Source: Chalara sp. BL73 (taxonomy: Eukaryota; Ascomycota; Leotiomycetes; Helotiales). From it: a stretch of DNA of 64,000 bases. The notes under the pieces were generated by a model. The model was not told the DNA's origin. It saw nothing but the letters and a program-made list of their open reading frames with translations, and did no database searches. The stretch spans positions 310,001-374,000 of the forward strand of contig CAKJVC010000017.1 of assembly GCA_918026815.1 (NCBI GenBank), read 5' to 3'. Below, piece after piece: positions 1 through 64,000 of this stretch (its first letter is position 1; every line of letters begins with the position of its first letter). The position numbers were made by a program, and so were the translations under genes.

Positions 1-168
1 AGTGCCCATCATTTTAACGCTCTCTCTTAACGAATTTAGTTCGCCGAAGTTGGTCAAGTCTCCTGTGTGAATAAGAATGTCGACCTGAGGCATAGTAGTT
101 CCATCTAAGGAATGCTCATGCGTGTCTGAAATGACCATCACACGAGTAGGAATAGTATTAGAAGACAT
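1..168 (-). CDS. Metallophosphoesterase, N-terminal 56 codons (cut by window edge)
   Basis: Reading leftward from the ATG at 166-168, an open frame of 56 codons runs off the window. It contains a VISDTH motif followed about 20 residues later by ILIHTGDLTNFG. These are the first two metal-binding blocks (DxH and GDxxxxG) of calcineurin-like phosphoesterases, in the spacing of the small fungal/metazoan UPF0046 (MPPED-type) group. That family hydrolyses phosphoesters with two metal ions, and the substrate cannot be told from this fragment. The later blocks (GNHE, GHxH) lie outside the window. It is on the same strand as the NRPS at 573-5405 and about 400 bases beyond its stop. Whether it belongs to the cluster is unknown. 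Confidence 0.75.
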   Translation of the reverse strand, partial: MSSNTIPTRVMVISDTHEHSLDGTTMPQVDILIHTGDLTNFGELNSLRESVKMMGT

Positions 169-572
169 GATTAAAATCTAGATAGGGCCAAAATCTCACG
201 ATCTGTTGAGTATGTCGGTATTTTCTCGAGTTAAGTTCGTTGTGTTTTTGCGTGTTTTTCAATTGGTGGTAGGGGAGAAATTAGAAAATATGCAGTCCTT
301 ATACTAAATTTTGATTTTGGCTCATGCACTAGTCTGAACCCTAATCAGCCAGACTGGGAGATATGCAATCACGCGACTAGAGCCTGGTCCTTTCGCTACC
401 TTAGGCATGCGAAGCCACTTCGTTGCCTAAGGCTAGGAGACCATTAAGCGTCCTTCAAAAGTATGTACTTGGTCTGGTACGCTGATAATAGGATACTATT
501 AGGGGCAGAAGGAGATCCTGGTAAATTGGCTAATCTGTCAAAATGACCAAAATATAGACTATTCCCAACTCT
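169..572. other. Intergenic, 404 bases
   Basis: Holds the 3' flank of the one-module NRPS and the 5' flank of the phosphoesterase gene, both transcribed leftward. I see no open frame with family character, no RNA gene and no repeat here. Confidence 0.5.
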
Positions 573-3500
573 TCATGATGGTAAAAACCCCATCCGCCTC
601 ATATAAGTTAAATTAGCCAGTATGTCCCTCTCAAGCTCTACCATTATCTTGTCATCGTTGTAAATATCACCATCCGCGGTAGGCAGATCACCACCCAAAC
701 CCACGCCTTGTTTCACAAAATGCAGAACCGGCCATAGTGGATGGTTTATGCCCTGCACTTCGACGGCAGCATCGACGGCAGCAAGCCATGTGTTTTGCAG
801 TGTGAGGGCGAGAGGGTACCCAGACCGCGAGATGAGAGACCAGAAGTCACTTTCTGCGAGACCGTTGGTAATTGGAATTGTCATGGTCTTCCTCTCGCCT
901 GCTGAAGGATCAGACAGCAGACATTCCAAAGCTTTTCTGCTGACGGCCGCGCAACTTGCGAGGTAAATCCACCTATCCTCTATATCGCTATTGTACATTC
1001 TCAATTCAACATTTGTACTCACTAATCTCCAAAGAACATCATCCATGTTTGCAACCGCGTTCTCCCCACTTCCAATAATGTATCCTGGCATAAGGATACC
1101 TACACTTGCATTTTGCCATCCACCGTGCATATCTGCCCACTTGCACACCAGCAGATCTGAGAGGAACTTGGTCTGCGTATATCCCAAGGTTCCCCGGGCG
1201 GATAAAGTTTTGGCCAATTGCAGACCCTCAACTTCCCAGGCTGACGAAGTGAACGACGACACAGGATTTCGCCCTCCAGATATCTGAAGGAAGCGTGGCC
1301 TAAACCCCGTTCTGAGAAGTGAATGCGTGGAAGCATTGAGTAATGCCAGAGTAGAATATACATTAACTGCCTTCAACTGGCTGTAAGATTTCGTCCAATT
1401 CACAGTCGCTCCCACATGAATTATTGCGTCAATCTTCTGACCTGATGAGTTCCCATTAAGACATTCCCAATGTGCAACACTAAGTCCAAGGTTTGGCTCG
1501 GAGAGATCACCTAGCCATATTTCTATTTTTGAGAGCAGGGATGGACTGGGAGACCAATTCATCCACTCTGCAGCAGATACCAGCTTATTTACAGCTTTCT
1601 CTATACTGGGAGACCGGATCAGAGCTATGATATTCGAAATATCCTCTCGCTCGACGAGCTGATGTAGGATTTCAATCCCTAGATATCCTGTTGCCCCAGT
1701 GATAAATACAGTGGAAATCGTCTCTGAGACTTTTGATGATTTGGCTTTTGAGTTGAAATGGTCTTGAAGGATAGCTGAAAATTTGCTGTAGTCCTCGATT
1801 AAGTTAACCCCTTGAGTCGTGACGTGTTCAGTCCCATCAGGATGAGACTGCAAGTCCTCAACGTATCGTGCGAGGTCTCGGATGCTCATATCGCTACCTA
1901 CAATTTCTCCTACACTGGGCCTAATCTTATATTTTCCCGAGATTAATCGTGCGAGCTGGATCGCTTTAATGGAATCAATTCCAGCTCGAGAGAGAACGAC
2001 GTCGTGGTGATGTTTACTTTCTTCCGATATTCGATTGCCATCTTCAGTCCTAGTAAGTTTGTTGACTATCTCTGCTAACTCGTTCGCTACAGTTTCTTCT
2101 TGCTGTAAAATATGGTTCTCCATATCCGTGACTTTCAATATTCTTGTCCATCTGGCCAACTCATCCTCCTGGAGCCGATGAATAACAAAATCTTTTACCG
2201 CTAGTCGGGAAACTTTGGTTGATGATAGCATGGGTAGAGAGTTTGTGGGTATCCAGACAGTGGGATGCATATATGGCGGGATAAGGGAGCTGACGTGATG
2301 ACGTAGAGCCAATATCGCGGTGATTATTGCAGAATCGGGTTCTGGTGCTGGGAGGATTTGAACATGATTTTGTATTATGCCTACACTGCCTCTTTCTGAG
2401 TCCTCTCCAGCTGGCAACAGGCTTGCACACATGGGAAAAGTATTATTTCCAGCAGCTTCAAGATTTCCAAAAGCTACCACGACAGTTATATTTCTCGCGG
2501 CAGGACCTTCTGGAGGAAACAAGGCTACGGCTTTATGCCCGAGCGATGAGACTGCCTTTTCAACTTCCCCAAGGTCAATTCTCATGCCTCTGATTTTAAT
2601 CTGCGTATCTCTTCTCCCGAATAACTCAATACTCCCATCAGGGTTGTACCTCGCCGCATCGCCAGTGTTATACGCGATGCGCTTTCGTCCGGTTGCATTC
2701 CAACCATCGGGTAGCCACGGCAAACCTTCAGTAAATAGCTGTCTCGTCTTTTTGGGATCGTTAAAGTATCCACTTGCCACAATCGGCCCTTCAATAAACA
2801 ATTCCCCTTTTGTGCCCAAAGGCGCCAATCCCGTTCCCGCCTCATCAACAATCCAAGTATTACACCCCAATCCATAGCCAATATTCCCTGGACTCGAGTC
2901 TCTATTCAATGTGCAAGAGAAAGTGCAGAAACAGGTCTCTGTGGGGCCATAGCCATTCAACAAATTCGTCTTTGGCGCCCAGAATTCGACATCACTGGTT
3001 GACATGGGTTCTCCACTCAGCACCAATGTCTCAATGGGTATTGGGTCTTTCAGATAGTTAACTTGTAACAATTTCGCTACGGTTGGTGTGAGCACCAAGA
3101 CATTGCAGCGGAGTTTCTTTATGGCAGAATGAAGATGTTGGAGACGATCTCGCGGAGAAGGAATGCAAACGCAGCCTCCAGACAGGAGTGTTGAAAATAT
3201 CTCCAGACAGGAGATATCGAAAGATAGGGATGCGAATTGAAGGACGCGAGATGAATGCTTCAGGGAGAGCAGCTTGGAATAGGCGGTATTGCCAGTAGAA
3301 GAGGCGCAGTGAGGCATGCATACGCCCTTGGGAGTTCCCGTACTTCCCGATGTGAAAATAGTGTACGCGGGTGCTGATGGGGACACTTTTGGAAGGATAA
3401 TGTTGGCTTTTGACGATAAAAACCGCCGTGACGAGACGGCAGAGAGGAACTGATCTGACAATTCCAATATACCAACCCCGAGAAATCTATGTTCTTTGAC

Positions 3501-5405
3501 ACTAGTACAAAGGCTCTCTGAAGAAATCAATATCTTTGCGTCAATCTGTTCTAATATCAACGCCATTCTTTCCCGGGGGGTGCTTGAATGGATAGGCACA
3601 TAACATGCTCCTGCCTTCAGTACTGCTAGGATTGCCACGACCGCCAACCTCGAATTTTCGAAAACAATTGGGACCATGGATTTCGTACCAAGGTTTTTTT
3701 CGTGCAAATAATTAGCAAGGTCTCTGGAAAATTCGTTCAGCTGTCTGTAAGTGATATTTCCATCTGCAGCAAAAATTGCTTCGGCATCACCTCTCACTCT
3801 TGCTTGGGCTTCAAATAAATCGTGTAGACACTCGTCGACAGATTCGATTGGCTTCGAATTCCAGCTCTGGATCTGCTTTGTTTCTTGGCTTCCTGAAACC
3901 CGAAGTTTTCTAAGTTGCATAGCTTGGGTATCGATGCATAGTAGTTCTTCTAATACAGTCGTAAATTGGCCAATAATCCAGTGGATCTCCGTCTCACTTT
4001 TAATATTGGGATCGTATTGGAGGTGGACAGTGAGCCCTGAGTCAGAGGGCTCGCAGATCAGGCAAATGCCTATGTTATGTTGGATTGCACTGCCTCTTAT
4101 CTCATCAAACTCCCATCCTGTAGGCCATAATAAGCCACCAACTGATATCTCATCTTGTCCTTCGCTTTTCGAGCTTGAGGCTGGCTGTACCACCATGATT
4201 GAATTCACCTTGGCCACGTCTCCACCACAAACGCTCAAAATGTCTTGCAAGCCCATCCAACCGTATGCCGCACTGCTGTTCGCCTTCCTCTGCAAATATT
4301 GCAAGAAATCTCCAACTGTCATCTCACAATTTATCTCGATCCTTACCGGCACGGTAGAGAATGTCGGCCCTGAAATTTTCTCGATACCAGGAACGGGGCA
4401 ATTCCGGCCGTTCAGAGTAGCGCCGAATAGAACATTTGTGCTGTCCGTATGTTTCCACAGTACGATCGCCCATGCTGCCCATAAATACGTCGATTTCAGG
4501 ATCTCAGGTGAGAAAGCCGAAATTGTGCGGAGCTGTGATTGAGAGGGGGAGCGCGATGGCCAAGATAATTTTACAGACTTGGCGTGAACTGCGCTCGTCC
4601 TCAGCGTATATCCACTGCTGTTGCCTTTTAGCTGTGGAAATTGCACACAATCATCTCCACTCAAAAGCTCACTTCGCCAAAAGTGAGCTGCCTCCTCCCA
4701 ATTTCTTTTTCGCTCCTTTATCAAATATTTGATGAAGGCTTTGAAACTAGGCCTTGGGCTCATGCCAAGTCCTACACGTTGATCATGACCCAAAATTGTT
4801 TTTGAGCTTAATTTCCATGCCTCTACAAAATCTGATATAATCAAGGGAAGAGACCAACCATCATACAAGACATGGCTAATAGTCCAAACAAACCATTTTC
4901 CTCCCTCAACTACAGCCCACCTAGTGAGAGGTCGCCCGTAGCCCATCTCAAGTCCGTCTCTAGGTTCACTAAACTCCTCCGAAGGAGCACTCTCATCAAT
5001 AAGGTGGTACCTGAAATCTTCATTCAAGACCACCAAGTAATCTTTCCCATTGGGTCCTTGCGCAAGGCGCGTCCGTAATATTTCATTCCTATGCACCGTG
5101 ATTTCCCACGCGCTCTGAAGCCTCTCCAGATCAAGACCATGGCTCCGAGTCGTATCGCTAGGATCACCGGAAAGAGTAGGACGGAGGACTATTCGTGCGA
5201 CATATAGTTGATGCTTGGGGGAGGAGGAGAGAAATGCGGCGAACATGGAAGATTGCAGAGGAGAAGGCGGATAAGCGTCTGCGATTGAGGCAACCGGAAC
5301 ATGACATGACTGTGCAAGAAAATGGAGCAAGGAAATCGGTGACGAGGAAAGAAGTTTTTGGGAACGGGAGACTGATGTGGTACTAGTTATGACGGTCGAA
5401 GGCAT
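573..5405 (-). CDS. Single-module non-ribosomal peptide synthetase with terminal reductase (C-A-T-R)
   Basis: Uninterrupted 1610-residue frame, no intron needed. Condensation domain at about residues 40-490: the HHxxxDG block reads SHVLYDG at 177-183 (first His replaced, catalytic second His kept), and the late block SGPTFSTVPVRI is present. Adenylation domain at about 520-1075: YTIFTSGSTG at 681-690, FDIS with substrate-anchoring Asp at 730, YGPTE at 819-823, NTGD and GRRDTQIKIRG, and the A10 Lys in SSTKVSR. Carrier domain with GIDSI, phosphopantetheine Ser about 1145. Reductase (Thioester-redct) domain from about 1230 to the end: NAD(P)-binding TGATGYLG at 1236-1243 and YTQTK (Tyr 1409, Lys 1413). 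Known for such domains: the bound acyl chain is released as an aldehyde, or an alcohol after a second reduction. The N-terminal C domain implies it accepts an upstream acyl or peptidyl partner, plausibly from the NRPS at 22.9-31.2 kb. The substrate amino acid is not predicted. Confidence 0.95.
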   Translation of the reverse strand: MPSTVITSTTSVSRSQKLLSSSPISLLHFLAQSCHVPVASIADAYPPSPLQSSMFAAFLSSSPKHQLYVARIVLRPTLSGDPSDTTRSHGLDLERLQSAWEITVHRNEILRTRLAQGPNGKDYLVVLNEDFRYHLIDESAPSEEFSEPRDGLEMGYGRPLTRWAVVEGGKWFVWTISHVLYDGWSLPLIISDFVEAWKLSSKTILGHDQRVGLGMSPRPSFKAFIKYLIKERKRNWEEAAHFWRSELLSGDDCVQFPQLKGNSSGYTLRTSAVHAKSVKLSWPSRSPSQSQLRTISAFSPEILKSTYLWAAWAIVLWKHTDSTNVLFGATLNGRNCPVPGIEKISGPTFSTVPVRIEINCEMTVGDFLQYLQRKANSSAAYGWMGLQDILSVCGGDVAKVNSIMVVQPASSSKSEGQDEISVGGLLWPTGWEFDEIRGSAIQHNIGICLICEPSDSGLTVHLQYDPNIKSETEIHWIIGQFTTVLEELLCIDTQAMQLRKLRVSGSQETKQIQSWNSKPIESVDECLHDLFEAQARVRGDAEAIFAADGNITYRQLNEFSRDLANYLHEKNLGTKSMVPIVFENSRLAVVAILAVLKAGACYVPIHSSTPRERMALILEQIDAKILISSESLCTSVKEHRFLGVGILELSDQFLSAVSSRRFLSSKANIILPKVSPSAPAYTIFTSGSTGTPKGVCMPHCASSTGNTAYSKLLSLKHSSRVLQFASLSFDISCLEIFSTLLSGGCVCIPSPRDRLQHLHSAIKKLRCNVLVLTPTVAKLLQVNYLKDPIPIETLVLSGEPMSTSDVEFWAPKTNLLNGYGPTETCFCTFSCTLNRDSSPGNIGYGLGCNTWIVDEAGTGLAPLGTKGELFIEGPIVASGYFNDPKKTRQLFTEGLPWLPDGWNATGRKRIAYNTGDAARYNPDGSIELFGRRDTQIKIRGMRIDLGEVEKAVSSLGHKAVALFPPEGPAARNITVVVAFGNLEAAGNNTFPMCASLLPAGEDSERGSVGIIQNHVQILPAPEPDSAIITAILALRHHVSSLIPPYMHPTVWIPTNSLPMLSSTKVSRLAVKDFVIHRLQEDELARWTRILKVTDMENHILQQEETVANELAEIVNKLTRTEDGNRISEESKHHHDVVLSRAGIDSIKAIQLARLISGKYKIRPSVGEIVGSDMSIRDLARYVEDLQSHPDGTEHVTTQGVNLIEDYSKFSAILQDHFNSKAKSSKVSETISTVFITGATGYLGIEILHQLVEREDISNIIALIRSPSIEKAVNKLVSAAEWMNWSPSPSLLSKIEIWLGDLSEPNLGLSVAHWECLNGNSSGQKIDAIIHVGATVNWTKSYSQLKAVNVYSTLALLNASTHSLLRTGFRPRFLQISGGRNPVSSFTSSAWEVEGLQLAKTLSARGTLGYTQTKFLSDLLVCKWADMHGGWQNASVGILMPGYIIGSGENAVANMDDVLWRLVSTNVELRMYNSDIEDRWIYLASCAAVSRKALECLLSDPSAGERKTMTIPITNGLAESDFWSLISRSGYPLALTLQNTWLAAVDAAVEVQGINHPLWPVLHFVKQGVGLGGDLPTADGDIYNDDKIMVELERDILANLTYMRRMGFLPS

Positions 5406-6071
5406 TTTAGGTGGAGGTTGTGTGGTAGCGGAGATGAGCTGTTCAATTTCGAAATTCAGCGCATCGGAAATTCTACTCGGTGCCTTAAGATATATCTAGC
5501 TTAATATCTCTTAGACAAGAAGCGTCTGTCCCGTCACATGATTCCAATGCTTACTAGTCTAATGTATATGAAGCTTGGGTTGTCATTATTGTGGTTGAAT
5601 CGAGCATGAAAACACCAATTAACATGCTGTACGCAACGGACCGAACAAAGTTCTTGGGATGCTTAATGACGATTGATCTTAACAGTTTGAAAGGTTGGGG
5701 CCAGAAGTTGTGGCTCACAACTCAGTTCCGCGGATAGGCACCCAACAGCATACCAAAGCCACTTTAGAACCGGTTTTCAGGTAGGATTGAAGCGAAATAC
5801 GTAAGCTTTTGGAATTAAAAGCAATTACTAAGGCGAAATGTAAAGGTAGTGTTCTGCTAATAGACTTTACTGGTGTTCTAAATATCTTATGTACAAGATT
5901 TCTCAATTGGCTTGTTCCGGCCAGGTGATTGAGAGTCATCGGTGACAGTGCCTCGCCATTTCTAGGGACTTGACACGAATACGCCATTACACGAGGTACT
6001 CCTCATTGCCCCTTGGATCTTGTTATATATCAGAAGGCGTTCGATCATATCTGGGTTGGTCTATATAAAGG
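5406..6071. promoter_or_regulatory. Divergent promoter region between the C-A-T-R NRPS and the UstYa-like gene
   Basis: The two flanking genes start 666 bases apart on opposite strands, so this segment must hold both promoters. A TATAAA-like string (CTATATAAAGG) lies only about ten bases before the rightward ATG. I see no convincing palindromic operator and no other open frame of substance. Confidence 0.5.
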
Positions 6072-7144
6072 ATGGAAACTCTTAAGCGTATCGGAAACCC
6101 CTTAACTCAAGCTCTGCAGAAAACGAGTTTCCAGTCTCCAAGCTATCAACCTCTCGGTAATGATGGAAGCATTCCTCCAGCACGGAGGCTTTCTCGCCAC
6201 AACCGATTTTTGGTAGCCTCCTCCATCGCAAACGCAGTTTTGTTTATAGCATTGTTTGGCCTATGGCTTAGAGGGTATATAGGCGCTTCTAGGGGCGATG
6301 GAGTGTGTGGGCTAGAATCAGACAAGCTGTTTGGTGATAGTAAGTAGGCTGCCCACTTTAGTTTCAGATTCTATAGAGACTGATGGCCCTCGAAGTCCCC
6401 TGGAAGCTACAACGCATTGAAAATAATCAACGATTTATCGATGCAAAACCGCCCTCGTACATAGTTGGCGAAGTAGCCATTAATAAAACGCATTCTGTAA
6501 ACCCATGGGATGAGATTTATCCCAGCACGTGGGTTGCCTTCTCCAAACCGAGTCATGGAGGCGTGGAAGGTTGGGGAATGAAGATGAGCGATGTTGCTGC
6601 CGATCCTCTTGAGTGGGAAGAGGGTAGTGAAGGATTTGGAGTTGCTGTTATGCATCAGGTGCATTGTGTCGTGAGTTTTCGGGATTTATTAAATCTGTAC
6701 ATTTAATGCTGAACATCCGAAATAACTGACTTGAAAATTAAAAGGCGGTTGTCAAATATGCTCTGCTCACCTACGAAGAGACGGGAAAGTCGAACGCTGA
6801 TCAAGTCCATCTACACCACTGCGTTGAAACACTTCGACAGGTGAGAGATTCATTTTATATCACATAATTCTACATCTAAGTTTTAGTCATGTCTTCCACT
6901 CTATGTTCAGCCTACTTACCATAAAATAACATAGGCCATAATGTGCCATGCAGACCTGACCCTCGAACACCCAGGGTCCACCAATCCACATGAAGTTATC
7001 TTATCTGGCTGGGGAAATATACATTTTTGCCGTGACTGGGATAGCGTTATTAATGCAATAAGCAAGAATGCCATCAAACATAAGCAGAGCGGATGGGCGA
7101 GATTTGATGAAGGGGAGTTGAAAATGAGAGCAAGTGGAATGTGA
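6072..7144 (+). CDS. UstYa-like (DUF3328) membrane oxidase
   Basis: Four exons: 6072 to about 6339, about 6377-6670, 6745-6840 and 6935-7144 (about 289 residues). The first exon has a single hydrophobic segment (about residues 46-66) after a polar N terminus, as in membrane-anchored UstYa proteins. The family's two HxxHC motifs are present: HQVHC in exon 2 and HLHHC in exon 3, followed by MCHADLTLE, SGWG and CRDW blocks. UstYa/UstYb proteins catalyse oxidative cyclisation of peptides in RiPP pathways. Relatives occur in NRPS clusters such as cyclochlorotine, doing hydroxylation or chlorination. The joins at 6670/6745 and 6840/6935 keep the frame. The first intron has a good GTAAGT donor, but no acceptor gives a consistent phase. 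A weaker donor at 6329 would work, or a base is miscalled. Likely tailoring enzyme of this cluster (inference). Confidence 0.85.
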
Positions 7145-7449
7145 ATGAGGAGAGCGCATATAAGAGATGAGCAAGAGCTTCCTGATCGCGAATTTTATGC
7201 TGGAGTTGAAGTTAGTGTGTGTTACCAGTTAAGGCGGTCTTTATTCATTGCTTCAAATAAGGAATCTCAGATTTATAAACTGCAATTAAACATAGCCAAA
7301 ACATACTTGATCCGTCAGAGGGGAAGAATAAGCAACCGGGGTATGGGCTGGCGCGTCAGCTTGAAGCTACGACTTTCTGGTGCTAATATGCTTCTATTTA
7401 TGCAAGCTTAAATTGCCGCCTAAAACTCTCATGATAAAATCAAACTAAA
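7145..7449. other. Intergenic, convergent 3' ends
   Basis: About 305 bases between the stop of the rightward UstYa-like gene and the stop of the leftward EamA gene. A spurious open frame covers much of it, but it has no family character or splice context. Presumably it contains both 3' untranslated regions. Confidence 0.4.
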
Positions 7450-8770
7450 TCAGTCTTCGTCTAAACCAATCCCTGTCTCGGACGGCAATAGGCTATCCAA
7501 ACTGAACGTCTCGAAATTGGAGTCATACACTCTCTTTCTTCCCCATCCAGATCGAATCCAGTTGTAAATGCCGGATGTTTGATCTTGCTGAGAAGATGTC
7601 TTATCATTCTGCTGTATCAATACTGCCACCAAAGACGCGATCAAGATGACACCGCCGATGACCGAAGTCAAGTCTGGAAGAAACCCCCAGAAGATCCAGT
7701 CCAGGACTGTGGCAAAAAGGATCTGGGAAAATATCATTTGGGTGGATGATGAAGATGGCTCAACTGCCAGGCCAGCTGTCATGACAAATTCCTGAATAAT
7801 TGGGTCTGAGCTAATTATGGTCTGTTTGACGAAGAAGTTTGCAAAGTTGAAATTAAGACTTACGGTGATAAAACTAACAATTCCAATTGCGACAAGAAGC
7901 GCCACCTGTATGATTTCGTATCTCAATGGCGTTTGACCCAGATCAAGAAATATTGAAATGCTCGTCACGCTGATCATCATTACTGCGAAGTAATTCACGC
8001 TGATGAGTGGATGAGCACGGGTTCCAATCAGCTGAATACATGTGTAAGCACACTATCTTGTAGAGACCTATTAGTACCAACTCAATACAATCATTCAAGG
8101 ACGTCATATATACAGTTCAAGAGGAAATCTCGGGAACATGAAAGTAAGGAATAGTTCTACTTACGGCACCTCCACAAGCTCCAAGCAACGCAAACACAAT
8201 GCCCGTTAATATTCTGCTCTCATCAAGAGTGCTATCTTTCGCGGTCATTTTCTTCACAAAACCGGGCTGCTCGAATATAAATGCCGGCCTCGCAGTGATG
8301 ACGATACCTATAACACTCATGACAGCTGCCCCTATCTGTACTTTGGACGCTCTGCCCTTGACCAGCAAAGCCATAACGATACAGCATCCTAATGGTGCCA
8401 GTAAGTTCAAGACTGTAGCCTCTGCTAGCGGCAAATACTTCAGAGAATTGTAGAATCCGATCGCTCCACAACTACCCCCCACAGCCCTCAATACCATCAG
8501 CCATCGGACATCCTTCGCGCCACCAGGGAAATCCTGAATATTTTTCGCCCAGCAGTACACGGATGATAGAGAGAAGGTGATGATCATTCGCGTATTAAGA
8601 ATGCGGATAGGGCTAATAGGTTGCGCAAATTTCGTAATGAGTACTTTCACGCAGAGATTCATGAGACTGGAGAAGATTTGAGATAGAAGGACGAGGATGG
8701 GTCCACGATTGATACCGACACAACTCCTCGTGCTCGAACCCATTGACTCTAGATAGAGTAAGAGATTCAT
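7450..8770 (-). CDS. EamA/DMT-family membrane transporter
   Basis: Two exons, 8770-8165 and 8052-7450, joined in phase 0 across a 112-base intron (GTAAGT donor), giving about 402 residues. The protein is almost wholly hydrophobic with about ten predicted membrane segments in two homologous halves. The splice joins GACGG to AYTC and is followed by RAHPLISVNYF, which is characteristic of fungal DUF6/EamA carriers (SLC35G-like). The C-terminal 40 residues are polar and probably cytosolic. Such carriers move small solutes, and the substrate is unknown here. It sits between the UstYa-like gene and the acetyl-CoA synthetase, so a role in precursor or product transport for the cluster is plausible but unproven. 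A second Met ten residues in could be the real start. Confidence 0.85.
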
Positions 8771-9638
8771 CGCCTTGAATTAAACTTTGATTGAGGCCTC
8801 AATAAGCCCGACTCTCGTAGAAGAAGAAAAATAGATATTGGGAGGTTGGGCTATCCGCGAAGGCTTTTTGGGCAAAGATTCGCCTGTGGTGGGTTGGAAT
8901 CCAGACTGTATGTTACGTCACAACACTGCGAAGTGGTGTATGCATATTTTTGGAAACTATGCCCTTCAGAAGGGCCAGCAACTCTACAAACCAGTGCTCT
9001 CCAGTCAACTCAACTTTGATTCCGGAAAGCCATATTAACATGGATCACGGAGATGTGACACAGAGCGCTGACGTATGTAGTAATTGAAATTACAGTCGAT
9101 GGCAGAATTGCTGGTGTAGGGCAAACTGATCTCCGGATGTGCGGTTTTGGAAACGAAGTTAGATCCGCGGGTCAAGTTGTTCATTTTAGGTCCGAGCATG
9201 CATGCTGACCTAAGGTTCCTCTTTGGTGTAACTTAGTTACTAGTAGTTAGTTATGGTAGTTAATCGAATAGGCATTACATCAGCAAACCTCGTTAAATTC
9301 GCATACAAATATACTATCGCTAGAGTTCAAGGAGTATTTTTGCAATTTTGTTTGCAATGAGCTACGTGTAGGGGTTTAATCCGATCTGTCACCCTCCCCC
9401 CTCTGGGAGGTACGTCTCTGGGCAGAAGTCGCTTACAAGGCGAGAATATACAGATTTTTTATTTTCAAAATAAAACTGGAAAATTATTTGCACTGTAAAA
9501 TAGACCAATAAGATCCTATTGTTAGGTCCATATAAAATAGTTCCCTGTTTACCTTAGTGCGCTCAAAATCGATTCGACAATGTACATCATTTCCTTTTAT
9601 TGATTGCCTCACGTCTTACAATCGCCAAGCTTTTTTTG
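8771..9638. other. Intergenic, 868 bases
   Basis: Contains the upstream region of the leftward EamA gene and the downstream flank of the leftward acetyl-CoA synthetase. Around 9230-9270 there is a short run of repeated TTAGTTA/TAGTTA words. No gene, RNA or transposon signature seen. Confidence 0.4.
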
Positions 9639-12168
9639 TTACCGACTATGAACCACATCCCAAACCATCTTTAGCGAACCTGGGTTTAATAGCTATGAGA
9701 GAAAAGGATGTCAGCAAGTATGCTAAAAGAATGCGGAATGTAGTTTTGAGTTCTTAGCCTATCTTCATGTATCGCGCGGAGTAACTCACAGTGGAAACAT
9801 CACCGAGATTCTCAATCGCCTCTCCATCCAACATCTTCTTCAACAGCCTCCTCATGATCTTCCCTGACCTTGTTTTGGGGAGGTCAGAAATTAGATAGAT
9901 ATATTTCGGCGCCGAAAATGGCCCTATGCCATGCCGCACTTCCCGAATCAACTCTTGCCGAATGTTATCTCCTTTGTCGGCCCCGGGGATTACTGAATCT
10001 TTCAGGGATACAAAGGCCGTTATGGCTTGGCCATAGAGTTCATCATAGGATCCTACAACAGCCGCTTCGGCGACAATCGCTGCGTAGAAAAGTTAAAATA
10101 TAGATCATAATGTAGAGTGCCAAGATGTACACTTATCCGCTCATTTTGAACGTCTACAATATGTGGGTTAACTTACAATTTTGCAGAAGGGCAGCCTCGA
10201 TTTCGGCGGTAGAGATTCGGTGACCAGCTACGTTGACAACATCATCTATGCGGCCAGAGATCCAATAATATCCGTCTTCATCACGCGTAGCACCATCTCC
10301 TGTGAACTAAAAGAAGGTTAGGATTAGCCTGCACTTATCGTGCGCCGAGGTACTGAAAATAACGGGAATAGCTTGACGGAAGCCATACATAATATCCTTT
10401 ATAGACATCTAAATATGTCTCAATATATCTCTGATGTGAACCCCATACCGTCCGTGCCATACTCGGCCATGGACGCTTGAATGCCAACACGCCCGTGGCT
10501 CTTTTCGAAAAAATCTCTTTCCCTGACTCTGGATCCAGAATTGCGGCCTCAATTCCGAAAAAAGGAAGACAAGAACTACCAGGCTTGGTGGGTGTAAGCC
10601 CGGCTAGTGGAGTGAGAACGTGACTTCCCGTTTCAGTTTGGAAATATGTCTATCGAAGTGAATAAGCTACGCAAGATCACTTCCGTTGAAAACATAGTTG
10701 ATATTTGAGATTTTCCCTGATTTGGATGGCATGGCTTTCACTTACATCTAGTATATGAACTTTGCCTTGTCCAATAATGCTGTTTGCCCATCTCCAGACT
10801 TCTGGGGCGATAGGCTCTCCGACACATGCTAATACTCTTAGGGACTTCAGAGGCTGTTGAGATTTGAAAAAGGTATCTCCTTGGCGCTTTAGTAGTCGTA
10901 GCGATGTAGGAGCGGCATAGATATGAGTAACCCCAAGTCGATTGACAATGGCCCAATATCGTGAGGCATCTGGATAGACAGGAGTGCCTTCATAGATGAC
11001 TGTTACAATGCCAGCAAGAAGTGGCATGTAAGCTCCATATGTGTGTCCAGTGATCCAGCCAATATCGCCGGCGCAGAAGAATTTATCTTGAGGCTGGAGG
11101 TCAAAAGTGTATTTGCCATTCATTGCTGCTCCCAACAGAAATCCGCCAACAGTATGCAGCAATCCTTTAGGCTTGCCTGTCGATCCAGAGGTGTACAACA
11201 AAAAAAAACCGTCTTCGGCATCAAGAGATTCAGCCGGGTAGTAGCCCGAGTATTTTGTCATTTCCTCGAGCCACAGTTTGTCTCGGCCATTTAGCATTGG
11301 GATATCGGCACCAGTATGCGAGAATACCAGGCAATATTGAATAGGAGTCGGTTCGCCGCTCGCCAACGCTTCATCAACAATCGACTTCAGCGGCACAATC
11401 TTCCCAGCACGACGACCTTCATCCGCAGTGACGATAACCTTTGACTGAGCATCAAGGATCCGACCTCGCAGAGCAGTAGCCGAAAATCCTGCAAAGACCA
11501 CCGAGTGAATAGCCCCGATTCGAGCACACGCCAGCATCGCAACCACAACTTCAATCACCATGGGCATATAGATTGTCACAACATCCCCTTTTCGAACGCC
11601 GAGCTGGCGTAGCACTTGAGCGGCCTTGCAGACTTCTTGCAGTAAATCACCGTAAGTCATCCGTCGGTATTTTCCGGAGACAGGGTCGTCGGGTTCAGCC
11701 TCAATGGCAACCTTTTCTGGGTTCTGGAATGCGTGGCGGTCCACGCAATTTACACATGCGTTGAGCTTCCCGCCAGGGAACCAGGCGATATTACCATATT
11801 TGAAATCGCCGTGGCGGACTTTTGAGAAATTGCTGTCCCATTGAAGAAGTTCACTGGCTTGCTTTGACCAAAATGCATCTGGGTTTGTGAGTGATTGCTT
11901 ATACAGCGTATGGTAGTCATTCAAGCCAGCCAAGACTGGTGTTCCTGGATGGTTTCTTTTCCCGATTAGTGAGGGCCTATTTGGGTGCTGGTAGGTTAAG
12001 TCCGAACCATGGTATTTTGAGAATAGGTTAAAAATATGACAAATGTTACGTAAAAAGTTGTAGAGAAACATACGAGAGATAAGCTGCTGGTACATCATAA
12101 ATCCCTACTGGATCTACCGCGACGCTCTGGTCGTAAGACAACTCAGTGATTGTTGTGACACTGTTCAT
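9639..12168 (-). CDS. Acetyl-CoA synthetase (AMP-forming) paralogue
   Basis: Six exons, all phases consistent: 12168-12074, 11976-10746, 10649-10389, 10306-10177, 10079-9790, 9692-9639 (686 residues, close to the usual 660-670). The first exon supplies [10 protein letters not shown], the typical N-terminal block, and the last supplies a short tail after GDVST. ATP-binding [11 protein letters not shown], the acyl-pocket block [33 protein letters not shown], the CoA-site NVAGHR, and the acetylatable Lys in RSGKIMRR are all visible. It should make acetyl-CoA from acetate, ATP and CoA in the cytosol. Fungi normally carry one main copy (facA/acs1), so a copy between two transporters and NRPS genes suggests a dedicated supply of acetyl-CoA, or activation of another short acid, for the cluster (inference). 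It could also simply be the organism's only copy. Confidence 0.92.
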
Positions 12169-13342
12169 TATGCGGACTTTAATGCACATGTAACAAGATC
12201 ATCAATGACGGATGATCTATCTAATAAGGATGTCTTCGTGAGTGGACGTAATAAAAAGAGTCTAATCGCCCTAAAACTACTGCCGTTCTCTGAAAGGCTG
12301 AGAATAAGAAGGGATAACTAGTAACCCGGAACACTTTTGAGTTTTAATGATCTTAGTTGACTTGCATCTATGGTATTTCGATATTTGGCCGTAAGCGACG
12401 TTTTGCGGATATGACCGGATATGATATGAAGATCGTTGATCATCTCTCCTTTCCGGGGAAGAAATGTCCCGCACAACCCGACGACCGGGGGTGGGTGGTC
12501 TCGCGAATAAGTCTAACATACCGAGTTATGGAACAGTGTACCTCTTAATGAGGAGGGATTCTTACTGTCGTTTTCAGTGTATAATTAAACTACTAGCAAA
12601 AAAAATAAAATCAGGTGGGCGTTTTCCTTCAGAATTGTGCCAGAACTTCGGTCGTTAGGCCCATTTGGAGTCCTGTATATGGCAAGATGGTAGGTGCAGG
12701 GCTCCATATCGCTCCTTAACCTTATTTTTCAGCGACCCAATTATCGAACAAGGGACAGTGAAGAAGGTGCATTCTATCATCACGATTATTATTCCGGATA
12801 TTAAACAAGATACATTCCGACAACTAGTGAAAGTTCAATCTCACCTCTAGGCACTACATTGGGCTAATGATGGTAAATACGTTTATATAGTAGGGTGTGA
12901 CCTCACAGTCTCGTAAGTTTTCTGGCTGATTATGGATGGCTTTGAAGCCTCGGGTAGATATATCTTCTATCAAGGTGTCTTACCCAACTACATATAGAGA
13001 GGATCCGTTTTATTTTTGATCGGGTAGCAAATTGAAATAGTAAATTTGGTGTTTTGGAATTTTTATTATTCAATATCAGCCGGCGACTCTGGAAAGGCGG
13101 AATAAAAATCAGAGGTAGGCGACAATCCCAACCTGTAGGAAACAGTATTCACGTGACTGATGTCTACCTATCTGAATAAGTAAATATGCACGTAGTTTAT
13201 TCAGCAATTGTAGAAATTTAGTATCTTTTAATGAGACAACCGCCTCGAACAGTGTGTAGTTAAAGCTATACTTTCGCATGAAAGAAGTATAGGAAAAGGC
13301 CGTTTTGGCTTTCACAACCCGAACACGATATAATTAGAGATT
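12169..13342. other. Intergenic, about 1.17 kb
   Basis: Contains the promoter of the leftward acetyl-CoA synthetase and the 3' flank of the GS-like gene. The sequence is AT-rich toward 12.9-13.3 kb. The open frames here are short, lack splice context and resemble nothing I know. Confidence 0.4.
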
Positions 13343-15081
13343 CTAAACACGCTCAAGGTACCTCGACACCTCCCTATAACAAACCGAACCAGATTAGCAC
13401 AACATTCAGTAGAATGGTAAGACGATCCGTGACCTTATAACTTACCAGTCTGTGACCACTCCCTCAAATCCCCTAACTTCTTTCATCCTCGTAGCAGCAA
13501 ACTGTTCCACAAAATCATCACCCAATACCTCTCTTGCTATGCTGCCGTTTCGAGTCATATCGGTGACAGCTTCCTTCAAACTGCGACTTAAAGATCTTTT
13601 TTCGCTCATCGGCTCTGGTTCTTCTCCCATAACAATTCTCTCATTCCCCGCTGTATCATTCTCTAGTGGCGGGACCTCAACTTGAAGGTTCTTTCCCATT
13701 CCCCGCAATCCACATCCTATTAGAGCCGCAAGAACGTACGGCGCGTTAGAGTCCGCCCCGGGAACTCTGCATTCGAATCTTGTCCCGCCGGACGCGCCGC
13801 CTGAGATAACTCGGATGCTCGCATTACGATTATCGAAGCCCCATGATACTGAGGACGCGGTCCAATAGTGTCGCTGTCCAAGCCGTTTATATGAGTTTAT
13901 TGTCGGGCAAAGCAAGGGCATGATATCCGGAATTCCGCTGAGCAGACCGGCCAGGAATGACCGTCCTGCATTGCTGACATACTCAAGAGCCTGAAAAGGG
14001 GCATTCTCATCTTTGTCTTCCCTGTCAAAAATCTTTTGATTCTGATTCTTAAAATCCACGAGAGATATATGCACATGTCCAGAATTCCCAGGCATGTCAG
14101 ATCCCGGCTTCGCCATGAATGTAGGCGTGATACTGAATTCCTGGGCGATGCACTTAATAAGGTATTTGAAAAGAACACCACGGTCAGCGATTTTGTCGAT
14201 GCTGTTATATGCTAGTGATGCCTCGTATACCGGACCAGACTCTGTGTGAAGGCCGTCTATTGGGCAGTTAAACCTCTGGGTGGTGTCTTTGATGGCTTGA
14301 TAATATGATTTATTTTCTGCCGTGCGAGTGAGCGAGTAGGTGAACATTCCTGTAGTGAGTTTTGGGAGCGAGGAGACGGAGAACGACTGGAGCAATTCGA
14401 TCAAGGATGATGTGCCGTGTGAGTCCTTTTCATTTCTGTAGTGGAAAAACTCATATTCGACTGTGGTTCCTTTTGTTAGCTACGACTTATCTACGCTTGT
14501 ATTCTGGAGTCACCGTACTTCCAGCTAGCGGTTCTACACCATACAGATTCCTCGCCTTGGATAATTGTGACGCAAGGACGCTTCGAGGGCACAACGAAAC
14601 AGGATTCATGGTCTTCGCATCATGGAAACAGGCAAGGAAGAATGGCATGTTATTCTCCCATGGAATACGTCGATAACTATCTAAGTCGATCTTGGCCACC
14701 AAGTCTGGATATCCGAACCGAATGTGCGAGGTGGGAAGAGAAGCATCATAATATAACTGTAATTAAGTTGGCTGTCTCAGTATATCTACTAATAAATAAT
14801 TCCAAATTGGGCCCTGAGGGAAGATACTATTCTGTTTTCCAACTTGTGTTTTGGATAGATAAAGGGTGGCAGTTTCATCGGCATACCTCGTCTGTCATAT
14901 CCCAACCAAACACAACACTACACATTGGAAAGCCCTTGGCCGGTGCCTCGGTGGCCTTCATAAATTTCGAGTGTGCGATATCTTTGCCTCTTAATACGCC
15001 GTCCGCATCGATACCTGCGACTTTGATCCATGGGTCATTCGCGACTGCAGAAATGATCTGTTTGTGTCCTTCGGGATGCAT
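13343..15081 (-). CDS. Glutamine synthetase-like (GS-I/FluG-C type) amide ligase
   Basis: Four exons with matching phases: 15081-14887, 14756-14519, 14460-13446, 13373-13343 (492 residues). The last exon is only 31 bases and is needed to restore the family C terminus (WEVSRYLERV). Family blocks are clear: GIDADGVLRGK near the N terminus, DLDSYRRIPWE, the glutamate/metal loop AGIEYEFF, the ATP/glutamate block SGHVHISL, then NRNASIRV and FECRVPGADSN. This fungal branch is related to FluG and gamma-glutamylpolyamine synthetases rather than to the cytosolic GS used for nitrogen assimilation. Members join a carboxylate to ammonia or an amine at the expense of ATP. It faces the ABC transporter gene across a 317-base shared promoter. 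Inference: an amide- or gamma-glutamyl-forming tailoring or self-protection step. The substrate is not deducible. Confidence 0.9.
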
Positions 15082-15398
15082 TTTCTTGCAGTCAACTCCT
15101 TTAATTTAAGGTTAGGAATTACGATCTTGAAAACGAGTTTAATTGTACAAAGGGGTGGCTACCTGTAACGTAAAATTCAGAGGGTAGGCCGCATGAAGGT
15201 TTAAATTTCCGCCGATGGAGATCCGAATGATTAATATACGGTACCGCTCGGAAAGCAATACCGGGATGTACATTTCTATTTATCCGAAACGGACCGCACC
15301 GCACCGCCTAGTATCAACTAAGATTGAAATGCTTCTCTGCTTCTTCAATTGCTAAACTGCTGCTGGCCTTTAAATCCACAATAGAGATATCGATCAGA
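15082..15398. promoter_or_regulatory. Divergent promoter shared by the GS-like gene and the ABC transporter
   Basis: Only 317 bases separate the two start codons on opposite strands, an arrangement that favours co-expression. It includes a short GC-rich string with repeated CGCACCG (about 15290-15306), which I note but do not interpret. Confidence 0.5.
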
Positions 15399-18300
15399 AT
15401 GGAGTACTGGAATCCACCCTTGAATCTCTGCGCCGATGACTCCTTCGGTCCGTTGGTCAAGGACTCGTGCCCCCGAGGCACTGATTTGACCTTACTCTTC
15501 GAAGAGGCCGCTTTGTGCCTGGGGCCTGGAATTTTCATGGTTGGTTTTGCATTTACGAGAATGTTTATGGCGAGAGCGGTGCACTGGTGGCCCCAAAGGA
15601 AAGCCACCACATTCAGCTACTGGATAAAGCTGGTAGGCCCATAAAAGTTTTGTCCAAATCACAAATACTGATACCTCCATTAGGTGATATACTTTTTCCA
15701 TCTTATTCACGTAACCCTTCTCGCAGTCCTTCACAATCGAGCACAGGCTATTGCGACAACATCGCAACCGTGTGCCCGAACGAGCGTCTCCTTTCTAGCT
15801 GATTCTACCTCGGTATTTGCGGCGCTGTTTTTAATTCTCAACACATGCCAGGAAGAATCGACAACATCGTGGGCAACGTCCCCAAGACCAATCACAACAT
15901 ACCTGATGATTGGCCTTATAAGTGACCTGCTTCGGGCACGCACGTTCAGCTCAGCTTGTTCAGCGGACAAGTCGTTAGGCCCAGGATATCTGATCCTTGG
16001 GCTGCTCAAGCTGACGGCCATGGTGCTTGAACAGTTTCGAAAGTCACATAATCTGTCGAATTGTGTGGAAGATGATTCTGGAGTAATATCAAGACTATTT
16101 TTCGGGTGGCTTTACACTATGATTCGAAAAGGCTATAGAACACGTCTGCAGATCAAAGATCTGCCAGTTACAAAATATAGTATACGAATCAGAAGTCGTC
16201 AAGGAATCCAGGACACTATCCTCGAGCGCTCCTGGTCATCCTCGCCCTACTCAACATCCCGGTTTGCTCTTCTCCGAAACATATTCAATTCTTTTAGTTC
16301 GACAGTCGTTATAACTGTAATCTTACGTCTTTTACTCCTGATCGTGTCTTTGGCACAACCCATAATTATTCGATATACTCTTAAATTCGTTGAGAACTCA
16401 CAAAATAGGCACGGAACCTTCTTGATTTTGGGTGTGATACTTGTATACTGCGGAGCAGCAGTTTTATCTGGTGCTTACTGGCATTCCATAAACAGTGCTG
16501 TTACTCGATTGCGAGGCGTTTTGTTCGCCGCTATTTATAGGCGAGCTTTGTTATCTGAGAAAAACGAGGAAACTGACGCCAATGGAGCCGTCATTAGCTT
16601 AATGAGTTCAGATGTTGATGCTGTTTTGCAGGGATTTCGGTGGATACATGAAATTTGGGCTACTTTGATCACCACCGCTATTTCATTGTGGATGCTGTAT
16701 GCAGAAGTGGGATTGGCGTAAGTCTCGACAGTAACATCCATTTTCAATTTCTACCATGAATGTCTAATTTTCCCTGGGGCTGACATGTATCTACTTCGTC
16801 CACAGATTCTTGTCTCCGCTTGTATTCACTATTGGTATGCAATATCCTCCACTAGTCAGACCAGAATCTCTCTTTTGCTAATGCGATTCTTCATTTTTAA
16901 GGTGTAACTATGATTTCATCATATCTATCTAGGTATCTCAGATCCCTCCAACAAGAATGGCTTCAAAGTACAGCTGAAAGAGTGGAGTATACCCTCTACG
17001 CACTTCGGAACATGTTGGGAATCAAAATGTCTGGGACGTCTGATAGGATATCGGATGTAGTCTTGAACTATCGACATGTGGAGGTTGAGAGGAGCAAGTG
17101 AGTGTAGCATGCCTAACATAATCCGAAGAGTTGAAGCTCTTTCATACTTAGCCACGGTGATATAACCAAGCTGATCGTTGCGTTAGACAATTTCGGAAGA
17201 TGCTGAGTCTTCTATTAACGCTTGGTATGAGGCCTTTCTCAATGACACGTTTTAATACTATTGAACGGCTTACGGTTCTATAACTTTTTAGCCAACGTAT
17301 CCACGCTAGGTGTCACCCTTGCTACCCTAGGTACTTTCGCAGTGATGTCGAGATACACGGGTGAAGAACTCAGCTCAACTAAGATGTTCACGGCCTTGGC
17401 AATTCTACAGCTGCCTATGAGCGCGTTGCAGACTCTCATCTCCTCAGCCCCGCTCATGGCAGGAGCTATTGCATCCTTACAGAGAATTCAAGAGTATTTA
17501 GCCCAAGAAGGTTCTCGAAACGTAGGGCCCAATACCTTAATATTAAGTGATATACTGGGAACAAAAACCCTCGAAAAATCTCTGAAAGAAATGACAGGAG
17601 TTGTTCAGACAGTTTTCAGTATCGAAAATGGGACAATCGGATGGGCATCCACTAGGCCACTCCTGAAAAATGTTTCATTTCAAGTTCTACCATCAGAAAT
17701 TTGTTTCATTCTCGGACAGTAAGCAATCTTCAAGTCGATTCAGAATATCTCTTTATTGAGACTATCGTATTAGCCTTCCAGATCTCGTATTTTCTGACTT
17801 GCTTGCGAAACAGAGCTGGCTCTGGAAAATCAACTCTACTGGAAATTATCTCAGGCGGAACGCTGACTCTCAAGTTTGTGATTTCAATCTCAAGGGGCTT
17901 CGCTCATGCAGCATATTGCGAACAAAGTCCTTGGCTCCCTAACGAAACGATTCAAAATGTCATCATCGGGGCCGAGAGATTCGAAAGCGCCTGGTTTGCT
18001 GATGTGATATCCCTGTGCTGCCTCACCAAGGATATCGCGGATCTCGAGAAAGGAATCGATACATTTGTAGGAACTGATGGGACTGGTCTGAGTGGGGGAC
18101 AGAAGAAGCGTATCGTAAGCGGATTTTTCCCACCAAGGAAATATACTGAGAAATACAGGCTTTAGCACGAGCTATCTACTCGCGTGACAAAACGTTTATA
18201 CTAGATGATCCACTCAGCAGCCTTGACGCCAACAGCGAGAATTCCCTTATTGAGAACCTTTTAGGTCCGAGAGGATATTTTAGATCTATAGGTGCTACTG

Positions 18301-21158
18301 TTATTCTTGCGACAAGCATTGGTACGTCAAGTATCAACTTCCCACACTTTTCTTTAGGGACATTACTTACCCCATGCTAATTTTTAGCCAAACATCTTCA
18401 TTATGCCGACCGCGTCTATATGATACAGGGAGGGCTGGTTAATGAACATTGCGCCTATGAAGGTTTGGCAGCTGGTAGTAACGACAATAAATTTTATTCA
18501 GAGGTGCATGATCAGGGCAATACGTCAATCATAGAGGAAGAGGACAACAATGGAGCGGTAGACGACACTGTTCAAGGCCATATCAACGGAATATTAGATA
18601 CAATGCAAAAGGGTCCGCAGCCTAAGTAAGTCATCTCTCCACATTTATTGGGTGCAGCACGCTTACAAACTGCTTTGAAGAGCTTCTATGGTGGAATATA
18701 AACTCTACGTATCCTCCATCGGGAGGAAGAATTTTGTCATTTTTATACTCTTGTCTGCTTCAATTGCCGCAGCTTCTCTGGCTCGAAGTATGTACCTCCA
18801 TATTATTTGCCACGCCCCTCTTATAAAATACTTGGCTTGACTCTGCTGGTCAATTTCCAAGACCTTCGACTAATTGAATTTGTGACTAAGGTTTGGAGTT
18901 GAAGAGAATCTCTCAATACTATTCCCATGATGCCTATAACCATCTTGGGGTTTATATTAGCCTCGTAGCAACGACTTTGATGTTTATTTTGTGGTGGAAT
19001 TGGTAAATTATCCACAATTATATGGCAGCCAACTGTGGCATATTCAATGCCCATCAATTTCCCGCTAACTCTTCGACCTCGTACACTGTAGGCATTTTTA
19101 TATTTACGGAGTAGGAACTTCAAGCACGCATCTTCACAAGATCCAGTGGGACGCGCTTATAGAGTATGTTCACTCTAGGTTGAGTTCTAGTTCGGTAACT
19201 GATAGTCGACTTATTCAGTTCACCGATGTCTTTTTTCACTACAACAGGGCAAGGGGAGATCATGAACAGTTTTACCCAAGATCTGAGATATGTCGACAAA
19301 GATCTCCCGACTGCTCTTTCATCCGCGAGTTTAGGTCAGTTGAGCCTATATCTGCGCGCGAGAATCCCAAAATCTTGACGAAGGATGATGCTAATGTTCC
19401 AGTGTTGGCACAAACAGCTATCTTCCTAGTAATAGTGAATACCCTGATTGCGGTAATGGCAACGAAATTCACAGCATTCGCAGCCCCATTCCTTGCGATA
19501 GCTTTCTGGCTAGTGTGCCGCACCTACCTCCGAATCTCCTTTCAGATCCGACTCCTCGACCTCGACTCCGCCTCTCCAGTTTTCAACCATGCTATCGAGA
19601 CCATGCGTGGAATTCGCACTATTCATTCGTTTGGCTGGGTGGACCATTTTTATACCAAGTTTTTGGGTATCTTGGATAACAGCCAAAGACCGTATTATTC
19701 AATGTTTGCAATCCAACAGTTGCTCCAGGTTGTTCTAGATTTATTTGTGGCAATCGTTGCAGTTATCACATGTCTGGCTGCCATCGCTTCGCGAAGTTCG
19801 ATGGACACAGGGATGTTGGGTCTTACCCTTACGAGTCTGGTATGTGGTAAATTTCTCTGTCTGTCATTTATCCTCTTTTCTTGCCGATCTTCTTATTGAT
19901 TTCCTTTATTTCCATCCTGTACTAGCCTTGAGTCGATCTAACACGGTATACCTCCATAGATGACCCTAGGAGGCAGCATGAAGTTATTTGTCCGTTCGTG
20001 GACAGATCTCGAAACTTCAATCGGTGCGATTGGGCGTATCAACTCATTCGTGACTAAGTCGAAGTCAGAACATGATCTTGATGGCTGTCAACATCAGGGA
20101 TATAATTACCACTCCTCACCAGATACTTTACAACATTGGCCAAATGATGGATCTGTTGCCTTCGAAAATTTCACAGCAGCTTTTGGGTATGTCTCGAGAC
20201 ATGTTTATTCAGGATGATAGCCTAGTCAACTTGATTTCCCTTTTAATTGCACTATCTATACTCTTTAATACAGAGAATATATTTTCTCGCATCCTGTAGC
20301 AGATCCCGGAGAGGAAAATTACTAATATATTCGTTCCCAACAGCATAGGTAAACCGCCTGTAATCCGCAACATCAACTTGAAGATATATCACGGGGAGCG
20401 AGTCGCCATTTGTGGACGAAGTGGAAGGTAAGCTCCTTCGTTCCGTTTAACCTTTGTAATATTGCCATATCGAAAATTCAAGTAACTGATCTCTCATTCC
20501 CAGCGGCAAAACCTCTTTGGTCTCCTCACTCTTCAGCCTCACCAGCACCATATCCGGGGAGGTTCTCATCAGCGACCTACCCATATCCAACCTTTGCGTC
20601 CAAAAACTGCGTGAAAGCATTGCCGGCCTCCCGCAAGATGCGTTTTTCCTTCCCGGCAGTGTACGTGATAATTTCAGAATTTACCATGACCGCGACAGCC
20701 GCAGCGTCTCCTCACAGGTGAACAATGCAGAGGCGGAAGATCGGTTAACAAAGTCAATGGTGGGTTGTCTTAGCGATCTTGGAATTTATCATAAAATAAT
20801 AGCAGCGGGCGGCCTCGATTGCACCACCATCTCTCTGACGACGCTTCTCTCGCATGGCGAGAAACAACTTTTCAATCTCGCACGGTTGAGCATTACCTCT
20901 TCGCCAATTGTGGTGATGGATGAAGCGGCAAGTTCCATTGATGACGAAACGGAGAGGTTGGCGAGGATATTCATGAGGAAGAGGCTTGTGGGAAAGACGA
21001 TCATCGGGGTCGTCCATCGGTTGGGGAGTTTGGTGGAAGAGGATTGGGATCGGTATGTGCTTATGGATGGGGGAAGGATAACTGAGACGGGTCATATGAG
21101 AGAGTCAGGGAGAGGAGAGAAGTTTGCAGAGTTCATGACAGGCGGTGGCGGAACTTAA
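15399..21158 (+). CDS. ABC-C (MRP-type) full transporter with TMD0
   Basis: Seventeen exons, all in phase: 15399-15632, 15684-16717, 16806-16834, 16902-17097, 17187-17224, 17292-17718, 17814-18114, 18159-18321, 18388-18625, 18681-18787, 18891-19002, 19092-19163, 19219-19334, 19403-19839, 19960-20186, 20344-20427, 20504-21158 (1489 residues, usual for the family). The start is set by the fungal TMD0 opening with CADDSFGP and TDLTLLFEE. NBD1: Walker A GQAGSGKST, signature LSGGQKKR, Walker B TFILDDP. NBD2: Walker A GRSGSGKTS, signature LSHGEKQ, Walker B VVMDEAASS, switch His in VVHRL. Between them is the second membrane domain with PMSFFTTTGQGEIMNSF. In NBD1 the usual switch His (ATHS) reads ATSI. 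Membrane exporter of conjugates or peptides. In this setting probably product efflux or self-resistance (inference). Confidence 0.93.
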
Positions 21159-22870
21159 GGTTTTGGACATGTTGTAGGTAAGTGTTGGGATCTGCTATCA
21201 GCTTTTTAGAAGACCTTAAGAGATACTGTGATGACCATACAGGGATGGCATCTAGATATTGCAAATAAAGATTTTGCATTGAAATTTGATGAAAGTTCAG
21301 ATTTCAGGTGCACTCAGATAGGTTAATGACTTACTGTCAGTAATCGGCTTGCGTAAGTAGGTCATGGGGCATGACGCTAGAGCAGTCTCTTACCTTAATA
21401 TCACGGTGGAGAACCATAGAATATGATATCCGTATCTCCCTCAATTGAACTCGTAGCTATCACTGTGATACCCTCGCAGATCCTCCATTGATCCTCTTGC
21501 AGGACATGTGATGCGGTCACGTGACGGCTACATCCACTCTTTTGTTTGCTAAACGCGAAATTCTGTATGAATACATCATCATCTTATTACTTGCATTGAT
21601 TGATTTTCTACTATTTGTTGTGTCATCGCTAGGCCCCTTGGTTCTTCTAATAAATCGTAGATGCATACGTAACGGTTCGATCGGAGACGCTGCATTTGTC
21701 GTTTTACCTCCTTGTCATAGCTAAGTCGTTCGTAATTAAACCTTTACATTCCCTTGATGAATTTCAGTCTGAGGGACGGCTACTCTGACACCTCCGCCTT
21801 CCCGTACATCCAAATACTTGTCGTTTCCAAGCCACATTTCTTCAGATTGGGTTGCCTCAGGCTACCAGGTCCTGAACAGGAGTCCTAGCGCAGCACACTA
21901 CCGCGGATCGATGCTAACAATATTGTAGAGCACATACCGGATTTATGCGGGTTTCCGGAAAACAAGTTTATCTGACGGTCCGCGGGTGATTCTAAATCCG
22001 GTCCGACGTGCCCGCTGCCTGAACTGAGCACCAGCAATCTGTGAAGGGGCTTCTCACCTTGTGAAGAATGTGCGGCGCTGCAGCCAGGGATAACGACGTC
22101 TGATACTAAGGGAAATAAGAGGAAAATCCAGGTATTATCGTCCATGGAAATGAGGAGAGAAATTTCACAGTAAAAGACGACAAGAAATTTTTACAGAACG
22201 GGGTGTAACTTTGCTCCGCGCTTCATTGTAGTTTCAAGATGGGGTCGACCTGTTCATCTTAAAGCTGGATGCAAATCAGTAATGTGACTTGGCTAAGGCA
22301 GTTGATCTGGACAGATTTGGAAGTTGGGTTATGTCCAAATTAGACATAAATTAGAAGGATAGAGAGAAAACAGTACCTGCGGTTATAACAGTCGACTTGA
22401 AGCCTTATTCCTGCGTAAATGAATTTTGTGCTAATGTGGCCTCCGAGGTATTAGGTTCCGGAACCTTGATGAAACCAAGGCCCGTAGTGATTAGAAATAC
22501 TTTGTCCCAAACCATTACAGCAACAGTGAGTTGAAATGCCTGTCTCCTTGCGAGGTTACAGGCCGCTCAAGCACATCTATTCATGTCTCACTTGTCCAGT
22601 TTGCAATCTGACTTCCCTATGACTTGATGGTGGGCATGCTCTGACACCTGCGGTATTGGTTCCTGCTAAGTTAGACTCCCTGGAGCGTAATCTCAATACG
22701 AGAATCTCCCACATAATTTCTAAACTTAGAATTGTGAATTGAGTTACTAGAAGCTAGAAGCTCATTATAGAAAACGAGCATACTAAGACAACCCGTTTTC
22801 GATAAAAGGATATCATCCTTCCAATTTCCTCACCTGAGCCATACTCAAGGATATCGCTCTAGCAAATATT
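21159..22870. other. Intergenic, about 1.7 kb, upstream of the large NRPS
   Basis: Contains the 3' flank of the ABC transporter and the promoter of the rightward NRPS. A 67-codon hydrophobic frame at 21521-21724 starts only with GTG and has no splice support, so it is not called. No RNA gene or mobile element recognised. Confidence 0.4.
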
Positions 22871-25800
22871 ATGATTGCGGCTAGACAGGTCGCAAAAATG
22901 AGTTCCAGATCAACGACAAACCCCAGTTCCCTCGAAGAGTCTGATTCTGTGTCGAATTCTGAGAGCCAGACCTCCAGTTCGATGATACCATTGACTCCAG
23001 AATGCCCACCGACGAACGAGGAAAACCACGCAAATACTAGAATACTGCCCACTAACCTAACCTCCTTCACTGCCACTTCCACTAGTCCCCTCTCAGCTTT
23101 ACAGACGGGGATTTTTGCAACCTCGATCTCTCAGCCTGGAACATGGATTGGATCACATGTCTTCCCACTCCCCCCCTCCATTGATCTCGCTCGTTTTAAA
23201 TCAGCATGGACGACCGTGGTTCAAAGGAACGAGATGTTACGATCCCGGATCATGTGGGAGGAGCCTGGATTAGGTGCTGGGACAGGTGGGATGTGCATGC
23301 TTACACTCAACGAAGAGGAGATACTTTGGGAAGAACGAGTTATGGAAGAAGATGATGCACTGGAAATTGTTACAGGAGAGTTGAGGTGGCGCAACATGGG
23401 ATTCGGAGAAAAGTTGAGCGTGTATACGATTTTGCAAGTGCGGGATGAGACCGCATACACCCACGAGGCGGAAGAACAAATCACGGGAATGATGGACAGC
23501 CCCGGTGTTGATCCTGCCAGAAGACTATACTTCATTTGGACGATGCACCATGCAATATACGACAATTCACATTTATTCATCCTCGAAGATGTTCGCCGTC
23601 TGTACAACAAAGGCATCGCCGGCGACAGTACCCTGCCAACACGCTCATCCTTTACAGGACATTTCTTAGACAAGAAAATCGCGCAGATTGACTATACAGC
23701 CGCCTCCAAATTTTGGACCCAGGAATTATCCAACTGCCAAGAAATTGCCACATTTCCGTCCCTCTCTAATACGAAATGGCCTCGCCTTTCCGCCCGCGCA
23801 CGCGCATCGAAGCCTCCTTTCCGTTTCCAGCGCCGCAACGGACAATTATAGCTAATGCCACAAATTCCATTCTTATACGCGCTGCGTGGGCGCTCGTGGT
23901 TGCGAAGCATACGGCGACGACGGACGTCGTATTTGGGAGTACGGTTGCGGGTCGATATGATGCGGAGACGAAGGATGTAGTAGGGCCGACATTTGCGACG
24001 GTGCCGGTGAGGGTGAGGCTTGACAATAAAGAAGGAGTAACTTCAAATTTTTTCCCACTTGAGACAGCTAGCTCAGGTCAGTTTGATCGTCAAAGTATAT
24101 CCCAAACCACCAGCCTCAATGTCAAAGACAGGGGGAGAAAGACATTGGCGCAGCATCTTGAAGAACTACAAATCGCAGCAGATAATGCAAGAGAGCATGA
24201 ACAGGTCGGACTACAATTCATTCAAGATCTAAATCTGTCCTCTAAGAGAGCTGCATCTTTTCAGAACTTGCTGGTTGTCCAGCCCAAGAATCATCCATGT
24301 CCAGCTCCTGTTTCCAAAACTTCAACTCATCCACTGCCGTCATACAGAATGTCGATTTCAAATCGCACAACAGATGAACTCGAGCTCATCAAAACCCATT
24401 TGGATCTAACACAAACGTACGGCCTAGTAGTAGAAGTTACGCCATCTTCCTCAGATAACTGGCTTCTCACTGTCAAATACGATGATCGGCTCCTCTCAGC
24501 TACGGAAGTGGAGCGAATCTGTTCTCATTTCTCAAAAGCCATTTGCGAGGTATTCAGGGAGGAAAATAGGGATATGGAGCTCAGGGAGATTGATCTTCTC
24601 ACGGAGATGGATTTGGATGTTATTAAAGAGCTGATTGTTGAGTCCTACCTTGAGGAAAATGTGCCAAACAACGACAAACCGGCTCTTCTCCACCAAGAGT
24701 TCGAAAGAATAGCAAGAATTCATCCAGATTCGGTGGCCATCGACGCCTGGGATATTTCTTTCACGTATGCACAATTGGACGACCAATCCACAAACCTAGC
24801 CCACCATATCTATCGCCACTACCTTGTTCACAGAACTGCTAGTGAGGACCACACGTCCTCAATCATCCCAATTTGTTTCTCGAAATCTGCCTACGCTATT
24901 GTGGCCATGCTTTCAATTCTCAAAACCGGATGTTCATATCTTCCCCTCGACCCCGGATGGCCTAGTGAGAGAATCAAGTCGATTTTAGAAAGCGTGGGTG
25001 GAGGCGAAGGGGAAATGCTGGATCTTGTGCTCTGCGATAACGAGCAAAATACAAGGTTTGAGAAGGAAGGCTTATTGAGTCAGAGCCCGCGGGCGAGGGT
25101 TCTGACCGTCGAAAGGGATCTTCTTCAAAATCTCCAATCATTATATGATAAGGTGGCTTTATCAAGTGACCCAGCCTCACCTGGAGTGTCAGGACCCAAA
25201 AAACCTCTCTCGCGCCTCCCTTTAATCTCCTCTTCCAACCCAGCGTACATTATATTCACATCTGGCTCTACAGGCATCCCAAAAGGCGTTGTAATATCTC
25301 ATAATGCTTGCGTTACAAACTTTCAATCCCGCCTCTCTCTACTCCGATCCTACACCTCGGAAACGAGAGTCCTACAATTCTCTTCATTCGCCTTTGATGT
25401 TTCTGTCTTCGATATCTTCGGTACTCTTGCTGTCGGAGGTTGTATCGCCATCCCCCACGAATTACACCGCATAAATCCCTCTCAGCTTGCGCAATTCATG
25501 ACTGAAAAACGCGTCAATTGGGCTTCTCTTTCTCCTACTTTTGTTGAATTTCTCAATCCGGCAGATGTACCGACCTTAGAGTATTTGATGCTTGGTGGGG
25601 AATTGCTCACTAGGGAAATTATTATGAAGTGGAAAAGCTTCGGACCGGCTAGACAGAATTTTAGACTTGGAAACGAACTCGGTCCTTCCGAGGTTTGTGT
25701 TGCATGTGTGGGAAATTACGATGTTAGCTCTGAAACCGATCCGAGAGATCTAGGAAAGCCTATTGGTGGAAACAAGCTGTTTCTGGTGGACAAGGACAAT

Positions 25801-28800
25801 GGGAGCAAACTAGTGCCGGTAGGGTGCCAAGGAGAACTGGTTGTCTATGGAGAGAGTATTATGAGCGAATATTTTGACGATCTAGAGAGGACCGAAGAGG
25901 TGCTTGTAGATTTACCTGAGGAGTGTTTGGCATGGCTGCCAAAAGCGCAACACAAAAAGGCTTTCCGAACGGGAGATTTATTCTACTTAAACGCCAACGG
26001 CCACTTTATGTATGTCGGGCGTAAAGACCGACAACTTAAACTGAGAGGGTTCAGAATGGAGCCCGAGGAGATCGAAAGACATATGAAGCTTGAGGATGGA
26101 GTCAAAGGCGCAGTTGTGTCATTGGTGACCTTTCTACAGGACCGGGACAGACACGTTGACAATAAGGATAATGCTCAAGAGCTAGTCGCATTTTTTAGCT
26201 TTGAGAATACACCACCATCGTTGACGGAAAATCATGATGTCTCCGAGCTTTCCGCTTCCAAGGCATGTATTATCGACCCTTCAATCAACCAACGGCTTCC
26301 CAGCTTGATTTGGCGGATTAAATCTCGAATTGAATACTCGCTTCCGCGATATATGGCTCCTTCGTTCTATATTCCAATCTCACATATCCCAATAACACGT
26401 TCAGGAAAACAGGATCGAAATCAGCTCACAAGCCTGCTAGAATGTGCTGCCCCACAACTCGTCCAGGAATTACGCGCAGTTTCCAATATCAATCCAAATT
26501 TATTTGGAGGAAGCAACGGCCTTCATATCGTGGACGATAAGACCACCTTGAGTGCAATTGAATATGATATTAAAGTCCTCTGGACAAAAGTCTTGGGATT
26601 CTCTCGAAGTATTGATATCTGGCTTCACTCTAACTTCTTCCATCTCGGGGAAACAGCATCAAAGCCATCCATCTCAGTGCATTGGCTGGCAGTATGGGAT
26701 TGGAAAGCTTAGATGTCGCAAGCATCTACGAATGTCCCACACTACGAGAAATGGCTGCGCTGTGCTCCGTCACCGCAAAAGTGGATCATGCCACTAACAC
26801 GTCATGGGATGATAACGAAGGCAGCAGCCTTGACAAGAGGAGCCCAATTCGAATATTTGGGAGACTTAAGTCCATGAACGAGAACGACACAAGTGACCTA
26901 AGAAAGCAGCGGATTTGTGTCACTCTGGGGATTGATTTAATTGACCTTAAGGACGTTTACCCTTGTACACCACTACAAGAAGGGTTATTAGCAATCTCCA
27001 TCAGACAGCCTGGAACGTATGTTGTAGCTCGAGTATGGCGCCTAGGGCGCCAAATAGATATAAAGGCTTTCAGAGACGCTTGGGAGTTGACGATCGACCA
27101 AAATGAGATCCTGAGGACGAGGATTGTAGAGGACGGTGAAAGATTTTGGCAGGTTGTCGTTGCGTTCAATTGGATGGAGATTACGCGGCAAGTGGTGGAA
27201 GAGAAGGATATAAGAGAGCTGAATCTATCGACAGAGAAAAAGGAGAGTATCCAGAGACTCGGTCATGACGAGAGTAAGGGAAGGCTCTTATTCTTCGAAA
27301 TTCTGAAAGACGAAGTGGCTGAGGAAACGTACTTCAAGTGGACCATGCATCATGCTGTTTATGATGCTTGGGTCCTATCTGTGATCTGGACACAAGTCAA
27401 GAATAACTACCAAATGCTCACAATGCAAAATCCCCGAGCCATACAGCAGCAACGCCGAGACAGCTTTGCCGAATTCGTCAGAGCAACCTACAATTCTGAT
27501 CTTCCTCCATCTAGCAGGGCCTTCTGGAAAACATATCTCTCCACTTCGGAACCATGGCCGACCTTCCCCACCATGCAAAAAGTCAGCAATTCTAATTGTC
27601 AGACAGATACCGTCCTCTCCCGATACTTCGAACGCAATATTAACACTATACCAAGCATAACTAAAGCTTCTCTCATCCGCGCAGCCTGGGCATGGGTACA
27701 GTCCCTCTACCTTGGCGTGGATGACATAATATTTGGCGTAACACTGTCTGGACGATCTGCCCCTGGGGCAAGTAATGTCGTCGGTCCGACAATTACTACT
27801 GTTCCTGTTCGTGTCATTGTCTCTCCAAGAATGCAGATAAAGGAATTCCTGGAAAGAGTGCAGAAAGAGGCGAATGCGATGATGAGACATGAGCACACAG
27901 GTCTCTCTACAATTAGAGCTCTCGGTGATAGTGCTGGATGGGCTTGCGACTTTGGCAACATTCTAGTGGTGCAGGATAATCAGACTCAGATAGGCATTGG
28001 GAGTGATGGGGAATATAAAACTGAGACTTGGGATGGCGTCGAAGTTGTCGGTCAAGATACTGATATCAGTCACTCAATTCCGTTGGTTCTGGAGTGTATG
28101 CTTGAGGATTCTGGGCTGAGGATTAATGCTATTTTCAGCTCCAAATTTTTAGACCCGGGAGAGGTAGAGTTTCTGCTCGCGCATCTCAGTAAAGCCGTTG
28201 AGGTACTTTCAGAGGAAGCAGTATCTCAAGCATACTCGCTGGAGCAAAGATCCTTGGGTGATATTGAATTCTTTTCGAAGATAGACGAAATATTCATTAA
28301 AGACTGTAATCAGGAAGAAAAGCCGTTAGCGGATCGACTCATTCATGAAGCTTTTAGCAATATAGCAACACAATTCGGCACGAAAACTGCTGTCGACGCA
28401 TGGGATATACAATTTACCTATGAGGAACTCAATCGCGGGAGCGACATAGTTGCGAAAAAGCTCATCCAAGATCACCAAGTCGGACCTGGAGTCCTTGTTG
28501 CTATCTCCTTTGAAAAGTCAGGGTGGGCGGTTTTGGCAATGCTATCTATCTGGAAAGCAGGAGGCGGGTTTGTTCCACTTGATCTCAGTCATCCCAAATC
28601 CAGATTAGAGGATATCGTAAGATCAACGCGGGCAAAGACTGTTCTATGCTCAGCTACTCGGACAGAGCAGTTGAAAAGTCTCCTGGCCGGTGCTGTGCTG
28701 GCTCTGAATTGTGAGACACTGAGAGAAATGAATGAATCGACGGATAAGATGGAAGCTAATGTGGGGCTATCTTTATCATCTCCTTCACAAATTGCCACAC

Positions 28801-31212
28801 CTCAGGACATCTGTTACGTGTTATTTACGTCAGGGAGTACTGGTCGTCCCAAAGGAGTAATACTGGAACACGCTTCAGTCCTCACTTCCCTCCTGGGGCA
28901 TGCTGACGGCTTAAGAATTGAACCAAGCTCTCGTGTACTCCAGTTCGCAGCTTATACTTTTGATACATCGATCGGCGAGATCTTCTCTCCTCTTCTTCTT
29001 GGGGCAACGCTTTGCGTCCCCTCCGAACAACAACGACTGAGCTCCCTGACTCAGTTCATCAACGAGAAGTCTGTTGACTGGGTCTGGCTGACTCCAACTG
29101 TTGCGAGTTTTCTTGATCCGCATTCCGTACCAGGAGTAAAGACGCTGCTTATTGGTGGCGAGAAGGCCAGTGTCAAACTGTTTCAAGAATGGGTAGGAAG
29201 AGGGGTCTTCTTAGTATATGGATATGGACCCACAGAGGCATCCATCACTACTACGCTAAATTTCCAAGTTACAGAAGCGACTGACCCGGCGAATATTGGA
29301 ATGCCGATTTGTGCAAGTACCTGGATTGTTGACCCGTGCGAAAACTCTAGACTTTTACCCATAGGCTGCGTAGGGGAACTAGTTGTAAGTGGGCCGATTG
29401 TCGGCCGAGGGTATCTCAATGATGAGCTCAAAACTGCCATGGCATTTGGGGAGGTTCCAGAAGTGTGGGAACGTATTGTTCGCCCTAGAGCGAGAAAGGC
29501 TTCTCATCGAGAGCGACTTTATAGGACTGGGGATCTCGTTCGGCGCGACGTGACAGGGAACATTATCTTCGTTGGGAGGAAAGATGATCAAGTCAAATTC
29601 CGTGGCCAAAGAATTGAGCTGTCGGAAATTACAAATTATATGGATGATATTCTTGGTGATAGGTGCTCTAGCATTGTTGAGAAGATCGAAATAAGGAACG
29701 GGGATACAGACGGAGGAAACGCTGAAGCCGTGCTCGTCGCATTCTTCACACTTCCTGGATCTACACAAGGCAAAGACTGCAGAGACAGCCAGGAAAATGG
29801 AACATTCAATATCTTTCACCATCCATCGTCAATGAATACGCAAATGATAAATAACATCGAGACCCAACTTCAAGCACTCTTACCTCGATATATGATCCCA
29901 TCTCTTTTCGTGCCGCTTAAATATATTCCCGTCACTACAACTGGCAAGATTGACCGCAGCAGGCTGAAAAAAGAACTCTTGCAAATAGTAAAAGATATAG
30001 GTCGTGCAGATTTCATGCCCGAAAGAGATCGTCCAAAAGAACAGCCCCGAAATGAGCTAGAGAAACAGCTTCAGGAGATCTGGTGCTCGATTCTTGCGCT
30101 GCCTGCCGAATTAATTGGTATTCGTGATAGTTTCCTGCGTCTTGGTGGCGATTCACTGAAAGCTATTGCATTGGCCCATGCAGCTCGCAAAGCTGCGCTT
30201 AATATCAGTGTTGCGGATGTCTTTTGCATCCAATCCTCAGTGACATGGCGAGATTTGTGCAGGAATCGAGAGCTGTTATACAATATCATGGCTTTGAAGA
30301 GTTTGAGGTACTAAAGGAAAGAAAGCAATTTGCTGCGTTTAGTATTCTCTCATCAAATGATGATATTGAGGCCATCACTAGTCACGCCTCTGAGCAATGC
30401 GGCATCACCATAGACGATGTTGAGGACATATATCCTTGTACCGCTATGCAAATAGGCATGCTCGTATCGTCCTCTATGATCAATAATGAAGCGATCAGCC
30501 AGAAATCTGACATCTATGTACTGAGAAGAAGAATAGCTTTCGGGTCGGGATCTGCTGCCATGAATTTTTCAGCTGCTTGGGAGGTTATTAGAAGGAGGAC
30601 ACCCATTATGCGCACCCGTATTATTCAGTACAAGTCAAAAATCTATCAAGTTGTTGTGAAACCCCATGCTGCTTCGATACCACATCCACCAGACTCAGCG
30701 ACAGGCTGGTATGGCAGGAGTCTCGCAGACTTAAAGATGGGACCAGATGATGAATGCGAGATTTCTCTCCATCATTCCATATATGATGCAGTTCTCCTTC
30801 CGCGCCTGCTTAAAGATATTCGACAACAGTACATACGATTTAGTTCTAATCACATTATACCTTCGCTGCAATTGCCGAGAATGATTCCGTTTCGAAACTT
30901 CATTAAATATCTGAACAGCTGTGATGAAAAAGTTGCCGCCTCATTCTGGGGCAACTATCTCGCACCAATTGACGGTCGAGTCAACAAGATAACTCATGGT
31001 ATCTTCCCCATTGTGTCACAACCGTCGCTCGATTTTGAGCAACAGCAAACTTATGCTAACGAGATGTCTCGATACTTTACCAGCAAAAAATCACAGGGAA
31101 CAAAAGCTATTTTGGGATCACATTGGCCAATATTATTAATTTGGCCTGGGCCATTGTCATTGCTCGTCATACCGAGTGGAGGAAGCCGCCATTTCAGGGG
31201 TTAAATGTATAG
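22871..31212 (+). CDS. Bimodular NRPS C-A-T-C-A-T with a truncated terminal C domain; frame interrupted four times
   Basis: About 2,780 residues spread over five frame segments. C1 (about 22.97-24.56 kb) has HHAIYDN at 23546-23566. A1 (24.67-26.4 kb) has IFTSGSTG, FDVS, an unusual LGPSE for YGPTE, TGDLF, and SGKQDR. T1 carries the phosphopantetheine Ser near 26655 in a GGNS-like context. C2 (26.9-28.2 kb) has HHAVYDA. A2 (28.35-29.96 kb) has LFTSGSTG, FDTS, YGPTE, TGDLV, TGKIDR. T2 (about 30.05-30.27 kb) has GGDSLKA. C3 starts near 30.4 kb with YPCTAMQ and HHSIYDA but stops after the LAWAIVIARHT block. Frames shift by one missing base near 23793, at the G run 26647-26650, at the T run 30222-30225, and in 31085-31105. 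No intron can explain the second and third. Either sequencing error or gene decay. It likely builds a dipeptide passed to the C-A-T-R enzyme (inference). Starts at 22871 or the next Met (22898). Confidence 0.88.
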
Positions 31213-31587
31213 TAAGCAGAGAGTTCTCCACTCAATATAAGTACTCTTCCCTTTCTGGATAGCATAAACGAATACCTACCATGAAACGATTGAGGGATCG
31301 TATGCTATGTGACTAGACTTGTTGAGTCATCCTGTGGCTTTCTTTCAAGCATTATACAAAGAATATATGGGGATAAATATTGTCGTGAGCCATAAAACCT
31401 ATGAAAGCCTGTTTTCAGGTTTCGTAAGCTTACTGCTTCCTTGACCTTTTGTCTGGTCGGAATTTCAATGATTTAGTAATGCGCAACATTTTTCATATGG
31501 CTCTATTACCTCGGATGGGGAAATAGGGTTGCCTTCATCAGAAATTCATGTTTCGATCAGCATATTAATCTCTTCAAGCATTTAACG
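31213..31587. other. Intergenic between large NRPS and AGPS, 375 bases
   Basis: I searched all frames for the missing half of the last condensation domain (blocks resembling FGxTVSGR or GPTINTVPVR) and found none. Short frames at about 31310-31440 have no recognisable family character. Confidence 0.45.
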
Positions 31588-33482
31588 ATGCTGAATTGTA
31601 TATCCTCATGGCGGGAAACCCCTGCTTCTACTTCTAGCCTTCTAACTTTTCCTACCGCTGCCTATGAGTCGGATACACGAATATTCCCAGAAATAACTGA
31701 GCACATAGAGAGGAAGGCGAAGAGAGTCTAGATGTATGGGGGTTTGTGGACACACACTTTCAAGCGAGTGCCGATGGCGCAGTCGAGGTGACCGGGAATC
31801 GCTATCCACTAAGCGGCCAGAAACTGCCAAATTTACTTCCGTGGATAAGCAATTTGATGGAAGTGGATGTCTCAGCGAAGGTGATATATCCATCCAAATA
31901 TCCGACCCCAATTCCAGAGTCCGTTATCAATGAAGATTTTCTTGCAGAGCTGCAACTCAGGTTTGGGGCGCCACAGGTCAGTCAAGACCCCGCTCAGCGC
32001 CTTCGCCATGGTCACGGCCACTCCCAGAGTGAAATGTATGCTATCAAGCATGCGCAGCTGAGACGCGTGCCAGATATTGTATTATATCCAAAAATGAGGA
32101 GGATGTCATCCATTTAGTCAAAGCAGCAGGAAAACACAATGTATCGATAATTCCATATGGTGGTGGAACTAATGTGAGTGAGGCACTTGAGTGCCCGCAT
32201 GGTGAACTTCGGATGATTGTCTCAGTAGACATGAGGCAGATGAATAGAGTTCTTTGGTATGACCCCGTCAATCGTATGGCAGCTATAGAATCTGGAGCTG
32301 TTGGGAGGCATATCGTCAAGGAATTAGCAAAATATGGATATACAATTGGCCAGTATGTGTTTGCTCATGTGAGATTCTATATGAAGCTGACTTCACTATC
32401 ATAGCGAACCGGACAGTATTGAATTCTCAACGCTGGGAGGATGGATCGCAACCAACGCAAGTGGGATGAAAAAGAACAAGTACGGCAATATCGAAGATAT
32501 AGTTCTGGACATCAATGTCATAACCAGCATAGGAAGGCTGGAACGAACGGCAGCTCTGCCTCGAGAATCGGTTGGCATCGATATGCGCCGCTTATTATTT
32601 GGCTCAGAAGGTAGTCTAGGTATCATAACCTCGGCGGTCATCAAAATATTTCCGATTCCAGAAGTTCAGCAGTATGGTTCAATCTTGTTTCCTAGCTTCG
32701 AAAAAGGTGTGGCCTTCATGTACGAGCTCACACAACGAGGAGGCCAACCAGCAAGCATCCGCCTGGTAGACAATATGCAATTCCAATTTAGTATGGCTCT
32801 CAAGCCTGCTTCAACTGGCGTCAAAGCCGTGATGGGTCGCCTCCAAAAGGAATATGTCACAAGAATCAAAGGATTCGACTCCCAGAAGATGGTAGCATGT
32901 ACACTGGTGCTTGAAGGCCGGGCCGACGAAGTAAAGCACCAAGAGTCTATAATTTATGCTCTGGCCGCCAAACACAAAGGCTTGAAAGCTGGTTCAGAGA
33001 ATGGTGAGAGAGGATATCTTCTCACATATAACATAGCGTATATTCGAGACTTTGGAATTGACCATTATATCATTGCCGAGTCTTTCGAGACATCCGTACC
33101 GTGGAGTCGAACTCTGGAGCTGTGTCAAAGAACGAAAGACCGTGTTTTTAAAGAGCACGCCAAACGCAAATTGCCCGGGAAACCATTTGTTACTTGTCGC
33201 GTAACTCAGGTGTACGAAAGCGGGGTGGCGGTATACTTCTATCTTGCGTTCTTCTTTCAAAACGTTGAGGATCCGTCAGGCACATATGCAGAGATCGAGA
33301 AGGCCGCGAGAGATGAGATTCTGCTCTGTGGTGGTGCTCTGTCCCACCATCATGGCGTAGGAAAGTTGAGAAAAGGTTTCCTCGATCGGATTATGTCGCA
33401 AGAGGCTCTGGAATGGCGGAAGAAGCTGAAGAACAGTGTTGACCCGGGCAATATATTTGGAGCTGGTAACTTTGCAAACTAA
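31588..33482 (+). CDS. Alkyldihydroxyacetonephosphate synthase (alkylglycerone-phosphate synthase, AGPS-like)
   Basis: Flavoenzyme that replaces the acyl group of acyl-DHAP with a fatty alcohol, forming the glycerol ether bond. Colinear with animal AGPS over nearly its full length (about 614 versus about 658 residues). N-terminal part RYPLSGQKLP and VINEDFL. FAD (PCMH) domain with PDIVLYP, YGGGTNVS, HEPDSIEFST, ASGMKKNKYGNIED, GSEGSLGIIT. Cap domain with SIRLVDN, NGERGYLLTY, YIRDFG. The active-site VYFYLAF tyrosine and triple His in LSHHHGVGKLRK are intact. One intron, 32353-32404. The frame changes once in the five-A run 32090-32094 (one base short, certain) and probably again at about 31711-31735, where upstream PEITEHIERKAKRV must join DVWGFVDTHF. 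No PTS2 signal is visible at the inferred N terminus (Met at 31588), and the C terminus is not a PTS1. It follows the NRPS on the same strand and precedes FAR. Higher fungi are generally thought to lack this enzyme. Confidence 0.93.
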
Positions 33483-33791
33483 CTTTGCTCATGTAATATT
33501 GGAATATTTAAACTATATCAAAGGCTGCTACTTAGACAAGAAGCCAGAGTATGCGTTGAGGATATAAAAATACGGCAGAGTCCAAATTAAAGTAGTTGGT
33601 AACCGCAATACATGCCTGAACCAAATTTCGTGTATAGAGGCTCCAGCACTAATCATGGTGGAGATACTCGAAATTATGGAACAACTTGTGGCTTGCCAAA
33701 AAATAGCGTTAAATACTGTAAATTTATTAGCAATTAATTTTAAGAGAACGATGTAACATACCCTAGACACTAGTTCCACTTAGTAATCTAC
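33483..33791. promoter_or_regulatory. Intergenic between AGPS and FAR (FAR promoter), 309 bases
   Basis: Short AT-rich spacer separating two co-directional genes, presumably containing the AGPS terminator and FAR promoter. No open frame with coding character on the plus strand. Confidence 0.45.
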
Positions 33792-35222
33792 ATGTGGGCT
33801 TCCAACTCAGTGCATTCAAGCACAAAAATGTGGTCAAAAAATTCATCTCCATCTGAAATGGATTCAGACAAACCTCCAAGGTCACTTTATGAAACAACAC
33901 ACGAAGATAAGGATCCTAAAGCAGAAACAGTTGAGCGGAAGAATCCGTATACTGGCAAGTCAAGCATCCTCCTTACAGGCGCAACAGGGTTTCTCGGAAA
34001 AGTCGTGCTTGAAGAACTTTTTCGCCGTCGAGATGAACTGGAGTTTGAGAAAGTTTTCATAGTCATCCGCTCCAAACGAGGACACAATGCACGAGGACGC
34101 TTTCTTCGACTAGCAACCTCCCCTTGCTTCTCCTTGTTAGCATCTACGTGGATGGACTCAGTGCAAGTCATTGAAGGTGATCTCACACAAGACATCTGCG
34201 GGATAGAGAAAAAAGTCTATGAGAAGCTCTGCTCAGAACTGACAACTATCATCCACTGCGCTGGGTGTGTGAGATTCGATCTACCTATCAAGGAGGCTGC
34301 ATTGCAAAATGTTGGAGGAACACTTAATATACTTGATCTCGCAAGAAGTTGCAAATATCTTCAGAGGATAGTTGTCACTTCAACCGCATATGTCAGTACG
34401 AAAACGCTAGAGCCAATTTATGAAGAACTGGCACCGCTACCCCTACCAGCCGATCAATTATGTCTGATGATAAAGAGTGAAACGGTGAAAGAGAAGGATA
34501 TCCTACGCCTCACTGGTCACCCAAATACGTACACACTCACGAAGTGTATTGCTGAGCATTTGCTTCTTGAATGTGGAGGAGACGCCCCTATACGTATCGT
34601 CAGACCAAGCATCATCACCGCAAGCAAACAGTACCCGTTTCCAGGCTGGATTGACAGCTATGCTACACTTGCAGGCATCATCGCAGCAATGACTACAGGA
34701 AAGTTGCGTGTGCTTGATAGCAATCCAAAGACTATACTAGATGTCGTTGCAGTAGACGAGGTTGCACGACATTTAATCAATGACGCATTCACTAGCACAA
34801 GAGGAAAGAAAATCCGCTTTTCGGTCGCAACACTAAAGCATGGGCTCGAGCTCGAAAGTGCATCGCAAGAAGCAGTGGAATTCTTTCAAAGCATGCTAGA
34901 CCGTCGCCAAGCCAGAATATGTCGATTTAGGCCCCGTGATCTGAGGTTCCACTGTCAAGACTTCTTATATCATAAGCTAGCACTTAGCATAGCTAGCTTA
35001 TATTTCGGTTTACGGCGGAATAAAAAAATGCGAAGAGAAGTAAAGAATATGGCAAAGACTCTCACACAAATCAACGATATCTTTCCATATTTCGTCCATA
35101 ATAGTTTTGACTTCCGGCCAATAGAGTCACCACTTGATGGCATGGACAAGAAGGAGTTCGTAAGGCTGTTTGTTCAGGGCATCGAAAGACATCTGCTATC
35201 TCAGAAAGGAGCATGCAAATAG
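33792..35222 (+). CDS. Fatty acyl-CoA reductase (alcohol-forming, FAR/male-sterility family)
   Basis: Uninterrupted 476-residue frame. The extended-SDR N-terminal domain (NAD_binding_4) has the nucleotide-binding TGATGFLG at 62-69, GDLTQDICG, IIHCAGCVRFD, VTSTAYV, and the catalytic YTLTK (Tyr 247, Lys 251), followed by VRPSII and FPGWID. The C-terminal Sterile/FAR_C domain covers about residues 370-468 (SIASLYFG, FPYFVHNSFDFR). Unlike the NRPS reductase domains it is a stand-alone protein with its own C-terminal domain, so it should act on free acyl-CoA and make a fatty alcohol using NADPH. It ends right after the FAR_C domain and lacks the C-terminal hydrophobic tail that anchors animal FAR1/FAR2 to peroxisomes. 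It directly follows AGPS, the enzyme that consumes fatty alcohols. The start could also be Met 13 or Met 23. The call is firm; chain length is unknown. Confidence 0.93.
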   Translation: MWASNSVHSSTKMWSKNSSPSEMDSDKPPRSLYETTHEDKDPKAETVERKNPYTGKSSILLTGATGFLGKVVLEELFRRRDELEFEKVFIVIRSKRGHNARGRFLRLATSPCFSLLASTWMDSVQVIEGDLTQDICGIEKKVYEKLCSELTTIIHCAGCVRFDLPIKEAALQNVGGTLNILDLARSCKYLQRIVVTSTAYVSTKTLEPIYEELAPLPLPADQLCLMIKSETVKEKDILRLTGHPNTYTLTKCIAEHLLLECGGDAPIRIVRPSIITASKQYPFPGWIDSYATLAGIIAAMTTGKLRVLDSNPKTILDVVAVDEVARHLINDAFTSTRGKKIRFSVATLKHGLELESASQEAVEFFQSMLDRRQARICRFRPRDLRFHCQDFLYHKLALSIASLYFGLRRNKKMRREVKNMAKTLTQINDIFPYFVHNSFDFRPIESPLDGMDKKEFVRLFVQGIERHLLSQKGACK

Positions 35223-35337
35223 ATCAGGATATCTTGGAGAATGGTCAGATTCAAACTGCAGTCATCTTGATACGCCCTTCCAGCCTTGGTACGATTGCCT
35301 GTAAATATCAGTGTGGGCTTTTGGGTAGAAATTTGGA

Positions 35338-37600
35338 TTAAGGGAAAGATTCACGCACTCTTGTCCAATCAACCTTAAATTCTCCGTCATCTTGGTTATC
35401 GCAGCACTTAGGTTGACCAGATAGACCGGCTAGACGCCACCACTTCTTCGTGACTTTTCTAATGAGTTTGATCTCGCGTTCCCGTTTTTCTGAAGATATT
35501 TTGACTTCCTCTGACTCATCCGTACTTGTATCCTCATCAGACTCATCAAGTGGTTCCTCGGTTTTGGTTACCTCATTTGCCTCTTTTACGTCTCTACTTT
35601 CCGGTTCTCTCCTCTGTTGCAATGGGAAGGCAGTGCTTGCAACCTCGCCCGCGGCTTTTTCGGGTGACCGCGGTTCCACAATTCCTTCTTGCATGGACTT
35701 CTGGACTCCTTTCCAGTGTCTATCTATTGACTTACCCCACCTCTTCCATTGGCCCATGATTTTCAGACTCATGAAGTACTGTCTCAACATCATGCTGATA
35801 AGAATTCCGTTCTCTTCTGAAACTATCTCCTCCGCTTCGCCGCCTTCTGACTTGGCAAGCAGAGAGTCGAAACCGTCTTTGCCTCGGGCCATGTAGCCAC
35901 GTGTGACCAATGTGTATTGCTTCTTTAGATCGAGCGGCGCGTCACCAACCTTGACATATTTTATGCGAGAACTAGGCGGCTTGCTCGGATCAAACTCAAA
36001 CTCAATCCTCGAGACTTGGGGAAATCGGCCTTCAAGGGCCGGATATAGAGAGACAGAATTTTCCAAAGCTTCTAGTAAGGCCTGGCCAGTAACCTTGATC
36101 ACGACGCACGGATCTTCGAATGGAAAGCTTGGAAATATTAGCTAATATCCGAGGAGACAGATCATACTGAAGGGAGCCTACCAATTCATAATATCCTTCA
36201 ATTTCAACAAACCAGGGGGGATATATCTGGTCACCACGTATAGTACCGGCTGCTATTAGACAGCAATCACCTCCGTAATGGCTCCTCATGAGATCGGAAA
36301 CAAAATTTCCCATATTCGATTCTTTGAGCCTCACAGTTGTAAACCGTGCATCCAGTGGAGCCATCGTGTAGCCCAATGGTTTCCCTAATTTCGCTTTCAA
36401 AGATGTAGTAAGTTTCTCCGTGAGGCCTAGAGTCGCTTGATCTTCTGGAATACTCTTAACTATGTCCCGTCTGACTATATGAAAGTCCCATTTCTTGCTG
36501 TTTCCATTTTGGCGCCGAGCTTCTAAATAACTGAGCTGCTTGAAGTCACTCCCAGATCGAAGTACACTATTTAAATTAGCATAGAGTCTCCAATTAAAAT
36601 TCCGAATCTCTGAAACATGCGCCAACGATGCTATAGTTAGAAATCGGTTAAAAGGGGCGAGGCATACTGAGTTCCATTTATAAGGCTGTGCTGGTAGAAA
36701 TGATCATGGCCACCAAGAATAATATCAATCAATCCATCGGGTGTCTTCTCGGCGAGTTTGTTGTCATTTGGTTCTCTTTGATGGGTGACGGCAACAACAA
36801 TTTCGGCTCCTTGAGCTCTTAGATCGGGTATGAGTTCTTTGGCTGTTGCAGAAGCTGACTTATATATCAGGTCAGGTGGCAAAGAGTTGATCGTGTCAAG
36901 CCATTCACGCTCCACAAGGCCAATAACGCCGACTTTGATTCCATTTGACGACGTCAGCATGACTGTCTTCGTAGCGTTTCCTAGGGGCACATCTTTGCCA
37001 AGAGCCGGATCTAAGACGTTTGCAAGAAGCCAGGGGAACTTGCATTGACCTGTGAGATGTCTAAACTGTTTGACACCAAAATCGAGATCATGGTTCTGTT
37101 ATCCATTCATGTTACCAAAAATTCAATTGAAAACTCAGAAGAGTTCCTCATCCCGTCTCTACTTACCCCAACGCAAGCTACATCTGTGCCAATAGTGTTT
37201 AAGATGGGTACCATGTGACTTCCTAAGTGGTGTTTAGAATGTTGGTAATTGAGAGGAAAGGAAACGAAGTCGTTACTACCTTTGGTAACACTGCTCTCCA
37301 GGCTGGGATTGAATGCATCTCCAGAAAAGAATGTCAATAGCTCCGGCTGCCCCTCGAATCGCTCAGCATTTTGATATTCGTTGGTTAGAGTCTTGAACCT
37401 TGCAATCCCTCCTACCGGCTCTGCAGAGGAAGCATCGATGTGATAGACTGCTTCATCAGCTTCAATCGTAATACTCAGGACTATCTAAATGGGTTACCAT
37501 CATTGAAATGAAGCAGACGCAAATCAGGCGGTGAAGACGTATTGCCAGTGGTGTAGGTGATGGATTCGGTTGCTACTGGAGCTTTCTCCTCAATAGCCAT
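35338..37600 (-). CDS. 5'-nucleotidase/UshA-type metallophosphoesterase, one frame change
   Basis: Six exons: 37600-37498, 37450-37280, 37222-37167, 37095-36668, 36566-36182, 36127-35338 (about 643 residues). N-terminal calcineurin-like metallophosphatase domain: LLHFND, FFSGDAF, GNHDLDFG, VTHQRE, GGHDHF. Then the 5_nucleotid_C domain: RSGSDF, SNMGNF, IAAGTIRGD, FPFEDP, VTGQALLEALENS. No signal peptide, so probably intracellular. The tail is acidic low-complexity (near DESDEDTSTDESEE). The frame changes once in exon 5 at the six-G run 36215-36220 (plus strand), where one extra base is present. The flanking blocks read cleanly on both sides. Family members dephosphorylate nucleotides or other phosphate monoesters. 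It converges on FAR with only 115 bases between stops. It may be a border housekeeping gene, or the phosphatase of an ether-glycerol pathway (inference). Confidence 0.88.
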
Positions 37601-37993
37601 GATGAAGCCTGTTCAATAAAGACGGGAAACGATTCTGGCCAATACCTATGAATTGAGACTTTTTGATGAATGATGGCCTAAGAATATATGTTCTCCTTAC
37701 CAAGTATGACAGTAGTGTTTGCACATTCAATTATGTGTGACGAGACAAGGGGCAACGGGGCTGAGGCTGGGCCAAAGAAGTGGGTCACCTAAAGTCCCGC
37801 CAACCAATGATATTCTCGACTTTAACAACAAGGCTCCTACAAAGTTCGCTATGTGCGAAGGAGACGCTTGGAAGAGCTTGGGATTTTCCGGCAGCTACAA
37901 GATATTCGGAGCGATATAACTGAAGGAGGTCTACATTCTTCCGCTTCCCATCATTAAATATACACAAAATTTAGACAGGCACTGTTTGTCCAA
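37601..37993. other. Intergenic, 393 bases
   Basis: Promoter of the leftward 5'-nucleotidase and 3' flank of the leftward SDR. No supported gene. Confidence 0.4.
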
Positions 37994-39309
37994 TTACATC
38001 CTGCTGGGCATTCTCATACCACCATCAAGTCGAAGTACTACGCCGTTGAGCATTACGTTCTCTATGCTCTGGGTGACTAGAGAAGCGAACTCGTGAGGCC
38101 TTCCTGGCCGTACTATTCCTTTAATCAGCCCCATGAAGTTGTCAAAGATCAGATAGAGAGACGTACCTGGAAACTCCATAACCCTTTCCAAGCTCTTCCG
38201 CGCTTTCTCGCTCAGCATAGCAGTCATCCTGCTGTCAAACAGACTAGGCGCAATCGTCACGACTCTTATACCATACCGTGCGAGATCACGTGTCATAGGC
38301 AGTGTCATAGAAACGACCGCTCCTTTGGAAGCACTATATGATACTTGACCCGGCTGCCCGTCAAACGCTGCTGACGATGCCACCATTATCACGATTCCTC
38401 GTTCGCCATCTTCTCCCACAGGAGCAGTCCTGGCCATATGCGGTAAGACTTGACGAATAAGATCAATAGTTCCACGAACGTTAACATTCATGACAAACTC
38501 AAAGTCATCGAGGCTGAAGGCATTTCCATCTCGGTCAAGAATCTAATATAACGTGTAAGCTTCATCTGTCTTCTATATGATGCTGAATCCACGGTTGTGG
38601 TGATTTGAAGCACACATATGTGATTCTTACTAGAGACGCAACAGTATACTCCGTGGAACCCACGCTCCCTAAGGACATATGCTGACATTGACATGTGAGA
38701 TCGGTTGGCAAGCATTAAGCGCTAGCAATAGGGCCAAAATATTGTCTCACTGAAGTTTACTTGATTGAAATCTGAAAAATAGACTTGAAAACATACCTTA
38801 GCAGGCGTGGCCACTCCAGCTGCAGCGATCACTCCTCCAATCTCCTTCCCTGTCTCCTTGGACCATGCTAAAGCGCCTTTCACTGCCGTCTCAATGCTCT
38901 CCGTCTCAAGCACATTCGCCTGGAAGAACTTTGTCTTTCCGCCCCCTATCTCTTTGACAAGGTCGTCACCGAGTTCTTCATTCACTAAGTAGTAGTTAGT
39001 GATTGTTTCCAATGAATCATATGGAGAACCAATAGCAAGTATTCAGTACAGCACATTACTGCATCACTGAAATAGGTGATAGAAACAATAAAAATTGTAA
39101 CAAGGAACGCGTCACATATCCGTAACTTACTGTCAAGGACGGCAACATAACCACCAGATTTGCAAATTGCTTCTACACAAGCTCGGCCAAGCCCAGAAGC
39201 TCTAATGCACGGTTTTAGTTATATTTACTCCAGGAAACGATTAATTTCAGAAAATAAAAAGAGGGACATACCCTCCGGATATCACAAACGTTCTGCCTTC
39301 AATCTTCAT
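37994..39309 (-). CDS. Short-chain dehydrogenase/reductase, HSD17B10/3-hydroxyacyl-CoA dehydrogenase-like
   Basis: Five exons, phases consistent: 39309-39272, 39201-39131, 38984-38797, 38542-38167, 38118-37994 (265 residues, normal for a classical SDR). Cofactor site SGGASGLG spans the first intron, AAAGVA corresponds to NNAG, and the catalytic Ser/Tyr/Lys lie in VASSAAF and YSASK. The C-terminal block LDGGMRM is typical of the family. Relatives oxidise 3-hydroxyacyl-CoAs or reduce ketones with NAD(P)H, usually in mitochondria. Here the N terminus begins MKIEGRTF, without an obvious targeting sequence. In ether-lipid synthesis the alkyl-DHAP ketone must be reduced by an SDR, so its closeness to AGPS/FAR is suggestive. 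The ordinary beta-oxidation or isoleucine-catabolism role is at least as likely. Confidence 0.88.
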
Positions 39310-39823
39310 TTTAAGTCGTGTTCTTGGGTATTGTTGTTGTTGCTGCATTAAACTCTTTTGACATGTTTCCCTTTCCTCTGGACCGAGGCAGGAAAACCCG
39401 TGCTCACATCTAGAGGCTACTTACAGGCATCCAGTACCCTACACTCCACTAACCGCCTCCCTGTAAGCAGCCATTGGTTTCGGAGATTAGCCTCGTCAGC
39501 CTTCAAAACGCCGATCAATAACGATAAGACTTCACAATCACGAGCTAAATCACCATCAGTCGTGATGCGAGCGGTGCACCAAACAAACTGAAAGGAAGTA
39601 ACTGCACCATCGATCCTCCAGCATTGCAACGCCAAGCCCGTTTCCATCCTTTGCCTTCAAGTGCGTTGCATTCACGATGGTGCGCCCACGGAAATCTTCC
39701 GCCGCGAGCGAAGAGTCCGTGTCTGGGGCTGGCAGAGAACAAGTGAGTTGGACGCCATATGCCTGGGAAAAAGCTCGGCGCGAACACTTGTGCTGATGTA
39801 ACATACGACAGGAGCTTGGTAGC
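39310..39823. promoter_or_regulatory. Divergent promoter between SDR and Rab GTPase
   Basis: 514 bases between start codons on opposite strands. A short frame beginning ATGGTGCGCCCACGG (about 39677) ends before the Rab start and is not joined to it by any splice signal I can find. Confidence 0.45.
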
Positions 39824-40791
39824 ATGTACGATTATCTCGCCAAAATCATTCTACTTGGTCCCAGTGGAAGCGGGAAGTAGGTGACGAGAATACTACCCCT
39901 AAATGTTGGCAGAAGACCTAATTGAAGATAGATCATGTTTATTGCACCGCTTTGTCAAGAACGAATGGAGGATCCTCACATCGCAAACCATCGGAGTGGA
40001 ATTTGCAAGCAAAATCATCAGAGTTGGCACAGGTGCGCGGCGGAAACGCATAAAACTTCAAGTACGGCTCCTCCACCCCACCACTGGCAGTATACTGATA
40101 GCCCAAGCTTTGGGATACCGCAGGGACCGAACGATTCCGCTCAGTATCTCGCTCCTACTACCGTGGCGCAGCTGGCGCATTACTTGTTTACGATATCACA
40201 TCCCATAACACCTTTGCCGGCTTGCCTACCTTCATAAATGATGCTCGGGCCTTGGCTTCTCCAAATCTGACGGTACTCCTTGTAGGCAATAAAGCGGATC
40301 TAGCGAATAGCACAGGATCATTAATAGATGGAGCGCCCGCAACACCCTCCAGTTTTGGCAGTTCTTTCCCAGCGACAGGAAGCTCTGTCCCCTCCTCATC
40401 TGGCATGGGTTTGGGATCACAACTCAAAGCGACAGTTGCGCCAGACGGGCGAGAGGTATCCAATGAAGAGGCCTCAAAATGGGCATCATCCGCAAATATT
40501 CCAGTGTCCGTAGAAGTATCAGCTCTATCAGGTGAAAACGTGGACGAGGTGTTCAATCGCCTGGCTAGGATGATATTGACCAAAATCGAACTTGGTGAGA
40601 TCGACCCTGACGATCCCATGAGCGGCATTCAATACGGTGACAGTGGAGGCTGGGGTGAGGATGGCGCGAGCGTTAAGAGCGGCATGACAGGCGACGAAGG
40701 TCCGCGGAGGAGGAAACGAAGGGGGCTGAGGGAGTGGGAAGAGGTGTTCACAGTGTCAGGGCAAAGACGCAGAAGAGGAGGATGTTGTTAA
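39824..40791 (+). CDS. Rab-family small GTPase (Rab4-like)
   Basis: Three exons: 39824-39876, 39932-40061, 40108-40791 (288 residues). G1 GPSGSGKS is split by the first intron. Also seen: switch [11 protein letters not shown]3 WDTAGTERF, switch [12 protein letters not shown]4 NKAD, G5 SALSG, and C-terminal double cysteine (GGCC) for geranylgeranylation. The YYRGAAGA and DITSHNTF blocks point to the Rab4/Rab14 group. It regulates endosomal vesicle traffic. Between G4 and G5 there is an insertion of about 45 residues rich in Ser, Gly and Pro (around 40310-40440), and the hypervariable tail is basic. Housekeeping gene; it marks the likely right border of the cluster. Confidence 0.92.
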
Positions 40792-41386
40792 TTAGGTGGC
40801 ATGGTATATATGGTTAGGAACTATGAGCGTCTGTCATTGAGCGAGCGAGCCAAGAGCAATGATGTTATGGATAGAACATGTAATACCTCTTATAACGAAC
40901 TCGATTCTACTTCATGTGATCTTGCTGGCAGCGCAGGTTCACCAGTCATATTTCACATTTTTGAGAGTTTTATGCGATAGTGTATATACTTTCGTGGTCG
41001 ACCTTATGCTTGACAAACCCACTGTGGCGAGGATGTTGACTAAGGAGGAGCAATAATTCCACAGCTACTGTCCACTAAAAAGCGTACAAGTGATTTATCA
41101 CTGTGCCAAGGGTATGAATCAACTACATTCCAGAATCTCGCTGGTTTTATGAGGTCGCTATCCAAGCTCCCTACGTATATCCGTTATGCTTCAGTTGTCC
41201 TGTCACAAGTAAACCTTCCACCTCCCAACCCTTCATTAAAGACCAGTCCCTTAACTCTACTTTAGTCTAGAGATCCCACCACACAGAACAGCATGTATCT
41301 CGAGTCTTCTGCTTTGCTATGTGGCCGACCGCTCAGTTCTCCCAAGCGCCTACGTCTACGTTCATTACGTCGTCCTCTGATGTCAA
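40792..41386. other. Intergenic, convergent 3' ends, about 600 bases
   Basis: Holds 3' flanks of the rightward Rab gene and the leftward small unknown gene. No other coding or structural signal seen. Confidence 0.4.
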
Positions 41387-41987
41387 TTAATTCCCTGCCT
41401 CAGCGAGGGCTTCTTTTCTGTTATTCACTTTGTTAATATCAAGAAGTAGGCGAGCGCCTTCGAGTGCTTTCTCTTGGCCGATGAATATAGAAGCATTGGT
41501 GTCCACGTTATCTCCTTTTCGCTCAGCATTGATTATGGCCGCCGCAAGGGCATGCATTTGTTCCTCCACTCGTGCTTCTCGTACCCGCTCAAATGCTTCT
41601 CGCGTATCATCATTAATATTTTTATATTTCTCAGCAACTCTTTGCTCTTCGGTTCTTTGAGGCACGGAGACCCACTCATCCGATATGTCCTCAAGCACCA
41701 CCCAATTTCCGTCTATTTCTTCGGCTTCTACGGGAGTATGCTCTTGAATGTAGTTGCTGAGAGTCTCAAGATAGGTGACAAGAGCATCATAATTTTGGGA
41801 TATTGGAGCCTTGACTATATCTAGGTAGGAGGTGAGAGTGTGATAGCTTCCGTATACGGGAAATCTATCCATTAGCAACTTAGTGATGATTTCCTTGTGG
41901 TACATCTGAGTAGATCAGCAGAGGTTCTTGGCTAGTGGTTAGGCTATAGCCACTTACGGTTTCCACCTTCTCTGTGACATCGGCCAT
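41387..41987 (-). CDS. Conserved-looking hypothetical protein, 182 residues
   Basis: Two exons, 41987-41958 (ten codons, MADVTEKVET) and 41905-41387, with a GTAAGT donor and a clean acceptor in phase 0. The protein is acidic and mostly helical in character, with a charged segment (REAFERVREARVEEQMHA) that could form a coiled coil. It has no signal peptide, membrane segment or catalytic motif I recognise. The first exon is tiny, and the larger second exon also opens with Met, so the start is uncertain. I do not know its function. Confidence 0.6.
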
Positions 41988-43214
41988 GAATTTTGGTTTG
42001 AGTTGGATGGATTCTTGCTAAGCCGGAGTGAGTGTTGCCAGGGGAACGCTTGGCTAGATATTTGTTAATCTACAGTTTTACTTACTGGTGTTGGTCACTT
42101 ACTTGAGAGGGAATATCCTCCATAGTGATCTCTACTAAAACTATGTCCGACTTCAAGAAGTCTAGGACGATATCTGTTAAATGCGTAATATGCAATGCCA
42201 ATCTACCAAAGAGCAAGCCACAAATATCGGGTTGTGGTGTGCGGGTAGATTAAGGTTGAAATGGACGTGGAAATGTTTATGAAATTCCAAAATGGAACAA
42301 AGGATTTTACTGCCATTCTCGGATTAAGACAGCTATGACAGGAAAGTGGTTGATGTCGCACCAAGTATCCACCCATATATGGACGTGGCTAAAAATATTC
42401 CCCACGCCTTATAACATTCACATTGGTTCGGTAGAGTATCTCTGTTCTGTTTCAGTGTTAGATGGAGCTGTGATTCCCTTCGATAGATTTGAACAAGAGC
42501 GCTGATGTTGGCAAACCGATTCAAATGTTTGATGGTTCTGGCGGAGTTTCCTCCTCAGACATAGCCCAAATAGGGTGGTTCAAAATTCTGTACAGAATAC
42601 GAAGAACACCAAAATACTTAATTAGCGATTCCTAGGAAGTGCTTTGATATATCTAGCAAGAAACGGACCCTGACAATCGGTCTAGACTGGTGTCAATGTC
42701 CAACTAGTATGGCATCCGACCCCTTACAAGCTTTAAAACCGCTTCCTAATAAAGTTCTTAAACAGAGCTTAAAACACGCATGAAGCTTTTATGCCTGAGT
42801 CCCATGTATGGAAATTTCAACGGGGGGATAGATATTAGGCTAGAAATATCATAGGCAGACTGGTATAAATAATCTCTCGTTGCATGTGCAAGTAGCTTAG
42901 GATTTGGAGGCGAGCCACTAAAGGCAAACAGACTTCGCTGGGTATCATTCTTAGCTATAGGGCAAGCCACGTGCACAGAAGAATCTACTTAAACTCTAAA
43001 GTACTGAGGCTGATAGCATATCTAGTGTTAATCCATTGTCGAACTCAACAGTTGAAAGATGTCGGCCTTGGACGCGCTCGCATAAACCAGTCAGGAAAGA
43101 AAATTATCACATATGACATGCTATAATAGTCACCATTTTGTGTAAGGGCAGTTCCTTCCCTACGATCAGGGCTCACGATGAGGCTAACAGCAAATATTGA
43201 TGTGCGACTTCGGT
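41988..43214. other. Intergenic, about 1.2 kb
   Basis: Upstream of the small unknown gene and downstream of the beta-mannosidase, both leftward. I find no supported gene or RNA. Confidence 0.4.
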
Positions 43215-45979
43215 TTAAAGCATTCCCAGATACCTTGTTTCAAACTTTGTACCCTTGGTAGCGCCAGTGACGGCAATAGTTACTGTCTCGCCAGGCACAA
43301 TGTCGACGAGATTATCCTCAAACTTCACATCATCGTCATCGCATTCAATAGCCAGGCCTTTCACTGGTATCTCGCTGCTGATGTTGATAAACTTAGTGCT
43401 GTCGGAAAGCAGCACCTTCAAGCTCTTAGGCTTCTGCAAGTGCACGTACTTGAGAGGCTCGGGCCAATTGACGTATCGAGCAAGTTGCTTATCGTCCTGA
43501 ACTAGATATGCAGCAACAACAGTACGACCTTCCTCATCAGAATTCTTTTGCCGTACCGGAACGTCTATGGCAATGACTTCTGTGCTGCGATTCTCTGGGA
43601 GGAGGAACTTGGGCCTTATTGTTTCAGAATACGTCTCCTCTCCAGTGACTACGTCGAAGGCTTTGATAATGATATCACCTCTGATGTCCTCTAGAGTGAG
43701 GTTGCTGCCCCATATCTCAATCTTAGTCGTTTTGGTAATGTGCGCACGTGTATTCCTGTCCTTTGGAACCAGGTGTTCTTTTCTTGTTACTCCAAGAGAT
43801 ATGGGCGCCATTTCTCGTTTGACGGTAAAATATGCATGCTTGGGTCGCAAGAAGTAGTCGACAATCGCCCATGACGTGACGGGCCAGCAATCGTTGATTT
43901 GCCAGACAAGTGCCCCTCCACAATACTCCCTTCCCGGCCCTCTCCACTGTCTCTTCCACAAACGATAGGCACTAGCAAGACATTCGGCTTGCATCAGCTG
44001 AGTCGAGTAGACGAATTGCTCGATAGGATCAGGGGCATAGCGAAAATTCTCAACGAGATACAAGGCAATTCGTCGTTCATGTCCATCCGCCTTGTTGTGA
44101 AAGTCTATCGTCGACGACTGTGGGTATCGATCTGGGTCATCTTTACCAAGTGGGAGATAATAGTCAATTGTTTTGATATTGGGGAAAGCTTCCATCCCGA
44201 ACTCAGATACAAAACGGCCGATCAATTTGTCAAAGTTTTGGTACTTCTCCTGTGATCCATGCCAAACATTCCACTGGTGTAAATCACCAATTGTGGGGTC
44301 ACTCGTCGTCTTTCCACCCCAAGGGCTGCCGAAATGGTAATATGTATCAGGAATCAGCTCCTTGCAAACATCAGCGAGTATTTTTTCGTAGATATATCTT
44401 GCTGGAAAGTCCGTCTGCAGCCAGCTCTCTGCGTCTTTGTTCTCAAAATCATATGTAAGCTTGTTCGATTCCTGATACTGGTAGTCCTCGTTGTTTCCGG
44501 CCCATATTACGATAGAAGGATGATGTCTGAGAAGTTTCACATTCTCTTGAGCTTCTCTCCTGATCGATTTTAGAATTTCAGGGAATGCCGGGTAGTTCCC
44601 GCAACCAAACATGAAATCTTGCCAGACTAGAACCCCAAGCTCGTCACAAGCATCATAAAATGCTTGCTCTTCGTATATTCCACCGCCCCAGACTCGAATC
44701 ATGAATTGATTTCCATCCGCGACTAACTTGATCCAGTCATAGTACTTGTCGTTACTGATCCGAGGGATGAAATTGTCAGCAGGAATCCAGTCACTTCCGC
44801 CACAGAATATTGGGATGTTATTCACTTGGAAGAAGAAGGTTGTTCCTGGTTGGTCGGTCATCCGTCTTTGAATAAGCTCTCCTCGCCTCAAACCAAACTT
44901 TTTGCTTTGGCTAGCAATTTCTGTAGTATTATCATACAGAGTAGCAGTAACTGTGTACAGTGGTTGGTCACCATAGGGCTTTGGGTACCACAACGCTGGA
45001 CTCTCAATTTTGAATTTATGAGATGCGTAACTATTTGTTACTTTGATGGTTTTCGAATCTACTGCTTGGCTATTCAGATATATTGTAAGTTCCACATCAC
45101 TCGCAGACCCTTCAATCTCTGTGATAACATTTAATTCTGCTGAGCCGAGAGACTGGTCGACACTGCTGGTAAAGTATAGGTCTGAAATCCGTGAGGCGTA
45201 AACCTCGAGATTGACCGGCCTCCAGGGGCCACAAGTCATAAGTGTTGGCCCCCAGTCCCAACCCTGATTTGAAATATTTAGAATAGCAACAGGAATGGCT
45301 TTTGTAGAACGCTTACCCAATGATACTGCGCTTTCCTGACCGCCAGTCTAGATGTGTCACCATTCCAGCAGCCCCAGTGGTGATCCGGATACTTCTCAAC
45401 CAGGTTACATCCTTTAAGATAAGCACTCTCGAAGGTTATTTCAAGTTCGTTGTCACCCTCGGTCTTCAATTGTGCTGTAACATCCACTCTCTCCGGAATA
45501 AACATGTTCTCAGTTTTCAAAATTTCTGTGCCATTGAGCACAACTGTGGCAAAGGTGTCAAGGCCATCGAAGGCCAAGACCGACTTCGCGCCATGTTGTT
45601 CTCCAGGAGAAAGACTAGGGGCAGGGAATGTAGTTCTATAAACCCATGGAACTTCTCCAACCCATTGAACATCTTGCTCGTTCTTGCCTATGAAAGGATC
45701 ATCGATTATGCCATTAGCAATGAGATCTAGATGGACATTTGTGGGAAACTGGGCTACGGGTAAGAATTTAGAGTCCTTGCTGTCTGCCTGCTTAAAAGTC
45801 CAATTCTTGTTGATAGGTATGACATGGTGTATGGACATGTTGGCTGGCACTGTCGAGGACAACCCTGGTCGAGAAATCGAAGAGAAAGCGTGCTCTGTTC
45901 GCATTTCGCCCGTGTAATTTCTTAGGTCTGTCCAAGGATGGGGAAAGTTGCGTCTTATTCCAAATGGCAGGTCATGCAA
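43215..45979 (-). CDS. Beta-mannosidase, GH2 family (intracellular MndB type)
   Basis: Two exons, 45979-45317 and 45263-43215, joined in phase after YHW across a 53-base intron. The open frame allows a start at 45979, but the Met at 45838 (MSIHHVIPINKNWTFKQ) matches the usual family N terminus and gives about 856 residues, the normal size. GH2 landmarks: sugar-binding GWDWGP, RVWGGGIYE, acid/base region WAGNNE, nucleophile region FVSEFGMEAFP, and LVWQINDCWPVTSW. No signal peptide is seen from the preferred start, so it is probably intracellular. It removes terminal beta-mannose from manno-oligosaccharides after mannan or N-glycan breakdown. Unrelated to the NRPS cluster. Confidence 0.93.
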
Positions 45980-47514
45980 ATAAGGTTGGTATCATGAGAA
46001 GGACGTTCTGGAACAAGACGCACTGATATATACGACAAGATGACTAGTGAGAGATCGATGCACGCCCACTTGATTTGTGACCTTCCGGAAGTTCTACGGT
46101 ACTGGAGAGACTTAGCGGCGTCTTCGTCCCGTTATCCTGAAGCACAGGATTACGCCGTAGATACAGAAACCTCCCATACGACGACTGGACGAATACTGTT
46201 TCACGTATGGCTTTCCATTCCTTTTATGGTAAGGTGCATATACCGACGGAAGCAGATGTGGAAAAGACGTATATTGGTATACGAACCTTAGAGCTGTTTG
46301 TAAGTGGGAGTGGCTAGAATTGTGGGACACGAACCCATTATTGTCTTGGCGTATTGGTTCGACCAAGGTCCTCGATCAGCTACAACTAATGCACTACAAT
46401 AACGTCAATTGTTGCGTTTATACCGCCGACCATTAAATCTATATTGTGCTGCATGAGTGCTCCTACAAAACGCAGGGATACATTCCAAATTGTGGCTGCG
46501 TTCAGTGCCTGCTTTTTCGACTGCGGCATAGTTTGCACCTAAACCTACTTATGCCTAGCAAAACTTCCCAATATCGATCCTGCCCAAAGCTCCGATACCT
46601 TCCAATGATGAATCGATGTGTGCAGTGGAGATATGTTAGTCGTTGAGGGAAGATTGTTGAAGCCAATTAGCCTGATTAGGAGCGGAAGGAGATTATCCGC
46701 ATATGCCGGCACATGCAAAAGGATCATGTTAGTAGTATTCCGAGAGCCTCAGACCGTCCAAAATAGCACTACTTGGCTTCAAGCTACTGTCAATGTTTGT
46801 GTTCGTCTTTATCCCAGCATTTTCTTCTTTCCAAGGAGGTATCAACAACAAATCCCATGTAGTTAAAGTCTGACGTAAAAGGCACCCCACAGTCACCCTT
46901 TAATTAAGAGTTCAAGCTTGTGGTTTTTTAACCCAAGAAGCCGAACATTTGATCTTCTCCAAAAATATATCATCGCAGAATATATCTGAAAACCTCGGTT
47001 AAGCCCCTTTTCCGGCTAGACGCCGCAACTGTGATGTTAAAGCAAGTTACCAATGTCTCGATAAGGCCGAAGAATTATGTTTCCCTTAGTTTCAGTTCTC
47101 CGAGCATAGCTGATATGTCGATGTATCAAGGATTCGATTTCTTGTGGCCAGCCTTTTACTCTAGCATAAACGTTGATAACATCGAGCTACGGGTGGCATG
47201 GCCATGGGCCTGGACAAAGTAGCGAGGCACAAGTCAAAATTCGCATCAGCTTTGCATTCATGATGTTTTGGGGGAGATATTATGACATGGATGATACTAC
47301 ACCAGCGGATGCAAAGCGCATTATGCCATTGGATCTTATACATTCCCTTCCTGTCCAGAAAAGCTTGAAGAATGGCCAATGGCGATACATATTATATCTA
47401 TACATGACTGATTTCATATAAACAACATATCTCGTCAGTCATAGCTATCGTAAAATGCTAGATATCTCCGTCCATCCGTCATTTTACCGAATCAGAGTGC
47501 ATCATTGCGATCTC
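45980..47514. other. Intergenic, about 1.5 kb
   Basis: Promoter of the beta-mannosidase and 3' flank of the kelch gene. Several frames of 60-84 codons occur on both strands but show no family character or splice context. Confidence 0.4.
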
Positions 47515-49122
47515 TCAGACATCAATACTAAAATGGCTGATTTGACTGTAATATGCATGGACAGCCAGCTCTAGAACCCAAACATCACCAAATACTGTGC
47601 CACCATCAAAACCACCCACTACTACAAGACGACTATCGTGAAGGACAGCGCCGTGATAACCTCTACTCTTCATTTTTGAGCCATACACGTGACGTTTATC
47701 CCAAACCATCGTCACAAGATTCAAAAGTAGCACCTCATTGCAATACTCGACACCGTCATGACCACCTATCACAAACAAGTATGACCCAACAATTGTCGCT
47801 GTGTGTGAAAGTCGAGGGAAGGAAGCTGATGGTGGAATGGCTACAAGAGAAAACAGCGATGTAGCAGCATCAAAAACCCAAACATCACGGAAACACTCTC
47901 CGCCATCTGAACCACCAAATATGATGAGCTTGCTTCCCACCATGTTCGCAGTATGGTAACCGCGTGCTTTAGGTTTCGATTTGTCTTCCGCAGAAGGCGT
48001 CGTGGGAGGCGATATCAGTTTCCAGCTCAGCTTACTTGTGTCTGATACATCAAGCCTCCACACATCATTCAAGGCCCTGACTCCGTCTCCGCCACCAAAT
48101 ATATAAATGCCGTTTCTGTATAAGCAAGCAGTATGAGCACGGCGTTTGGACGGATATCGATCACCTGCTCGTCCATCGCCTAGTACAGTTGGTTTCGACC
48201 ACCGAAAGTTAACGGTATCCAGTACGTATACGTCGTTATAATATGCTGGACCATCACCACCACCAAAGACTATCAGCTTTTTCCCAACCGCTGTACACGT
48301 CATGGCCCGTAGTGGGACGGGAATATCTCCGCAAACATGTGGCACAGAGAAGTAAAAGGCATCAGCATCTAACACATAGAGCTCATTGAAGCACGAGAGC
48401 GACGAACAACCTCCAAAGATATAGATAGATGAGCCAACTAACGTGGTGGTATGGGCACGTAACGAGAGTGGAGGCCGTCCTGAAATAGGTGCTTGGGACC
48501 AATACATCCCGCTCGCAGGAGCAGGCTGTACGTCAGGGGCATTATTCGGATCAGGTAGAGGTGGAAACGGAATATGAGGCGCTCTGGGAATGGTCTGCCT
48601 TCGAGAAGGTGTGATGTTCCTTTGTGGATTCGGAGATGTGCCTCCTCCTTGGGCGCTTTTGGGCGCAATGGCTGATGTTGATCGCAGATTCAATGGTCTT
48701 GGTGTAGTAGAACTGTTGGGGTTTGGTGATGTTACGGAGGCTGGAGATGCTGCTGGGAATGAGCCTTCTGGCTTTGGCGTAGAGCGGCCATTGCCACCTG
48801 CTGATGGCGCTTTTGACTGCGACTTTGTTGGCAAGGATGCCTCTTTCTGGGATAAGGACTGAGACCGCTGTCGCAATGCTAAGTCTGAAGCTTTCTTTCT
48901 CCTGTCCTGACTTTTGGTAGATAGATGACCAGGTGTGTGACTTCGGGATGGTACATGTTCCCTAGGAGCAGGAGCCTCTGAGTCCTCCGGTATGTCTTGT
49001 GGTCTGGTGTCTGATGGAGAAAGCTGAATAATTTTCTGAGAGCGTACGTTCTTGGTCTTGACAGCCAGTCGAGAGGGTTTATCTGCGGCTGAGGAGGATG
49101 GCGACCTTGAGGAGTCAGCCAT
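47515..49122 (-). CDS. Kelch-repeat protein
   Basis: Single exon, 535 residues. Residues 1 to about 205 are basic, rich in Ser, Pro, Thr and Gln, and look disordered. The remainder is a six-bladed kelch beta-propeller: repeated blocks of the form xHTxxxxGxxxYIFGG followed by NDVYVLD-like strands (FNELYVLD, YNDVYVLD, LNDVWRLD, FRDVWVFD, YCNEVLLL, FGDVWVLE). Such proteins are scaffolds for protein contacts, and related fungal proteins (Tea1/Kel type) act in cell polarity. This one lacks the long coiled coil of those proteins. It is divergent from Dus3 across a 624-base spacer. Confidence 0.9.
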   Translation of the reverse strand: MADSSRSPSSSAADKPSRLAVKTKNVRSQKIIQLSPSDTRPQDIPEDSEAPAPREHVPSRSHTPGHLSTKSQDRRKKASDLALRQRSQSLSQKEASLPTKSQSKAPSAGGNGRSTPKPEGSFPAASPASVTSPNPNSSTTPRPLNLRSTSAIAPKSAQGGGTSPNPQRNITPSRRQTIPRAPHIPFPPLPDPNNAPDVQPAPASGMYWSQAPISGRPPLSLRAHTTTLVGSSIYIFGGCSSLSCFNELYVLDADAFYFSVPHVCGDIPVPLRAMTCTAVGKKLIVFGGGDGPAYYNDVYVLDTVNFRWSKPTVLGDGRAGDRYPSKRRAHTACLYRNGIYIFGGGDGVRALNDVWRLDVSDTSKLSWKLISPPTTPSAEDKSKPKARGYHTANMVGSKLIIFGGSDGGECFRDVWVFDAATSLFSLVAIPPSASFPRLSHTATIVGSYLFVIGGHDGVEYCNEVLLLNLVTMVWDKRHVYGSKMKSRGYHGAVLHDSRLVVVGGFDGGTVFGDVWVLELAVHAYYSQISHFSIDV

Positions 49123-49746
49123 TATAGATGCGCTGCCTGATGTTCGAGCTCTGGGTGCTTATGAGCATTGTCTGCGGGTTCCACTGTCGCTGGAGTCGCT
49201 AAGGGAGATATGCGTCGGAAGGGTGGAATGGAGGGGAGGCTTGATTGAGCTGTTTTGTTAGTAAGTTACAGTTGGCCGCATAAGGACGGCCTGAAATTTA
49301 ACACTTCCCCCTGTCAAACGTAAGCTTCAGATCCAAACAATCTAGAGCCGAAGAAAAGAATGTTTCTCATCAACCGTACATTTCTCTGCCAGCCGAACGG
49401 ATAAGTTGGTACATCAAGATCAAGTCCAATTGGGGACACGGCGAGATTTGTTTGTGAGGAGAGATACAATATACAGGCAAAGAACTTTAAGTCGACCAGT
49501 GCAAAAGCACTGACGGCATCCTCCGTACCGAGTCCTACGAGGGGGAAGGCTGAGAGGCCTTACTGTAAGGTACAGGGATGGTTCAGCACCCCACACAAGG
49601 CTGAAAAGAAAACGGTGTGTCTGCACCTCACGAGATGATCCTGAAGACCAGGAAGCTAATACCGTCCTATTCTTCAAAGACAAACCAGGGCGCGATCATT
49701 CTTCAGTTGATACCAATCGGCATCGAGTGCTCTTTCGCTGCCTAAA
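49123..49746. promoter_or_regulatory. Divergent promoter between kelch gene and Dus3
   Basis: 624 bases between opposite-strand start codons, presumably containing both promoters and 5' leaders. Nothing else recognised. Confidence 0.45.
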
Positions 49747-52171
49747 ATGGCGGATCTATCCTTGAAAAGACCACTCGAAGAGAAGATACTACCTACTACG
49801 AAGGGCAAACCTGAAGAAGAAACAAGCACTGCAGTGATTTCTGGGCCAGTCCTCAAGAAAATCAAAATCGAAGACAAGAATGGAAGTATCACAGCGGTTA
49901 ACGAGCATAGCGAACCCAATGATGATGCCAATGTTAATGGCAAGACTGTTGAAACTAACTCGAGGACGAAGGTCAAAGGAATGGCACTAGTAAAGCCCGA
50001 GTATACTCAATTCTATACCAATCTCGTATCACTCTATCGCTAACTTCAGATATTAGATATCTCATTGATATCACCTTCAACAAGAGCTCAAAACCCACAG
50101 AGAACGATGGCGCTGCGGTGGCGCATGGCAAAGATAATCGGGATAATGGCGGCAGCAAAAAAAGCAAGAATAAGAAACAAAAAGGTCAGAATAAGGAACG
50201 AAAATTTGGGTCTTGGGGAGATGCTATCAAGCTATGTAATACACGCGCTCACCACTCGGAATTCTCGCCAGCGGTTTGCAATTTTGGGGACAATTGCAAA
50301 ATGGGGCATGATCTCAGAGAATACCTCAAGTCAGGTAAAAGAAGGGATCTCGATACTTTTGGAGGCAATTGTCCAGTGTGGGAGGCTCACGGAAGGTGTC
50401 ATGATGGGTGGAAATGCCGTTTCGTGGGCAGCCATTCAAAAGAGATTGAACATGAAGATGGTCGTAAGGAACTGGTTCTTACAGAGGATCCCACCAGAAT
50501 CACAGAAACTTCAGGTGAAGACGAACGTACCGGAGTATTTAATATTGTTGGAACAGACGAGAAGCTAGCTTTATCCAAGAGAAGAATGAAGTTGGAGAAG
50601 TCCGAGAAATACTTTTCCTGGCTTGAGAAAGATAGCAAGGAGATGGAAAAGATATACCACAAGAGAAAAGAGACAGCAGGTGATGAAAAAGAGCAAAAAG
50701 AGGAGAATCGAGCTCAATTTATTGATCCTCCTTTCTTACCATCAGAAAAGCGAAGAATATACTTCAGTGCGCAAACACCAGTGCTGGCGCCTCTGACTAC
50801 GCAGGGAAATCTCCCGTTCCGGCGAATGTGCGTTGAGTTTGGCGCACAAGTTACCTACTCTGAAATGGCCTTCGCGATGCCTCTAGTGCAAGGTCAGAAG
50901 AACGACTGGGCTCTGTTGAAAGCACATGCCACCGAGATTTCGCCTCCTCGAGTGCCTAGCACAACTGTGAAGGGGTATGACAACTCCAAGGACTTGAAGT
51001 TTGGAGCGCAGATCGAAAGCAACCAGGTCATGCCAGCGATGAAAGCTACGGAAGCGCTTACTGCACTTGTGCCACATCTCCGAGTTGTTGATCTGAATTG
51101 TGGTTGCCCTATAGATGTCATTTGCAAAGATGGTGGAGGATCCGCTCTACTAGATTCGCATTCAAAGCTAGAGAAGATGGTTCGGGGCATGAATATCGTC
51201 TCGCAAGACATTCCCATCACAGTCAAGATCCGAATGGGCACCAAGGATATCAAACCTACGGCAAATCAATTGATTGAACGCATGGCGTTCGGAGGTTTAC
51301 AATGCCGAGATCGACTGGGTGCGCCGGGATGTGCAGCTATTACTCTTCACGGACGTAGCAAACAACAAAGGTATACGAAAGATGCCAACTGGGAATGTAA
51401 GTCTAGAATCCTGTATCTTTCCTTAACTGAATGCGCCCGATGCAGATATCTTGCAATTGCATATCATGGCACAGTACTAACTTTATATCTGTTGCAGACA
51501 TCGCGCAGTGTGCTGCATTAGTCAAGTCATATAACGAAAAGAAAAATGACTTGGCTGACACCATTAGAGAAACAGACGCACGAACTCAGGCTAACACGCC
51601 AAATGGGAACATGTATTTCATTGGCAACGGAGATTGTTACTCTCACGTTCAGTATCTTGACAATATCCAAAACTCTGGTGTAGACTCTATCATGATTGCA
51701 CGAGGGGCGCTTGTCAAACCATGGATTTTCGAAGAGATCGAGAAGGGTGACTACATTGACAAGTCCGCAACAGAAAGGCTAAGCTATATAGAGAAATTTG
51801 CTCGCTATGGACTCGAAGCGTGGGGTTCTGATGAGATGGGCGTTGGTCTGACCAGAAGATTTCTCCTAGAATGGCTAAGCTTCGCTCATCGATATGTTCC
51901 CGTTGGCATTCTCGACCACTTGCCACCGAGTCTACAGGATCGTCCACCTGCTTATAGAGGTCGAGACGATCTAGAAACCTTGCTGGCGAGCGAAAATTAT
52001 ATTGATTGGATCAAGATTAGGTTTGTGTTTAGATTCTGTCATCCTTACTTGCAAGGTCACTAACCAAATATTAGTGAGATGTTTCTTGGCCCTGCGCACA
52101 AAGATTTCACATTTGTGCCGAAGCATAAGTCAAATGCCTATGAAGCTCCTGACTATGAAGCTGAGGGATGA
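49747..52171 (+). CDS. DUS3: tRNA-dihydrouridine(47) synthase [NAD(P)(+)], Dus3
   Basis: Four exons, all in phase: 49747-50000, 50057-51396, 51498-52020, 52075-52171 (737 residues). The N-terminal region is basic/acidic and disordered with a Lys-rich patch ([13 protein letters not shown]). It is followed by two CCCH zinc fingers ([22 protein letters not shown] to GSH) that distinguish Dus3 from other Dus enzymes. The FMN-binding TIM barrel follows, with NLPFRRMC, the catalytic Cys in [36 protein letters not shown], and [16 protein letters not shown]. It reduces uridine 47 in the variable loop of cytosolic tRNAs with NADPH. Single-copy housekeeping gene in fungi. Confidence 0.95.
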
Positions 52172-52978
52172 ATTTGAAGAAAGGCGTAACTGGTGGACGG
52201 CAGGTTCTCATCACTTGGCTGATAGCTGGATGCAGCGGTCATAATTGAGGCAAAACTCCGAATATGACATTCGCATGGTGGCTATCTGCGCCACACGAAC
52301 TAAGGTTACATAAATAGGTGCAGTGAGGGCTCTTGCAGACAGGTGTGGGATATTGTAGTCTTATTTTCAGGGAGATCAGTCAAGAGTTCACACGGCTAGT
52401 TAATGTCATGGTATCGAGCATTCAAAGCTTTTGTGAACTTTTCTGCAAGTCACAGACACAGCGGTATATTTAATTGGATAAATCTCATGTACTATGTGAT
52501 GTGTACTCGTTAATGCATCACAACAATGGCTCGGGGGACCCAAATGATGAGCGGGAACATGTGCTCCGTTTTCGTCTTCGATGCCTCAGGCCTCGATAGA
52601 AATAATCCCTGTCAAAATCAGGTATCCAGGCCAAGCTGGGAAGGCGATGACGTTGCAAGAAGAGCTTTGGAGCTACAGTAAAAGACACACGACTTTTGTC
52701 TGGCTGACCAACCTGTTGCACACTTTCCACCACAATCACAAAAACATTACCACCTCCGCTCCTCCTCAGCAATCTCTAATTCTCTGTGAGTACTGTCTCT
52801 CCTCCCTTTATCAAGAGCTTCTTGAGGCCACAGCTACGGGAATCCAATTTTCAGCCTAGAAACTGAGAAAGAAGCCTTGCCTCAACATCAAACTGACCAA
52901 CATGTCTACAGGGGAAGTATAAGCCACACACATAAAACGTTGGCCTTCAATACCAAAAAAAATAAAACCACGTCGAAA
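52172..52978. other. Intergenic, about 0.8 kb
   Basis: 3' flank of Dus3 and promoter/5' leader of the BAP31-like gene. A plus-strand frame at 52581-52859 resembles nothing and has no splice partners. Confidence 0.4.
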
Positions 52979-53822
52979 ATGACGCTCTACTATAGTCTTG
53001 TATGTAAGAGTTGCACGCCTCTTGTGTCCGGGCCACAATGCTCCTGCCATCAAGGCAGAAGCCCTGTGGGACAAATCCTCTCCACACTACTAACACTCGA
53101 CGCATAGGTTTTCCTCCTGCTTGTGGCAGAGATGGCGCTGTTCATGCTGCTCATCGTGCCTCTGCCTTTCACTATTCGCCGAAAGATGTTCACTTTCATG
53201 TACGTGGCTCGTGTATCAATGAAAGCACTACTAATATCCCCTCCAGAAGCGAGAGTCCGCTAATAGCAAAGTTACAATATGGGATGAAGATAACCTTTAT
53301 CTTCATTCTGATCCTGTTCATAGACAGTGTCAATCGCGTTTACCGCGTTCAGGTTGAGCTGGCCGAGAGCAACAAGCAGCAAGGAGGGTCTGTATCTAAC
53401 CTCGTCTCCACTGGTCCGCCCGCAGCTAATATTCCAACAGATCTGCCGTTCTTGGCCACGAGCGTATGGAGGTGCAGGCCCGCAAATTCTACTCCCAACG
53501 CAACATGTACCTCTGCGGCTTCACCCTCTTCCTTTCCTTGATCTTGAACCGCACCTACACCATGATTCTCGAGGTTCTCCGTCTTGAGGAGAAGGTCAAG
53601 AGATACGAAGGAGACCCAAAGGCTGGTGGAAAGGAGTCAACTAAGCTTGCTAATGCCGGAAATGCCGGAGAGATTGGCAGCCTGAAGAAGCAATTGGCGG
53701 AGAAGGAGCGCGATATTGAAACATTGAAGAAGCAGTCTGATGGCCTGAGCAGAGAGTACAATGATCTGAGCGAAAAATATGGCGCTACACAGAAAGACTT
53801 CACTCCTAAGAAGGACAGGTAG
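52979..53822 (+). CDS. BAP31/Yet-family endoplasmic reticulum membrane protein
   Basis: Four exons: 52979-52999 (seven codons, MTLYYSL), 53108-53199, 53247-53387, 53441-53822 (211 residues). Three N-terminal membrane segments (VFLLLVAEMALFMLL, ITFIFILILFI, LCGFTLFLSLIL) separated by RRKMFTF and RMEVQARKFYSQRNMYL blocks are typical of the family. A C-terminal coiled coil (LKKQLAEKERDIETLKKQ) follows, and the protein ends KKDR, a dilysine ER-retrieval signal. Yet/BAP31 proteins help export and quality control of membrane proteins in the ER. Phases agree at every join. Housekeeping gene. Confidence 0.93.
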
Positions 53823-56800
53823 ACCTCATGATTTCCTTGAGACTCATACTTGGTATATCGTGGAGCTGTGGTGGGGCGGCACGTATACGCGAATGCGACA
53901 GACGGTGACAAGGGGTTGTGGAATGTGAGTACATGAGACATTTTGACCGAAAAGAAAATGTGCGGTCTTGTTTGGCGTTTGGCTGCTTTCCATGAACTAA
54001 ATTAACTAGCACAATGACATCCAAATATTCACCAGGACGCTGACACTTGTACCGACTTTAGCAAATTAGTCCTTGATATCGTTGGGCCGTACTCGTTTTA
54101 ATTTTTTACAAGTCATAATTACTGATTCGGATATTCTTGCATCTCAGGGCTAGTTTCCACAAGCTATTTTATCGCCCATGAACCAGACAAGTGTCCTACG
54201 CATAAATTAAGTATGCAGACATCCCAACACTATACCAGATAAAATAAATCAGCAATGTGTCATTTGGAAATACATTAATTAAGCCCATTCGCTTTATGCC
54301 AACTTATGCTACATATACTTCCTTTGGATTCTAAAGGTATTGGTTTAGGAGTGGTTGAATGAGTAGTGATTCAGCCTTGCGTACCAACCTGCACAATATG
54401 TACAACCTGCTCCGTGGCAATAAGTTGTGACTTGATGGATAGCTTTACTTCTTCAACTTATCCCTCAGCTTCAACTCAACGTGGCTTCTTCCTACACAGG
54501 CCAGCTCGCTTCCTCTCACGACATTCCACCTTCCCAGATTATTCCTATCTAGTACAGCTTTCATTCCCAGCTATCAATCAATAAGCAACGTCTGAGGACG
54601 ACATGCTGGTATGGCTGGTGTGATTCTACCACATATCGGTAGCCAGCCGAAGGATTCGAGAATTCAAAGTCGGTCACATATCTTGATCGTCATGTCACAC
54701 CTTCCTCTCCCCTTCACTTTTCTCTAAAAACATCGCAAATGATTCATAATCAAACGTACAGTCTCATCTTTTACGCAATGCTACTTTCTATTGGCCTGAG
54801 GCTATTCCTCAATCTAAGCAAGCCGGAATCATATCCACACGGATAGCTATCTACACAGGAGTCTTATAAAGTTGATAGTTTTTCAGTCGCGCTTGCTGAG
54901 AGCATTGTTCTGAGACAATGTATCTCTTGAGACGTTTGCATATGTCAAGATCGACCAAAGCCACTTAAGTCGAAAGCTACAGTAGTTACCTTTGTCAATC
55001 AAGATACGCCCTTTCGAGCTTCCACACAGCCATCGCTTTAGCAGAGTTACTATTAACATTCGCTTATCAGCCCAGAACCATGGCATCTCGGTGACCATTG
55101 ATCATAATTGTAAGTCTTTAGCTGAGCATGAGGACCCGGACGAAATTGCAGTAGAGCACCCCGACCCTGTAACGGCAGAATGGCTAACGTCTCGGGCCAT
55201 ATCGAAATTCATCAAGACAGTTGACAATGCTGAGTACAATGACTGGTAAAAGATCATTAGTTTCACTATTAATCAATTTCCAAATTCTATATCAAGGCAA
55301 GAATTGCGCTTCCTTTCCAAATCGGCAACGACAGCAAAATAGGTTTTATTTGCTTTGTCGACGGCAAGATGACATGGAAATTACATGCGGAGAAAAAAAA
55401 GCTACAAGGTCTCGAATACCATCTGGGAAGATCAGGTCACGGGCTTCAAAGAAGGAAACGGAAGTTCAACTAGAAATTCAACTGAAAAGAAGTTCCGGTT
55501 TACGAAGACTACTTCTAGTGAATCCTTTTCCTAAAGCATCACTCATGTTAATGTCTATGGCAGTTTGCCAATGAAGCGGGGCCTGATCGTGTTAAGCTTA
55601 TGGCAGAGTAGGTGGTAAGTATAGTAAAAAATTTCAACTCCGGTCATAGATTTGAGTCTTGGTTCTGATGTCCGACAGAGGGATGTTGGAACCATTGAAG
55701 CCAAAGGATACAGAGAAGGTGACAGCAAGAAAAGAGATGTAACTGGCACAGGTACGTCTGCAAGTTTTATGGAGAATCTAGATCAAGTACTAGAGAAAGC
55801 TATTAATGGTTAGGAAAGGAGCCACGTTGCAACGCAAGTCTAGTCATGTTAGCTCTTGATTATCCTAGAAGCTAATAATGCACATTTAGACGTGGACGCA
55901 AGGAATCAGTTAATCGCGACGATGTTCGGAGAGCAAATTTGAAAGATGGAGAAGACGGAACCCTTGTAGTCTTTCGCTTTCTTTCCTGTTCTGAGGGTAT
56001 GCCTGGTCCTAGAAAATGAGCTTATTCTGTAGTATTAATGTTCATATAAGTGCCCTTAGGGCATTGCACATGATTCCCCGCACGCCTTCGCCACCTCAAG
56101 GTCCTAGCCTATTTGTCCCAAGCTCTCCTAAACTCGACAAAAACAGCTTAGCTGCAGATTACTTCAACAGTTAGCAGAGCCATAGCGCATTAGGGGAGAA
56201 GAAAAACGAGCCTTATCACCGAAAAGCAGAAAGAGGGGCAAGCTATGGCTCGTGTCAAAGGGGAGGTCCAGCGGAAATAATTAAAGCTAGAGTCTGTTGC
56301 TGAAGAGCGGCCCCAAAAGAGGCAGCGAACAGACAGCAGGGTTGAAATTGGTCTTACAGGCGATAATTGAAGGTATTGAACTTTACTTTATGACGTTATA
56401 GCGTCTGATCTATGTTGCGTTGACTTCAATCGGAGTAATGGAACAATACGCATAAATTTAGCGTTTACAGATTGCATTTTCAATAGTATCATCAATATCA
56501 GTATACTATTTGGAAGTCCCTCTAATTTTGTTGCCCGTGGTTTGTGTTCCTATACGCACAACATATCTGATTGCCGTGCCTGCTTTGATACATCGTAGTT
56601 TTCCGGCCATTCGGGGTGTCACACCATCACAAGCAAGTAGTCTCATAAGCCACCTTTGTTTTTGATGTGAATTTACTCTTAAAAGCAAGGCCGATTTTGC
56701 AGACAGTTTGGGCGGGCAGGCGCTTAGAATTACTGCTTTGAAGTTCAAACCCTCAATCTTCGAGCTGTATTGGTATATTCTCGTCCGTATTAATATACCC

Positions 56801-58500
56801 AAACCAGCGTCAGGATAAATGCCCAACTCCTGTCGACGGTTCCCGAAAATGTGCTAATTGTATATACTTGAAGTAAAACCACCGAAGAAAGCAATGTCGT
56901 GTCGGCCATGTCTATGGCCACGTAAACCTTGCTATTGTTGGTGGTGCTTAAATAATGCATCAGTTTGACTGTATAAGAGTTGTGTTTCAATAAACAGTCA
57001 CAGCTATATGAACTTGAATAATTCAATCGAAGTAGTAATGAAGAATTGGTCGAAATAAAGCATAATATAGGGAAAGAAATGATGTTCCTTAGTCTTTCGA
57101 TTGGCTTTACGCTCAGGTATTAGGAGATAATCTACGACCGTGGCGGCGAGGAGATGTTAATCTGAGTGTACTAAAGGGGTGTGGAAAATTAGATGCATGA
57201 CTGCAAGAAAATATAAGCTTACTCTAGCTCCGTATCAAAAACTTGCTATGGAAAGAAATCTTCAAAGAAAAGAGGTCTCGACAAAAAATATCATTCGACA
57301 AAGCAAAGCTTGACTTTGGCACGTTTTCGCTTTCTTTCGTCTTCTGCCTACCTCGGCTGCTTCTTTCCCCATACATTTAACAATTTCTTGGTCCATCTCC
57401 TCTGGCCCGGCGTTGCCTCGGCCATTGCAACAATTACTGCAGCGATGGCCCACCTTGGCCATCGCTTTGATCGTAGGCGAGCTTCATCTCCTGGGCATTT
57501 TTGGCAATATTTCTGGCGCTACAAGAATACTATATATTGAAAATAGGTATCCTCCCTGTTGGGTCATGAACCCACTTACTCTACAGTGGACAGCGATGAT
57601 TCTTAAAAGATGCAACTATTTGCCGATCTCGTCGTAGGGATCAGTGAGTATTAATCGTCTCTGTATACAATAAATTTTCAAAAAGCGAGCTAAGTTAAAC
57701 ATGCTGAGAAATTAGCTTGTTCTGCTGAATCCACGAAGACGCTCGTGATGTGAAATTTTATGGGCAGAGGTACACTGTTCTGGTGATTTATAAAGAGAAG
57801 AATTCCGTGATGGCGCTTTGGGTAGAAATATATATGCCCATTTGAAATGCTTTTTTAATTATTAAACATTTGTGATTGCAATTCAATGCGGACTAAAGCG
57901 GTAACTGGTTCGTCCCGCTAAATGCGGATCGTCATCCACTGAGTCCAGCAGTTAAGGATATGTTATTGTGACTACAAGGCTATAAGGCTATATTCTACTC
58001 CAATCTGATCGTACCCATGATCAGTGCATTCTTCGTAGAACTAATTACGAGATGTAAAATGCCTTCATTCAATAGGTAGACAGAAACTGGAAAGTGTCTC
58101 CGTTATCTGAACTACTATAAAATTCCTCTACCACACAATCCACTTTTTCATCTATGCACATATACACAATTTTACATTGATTGTAACTTTCTACAGTCAT
58201 GAGTAAAGGTCTCTATTTACATCTTATCCCGGTATCTAATTGCGATTGCAGGTATGAAACGCAACCAATTCTCATCTAATATATGTTGCATATTTACATT
58301 TCCATTTATCTGCTAGGAACAAATATAAAACCACTTGTATTTAATCTAGTTATAGTTTATTCAAGTTTGATTTTACGTAGACAAGTCCGTGGATTTAAAT
58401 AGTTATCATAACCCTGTTAAAACCTCGCTTCAATTTCCCTATTTGGCACGCCACAAAGGGGTAGCATGAGTCACTCACACAGGTAACATACTTATCACCA
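53823..58500. other. Gene-poor region, left part (about 4.7 kb)
   Basis: No gene can be supported. Frames are short and broken by stops. Around 55.0-56.0 kb there are several adjacent stretches with fairly even codon composition on the plus strand (for example near AVEHPDPVTAEWLTSRAIS, 55150-55210), which might be remnants of a decayed gene, but I cannot match them to any family. From about 56.3 kb on, AT content rises clearly. No tRNA, rRNA or transposase motif recognised. Confidence 0.5.
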
Positions 58501-58580
58501 CCCTGGCCATATCACCAACCTGGCCACCCTTATAACACACCAAAAATCACGATATTAGCATTTTTATATTTCAACTATTA
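58501..58580 (+). repeat. Left arm of inverted repeat
   Basis: 80-base arm pairing with 58816-58895 in inverted orientation, seven mismatches. Confidence 0.85.
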
Positions 58581-58815
58581 CTTTACAAGGCTTTATAAGA
58601 CTTTATGTATAACGACTTGACTGTACTTCTTATACATAGGTAAAGTTTGAGACTAATACAATTTATAGTTATTTAGAAAATGAAATTACAGAAAGTTATT
58701 TTGGCGTGAAATGCTATATCTAAATCTTTATAATACTAAGCATTTTGAAGTTTAAAACACAGCTAATTTGTATACTCAGAAAACTACGTTATAAATTTTG
58801 GGTTGTTTAAATAAA

Positions 58816-58895
58816 TAATAGTTGAGATATAAAAATGCCAAAATCGTGATTTTTGGTGTGTTTTAAAGGTGGCCATGTTGGTGGTATGGCCAGGG
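58816..58895 (-). repeat. Right arm of inverted repeat
   Basis: Reverse complement of 58501-58580 with seven mismatches. The outer end reads TGGCCAGGG on the plus strand. Confidence 0.85.
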
Positions 58896-58930
58896 CTTAG
58901 TCAGCGCCTTTGATATAAAAACAAAGGAAG

Positions 58931-58947
58931 ATATATATATATATATA
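58931..58947. repeat. (AT)n microsatellite
   Basis: Seventeen bases of alternating A and T just outside the inverted-repeat element, in AT-rich DNA. Confidence 0.8.
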
Positions 58948-61900
58948 AAAGGCTGAATGCCTCATTTTAAAAAGCTTCTCGAAGTAAAGGACTAAGAGAA
59001 AAAAAGTGAACTATCAATAAAACCGGCATTATGGTAGCATTGAATGTGCATTTTAGGTGTTGCTGGTCCTGACTAGGGCGTTCATTCAATTCCTGCAACC
59101 ACTGGTGTCAGATAAATTATTATTCATAACACACTTTGCAAAAGTCATATGGGATTACAATAGAATGGCGTTAAAATTTACGTTTAACAAGTATTATGCG
59201 TGTATAAGGGTCATTCAACATGAGCGCGCTGAGCTAAGGCTGGACTAAATTAAATGGATAATTGAATAATGTCAAAGCTAAATATCTGAAGCTAACCATC
59301 TTCCTCGTCCTTTAATATTGACTGTGTATATGTATTGATAGTGCCGTTGTCATTAAAACTCATTAGTATGCAAAATTCGCTAATTTTCGAATCAAAATTC
59401 CACGGCTAGGCGCATCGTCACGGTGTGATTAACTACTGTGCTGCATGATTTGTCAAAATGGATTTTCATAAGACGTTCAGCTTGATTAAGCGCTCTGAGT
59501 AGAAAGGTCGTAGTTGCTTCCAGTCTACCTTCCCCATGGTCGTCCTCGTTAAGCTAAAGCCGCACAGGGGACTTTCTGGAAAGTACTCGAACAACTAACA
59601 TGGCTCTGTCTTGTTCCAGAATCTAGGAGTCAGCCACTGGCTTAGTTGGTTTGAATCTACCTGTTGGCGACTTAAGGTAACATTCTATTTTTTGATATCG
59701 GCTGTGCGCTGGGCTACGTCGATATCCAAATATTTGATTGAGGACTTGGATTATATGCTTGTCATTGTTTCCTAGGCGGTGGGTAATGATAACTATGGAG
59801 TGGATACTCGCAGTACTGAGGATCCATATTGATTGACATGTAACTGAATCGGGGGTGCTTTACATATACAGTCCATCCTTACCATAACCTGTTTAAGGTA
59901 TGATAGCATTACCTTACGAAACGTAGACGACGCTTCTACAGAGCAATCGCTTGCCTCATGCTCACATCCTTTTTTTCATGCTTAGTTAGTGATGTTGATA
60001 TGCTTCTTAGAGGGAAGTCGTTCACGTGATCGCTGAAAATCAGAGACAGTAGACAATCTTCTATGTTTCTCAGTGCAGATCCTTTCCATCTCCAATACCA
60101 ATCCTACCACCTCCCCAGTGGTCTCGAACCTTTCTGCGAGTGGCAATCTGCAACAAATAGTCGCCAGTCTCACCAGAATCTATCGTTACAGAAATTTATG
60201 AACTCGCAAGAGCGTTTGCCCCGTTATAAAACGCAGCAATAGATGCCGGGAGAAGTCTCTCACACTCTGAAGTATGGGATAAAGGTGTGACTTGATCATT
60301 GGCTTCCTCGGACGTGTCCTCCACAATACCATCCTTGGGAATCTGCTTGACATAACCGTTGTTCCACTGGATATGCGAACTATAGCTAATGGCTCTGTAA
60401 TAGTTAACCCCCCTTGTATCTGGTTGATTTGTTCAGGCTCTCCCAAGCTGATATTATGATCAAGCTGCGTGACCTTGGCCTTAAATATTTCAAACGCTTC
60501 GTAACAATTAACGTGCGCTAGAATATTTTATTTTTGAACGCGCACTATCATAGCTTCTATTATATTTTTTATAGAGCCGTTGAATGAAGCCTTTGAGAGC
60601 CCAGAAGAAGAAGCAGGGGAGCCTTCGAGCTTTGAAAGGATTATTCGACCACTGTTGGATATCCATGGAGGACGATTTATGGTGGTAAGATGAACGGACA
60701 GACCCGGCAGAACCTATGCTATCTTCGCTCTGTGGCATTTGAAACATCAGGGAGGTTTTGTTGCTCTGCATTGACAGGTCTGGGCTACCATCCACCTCCC
60801 AACACTCTGGACGAATCAATTTGAAAGATCGCTACTCCCTCGTATGTTCAGTCTGGGTCTGCGAGTTTCATGGATACCGATAATTTAGGTCATTTTCTCG
60901 GAGTTTTGGGGTATAAAATTAGACCAAATTGACCTTTTGATTCGACAGTACTCTGATGGAAAGGCCATGTCGTTAGCGTTGATGTGATTTCGTTTGTCTA
61001 GTGACTTCTAAGAACTTTCATGGTTTTATCCTTATAGCGGGGCGAAACACCTAGCATGAGTATATCACTAGAGGGGTAGTATGAGTAGAACTGGCTAGTA
61101 AGACCTCTCTCGTGCCTTGAATACACCTTCACGCTCCAATATTTTTAGTGCCACAATAATACTAGTGCTAGATAACTAGGCTAGTTTTTACCTGTCTTGT
61201 TAATGCGTATGCCGAGACGGCAACACAGACAAGTACACTGTAACCGCTCTGCTCTAGAATATTTACTGTGTTTCTTTGGAGTGGTGCTACAAGTTTCGGT
61301 GGACGGTCGAGATTTTGTTGGTAAAGAAAGATAGACGTGGCAATGAAACATACTTTTATGTGGCCAAGCAGGCGCGACATCCATTCAATCATATGAATCA
61401 ATTTATACATGAGCTTAGGTATCGGGACAAATGCCTGTTCGCCGTGGCGGTTAATATGCTGGGTCACATAACAAGGTTAGAAGACAAAATTCAATCATTC
61501 TTAGTGAAAAGTCGAAGTATGTGCAAACACTCTACTTCAATTCGAGTAGAATGAACAAGAGACAACTTGCCCTTGTCATATTGTCATGCCCGAATTTTCT
61601 TAGCAAGGCTAGGTCAACAGTGTCAAGTTGATAGAAATAACATCTGTGATTATCACCGCCGCGCTAGTAGACGCAGCGCACTACGTCTAGATGTGCAGAG
61701 AATGCTTCAATGCGTGATTAATATAAGAAACTCTTTCTATTTGCAACCCCGTCATGCGATCAAGTTTGAGGAATAGAGTTAGCATAACTCTTGGCGACCA
61801 TATGGCTCTACAAATAACCACAAGAACATGGAAAAGAAGTGACTATCCAAGGTGAGGTTAATTTGGCCGATAACTGGATTGGTGCAAATATCAAATATCA

Positions 61901-62189
61901 AAATGGCCGTGCCCCTATCTCCACATGGATCTAAATGAGGATAAAGTTTATTGCCGACATACACAAAACCCAAGACAATGTGTATTTGGCGGAAACGTCT
62001 ATCATGGTAAGAATTTGGATTTTCTATATACAACATGAGAGATGAAGTCCAGATCCACGCAATGCAGCCTGCGCCACCAAACCTTTGATATTCTTACAAC
62101 TCCTTCCCAAAAAAACCTCCCACCGAGTCTTATGTATTATTCAAGAACCAGCGATCTATGACGTTCACACTTGTCTAATGTATTCAATT
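58948..62189. other. Gene-poor region, right part (about 3.2 kb)
   Basis: AT-rich in its first half. Open frames of up to about 100 codons on both strands (for example near 60.5-60.8 and 61.2-61.5 kb) have no recognisable motifs and no plausible splice partners. No RNA gene seen. Confidence 0.45.
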
Positions 62190-63015
62190 TTAGTTTGATT
62201 TGGCAGCCTTCGACTTTCCTGCTTCCGTATGACCTGCAGCCTTTCTTTCCTCGATTTTTCGTTCCTCCGTTGCTACCATGTCTACAATCTGTTAGCAGAA
62301 TATCACCAGATTGGTTGGATATCACTATACCTCTCCATAGATCCTCTCCAGCATAAGCTTCGTGGTGAATTCTTTTCTCAATCATATGTTTATGTTCCGG
62401 GTCATTAGGATCCAACACCTTCACGGTCTCCCACCTTCCTCGGCCCTTATTCGCGTCACCAACCTCAAACGCCGCCGTCGCCACCAAAACAGCCAAAGTC
62501 AAGCCTTGCGCGTAGACTCTTGCTTGCACCAATTTCTGCGCCTTTGTCAAATATGGATTTCGACCCACTAAACCAAGGGCGATGCCCATACTGGCCACCC
62601 ACGACGCCGTGACAATAGGATATCTGTTTTCTCTTCCCCAGTTCTTAGCCTTCTGCCATGAGCTTTCATTCGCCTTTGCCGCTGCAAGCTCCCTCGATGC
62701 TCTATCTTTGTAATCACGACTAGGGTCGCGCGACCATTCATATTTTCGGGAAGCACGATCGGCGGAGATGATGGCTGTAAAGGTTGTGCTCGAGGATACG
62801 AGGAACGCCTTCATGGGCAGAGTAAGGTTTCGAATGATGTGAAATCGGGCATTGGCTGCGTATACCGCTGCTCCTCCCTAAATGTTCTTAGTTTGGGTTA
62901 ACAATATCCGTCCACTTCAACATACCACTGCAAGGCCAATTCCCCCTCCGATAAAGCCACCCTTAAGCGTGGCATTGTAATGTTCCTCCTCTTCTTCCTT
63001 GGTGAGAATCTTCAT
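62190..63015 (-). CDS. RCF2: Rcf2-like mitochondrial respiratory supercomplex factor (HIG1 domain)
   Basis: Three exons, phases consistent: 63015-62926, 62877-62331, 62281-62190 (242 residues). It starts MKILTKEEEEEHYNATLKGGFIGG with a first hydrophobic segment across the first intron (GGGIGLAV/GGAAVYAANARF), followed by KAFLVSS and SADRASRKYE blocks. The HIG_1_N domain in the second half has two membrane segments around YPIVTASWVASMGIALGLVGR and QGLTLAVLVATAAF. The C terminus is basic (KAAGHTEAGKSKAAK). Rcf2 sits in the inner mitochondrial membrane and stabilises and tunes cytochrome c oxidase and its supercomplexes. Housekeeping gene. The last exon is fixed by an acceptor that gives DMVATEERK in frame. 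Confidence 0.9.
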
Positions 63016-63886
63016 TGTCAAACTGTTGTTGCGGAATTGTGGTGCTGCGGAACAGAACGATGTAGGCCCCTTGTGCAAAGCTTATGTTCAGAGTTAGATG
63101 CCCCAAGGTTTTCTCGCTGGTGGTAACGGGTATATGGTATAGCTGGGGCTTCTTTTATTCCTCTTGGTCAAGTACAAATACGTAGTAGAGATTTTTATAC
63201 AAGAAAACTGAAAAAAGAGCCTTGCGTTGTGGTTATGGGACGACGGGAGTGGTATGATGTAGTGGATTTTATTATTTACCTTCGGAAATGTTTCGGGAAA
63301 TCGAGAACTAATAGATAGCAAATCAACGTAAGTAGCCGGCTCTAGAACTCGGGATGCTACCGCGAGATATCGTTAGATCACGCAGGCATGCTAATTTTGT
63401 TTTTATTTTTATATTTTTATTTTCAATTTCAATATCCGTTCAGATCCCGAATTCCCTGACGGAGCAGCATCACGGTGGCGGGATTTGCGGGATGTGAGAG
63501 TTAGCGGGCAGTTGGCTTTGTCTGTACGGAGAAAGGACATTTGCTGATGTGATGCTAATAGTGGGCTGTTCTTGTAATGCTACTGTACTGTATTGTACTT
63601 ATTAAGCCGCCCTTTCCTGTCAGTGCGTCATAAGCCAACAACCGAGGGAAGGCAATCGGAACAGGACAGGAATAGGACAATATAGAGATTTCCGCCTGCT
63701 GTCTCTACCACGACCCGGGGATACTTTCCATTACCCTGCTGACATTAAATATCTAGTGCACGCTCTCTCTTTCTCTCCCTGACTAATATTTAACGCAAGA
63801 CGTCTCTCCTTTTGTGTTTTACATTTCTGAGGAACCTCTCACATAGATTATAGTTGTCGTCGCGATTGAGACTCCAAATTTGGTTT
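63016..63886. promoter_or_regulatory. Divergent spacer between Rcf2-like gene and right-edge gene, 871 bases
   Basis: Upstream region of the leftward Rcf2-like gene and of the frame starting at 63887. Near 63740-63800 there is a CT-rich stretch (CTCTCTCTTTCTCTCCCTGAC), typical of fungal core promoters just before a transcription start. A tRNA-like string at about 63330-63400 was considered and rejected. Confidence 0.45.
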
Positions 63887-64000
63887 ATGACCTCAGGAAA
63901 ATGGCCTATAAGGAATTATGTTGTCCCTGCCATTATCATATTGAATGCCATGGGGGTTTATCGCGCGATCAATGGCGGCGGACCCGCCAAAAACATTATG
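63887..64000 (+). CDS. N terminus of a putative membrane protein (cut by window edge)
   Basis: 38 codons from the ATG at 63887 to the window end without a stop. Residues about 11-22 (YVVPAIIILNAM) form a hydrophobic segment that could be a signal anchor or first membrane span. A CT-rich promoter-like stretch lies about 100 bases upstream. The family cannot be identified from so little sequence, and a second ATG in another frame at 63902 is possible. Confidence 0.4.
   Translation, partial: MTSGKWPIRNYVVPAIIILNAMGVYRAINGGGPAKNIM

Follow-up and report, generated by a model that had tools for sequence, protein, structure and literature searches.

A putative bacterial-type AGPS, FAR and DegT aminotransferase cluster for an amino ether lipid in the fungus Chalara sp. 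BL73

We consider it an even bet that a three-gene cluster of bacterial ancestry (DegT<->AGPS->FAR) yields O-alkyl serinol phosphate in this fungus and that the neighbouring NRPS is uninvolved. AGPS and the fatty acyl-CoA reductase (FAR) are located in the window (the whole stretch of 64,000 nucleotides that was analysed), and the DegT of the cluster is best explained as the gene beside a second copy of AGPS on contig C63, beyond a junction in the window. The genes, their conserved active-site residues, their linkage and their ancestry were read directly from the data.

Genes of the locus

The AGPS gene (31588-33482, + strand) consists of exon 1 (31588..32352, starting MLNCISS...), a 52-nt intron (32353..32404, GTATGT...TAG) whose splicing yields GHEPDSIEFSTLGGW, alignable with guinea-pig AGPS, and exon 2 (32405..33482), which carries FAD-oxidase_C, the Arg/Tyr positions and SHHHGVGK. 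Profile searches detected FAD_binding_4 and FAD-oxidase_C domains, as in a VAO-type FAD protein, and the LSHHHGVGK block is present together with the Arg, Tyr and His positions. The best PDB match was 4bby (E 3e-176), AGPS structures being far ahead of other PDB matches, and identity with guinea-pig AGPS was 47%. Twelve of 13 positions of the active-site region are the same as in the guinea-pig enzyme (the exception is 469, Val for Leu), and T309, R419, R515, Y578 and H615-617 (guinea-pig numbering), key residues of AGPS, are kept in the C63 AGPS and in all 11 aligned fungal homologues. A D-lactate/glycolate-type oxidase, named beforehand as the identity that would speak against AGPS, was rejected, since exon 2 scored 109 bits with the GlcD model for a cut-off of 568 and the best PDB matches were AGPS structures. 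By homology, the fungal AGPS would make alkyl-DHAP.

An earlier note on this DNA had described a near full-length AGPS, which is right for the FAD domains, LSHHHGVGK and the active-site positions but not for the reading frame: the window copy is not one open frame, as it differs from C63 by two frameshifts in exon 1 (at 31706-31716 and 32089). The C63 stretch (99.76% identical to the window) is open in exon 1, and its AGPS copy, with the 52-nt intron, encodes one protein of 613 aa.

FAR (33792..35222, + strand) encodes a stand-alone reductase of 476 aa, identical in the window and C63 copies, with NAD_binding_4 and the motifs GATGFLG (GxxGFLG) and YTLTK (YxxxK); only NAD_binding_4 and related dehydrogenase families were above cut-off, and there is no fused acyltransferase domain. 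Both genes are real and lie on the same strand with a gap of 309 bases, as previously claimed. The FAR_C domain attributed to FAR was not recovered, PF03015 giving no match in the profile search even at E<=10, so that conversion of fatty acyl-CoA into fatty alcohol is presumed. FAR and DegT are respectively 96% and 95% identical to proteins of Bisporella sp. PMI_857 (Helotiales), which points to an ascomycete host close to Bisporella. A simple motif search found no PTS1 or PTS2 in FAR, DegT, the C63 AGPS or its 11 fungal homologues. Tail to tail with FAR, a 5'-nucleotidase-like phosphatase (35338..37484, - strand, extent set by eye) gave a 5_nucleotid_C match at 35341-36141 and no family match in the stretch 36640-37098 (profile search).

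The junction and the NRPS

The NRPS (22838..31185, + strand; condensation, adenylation and one carrier domain across four open frames) ends at a junction (31183..31185). The 10.3 kb on its left recur at the start of C165 (C165:1-10270), on which the NRPS frame continues, and the 6.75 kb on its right recur at the start of C63 (C63:6743-1), on which AGPS adjoins a divergent DegT-family aminotransferase gene; the two sides overlap by 3 bases (AAG). Most likely the junction is a chimera produced by the assembly; failing that, it would be a derived rearrangement. In the first 30 kb of C63, the listed open frames that lie past AGPS include no NRPS. The NRPS was rejected as a cluster member, being cut at the junction and continuing on C165, with an AGPS-FAR copy on C63 that has no NRPS among those listed frames, and a stable physical linkage with AGPS and FAR was not observed, as each side of the junction continues separately elsewhere. 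The partnership proposed in the earlier note has accordingly been abandoned, the recurrent partner being DegT: a link between the NRPS and AGPS-FAR is doubtful, and the NRPS is judged to lie outside the ether-lipid cluster.

A single lipopeptide cluster formed by the NRPS, AGPS and FAR, with the window arrangement being real, is considered very improbable. The window contig is contiguous across 31185, and a real derived rearrangement may exist in a subpopulation or second nucleus; against this, both flanks recur on other contigs exactly up to the junction, the NRPS frame cut in the window continues in C165, FAR is found with DegT in Chlorociboria (locus tags) and Bisporella (equal contig size), and a redundant contig occurs elsewhere in the assembly (C78 in C33).

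Linkage with DegT in fungi

Linkage in fungi was read from equal contig sizes, except in Chlorociboria, where locus tags give the consecutive genes g6732 (DegT), g6733 (AGPS) and g6734 (FAR). All six fungal-clade AGPS on contigs larger than 7 kb (Chlorociboria included) match the contig of a DegT match in size, for a chance expectation of about 0.06 equal contig sizes above 7 kb over the whole lists. Equal sizes of 2789 (fungal AGPS P0006, bacterial-type DegT P0207) and 2847 (P0074, P0307) were put down to chance and left out of the count, and those of 8557 (P0018, P0153) and 7260 (P0062, P0353) are outside the fungal clade. The Bisporella DegT and FAR are both listed on a contig sized 785754, and no Bisporella AGPS was found among the 120 matches listed. 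Several named Leotiomycetes and other fungi in the FAR list are absent from the listed AGPS or DegT matches. The search of fungal genomes called for earlier supports an AGPS-FAR pair in a dikaryotic fungus, with what looks like a DegT aminotransferase, and not the neighbouring NRPS, as its recurrent partner; with an aminotransferase as the true partner, an amino ether lipid of an unfamiliar kind could be made.

Bacterial ancestry

Named bacterial proteins share 60-63% identity with AGPS, versus 47% for guinea pig and 34% for Dictyostelium. In the phylogeny, which had been suggested as a check, the fungal clade was placed among bacterial sequences and was not joined to the single animal row, a long branch of unsure place. 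In 26 of 40 loci from one bacterial phylum, FAR comes immediately after AGPS in the same orientation. On these comparisons AGPS and FAR are bacterial-type. An animal-type origin of AGPS was rejected on identity and tree placement, and the animal pathway, taken as the model in the earlier note, fits poorly with an AGPS closer to bacterial proteins and devoid of a peroxisomal signal by motif search.

The DegT family and its bacterial contexts

All 63 DegT sequences compared have the lysine of the PLP motif, and the AlphaFold model of the Bisporella protein has the DegT fold. The Pfam match covers only residues 43-211 of 424, and extra helices at about 212-257 in the model contain the most hydrophobic stretch. 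Identity with the 50 structures listed was 14-20%, the closest solved relatives being mostly sugar aminotransferases. In the source records, members of the subfamily go by names that include perosamine synthetase and dideoxygalactose transaminase.

Of 80 bacterial loci, three have DegT next to AGPS: L067 (PlsC, HAD phosphatase, AGPS, DegT), L092 (DegT, AGPS, FAR, HAD phosphatase) and L019, a short contig end. No DegT match was found in any of the 40 bacterial AGPS loci, and an AGPS-like match, in some cases weak, turned up in only 8 of the 40 genomes with DegT that were tested. DegT thus has roles free of AGPS, and AGPS-FAR works without DegT. The subfamily is fused to another relative of FAD enzymes in 6 loci and adjoins one in 6 further loci; a fusion with PlsC is seen in P0164, and plsY is its neighbour in 4 loci.

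An ordinary ether-lipid pathway, in which a host SDR would form alkyl-glycerol-3-phosphate by reducing alkyl-DHAP and the contribution of DegT would be a different one (e.g. a head-group amino sugar), is rather unlikely, even if it comes foremost among the alternatives. It agrees with the sugar aminotransferases among the solved relatives, with the 40 AGPS loci devoid of DegT and with the Myxococcus xanthus arrangement as described (see below), but less well with the fusions and adjacencies to FAD enzymes and lipid acyltransferases; nor was any glycosyltransferase or nucleotide-sugar family found among the 25 shown of the 159 families of 120 bacterial DegT neighbours. A fatty-amine route, in which DegT would turn the fatty aldehyde released by FAR into a fatty amine and AGPS would act on its own, seems improbable. 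Release of aldehyde is possible for a FAR whose FAR_C is unrecognised, and FAR and DegT are on equal-sized contigs in 8 cases, for 5 of which no AGPS was listed; opposed to this are the 26 of 40 bacterial loci with FAR after AGPS and none with DegT, and the AGPS-DegT pairs of L019 and L067, which have no FAR match.

Proposed pathway

In the three-gene reading, for which about even confidence was given above, FAR would convert fatty acyl-CoA to fatty alcohol and a host acyltransferase would supply acyl-DHAP; a candidate is the GPAT_C protein on C53 (E 3.9e-95, profile search), which has an Acyltransferase domain alongside. AGPS would then exchange the acyl chain for the alcohol, giving 1-O-alkyl-DHAP, both enzyme roles being drawn from homology. 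From linkage and chemistry only, the DegT-family PLP enzyme would aminate the alkyl-DHAP ketone, which is usually reduced, and the product would be 2-amino-1-O-alkyl-glycerol-3-phosphate (O-alkyl serinol phosphate). This amino ether lipid would resemble a sphingoid base and may later be dephosphorylated or N-acylated. PF10520 (plasmanylethanolamine desaturase) gave no match in the host genome, and the control genomes likewise gave none.

More tentatively, and at somewhat less than even confidence, some Leotiomycetes and a few bacteria may transaminate AGPS-made alkyl-DHAP, where others reduce it, to O-alkyl serinol phosphates, which would be an ether-linked way to sphingoid-like bases that does not depend on serine palmitoyltransferase, the fungal AGPS-FAR and DegT genes having come from bacteria. 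Action of DegT on alkyl-DHAP would mean that sphingoid-like amino lipids are built by a second biosynthetic logic. The cluster also offers a candidate function for this DegT subfamily. No description of this cluster was found in titles and abstract openings on fungal AGPS, serinol ether lipids and AGPS with DegT.

Comparison with known systems

The view that Dikarya generally lack the ether-lipid pathway is shared by the literature, fungi being said to lack ether lipids or largely so (PMC13256971, PMC9131029, PMC4207751), with the qualification "save some ... reports" in PMC9131029. A complete-looking bacterial-type alkyl-DHAP module in a fungus makes this absence directly testable by lipidomics.

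The M. xanthus ether-lipid operon MXAN_1676-1675-1674, compared by description only, has AGPS followed by a FAR1-like protein (PMC9131029), the same order as in the fungus, where the gap is 309 bases. According to that description, its FAR is fused to a GNPAT-like acyltransferase, whereas the fungal FAR stands alone, and its third gene encodes an epimerase/dehydratase-family protein instead of a DegT aminotransferase (PMC9131029); the fungal AGPS, unlike the operon, contains an intron. A Myxococcota AGPS and a Myxococcota FAR-acyltransferase protein were also on equal-sized contigs (7260). The animal peroxisomal pathway (FAR1, GNPAT, AGPS) has the same AGPS family and the same key residues, but the fungal AGPS (47% identity), FAR and DegT are without PTS1/PTS2 by motif search. 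In Dictyostelium, FARAT and AGPS are described as jointly making alkyl-DHAP (PMC7375469, PMC13256971), a comparable cooperation of FAR with AGPS; its FAR is, however, fused to an acyltransferase and peroxisomal, and its AGPS is 34% identical to the fungal one.

The fungal DegT shares its fold and PLP-motif lysine with the sugar aminotransferases (DegT/ArnB/perosamine synthase) and differs from them by its 14-20% identity, partial Pfam match, extra helices and linkage to AGPS and FAD enzymes. Didemniserinolipids of tunicates are serinol alkyl ethers, and we know of no biosynthetic genes for tunicate serinolipids. These serinol-based lipids are the kind of product proposed for the fungal cluster, and if DegT acts on alkyl-DHAP the cluster could serve as a model of how serinol ether lipids, including the tunicate compounds, are made.

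AGPS and FAR genes and the assembly around them

The alkyl-DHAP synthase (AGPS) homologue is encoded at 31588-33482 on the forward strand, in two exons separated by a 52-nt intron (32353-32404), and the fatty acyl-CoA reductase (FAR) lies at 33792-35222 on the same strand, starting 309 bases past AGPS. The earlier note, which had this pair working with the neighbouring NRPS, was right about the two genes: FAD_binding_4 and FAD-oxidase_C domains were found in AGPS, and an NAD_binding_4 domain with GATGFLG and YTLTK in FAR. The FAR_C domain that it also assigned to FAR was not recovered, even with the threshold relaxed to E 10. The top PDB match of AGPS was 4bby, the peroxisomal AGPS from guinea pig (E 3e-176, residues 29-610 covered). 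Thirteen positions were compared in an alignment of guinea pig AGPS, the second copy on contig C63 and 11 fungal homologues, and 12 were identical; position 469 is Val in the fungal sequences, Leu in guinea pig and Gly in Dictyostelium.

AGPS exon 2 is present twice at 100% in the source assembly (58.66 Mb, 199 contigs). The duplicates meet where the NRPS gives way to the AGPS-FAR pair: C63:1-6743 matches window 31183-37934 at 99.76%, and C165:1-10270 matches window 20906-31185 at 99.62%. Both begin at a contig end, and in the window both run up to one shared position, where they overlap by three bases (AAG). The NRPS frame continues beyond the join in C165 to a total of 2839 residues. Small indels make up most differences between the copies. 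They alter the frame of AGPS exon 1 in the window, which is open on C63, and the C165 copy has frame breaks as well, so that both versions contain errors. Contig C78 (13 kb) duplicates part of C33 over its first 10 kb (99.58%), and redundancy is thus not confined to the junction region. We read the window join as an assembly chimera, the alternative being a derived rearrangement. Clustered substitutions were seen at window 24433-24493 (C165:3518-3578) in copies that are otherwise 99.6% identical, with scattered indels elsewhere.

On the NRPS side of the join, open frames resembling an ABC transporter by eye (15684-21158, forward strand) lie between a glutamine synthetase-like gene (13442-14479) and the NRPS; they are possibly part of the NRPS locus, whose continuation is on C165. 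An intact NRPS-like protein of 1640 aa is encoded at 573-5495 on the reverse strand; alongside its condensation, adenylation and carrier domains it has one of thioester-reductase type (NAD_binding_4).

Linkage to a DegT aminotransferase in fungi

Beyond AGPS, C63 carries a divergent DegT-family aminotransferase gene (7171-8424 of the retrieved stretch, L007), which has one match only in the assembly; the genes past it resemble housekeeping genes by eye. Protein searches were evaluated on the best 120 of 5782 (AGPS), 1521 (DegT) and 1023 (FAR) matches. Consecutive locus tags in Chlorociboria aeruginascens encode DegT (g6732), AGPS (g6733) and FAR (g6734). In Bisporella sp. PMI_857, DegT (95%) and FAR (96%) matches are both on contigs of equal length (785754), and no Bisporella AGPS is among the best 120 AGPS matches. 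Stipitochalara, Cudoniella, Hymenoscyphus and Amylocarpus have FAR matches and do not appear by name among the best 120 AGPS or DegT matches; Penicillium, Aspergillus, Fusarium, Exophiala and others are also among the FAR matches listed.

In a quick AGPS tree of 63 rows, selected from the best 120 matches plus references, 12 homologues group with C63 AGPS in one clade (SH-aLRT 100). Six of these are on contigs >7 kb, and each is matched in source-contig size by a listed DegT match, against a chance expectation of 0.06 equal sizes >7 kb between the two lists; for three of the six, a listed FAR match is also on an equally long contig. The other six are on contigs <=4.2 kb. Equal contig size is not proof of a single contig, and it is in Chlorociboria that linkage follows from locus tags. 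The real partner of AGPS-FAR is probably the DegT aminotransferase.

Ancestry and bacterial relatives

AGPS shares 60-63% identity with each of four named bacterial proteins, against 47% with its guinea pig counterpart. The fungal clade is nested among bacterial rows (successive node support 84-94, quick tree); the sole animal row is a long branch beside a cyanobacterial row, its placement being flagged as unsure. All named fungi in the FAR tree fall within one 52-row clade (support 96). Bacterial rows surround this clade, and many represent FAR-acyltransferase fusions.

The AGPS homologue P0016 was searched against 377 genomes from the phylum of a Lujinxingiaceae bacterium (locus L045), which we take to be Myxococcota, giving 43 matches at E<=1e-120. 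Forty loci were retrieved with up to 8 kb per side, several shortened by contig ends. FAR is immediately downstream of AGPS on the same strand in 26 of them (match ends -118 to 297 bases apart); the other 14 comprise one contig end, three that match only part of a FAR-acyltransferase query and ten with neither. DegT was found in 0 of the 40 at E<=1e-6.

The 301 bacterial DegT relatives were narrowed to the 80 best loci, and the DegT ORF was placed in 77. AGPS directly adjoins DegT in 3 of the 80: L019, L067 (PlsC, HAD phosphatase, AGPS, DegT) and L092 (DegT, AGPS, FAR with AMP-binding and Sterile domains, HAD phosphatase). As a HAD phosphohydrolase is a member of the M. xanthus elb operon in the excerpted text of PMC9131029, the HAD gene is not special to DegT. 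An FAD-enzyme relative adjoins DegT in six loci (L025, in two pieces, L028, L037, L063, L072, L089), four of these relatives matching Pfam FAD_binding_4. Six acidobacterial loci (L040, L054, L058, L064, L070, L075) join DegT and an FAD_binding_4 oxidoreductase relative in a single open frame of 882-919 aa, the FAD partner being assigned by phmmer similarity to the adjacent relatives. A family scan covered 120 of 130 DegT-neighbour ORFs (the 10 omitted are mostly long); FAD_binding_4 was most frequent (8/120, overlapping the AGPS and FAD-enzyme loci already counted), and plsY-type G3P_acyltransf was found in 4/120. The latter immediately precedes DegT in cyanobacterial loci L041, L050, L056 and L068 (Pseudanabaena, Phormidium). 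P0164 is a 619-aa PlsC-DegT fusion with acyltransferase (PF01553) and DegT (PF01041) domains. Fungal DegT sequences form a clade with a bacterial sister group (support 93), to which AGPS-linked L067 and plsY-linked L041 and L050 belong. An AGPS-like match (E<=1e-30) was obtained in 8 of 40 DegT-bearing genomes drawn from the 80 loci, five of them weaker and outside L019, L067 and L092; most bacterial DegT members tested thus function without a recognisable AGPS.

Proposed pathway and comparison with known systems

The AlphaFold model of Bisporella DegT (pLDDT 93.9) resembles DegT aminotransferases, mostly sugar enzymes, with TM 0.60-0.69 when scaled to the query; sequence identity to them is 14-20%, and rmsd is at least 6 A. 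Added helices at ~212-257 include its most hydrophobic stretch.

FAR would supply the fatty alcohol. In yeast, DHAP as well as G3P is acylated by GPATs (PMC4207751), and the assembly encodes a GPAT_C protein, so acyl-DHAP should be available. From these AGPS would form alkyl-DHAP, which the DegT aminotransferase may aminate to O-alkyl serinol phosphate, the simplest use, we infer, of a ketone-aminating enzyme beside AGPS. Simple motif searches matched neither PTS1 nor PTS2 in AGPS, FAR, DegT or the 11 fungal AGPS homologues; the pathway is for this reason probably located outside the peroxisome matrix.

Ether lipids or plasmalogens are described as absent or largely absent from fungi in PMC13256971, PMC9131029 and PMC4207751, the second also noting that some reports disagree. 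Search listings from an open-licence paper library, which covers no bioRxiv preprints and few subscription papers, showed no account of a fungal cluster of AGPS, FAR and an aminotransferase. M. xanthus MXAN_1676-1675-1674 is described as having the gene order seen in 26 of the 40 bacterial loci, with FAR directly behind AGPS, and participation of MXAN_1676 in alkyl ether lipid synthesis is reported to have been shown (PMC9131029). In Dictyostelium and animals the ketone of alkyl-DHAP is reduced (PMC13256971, PMC9131029, in part), whereas the conserved extra enzyme here is an aminotransferase.
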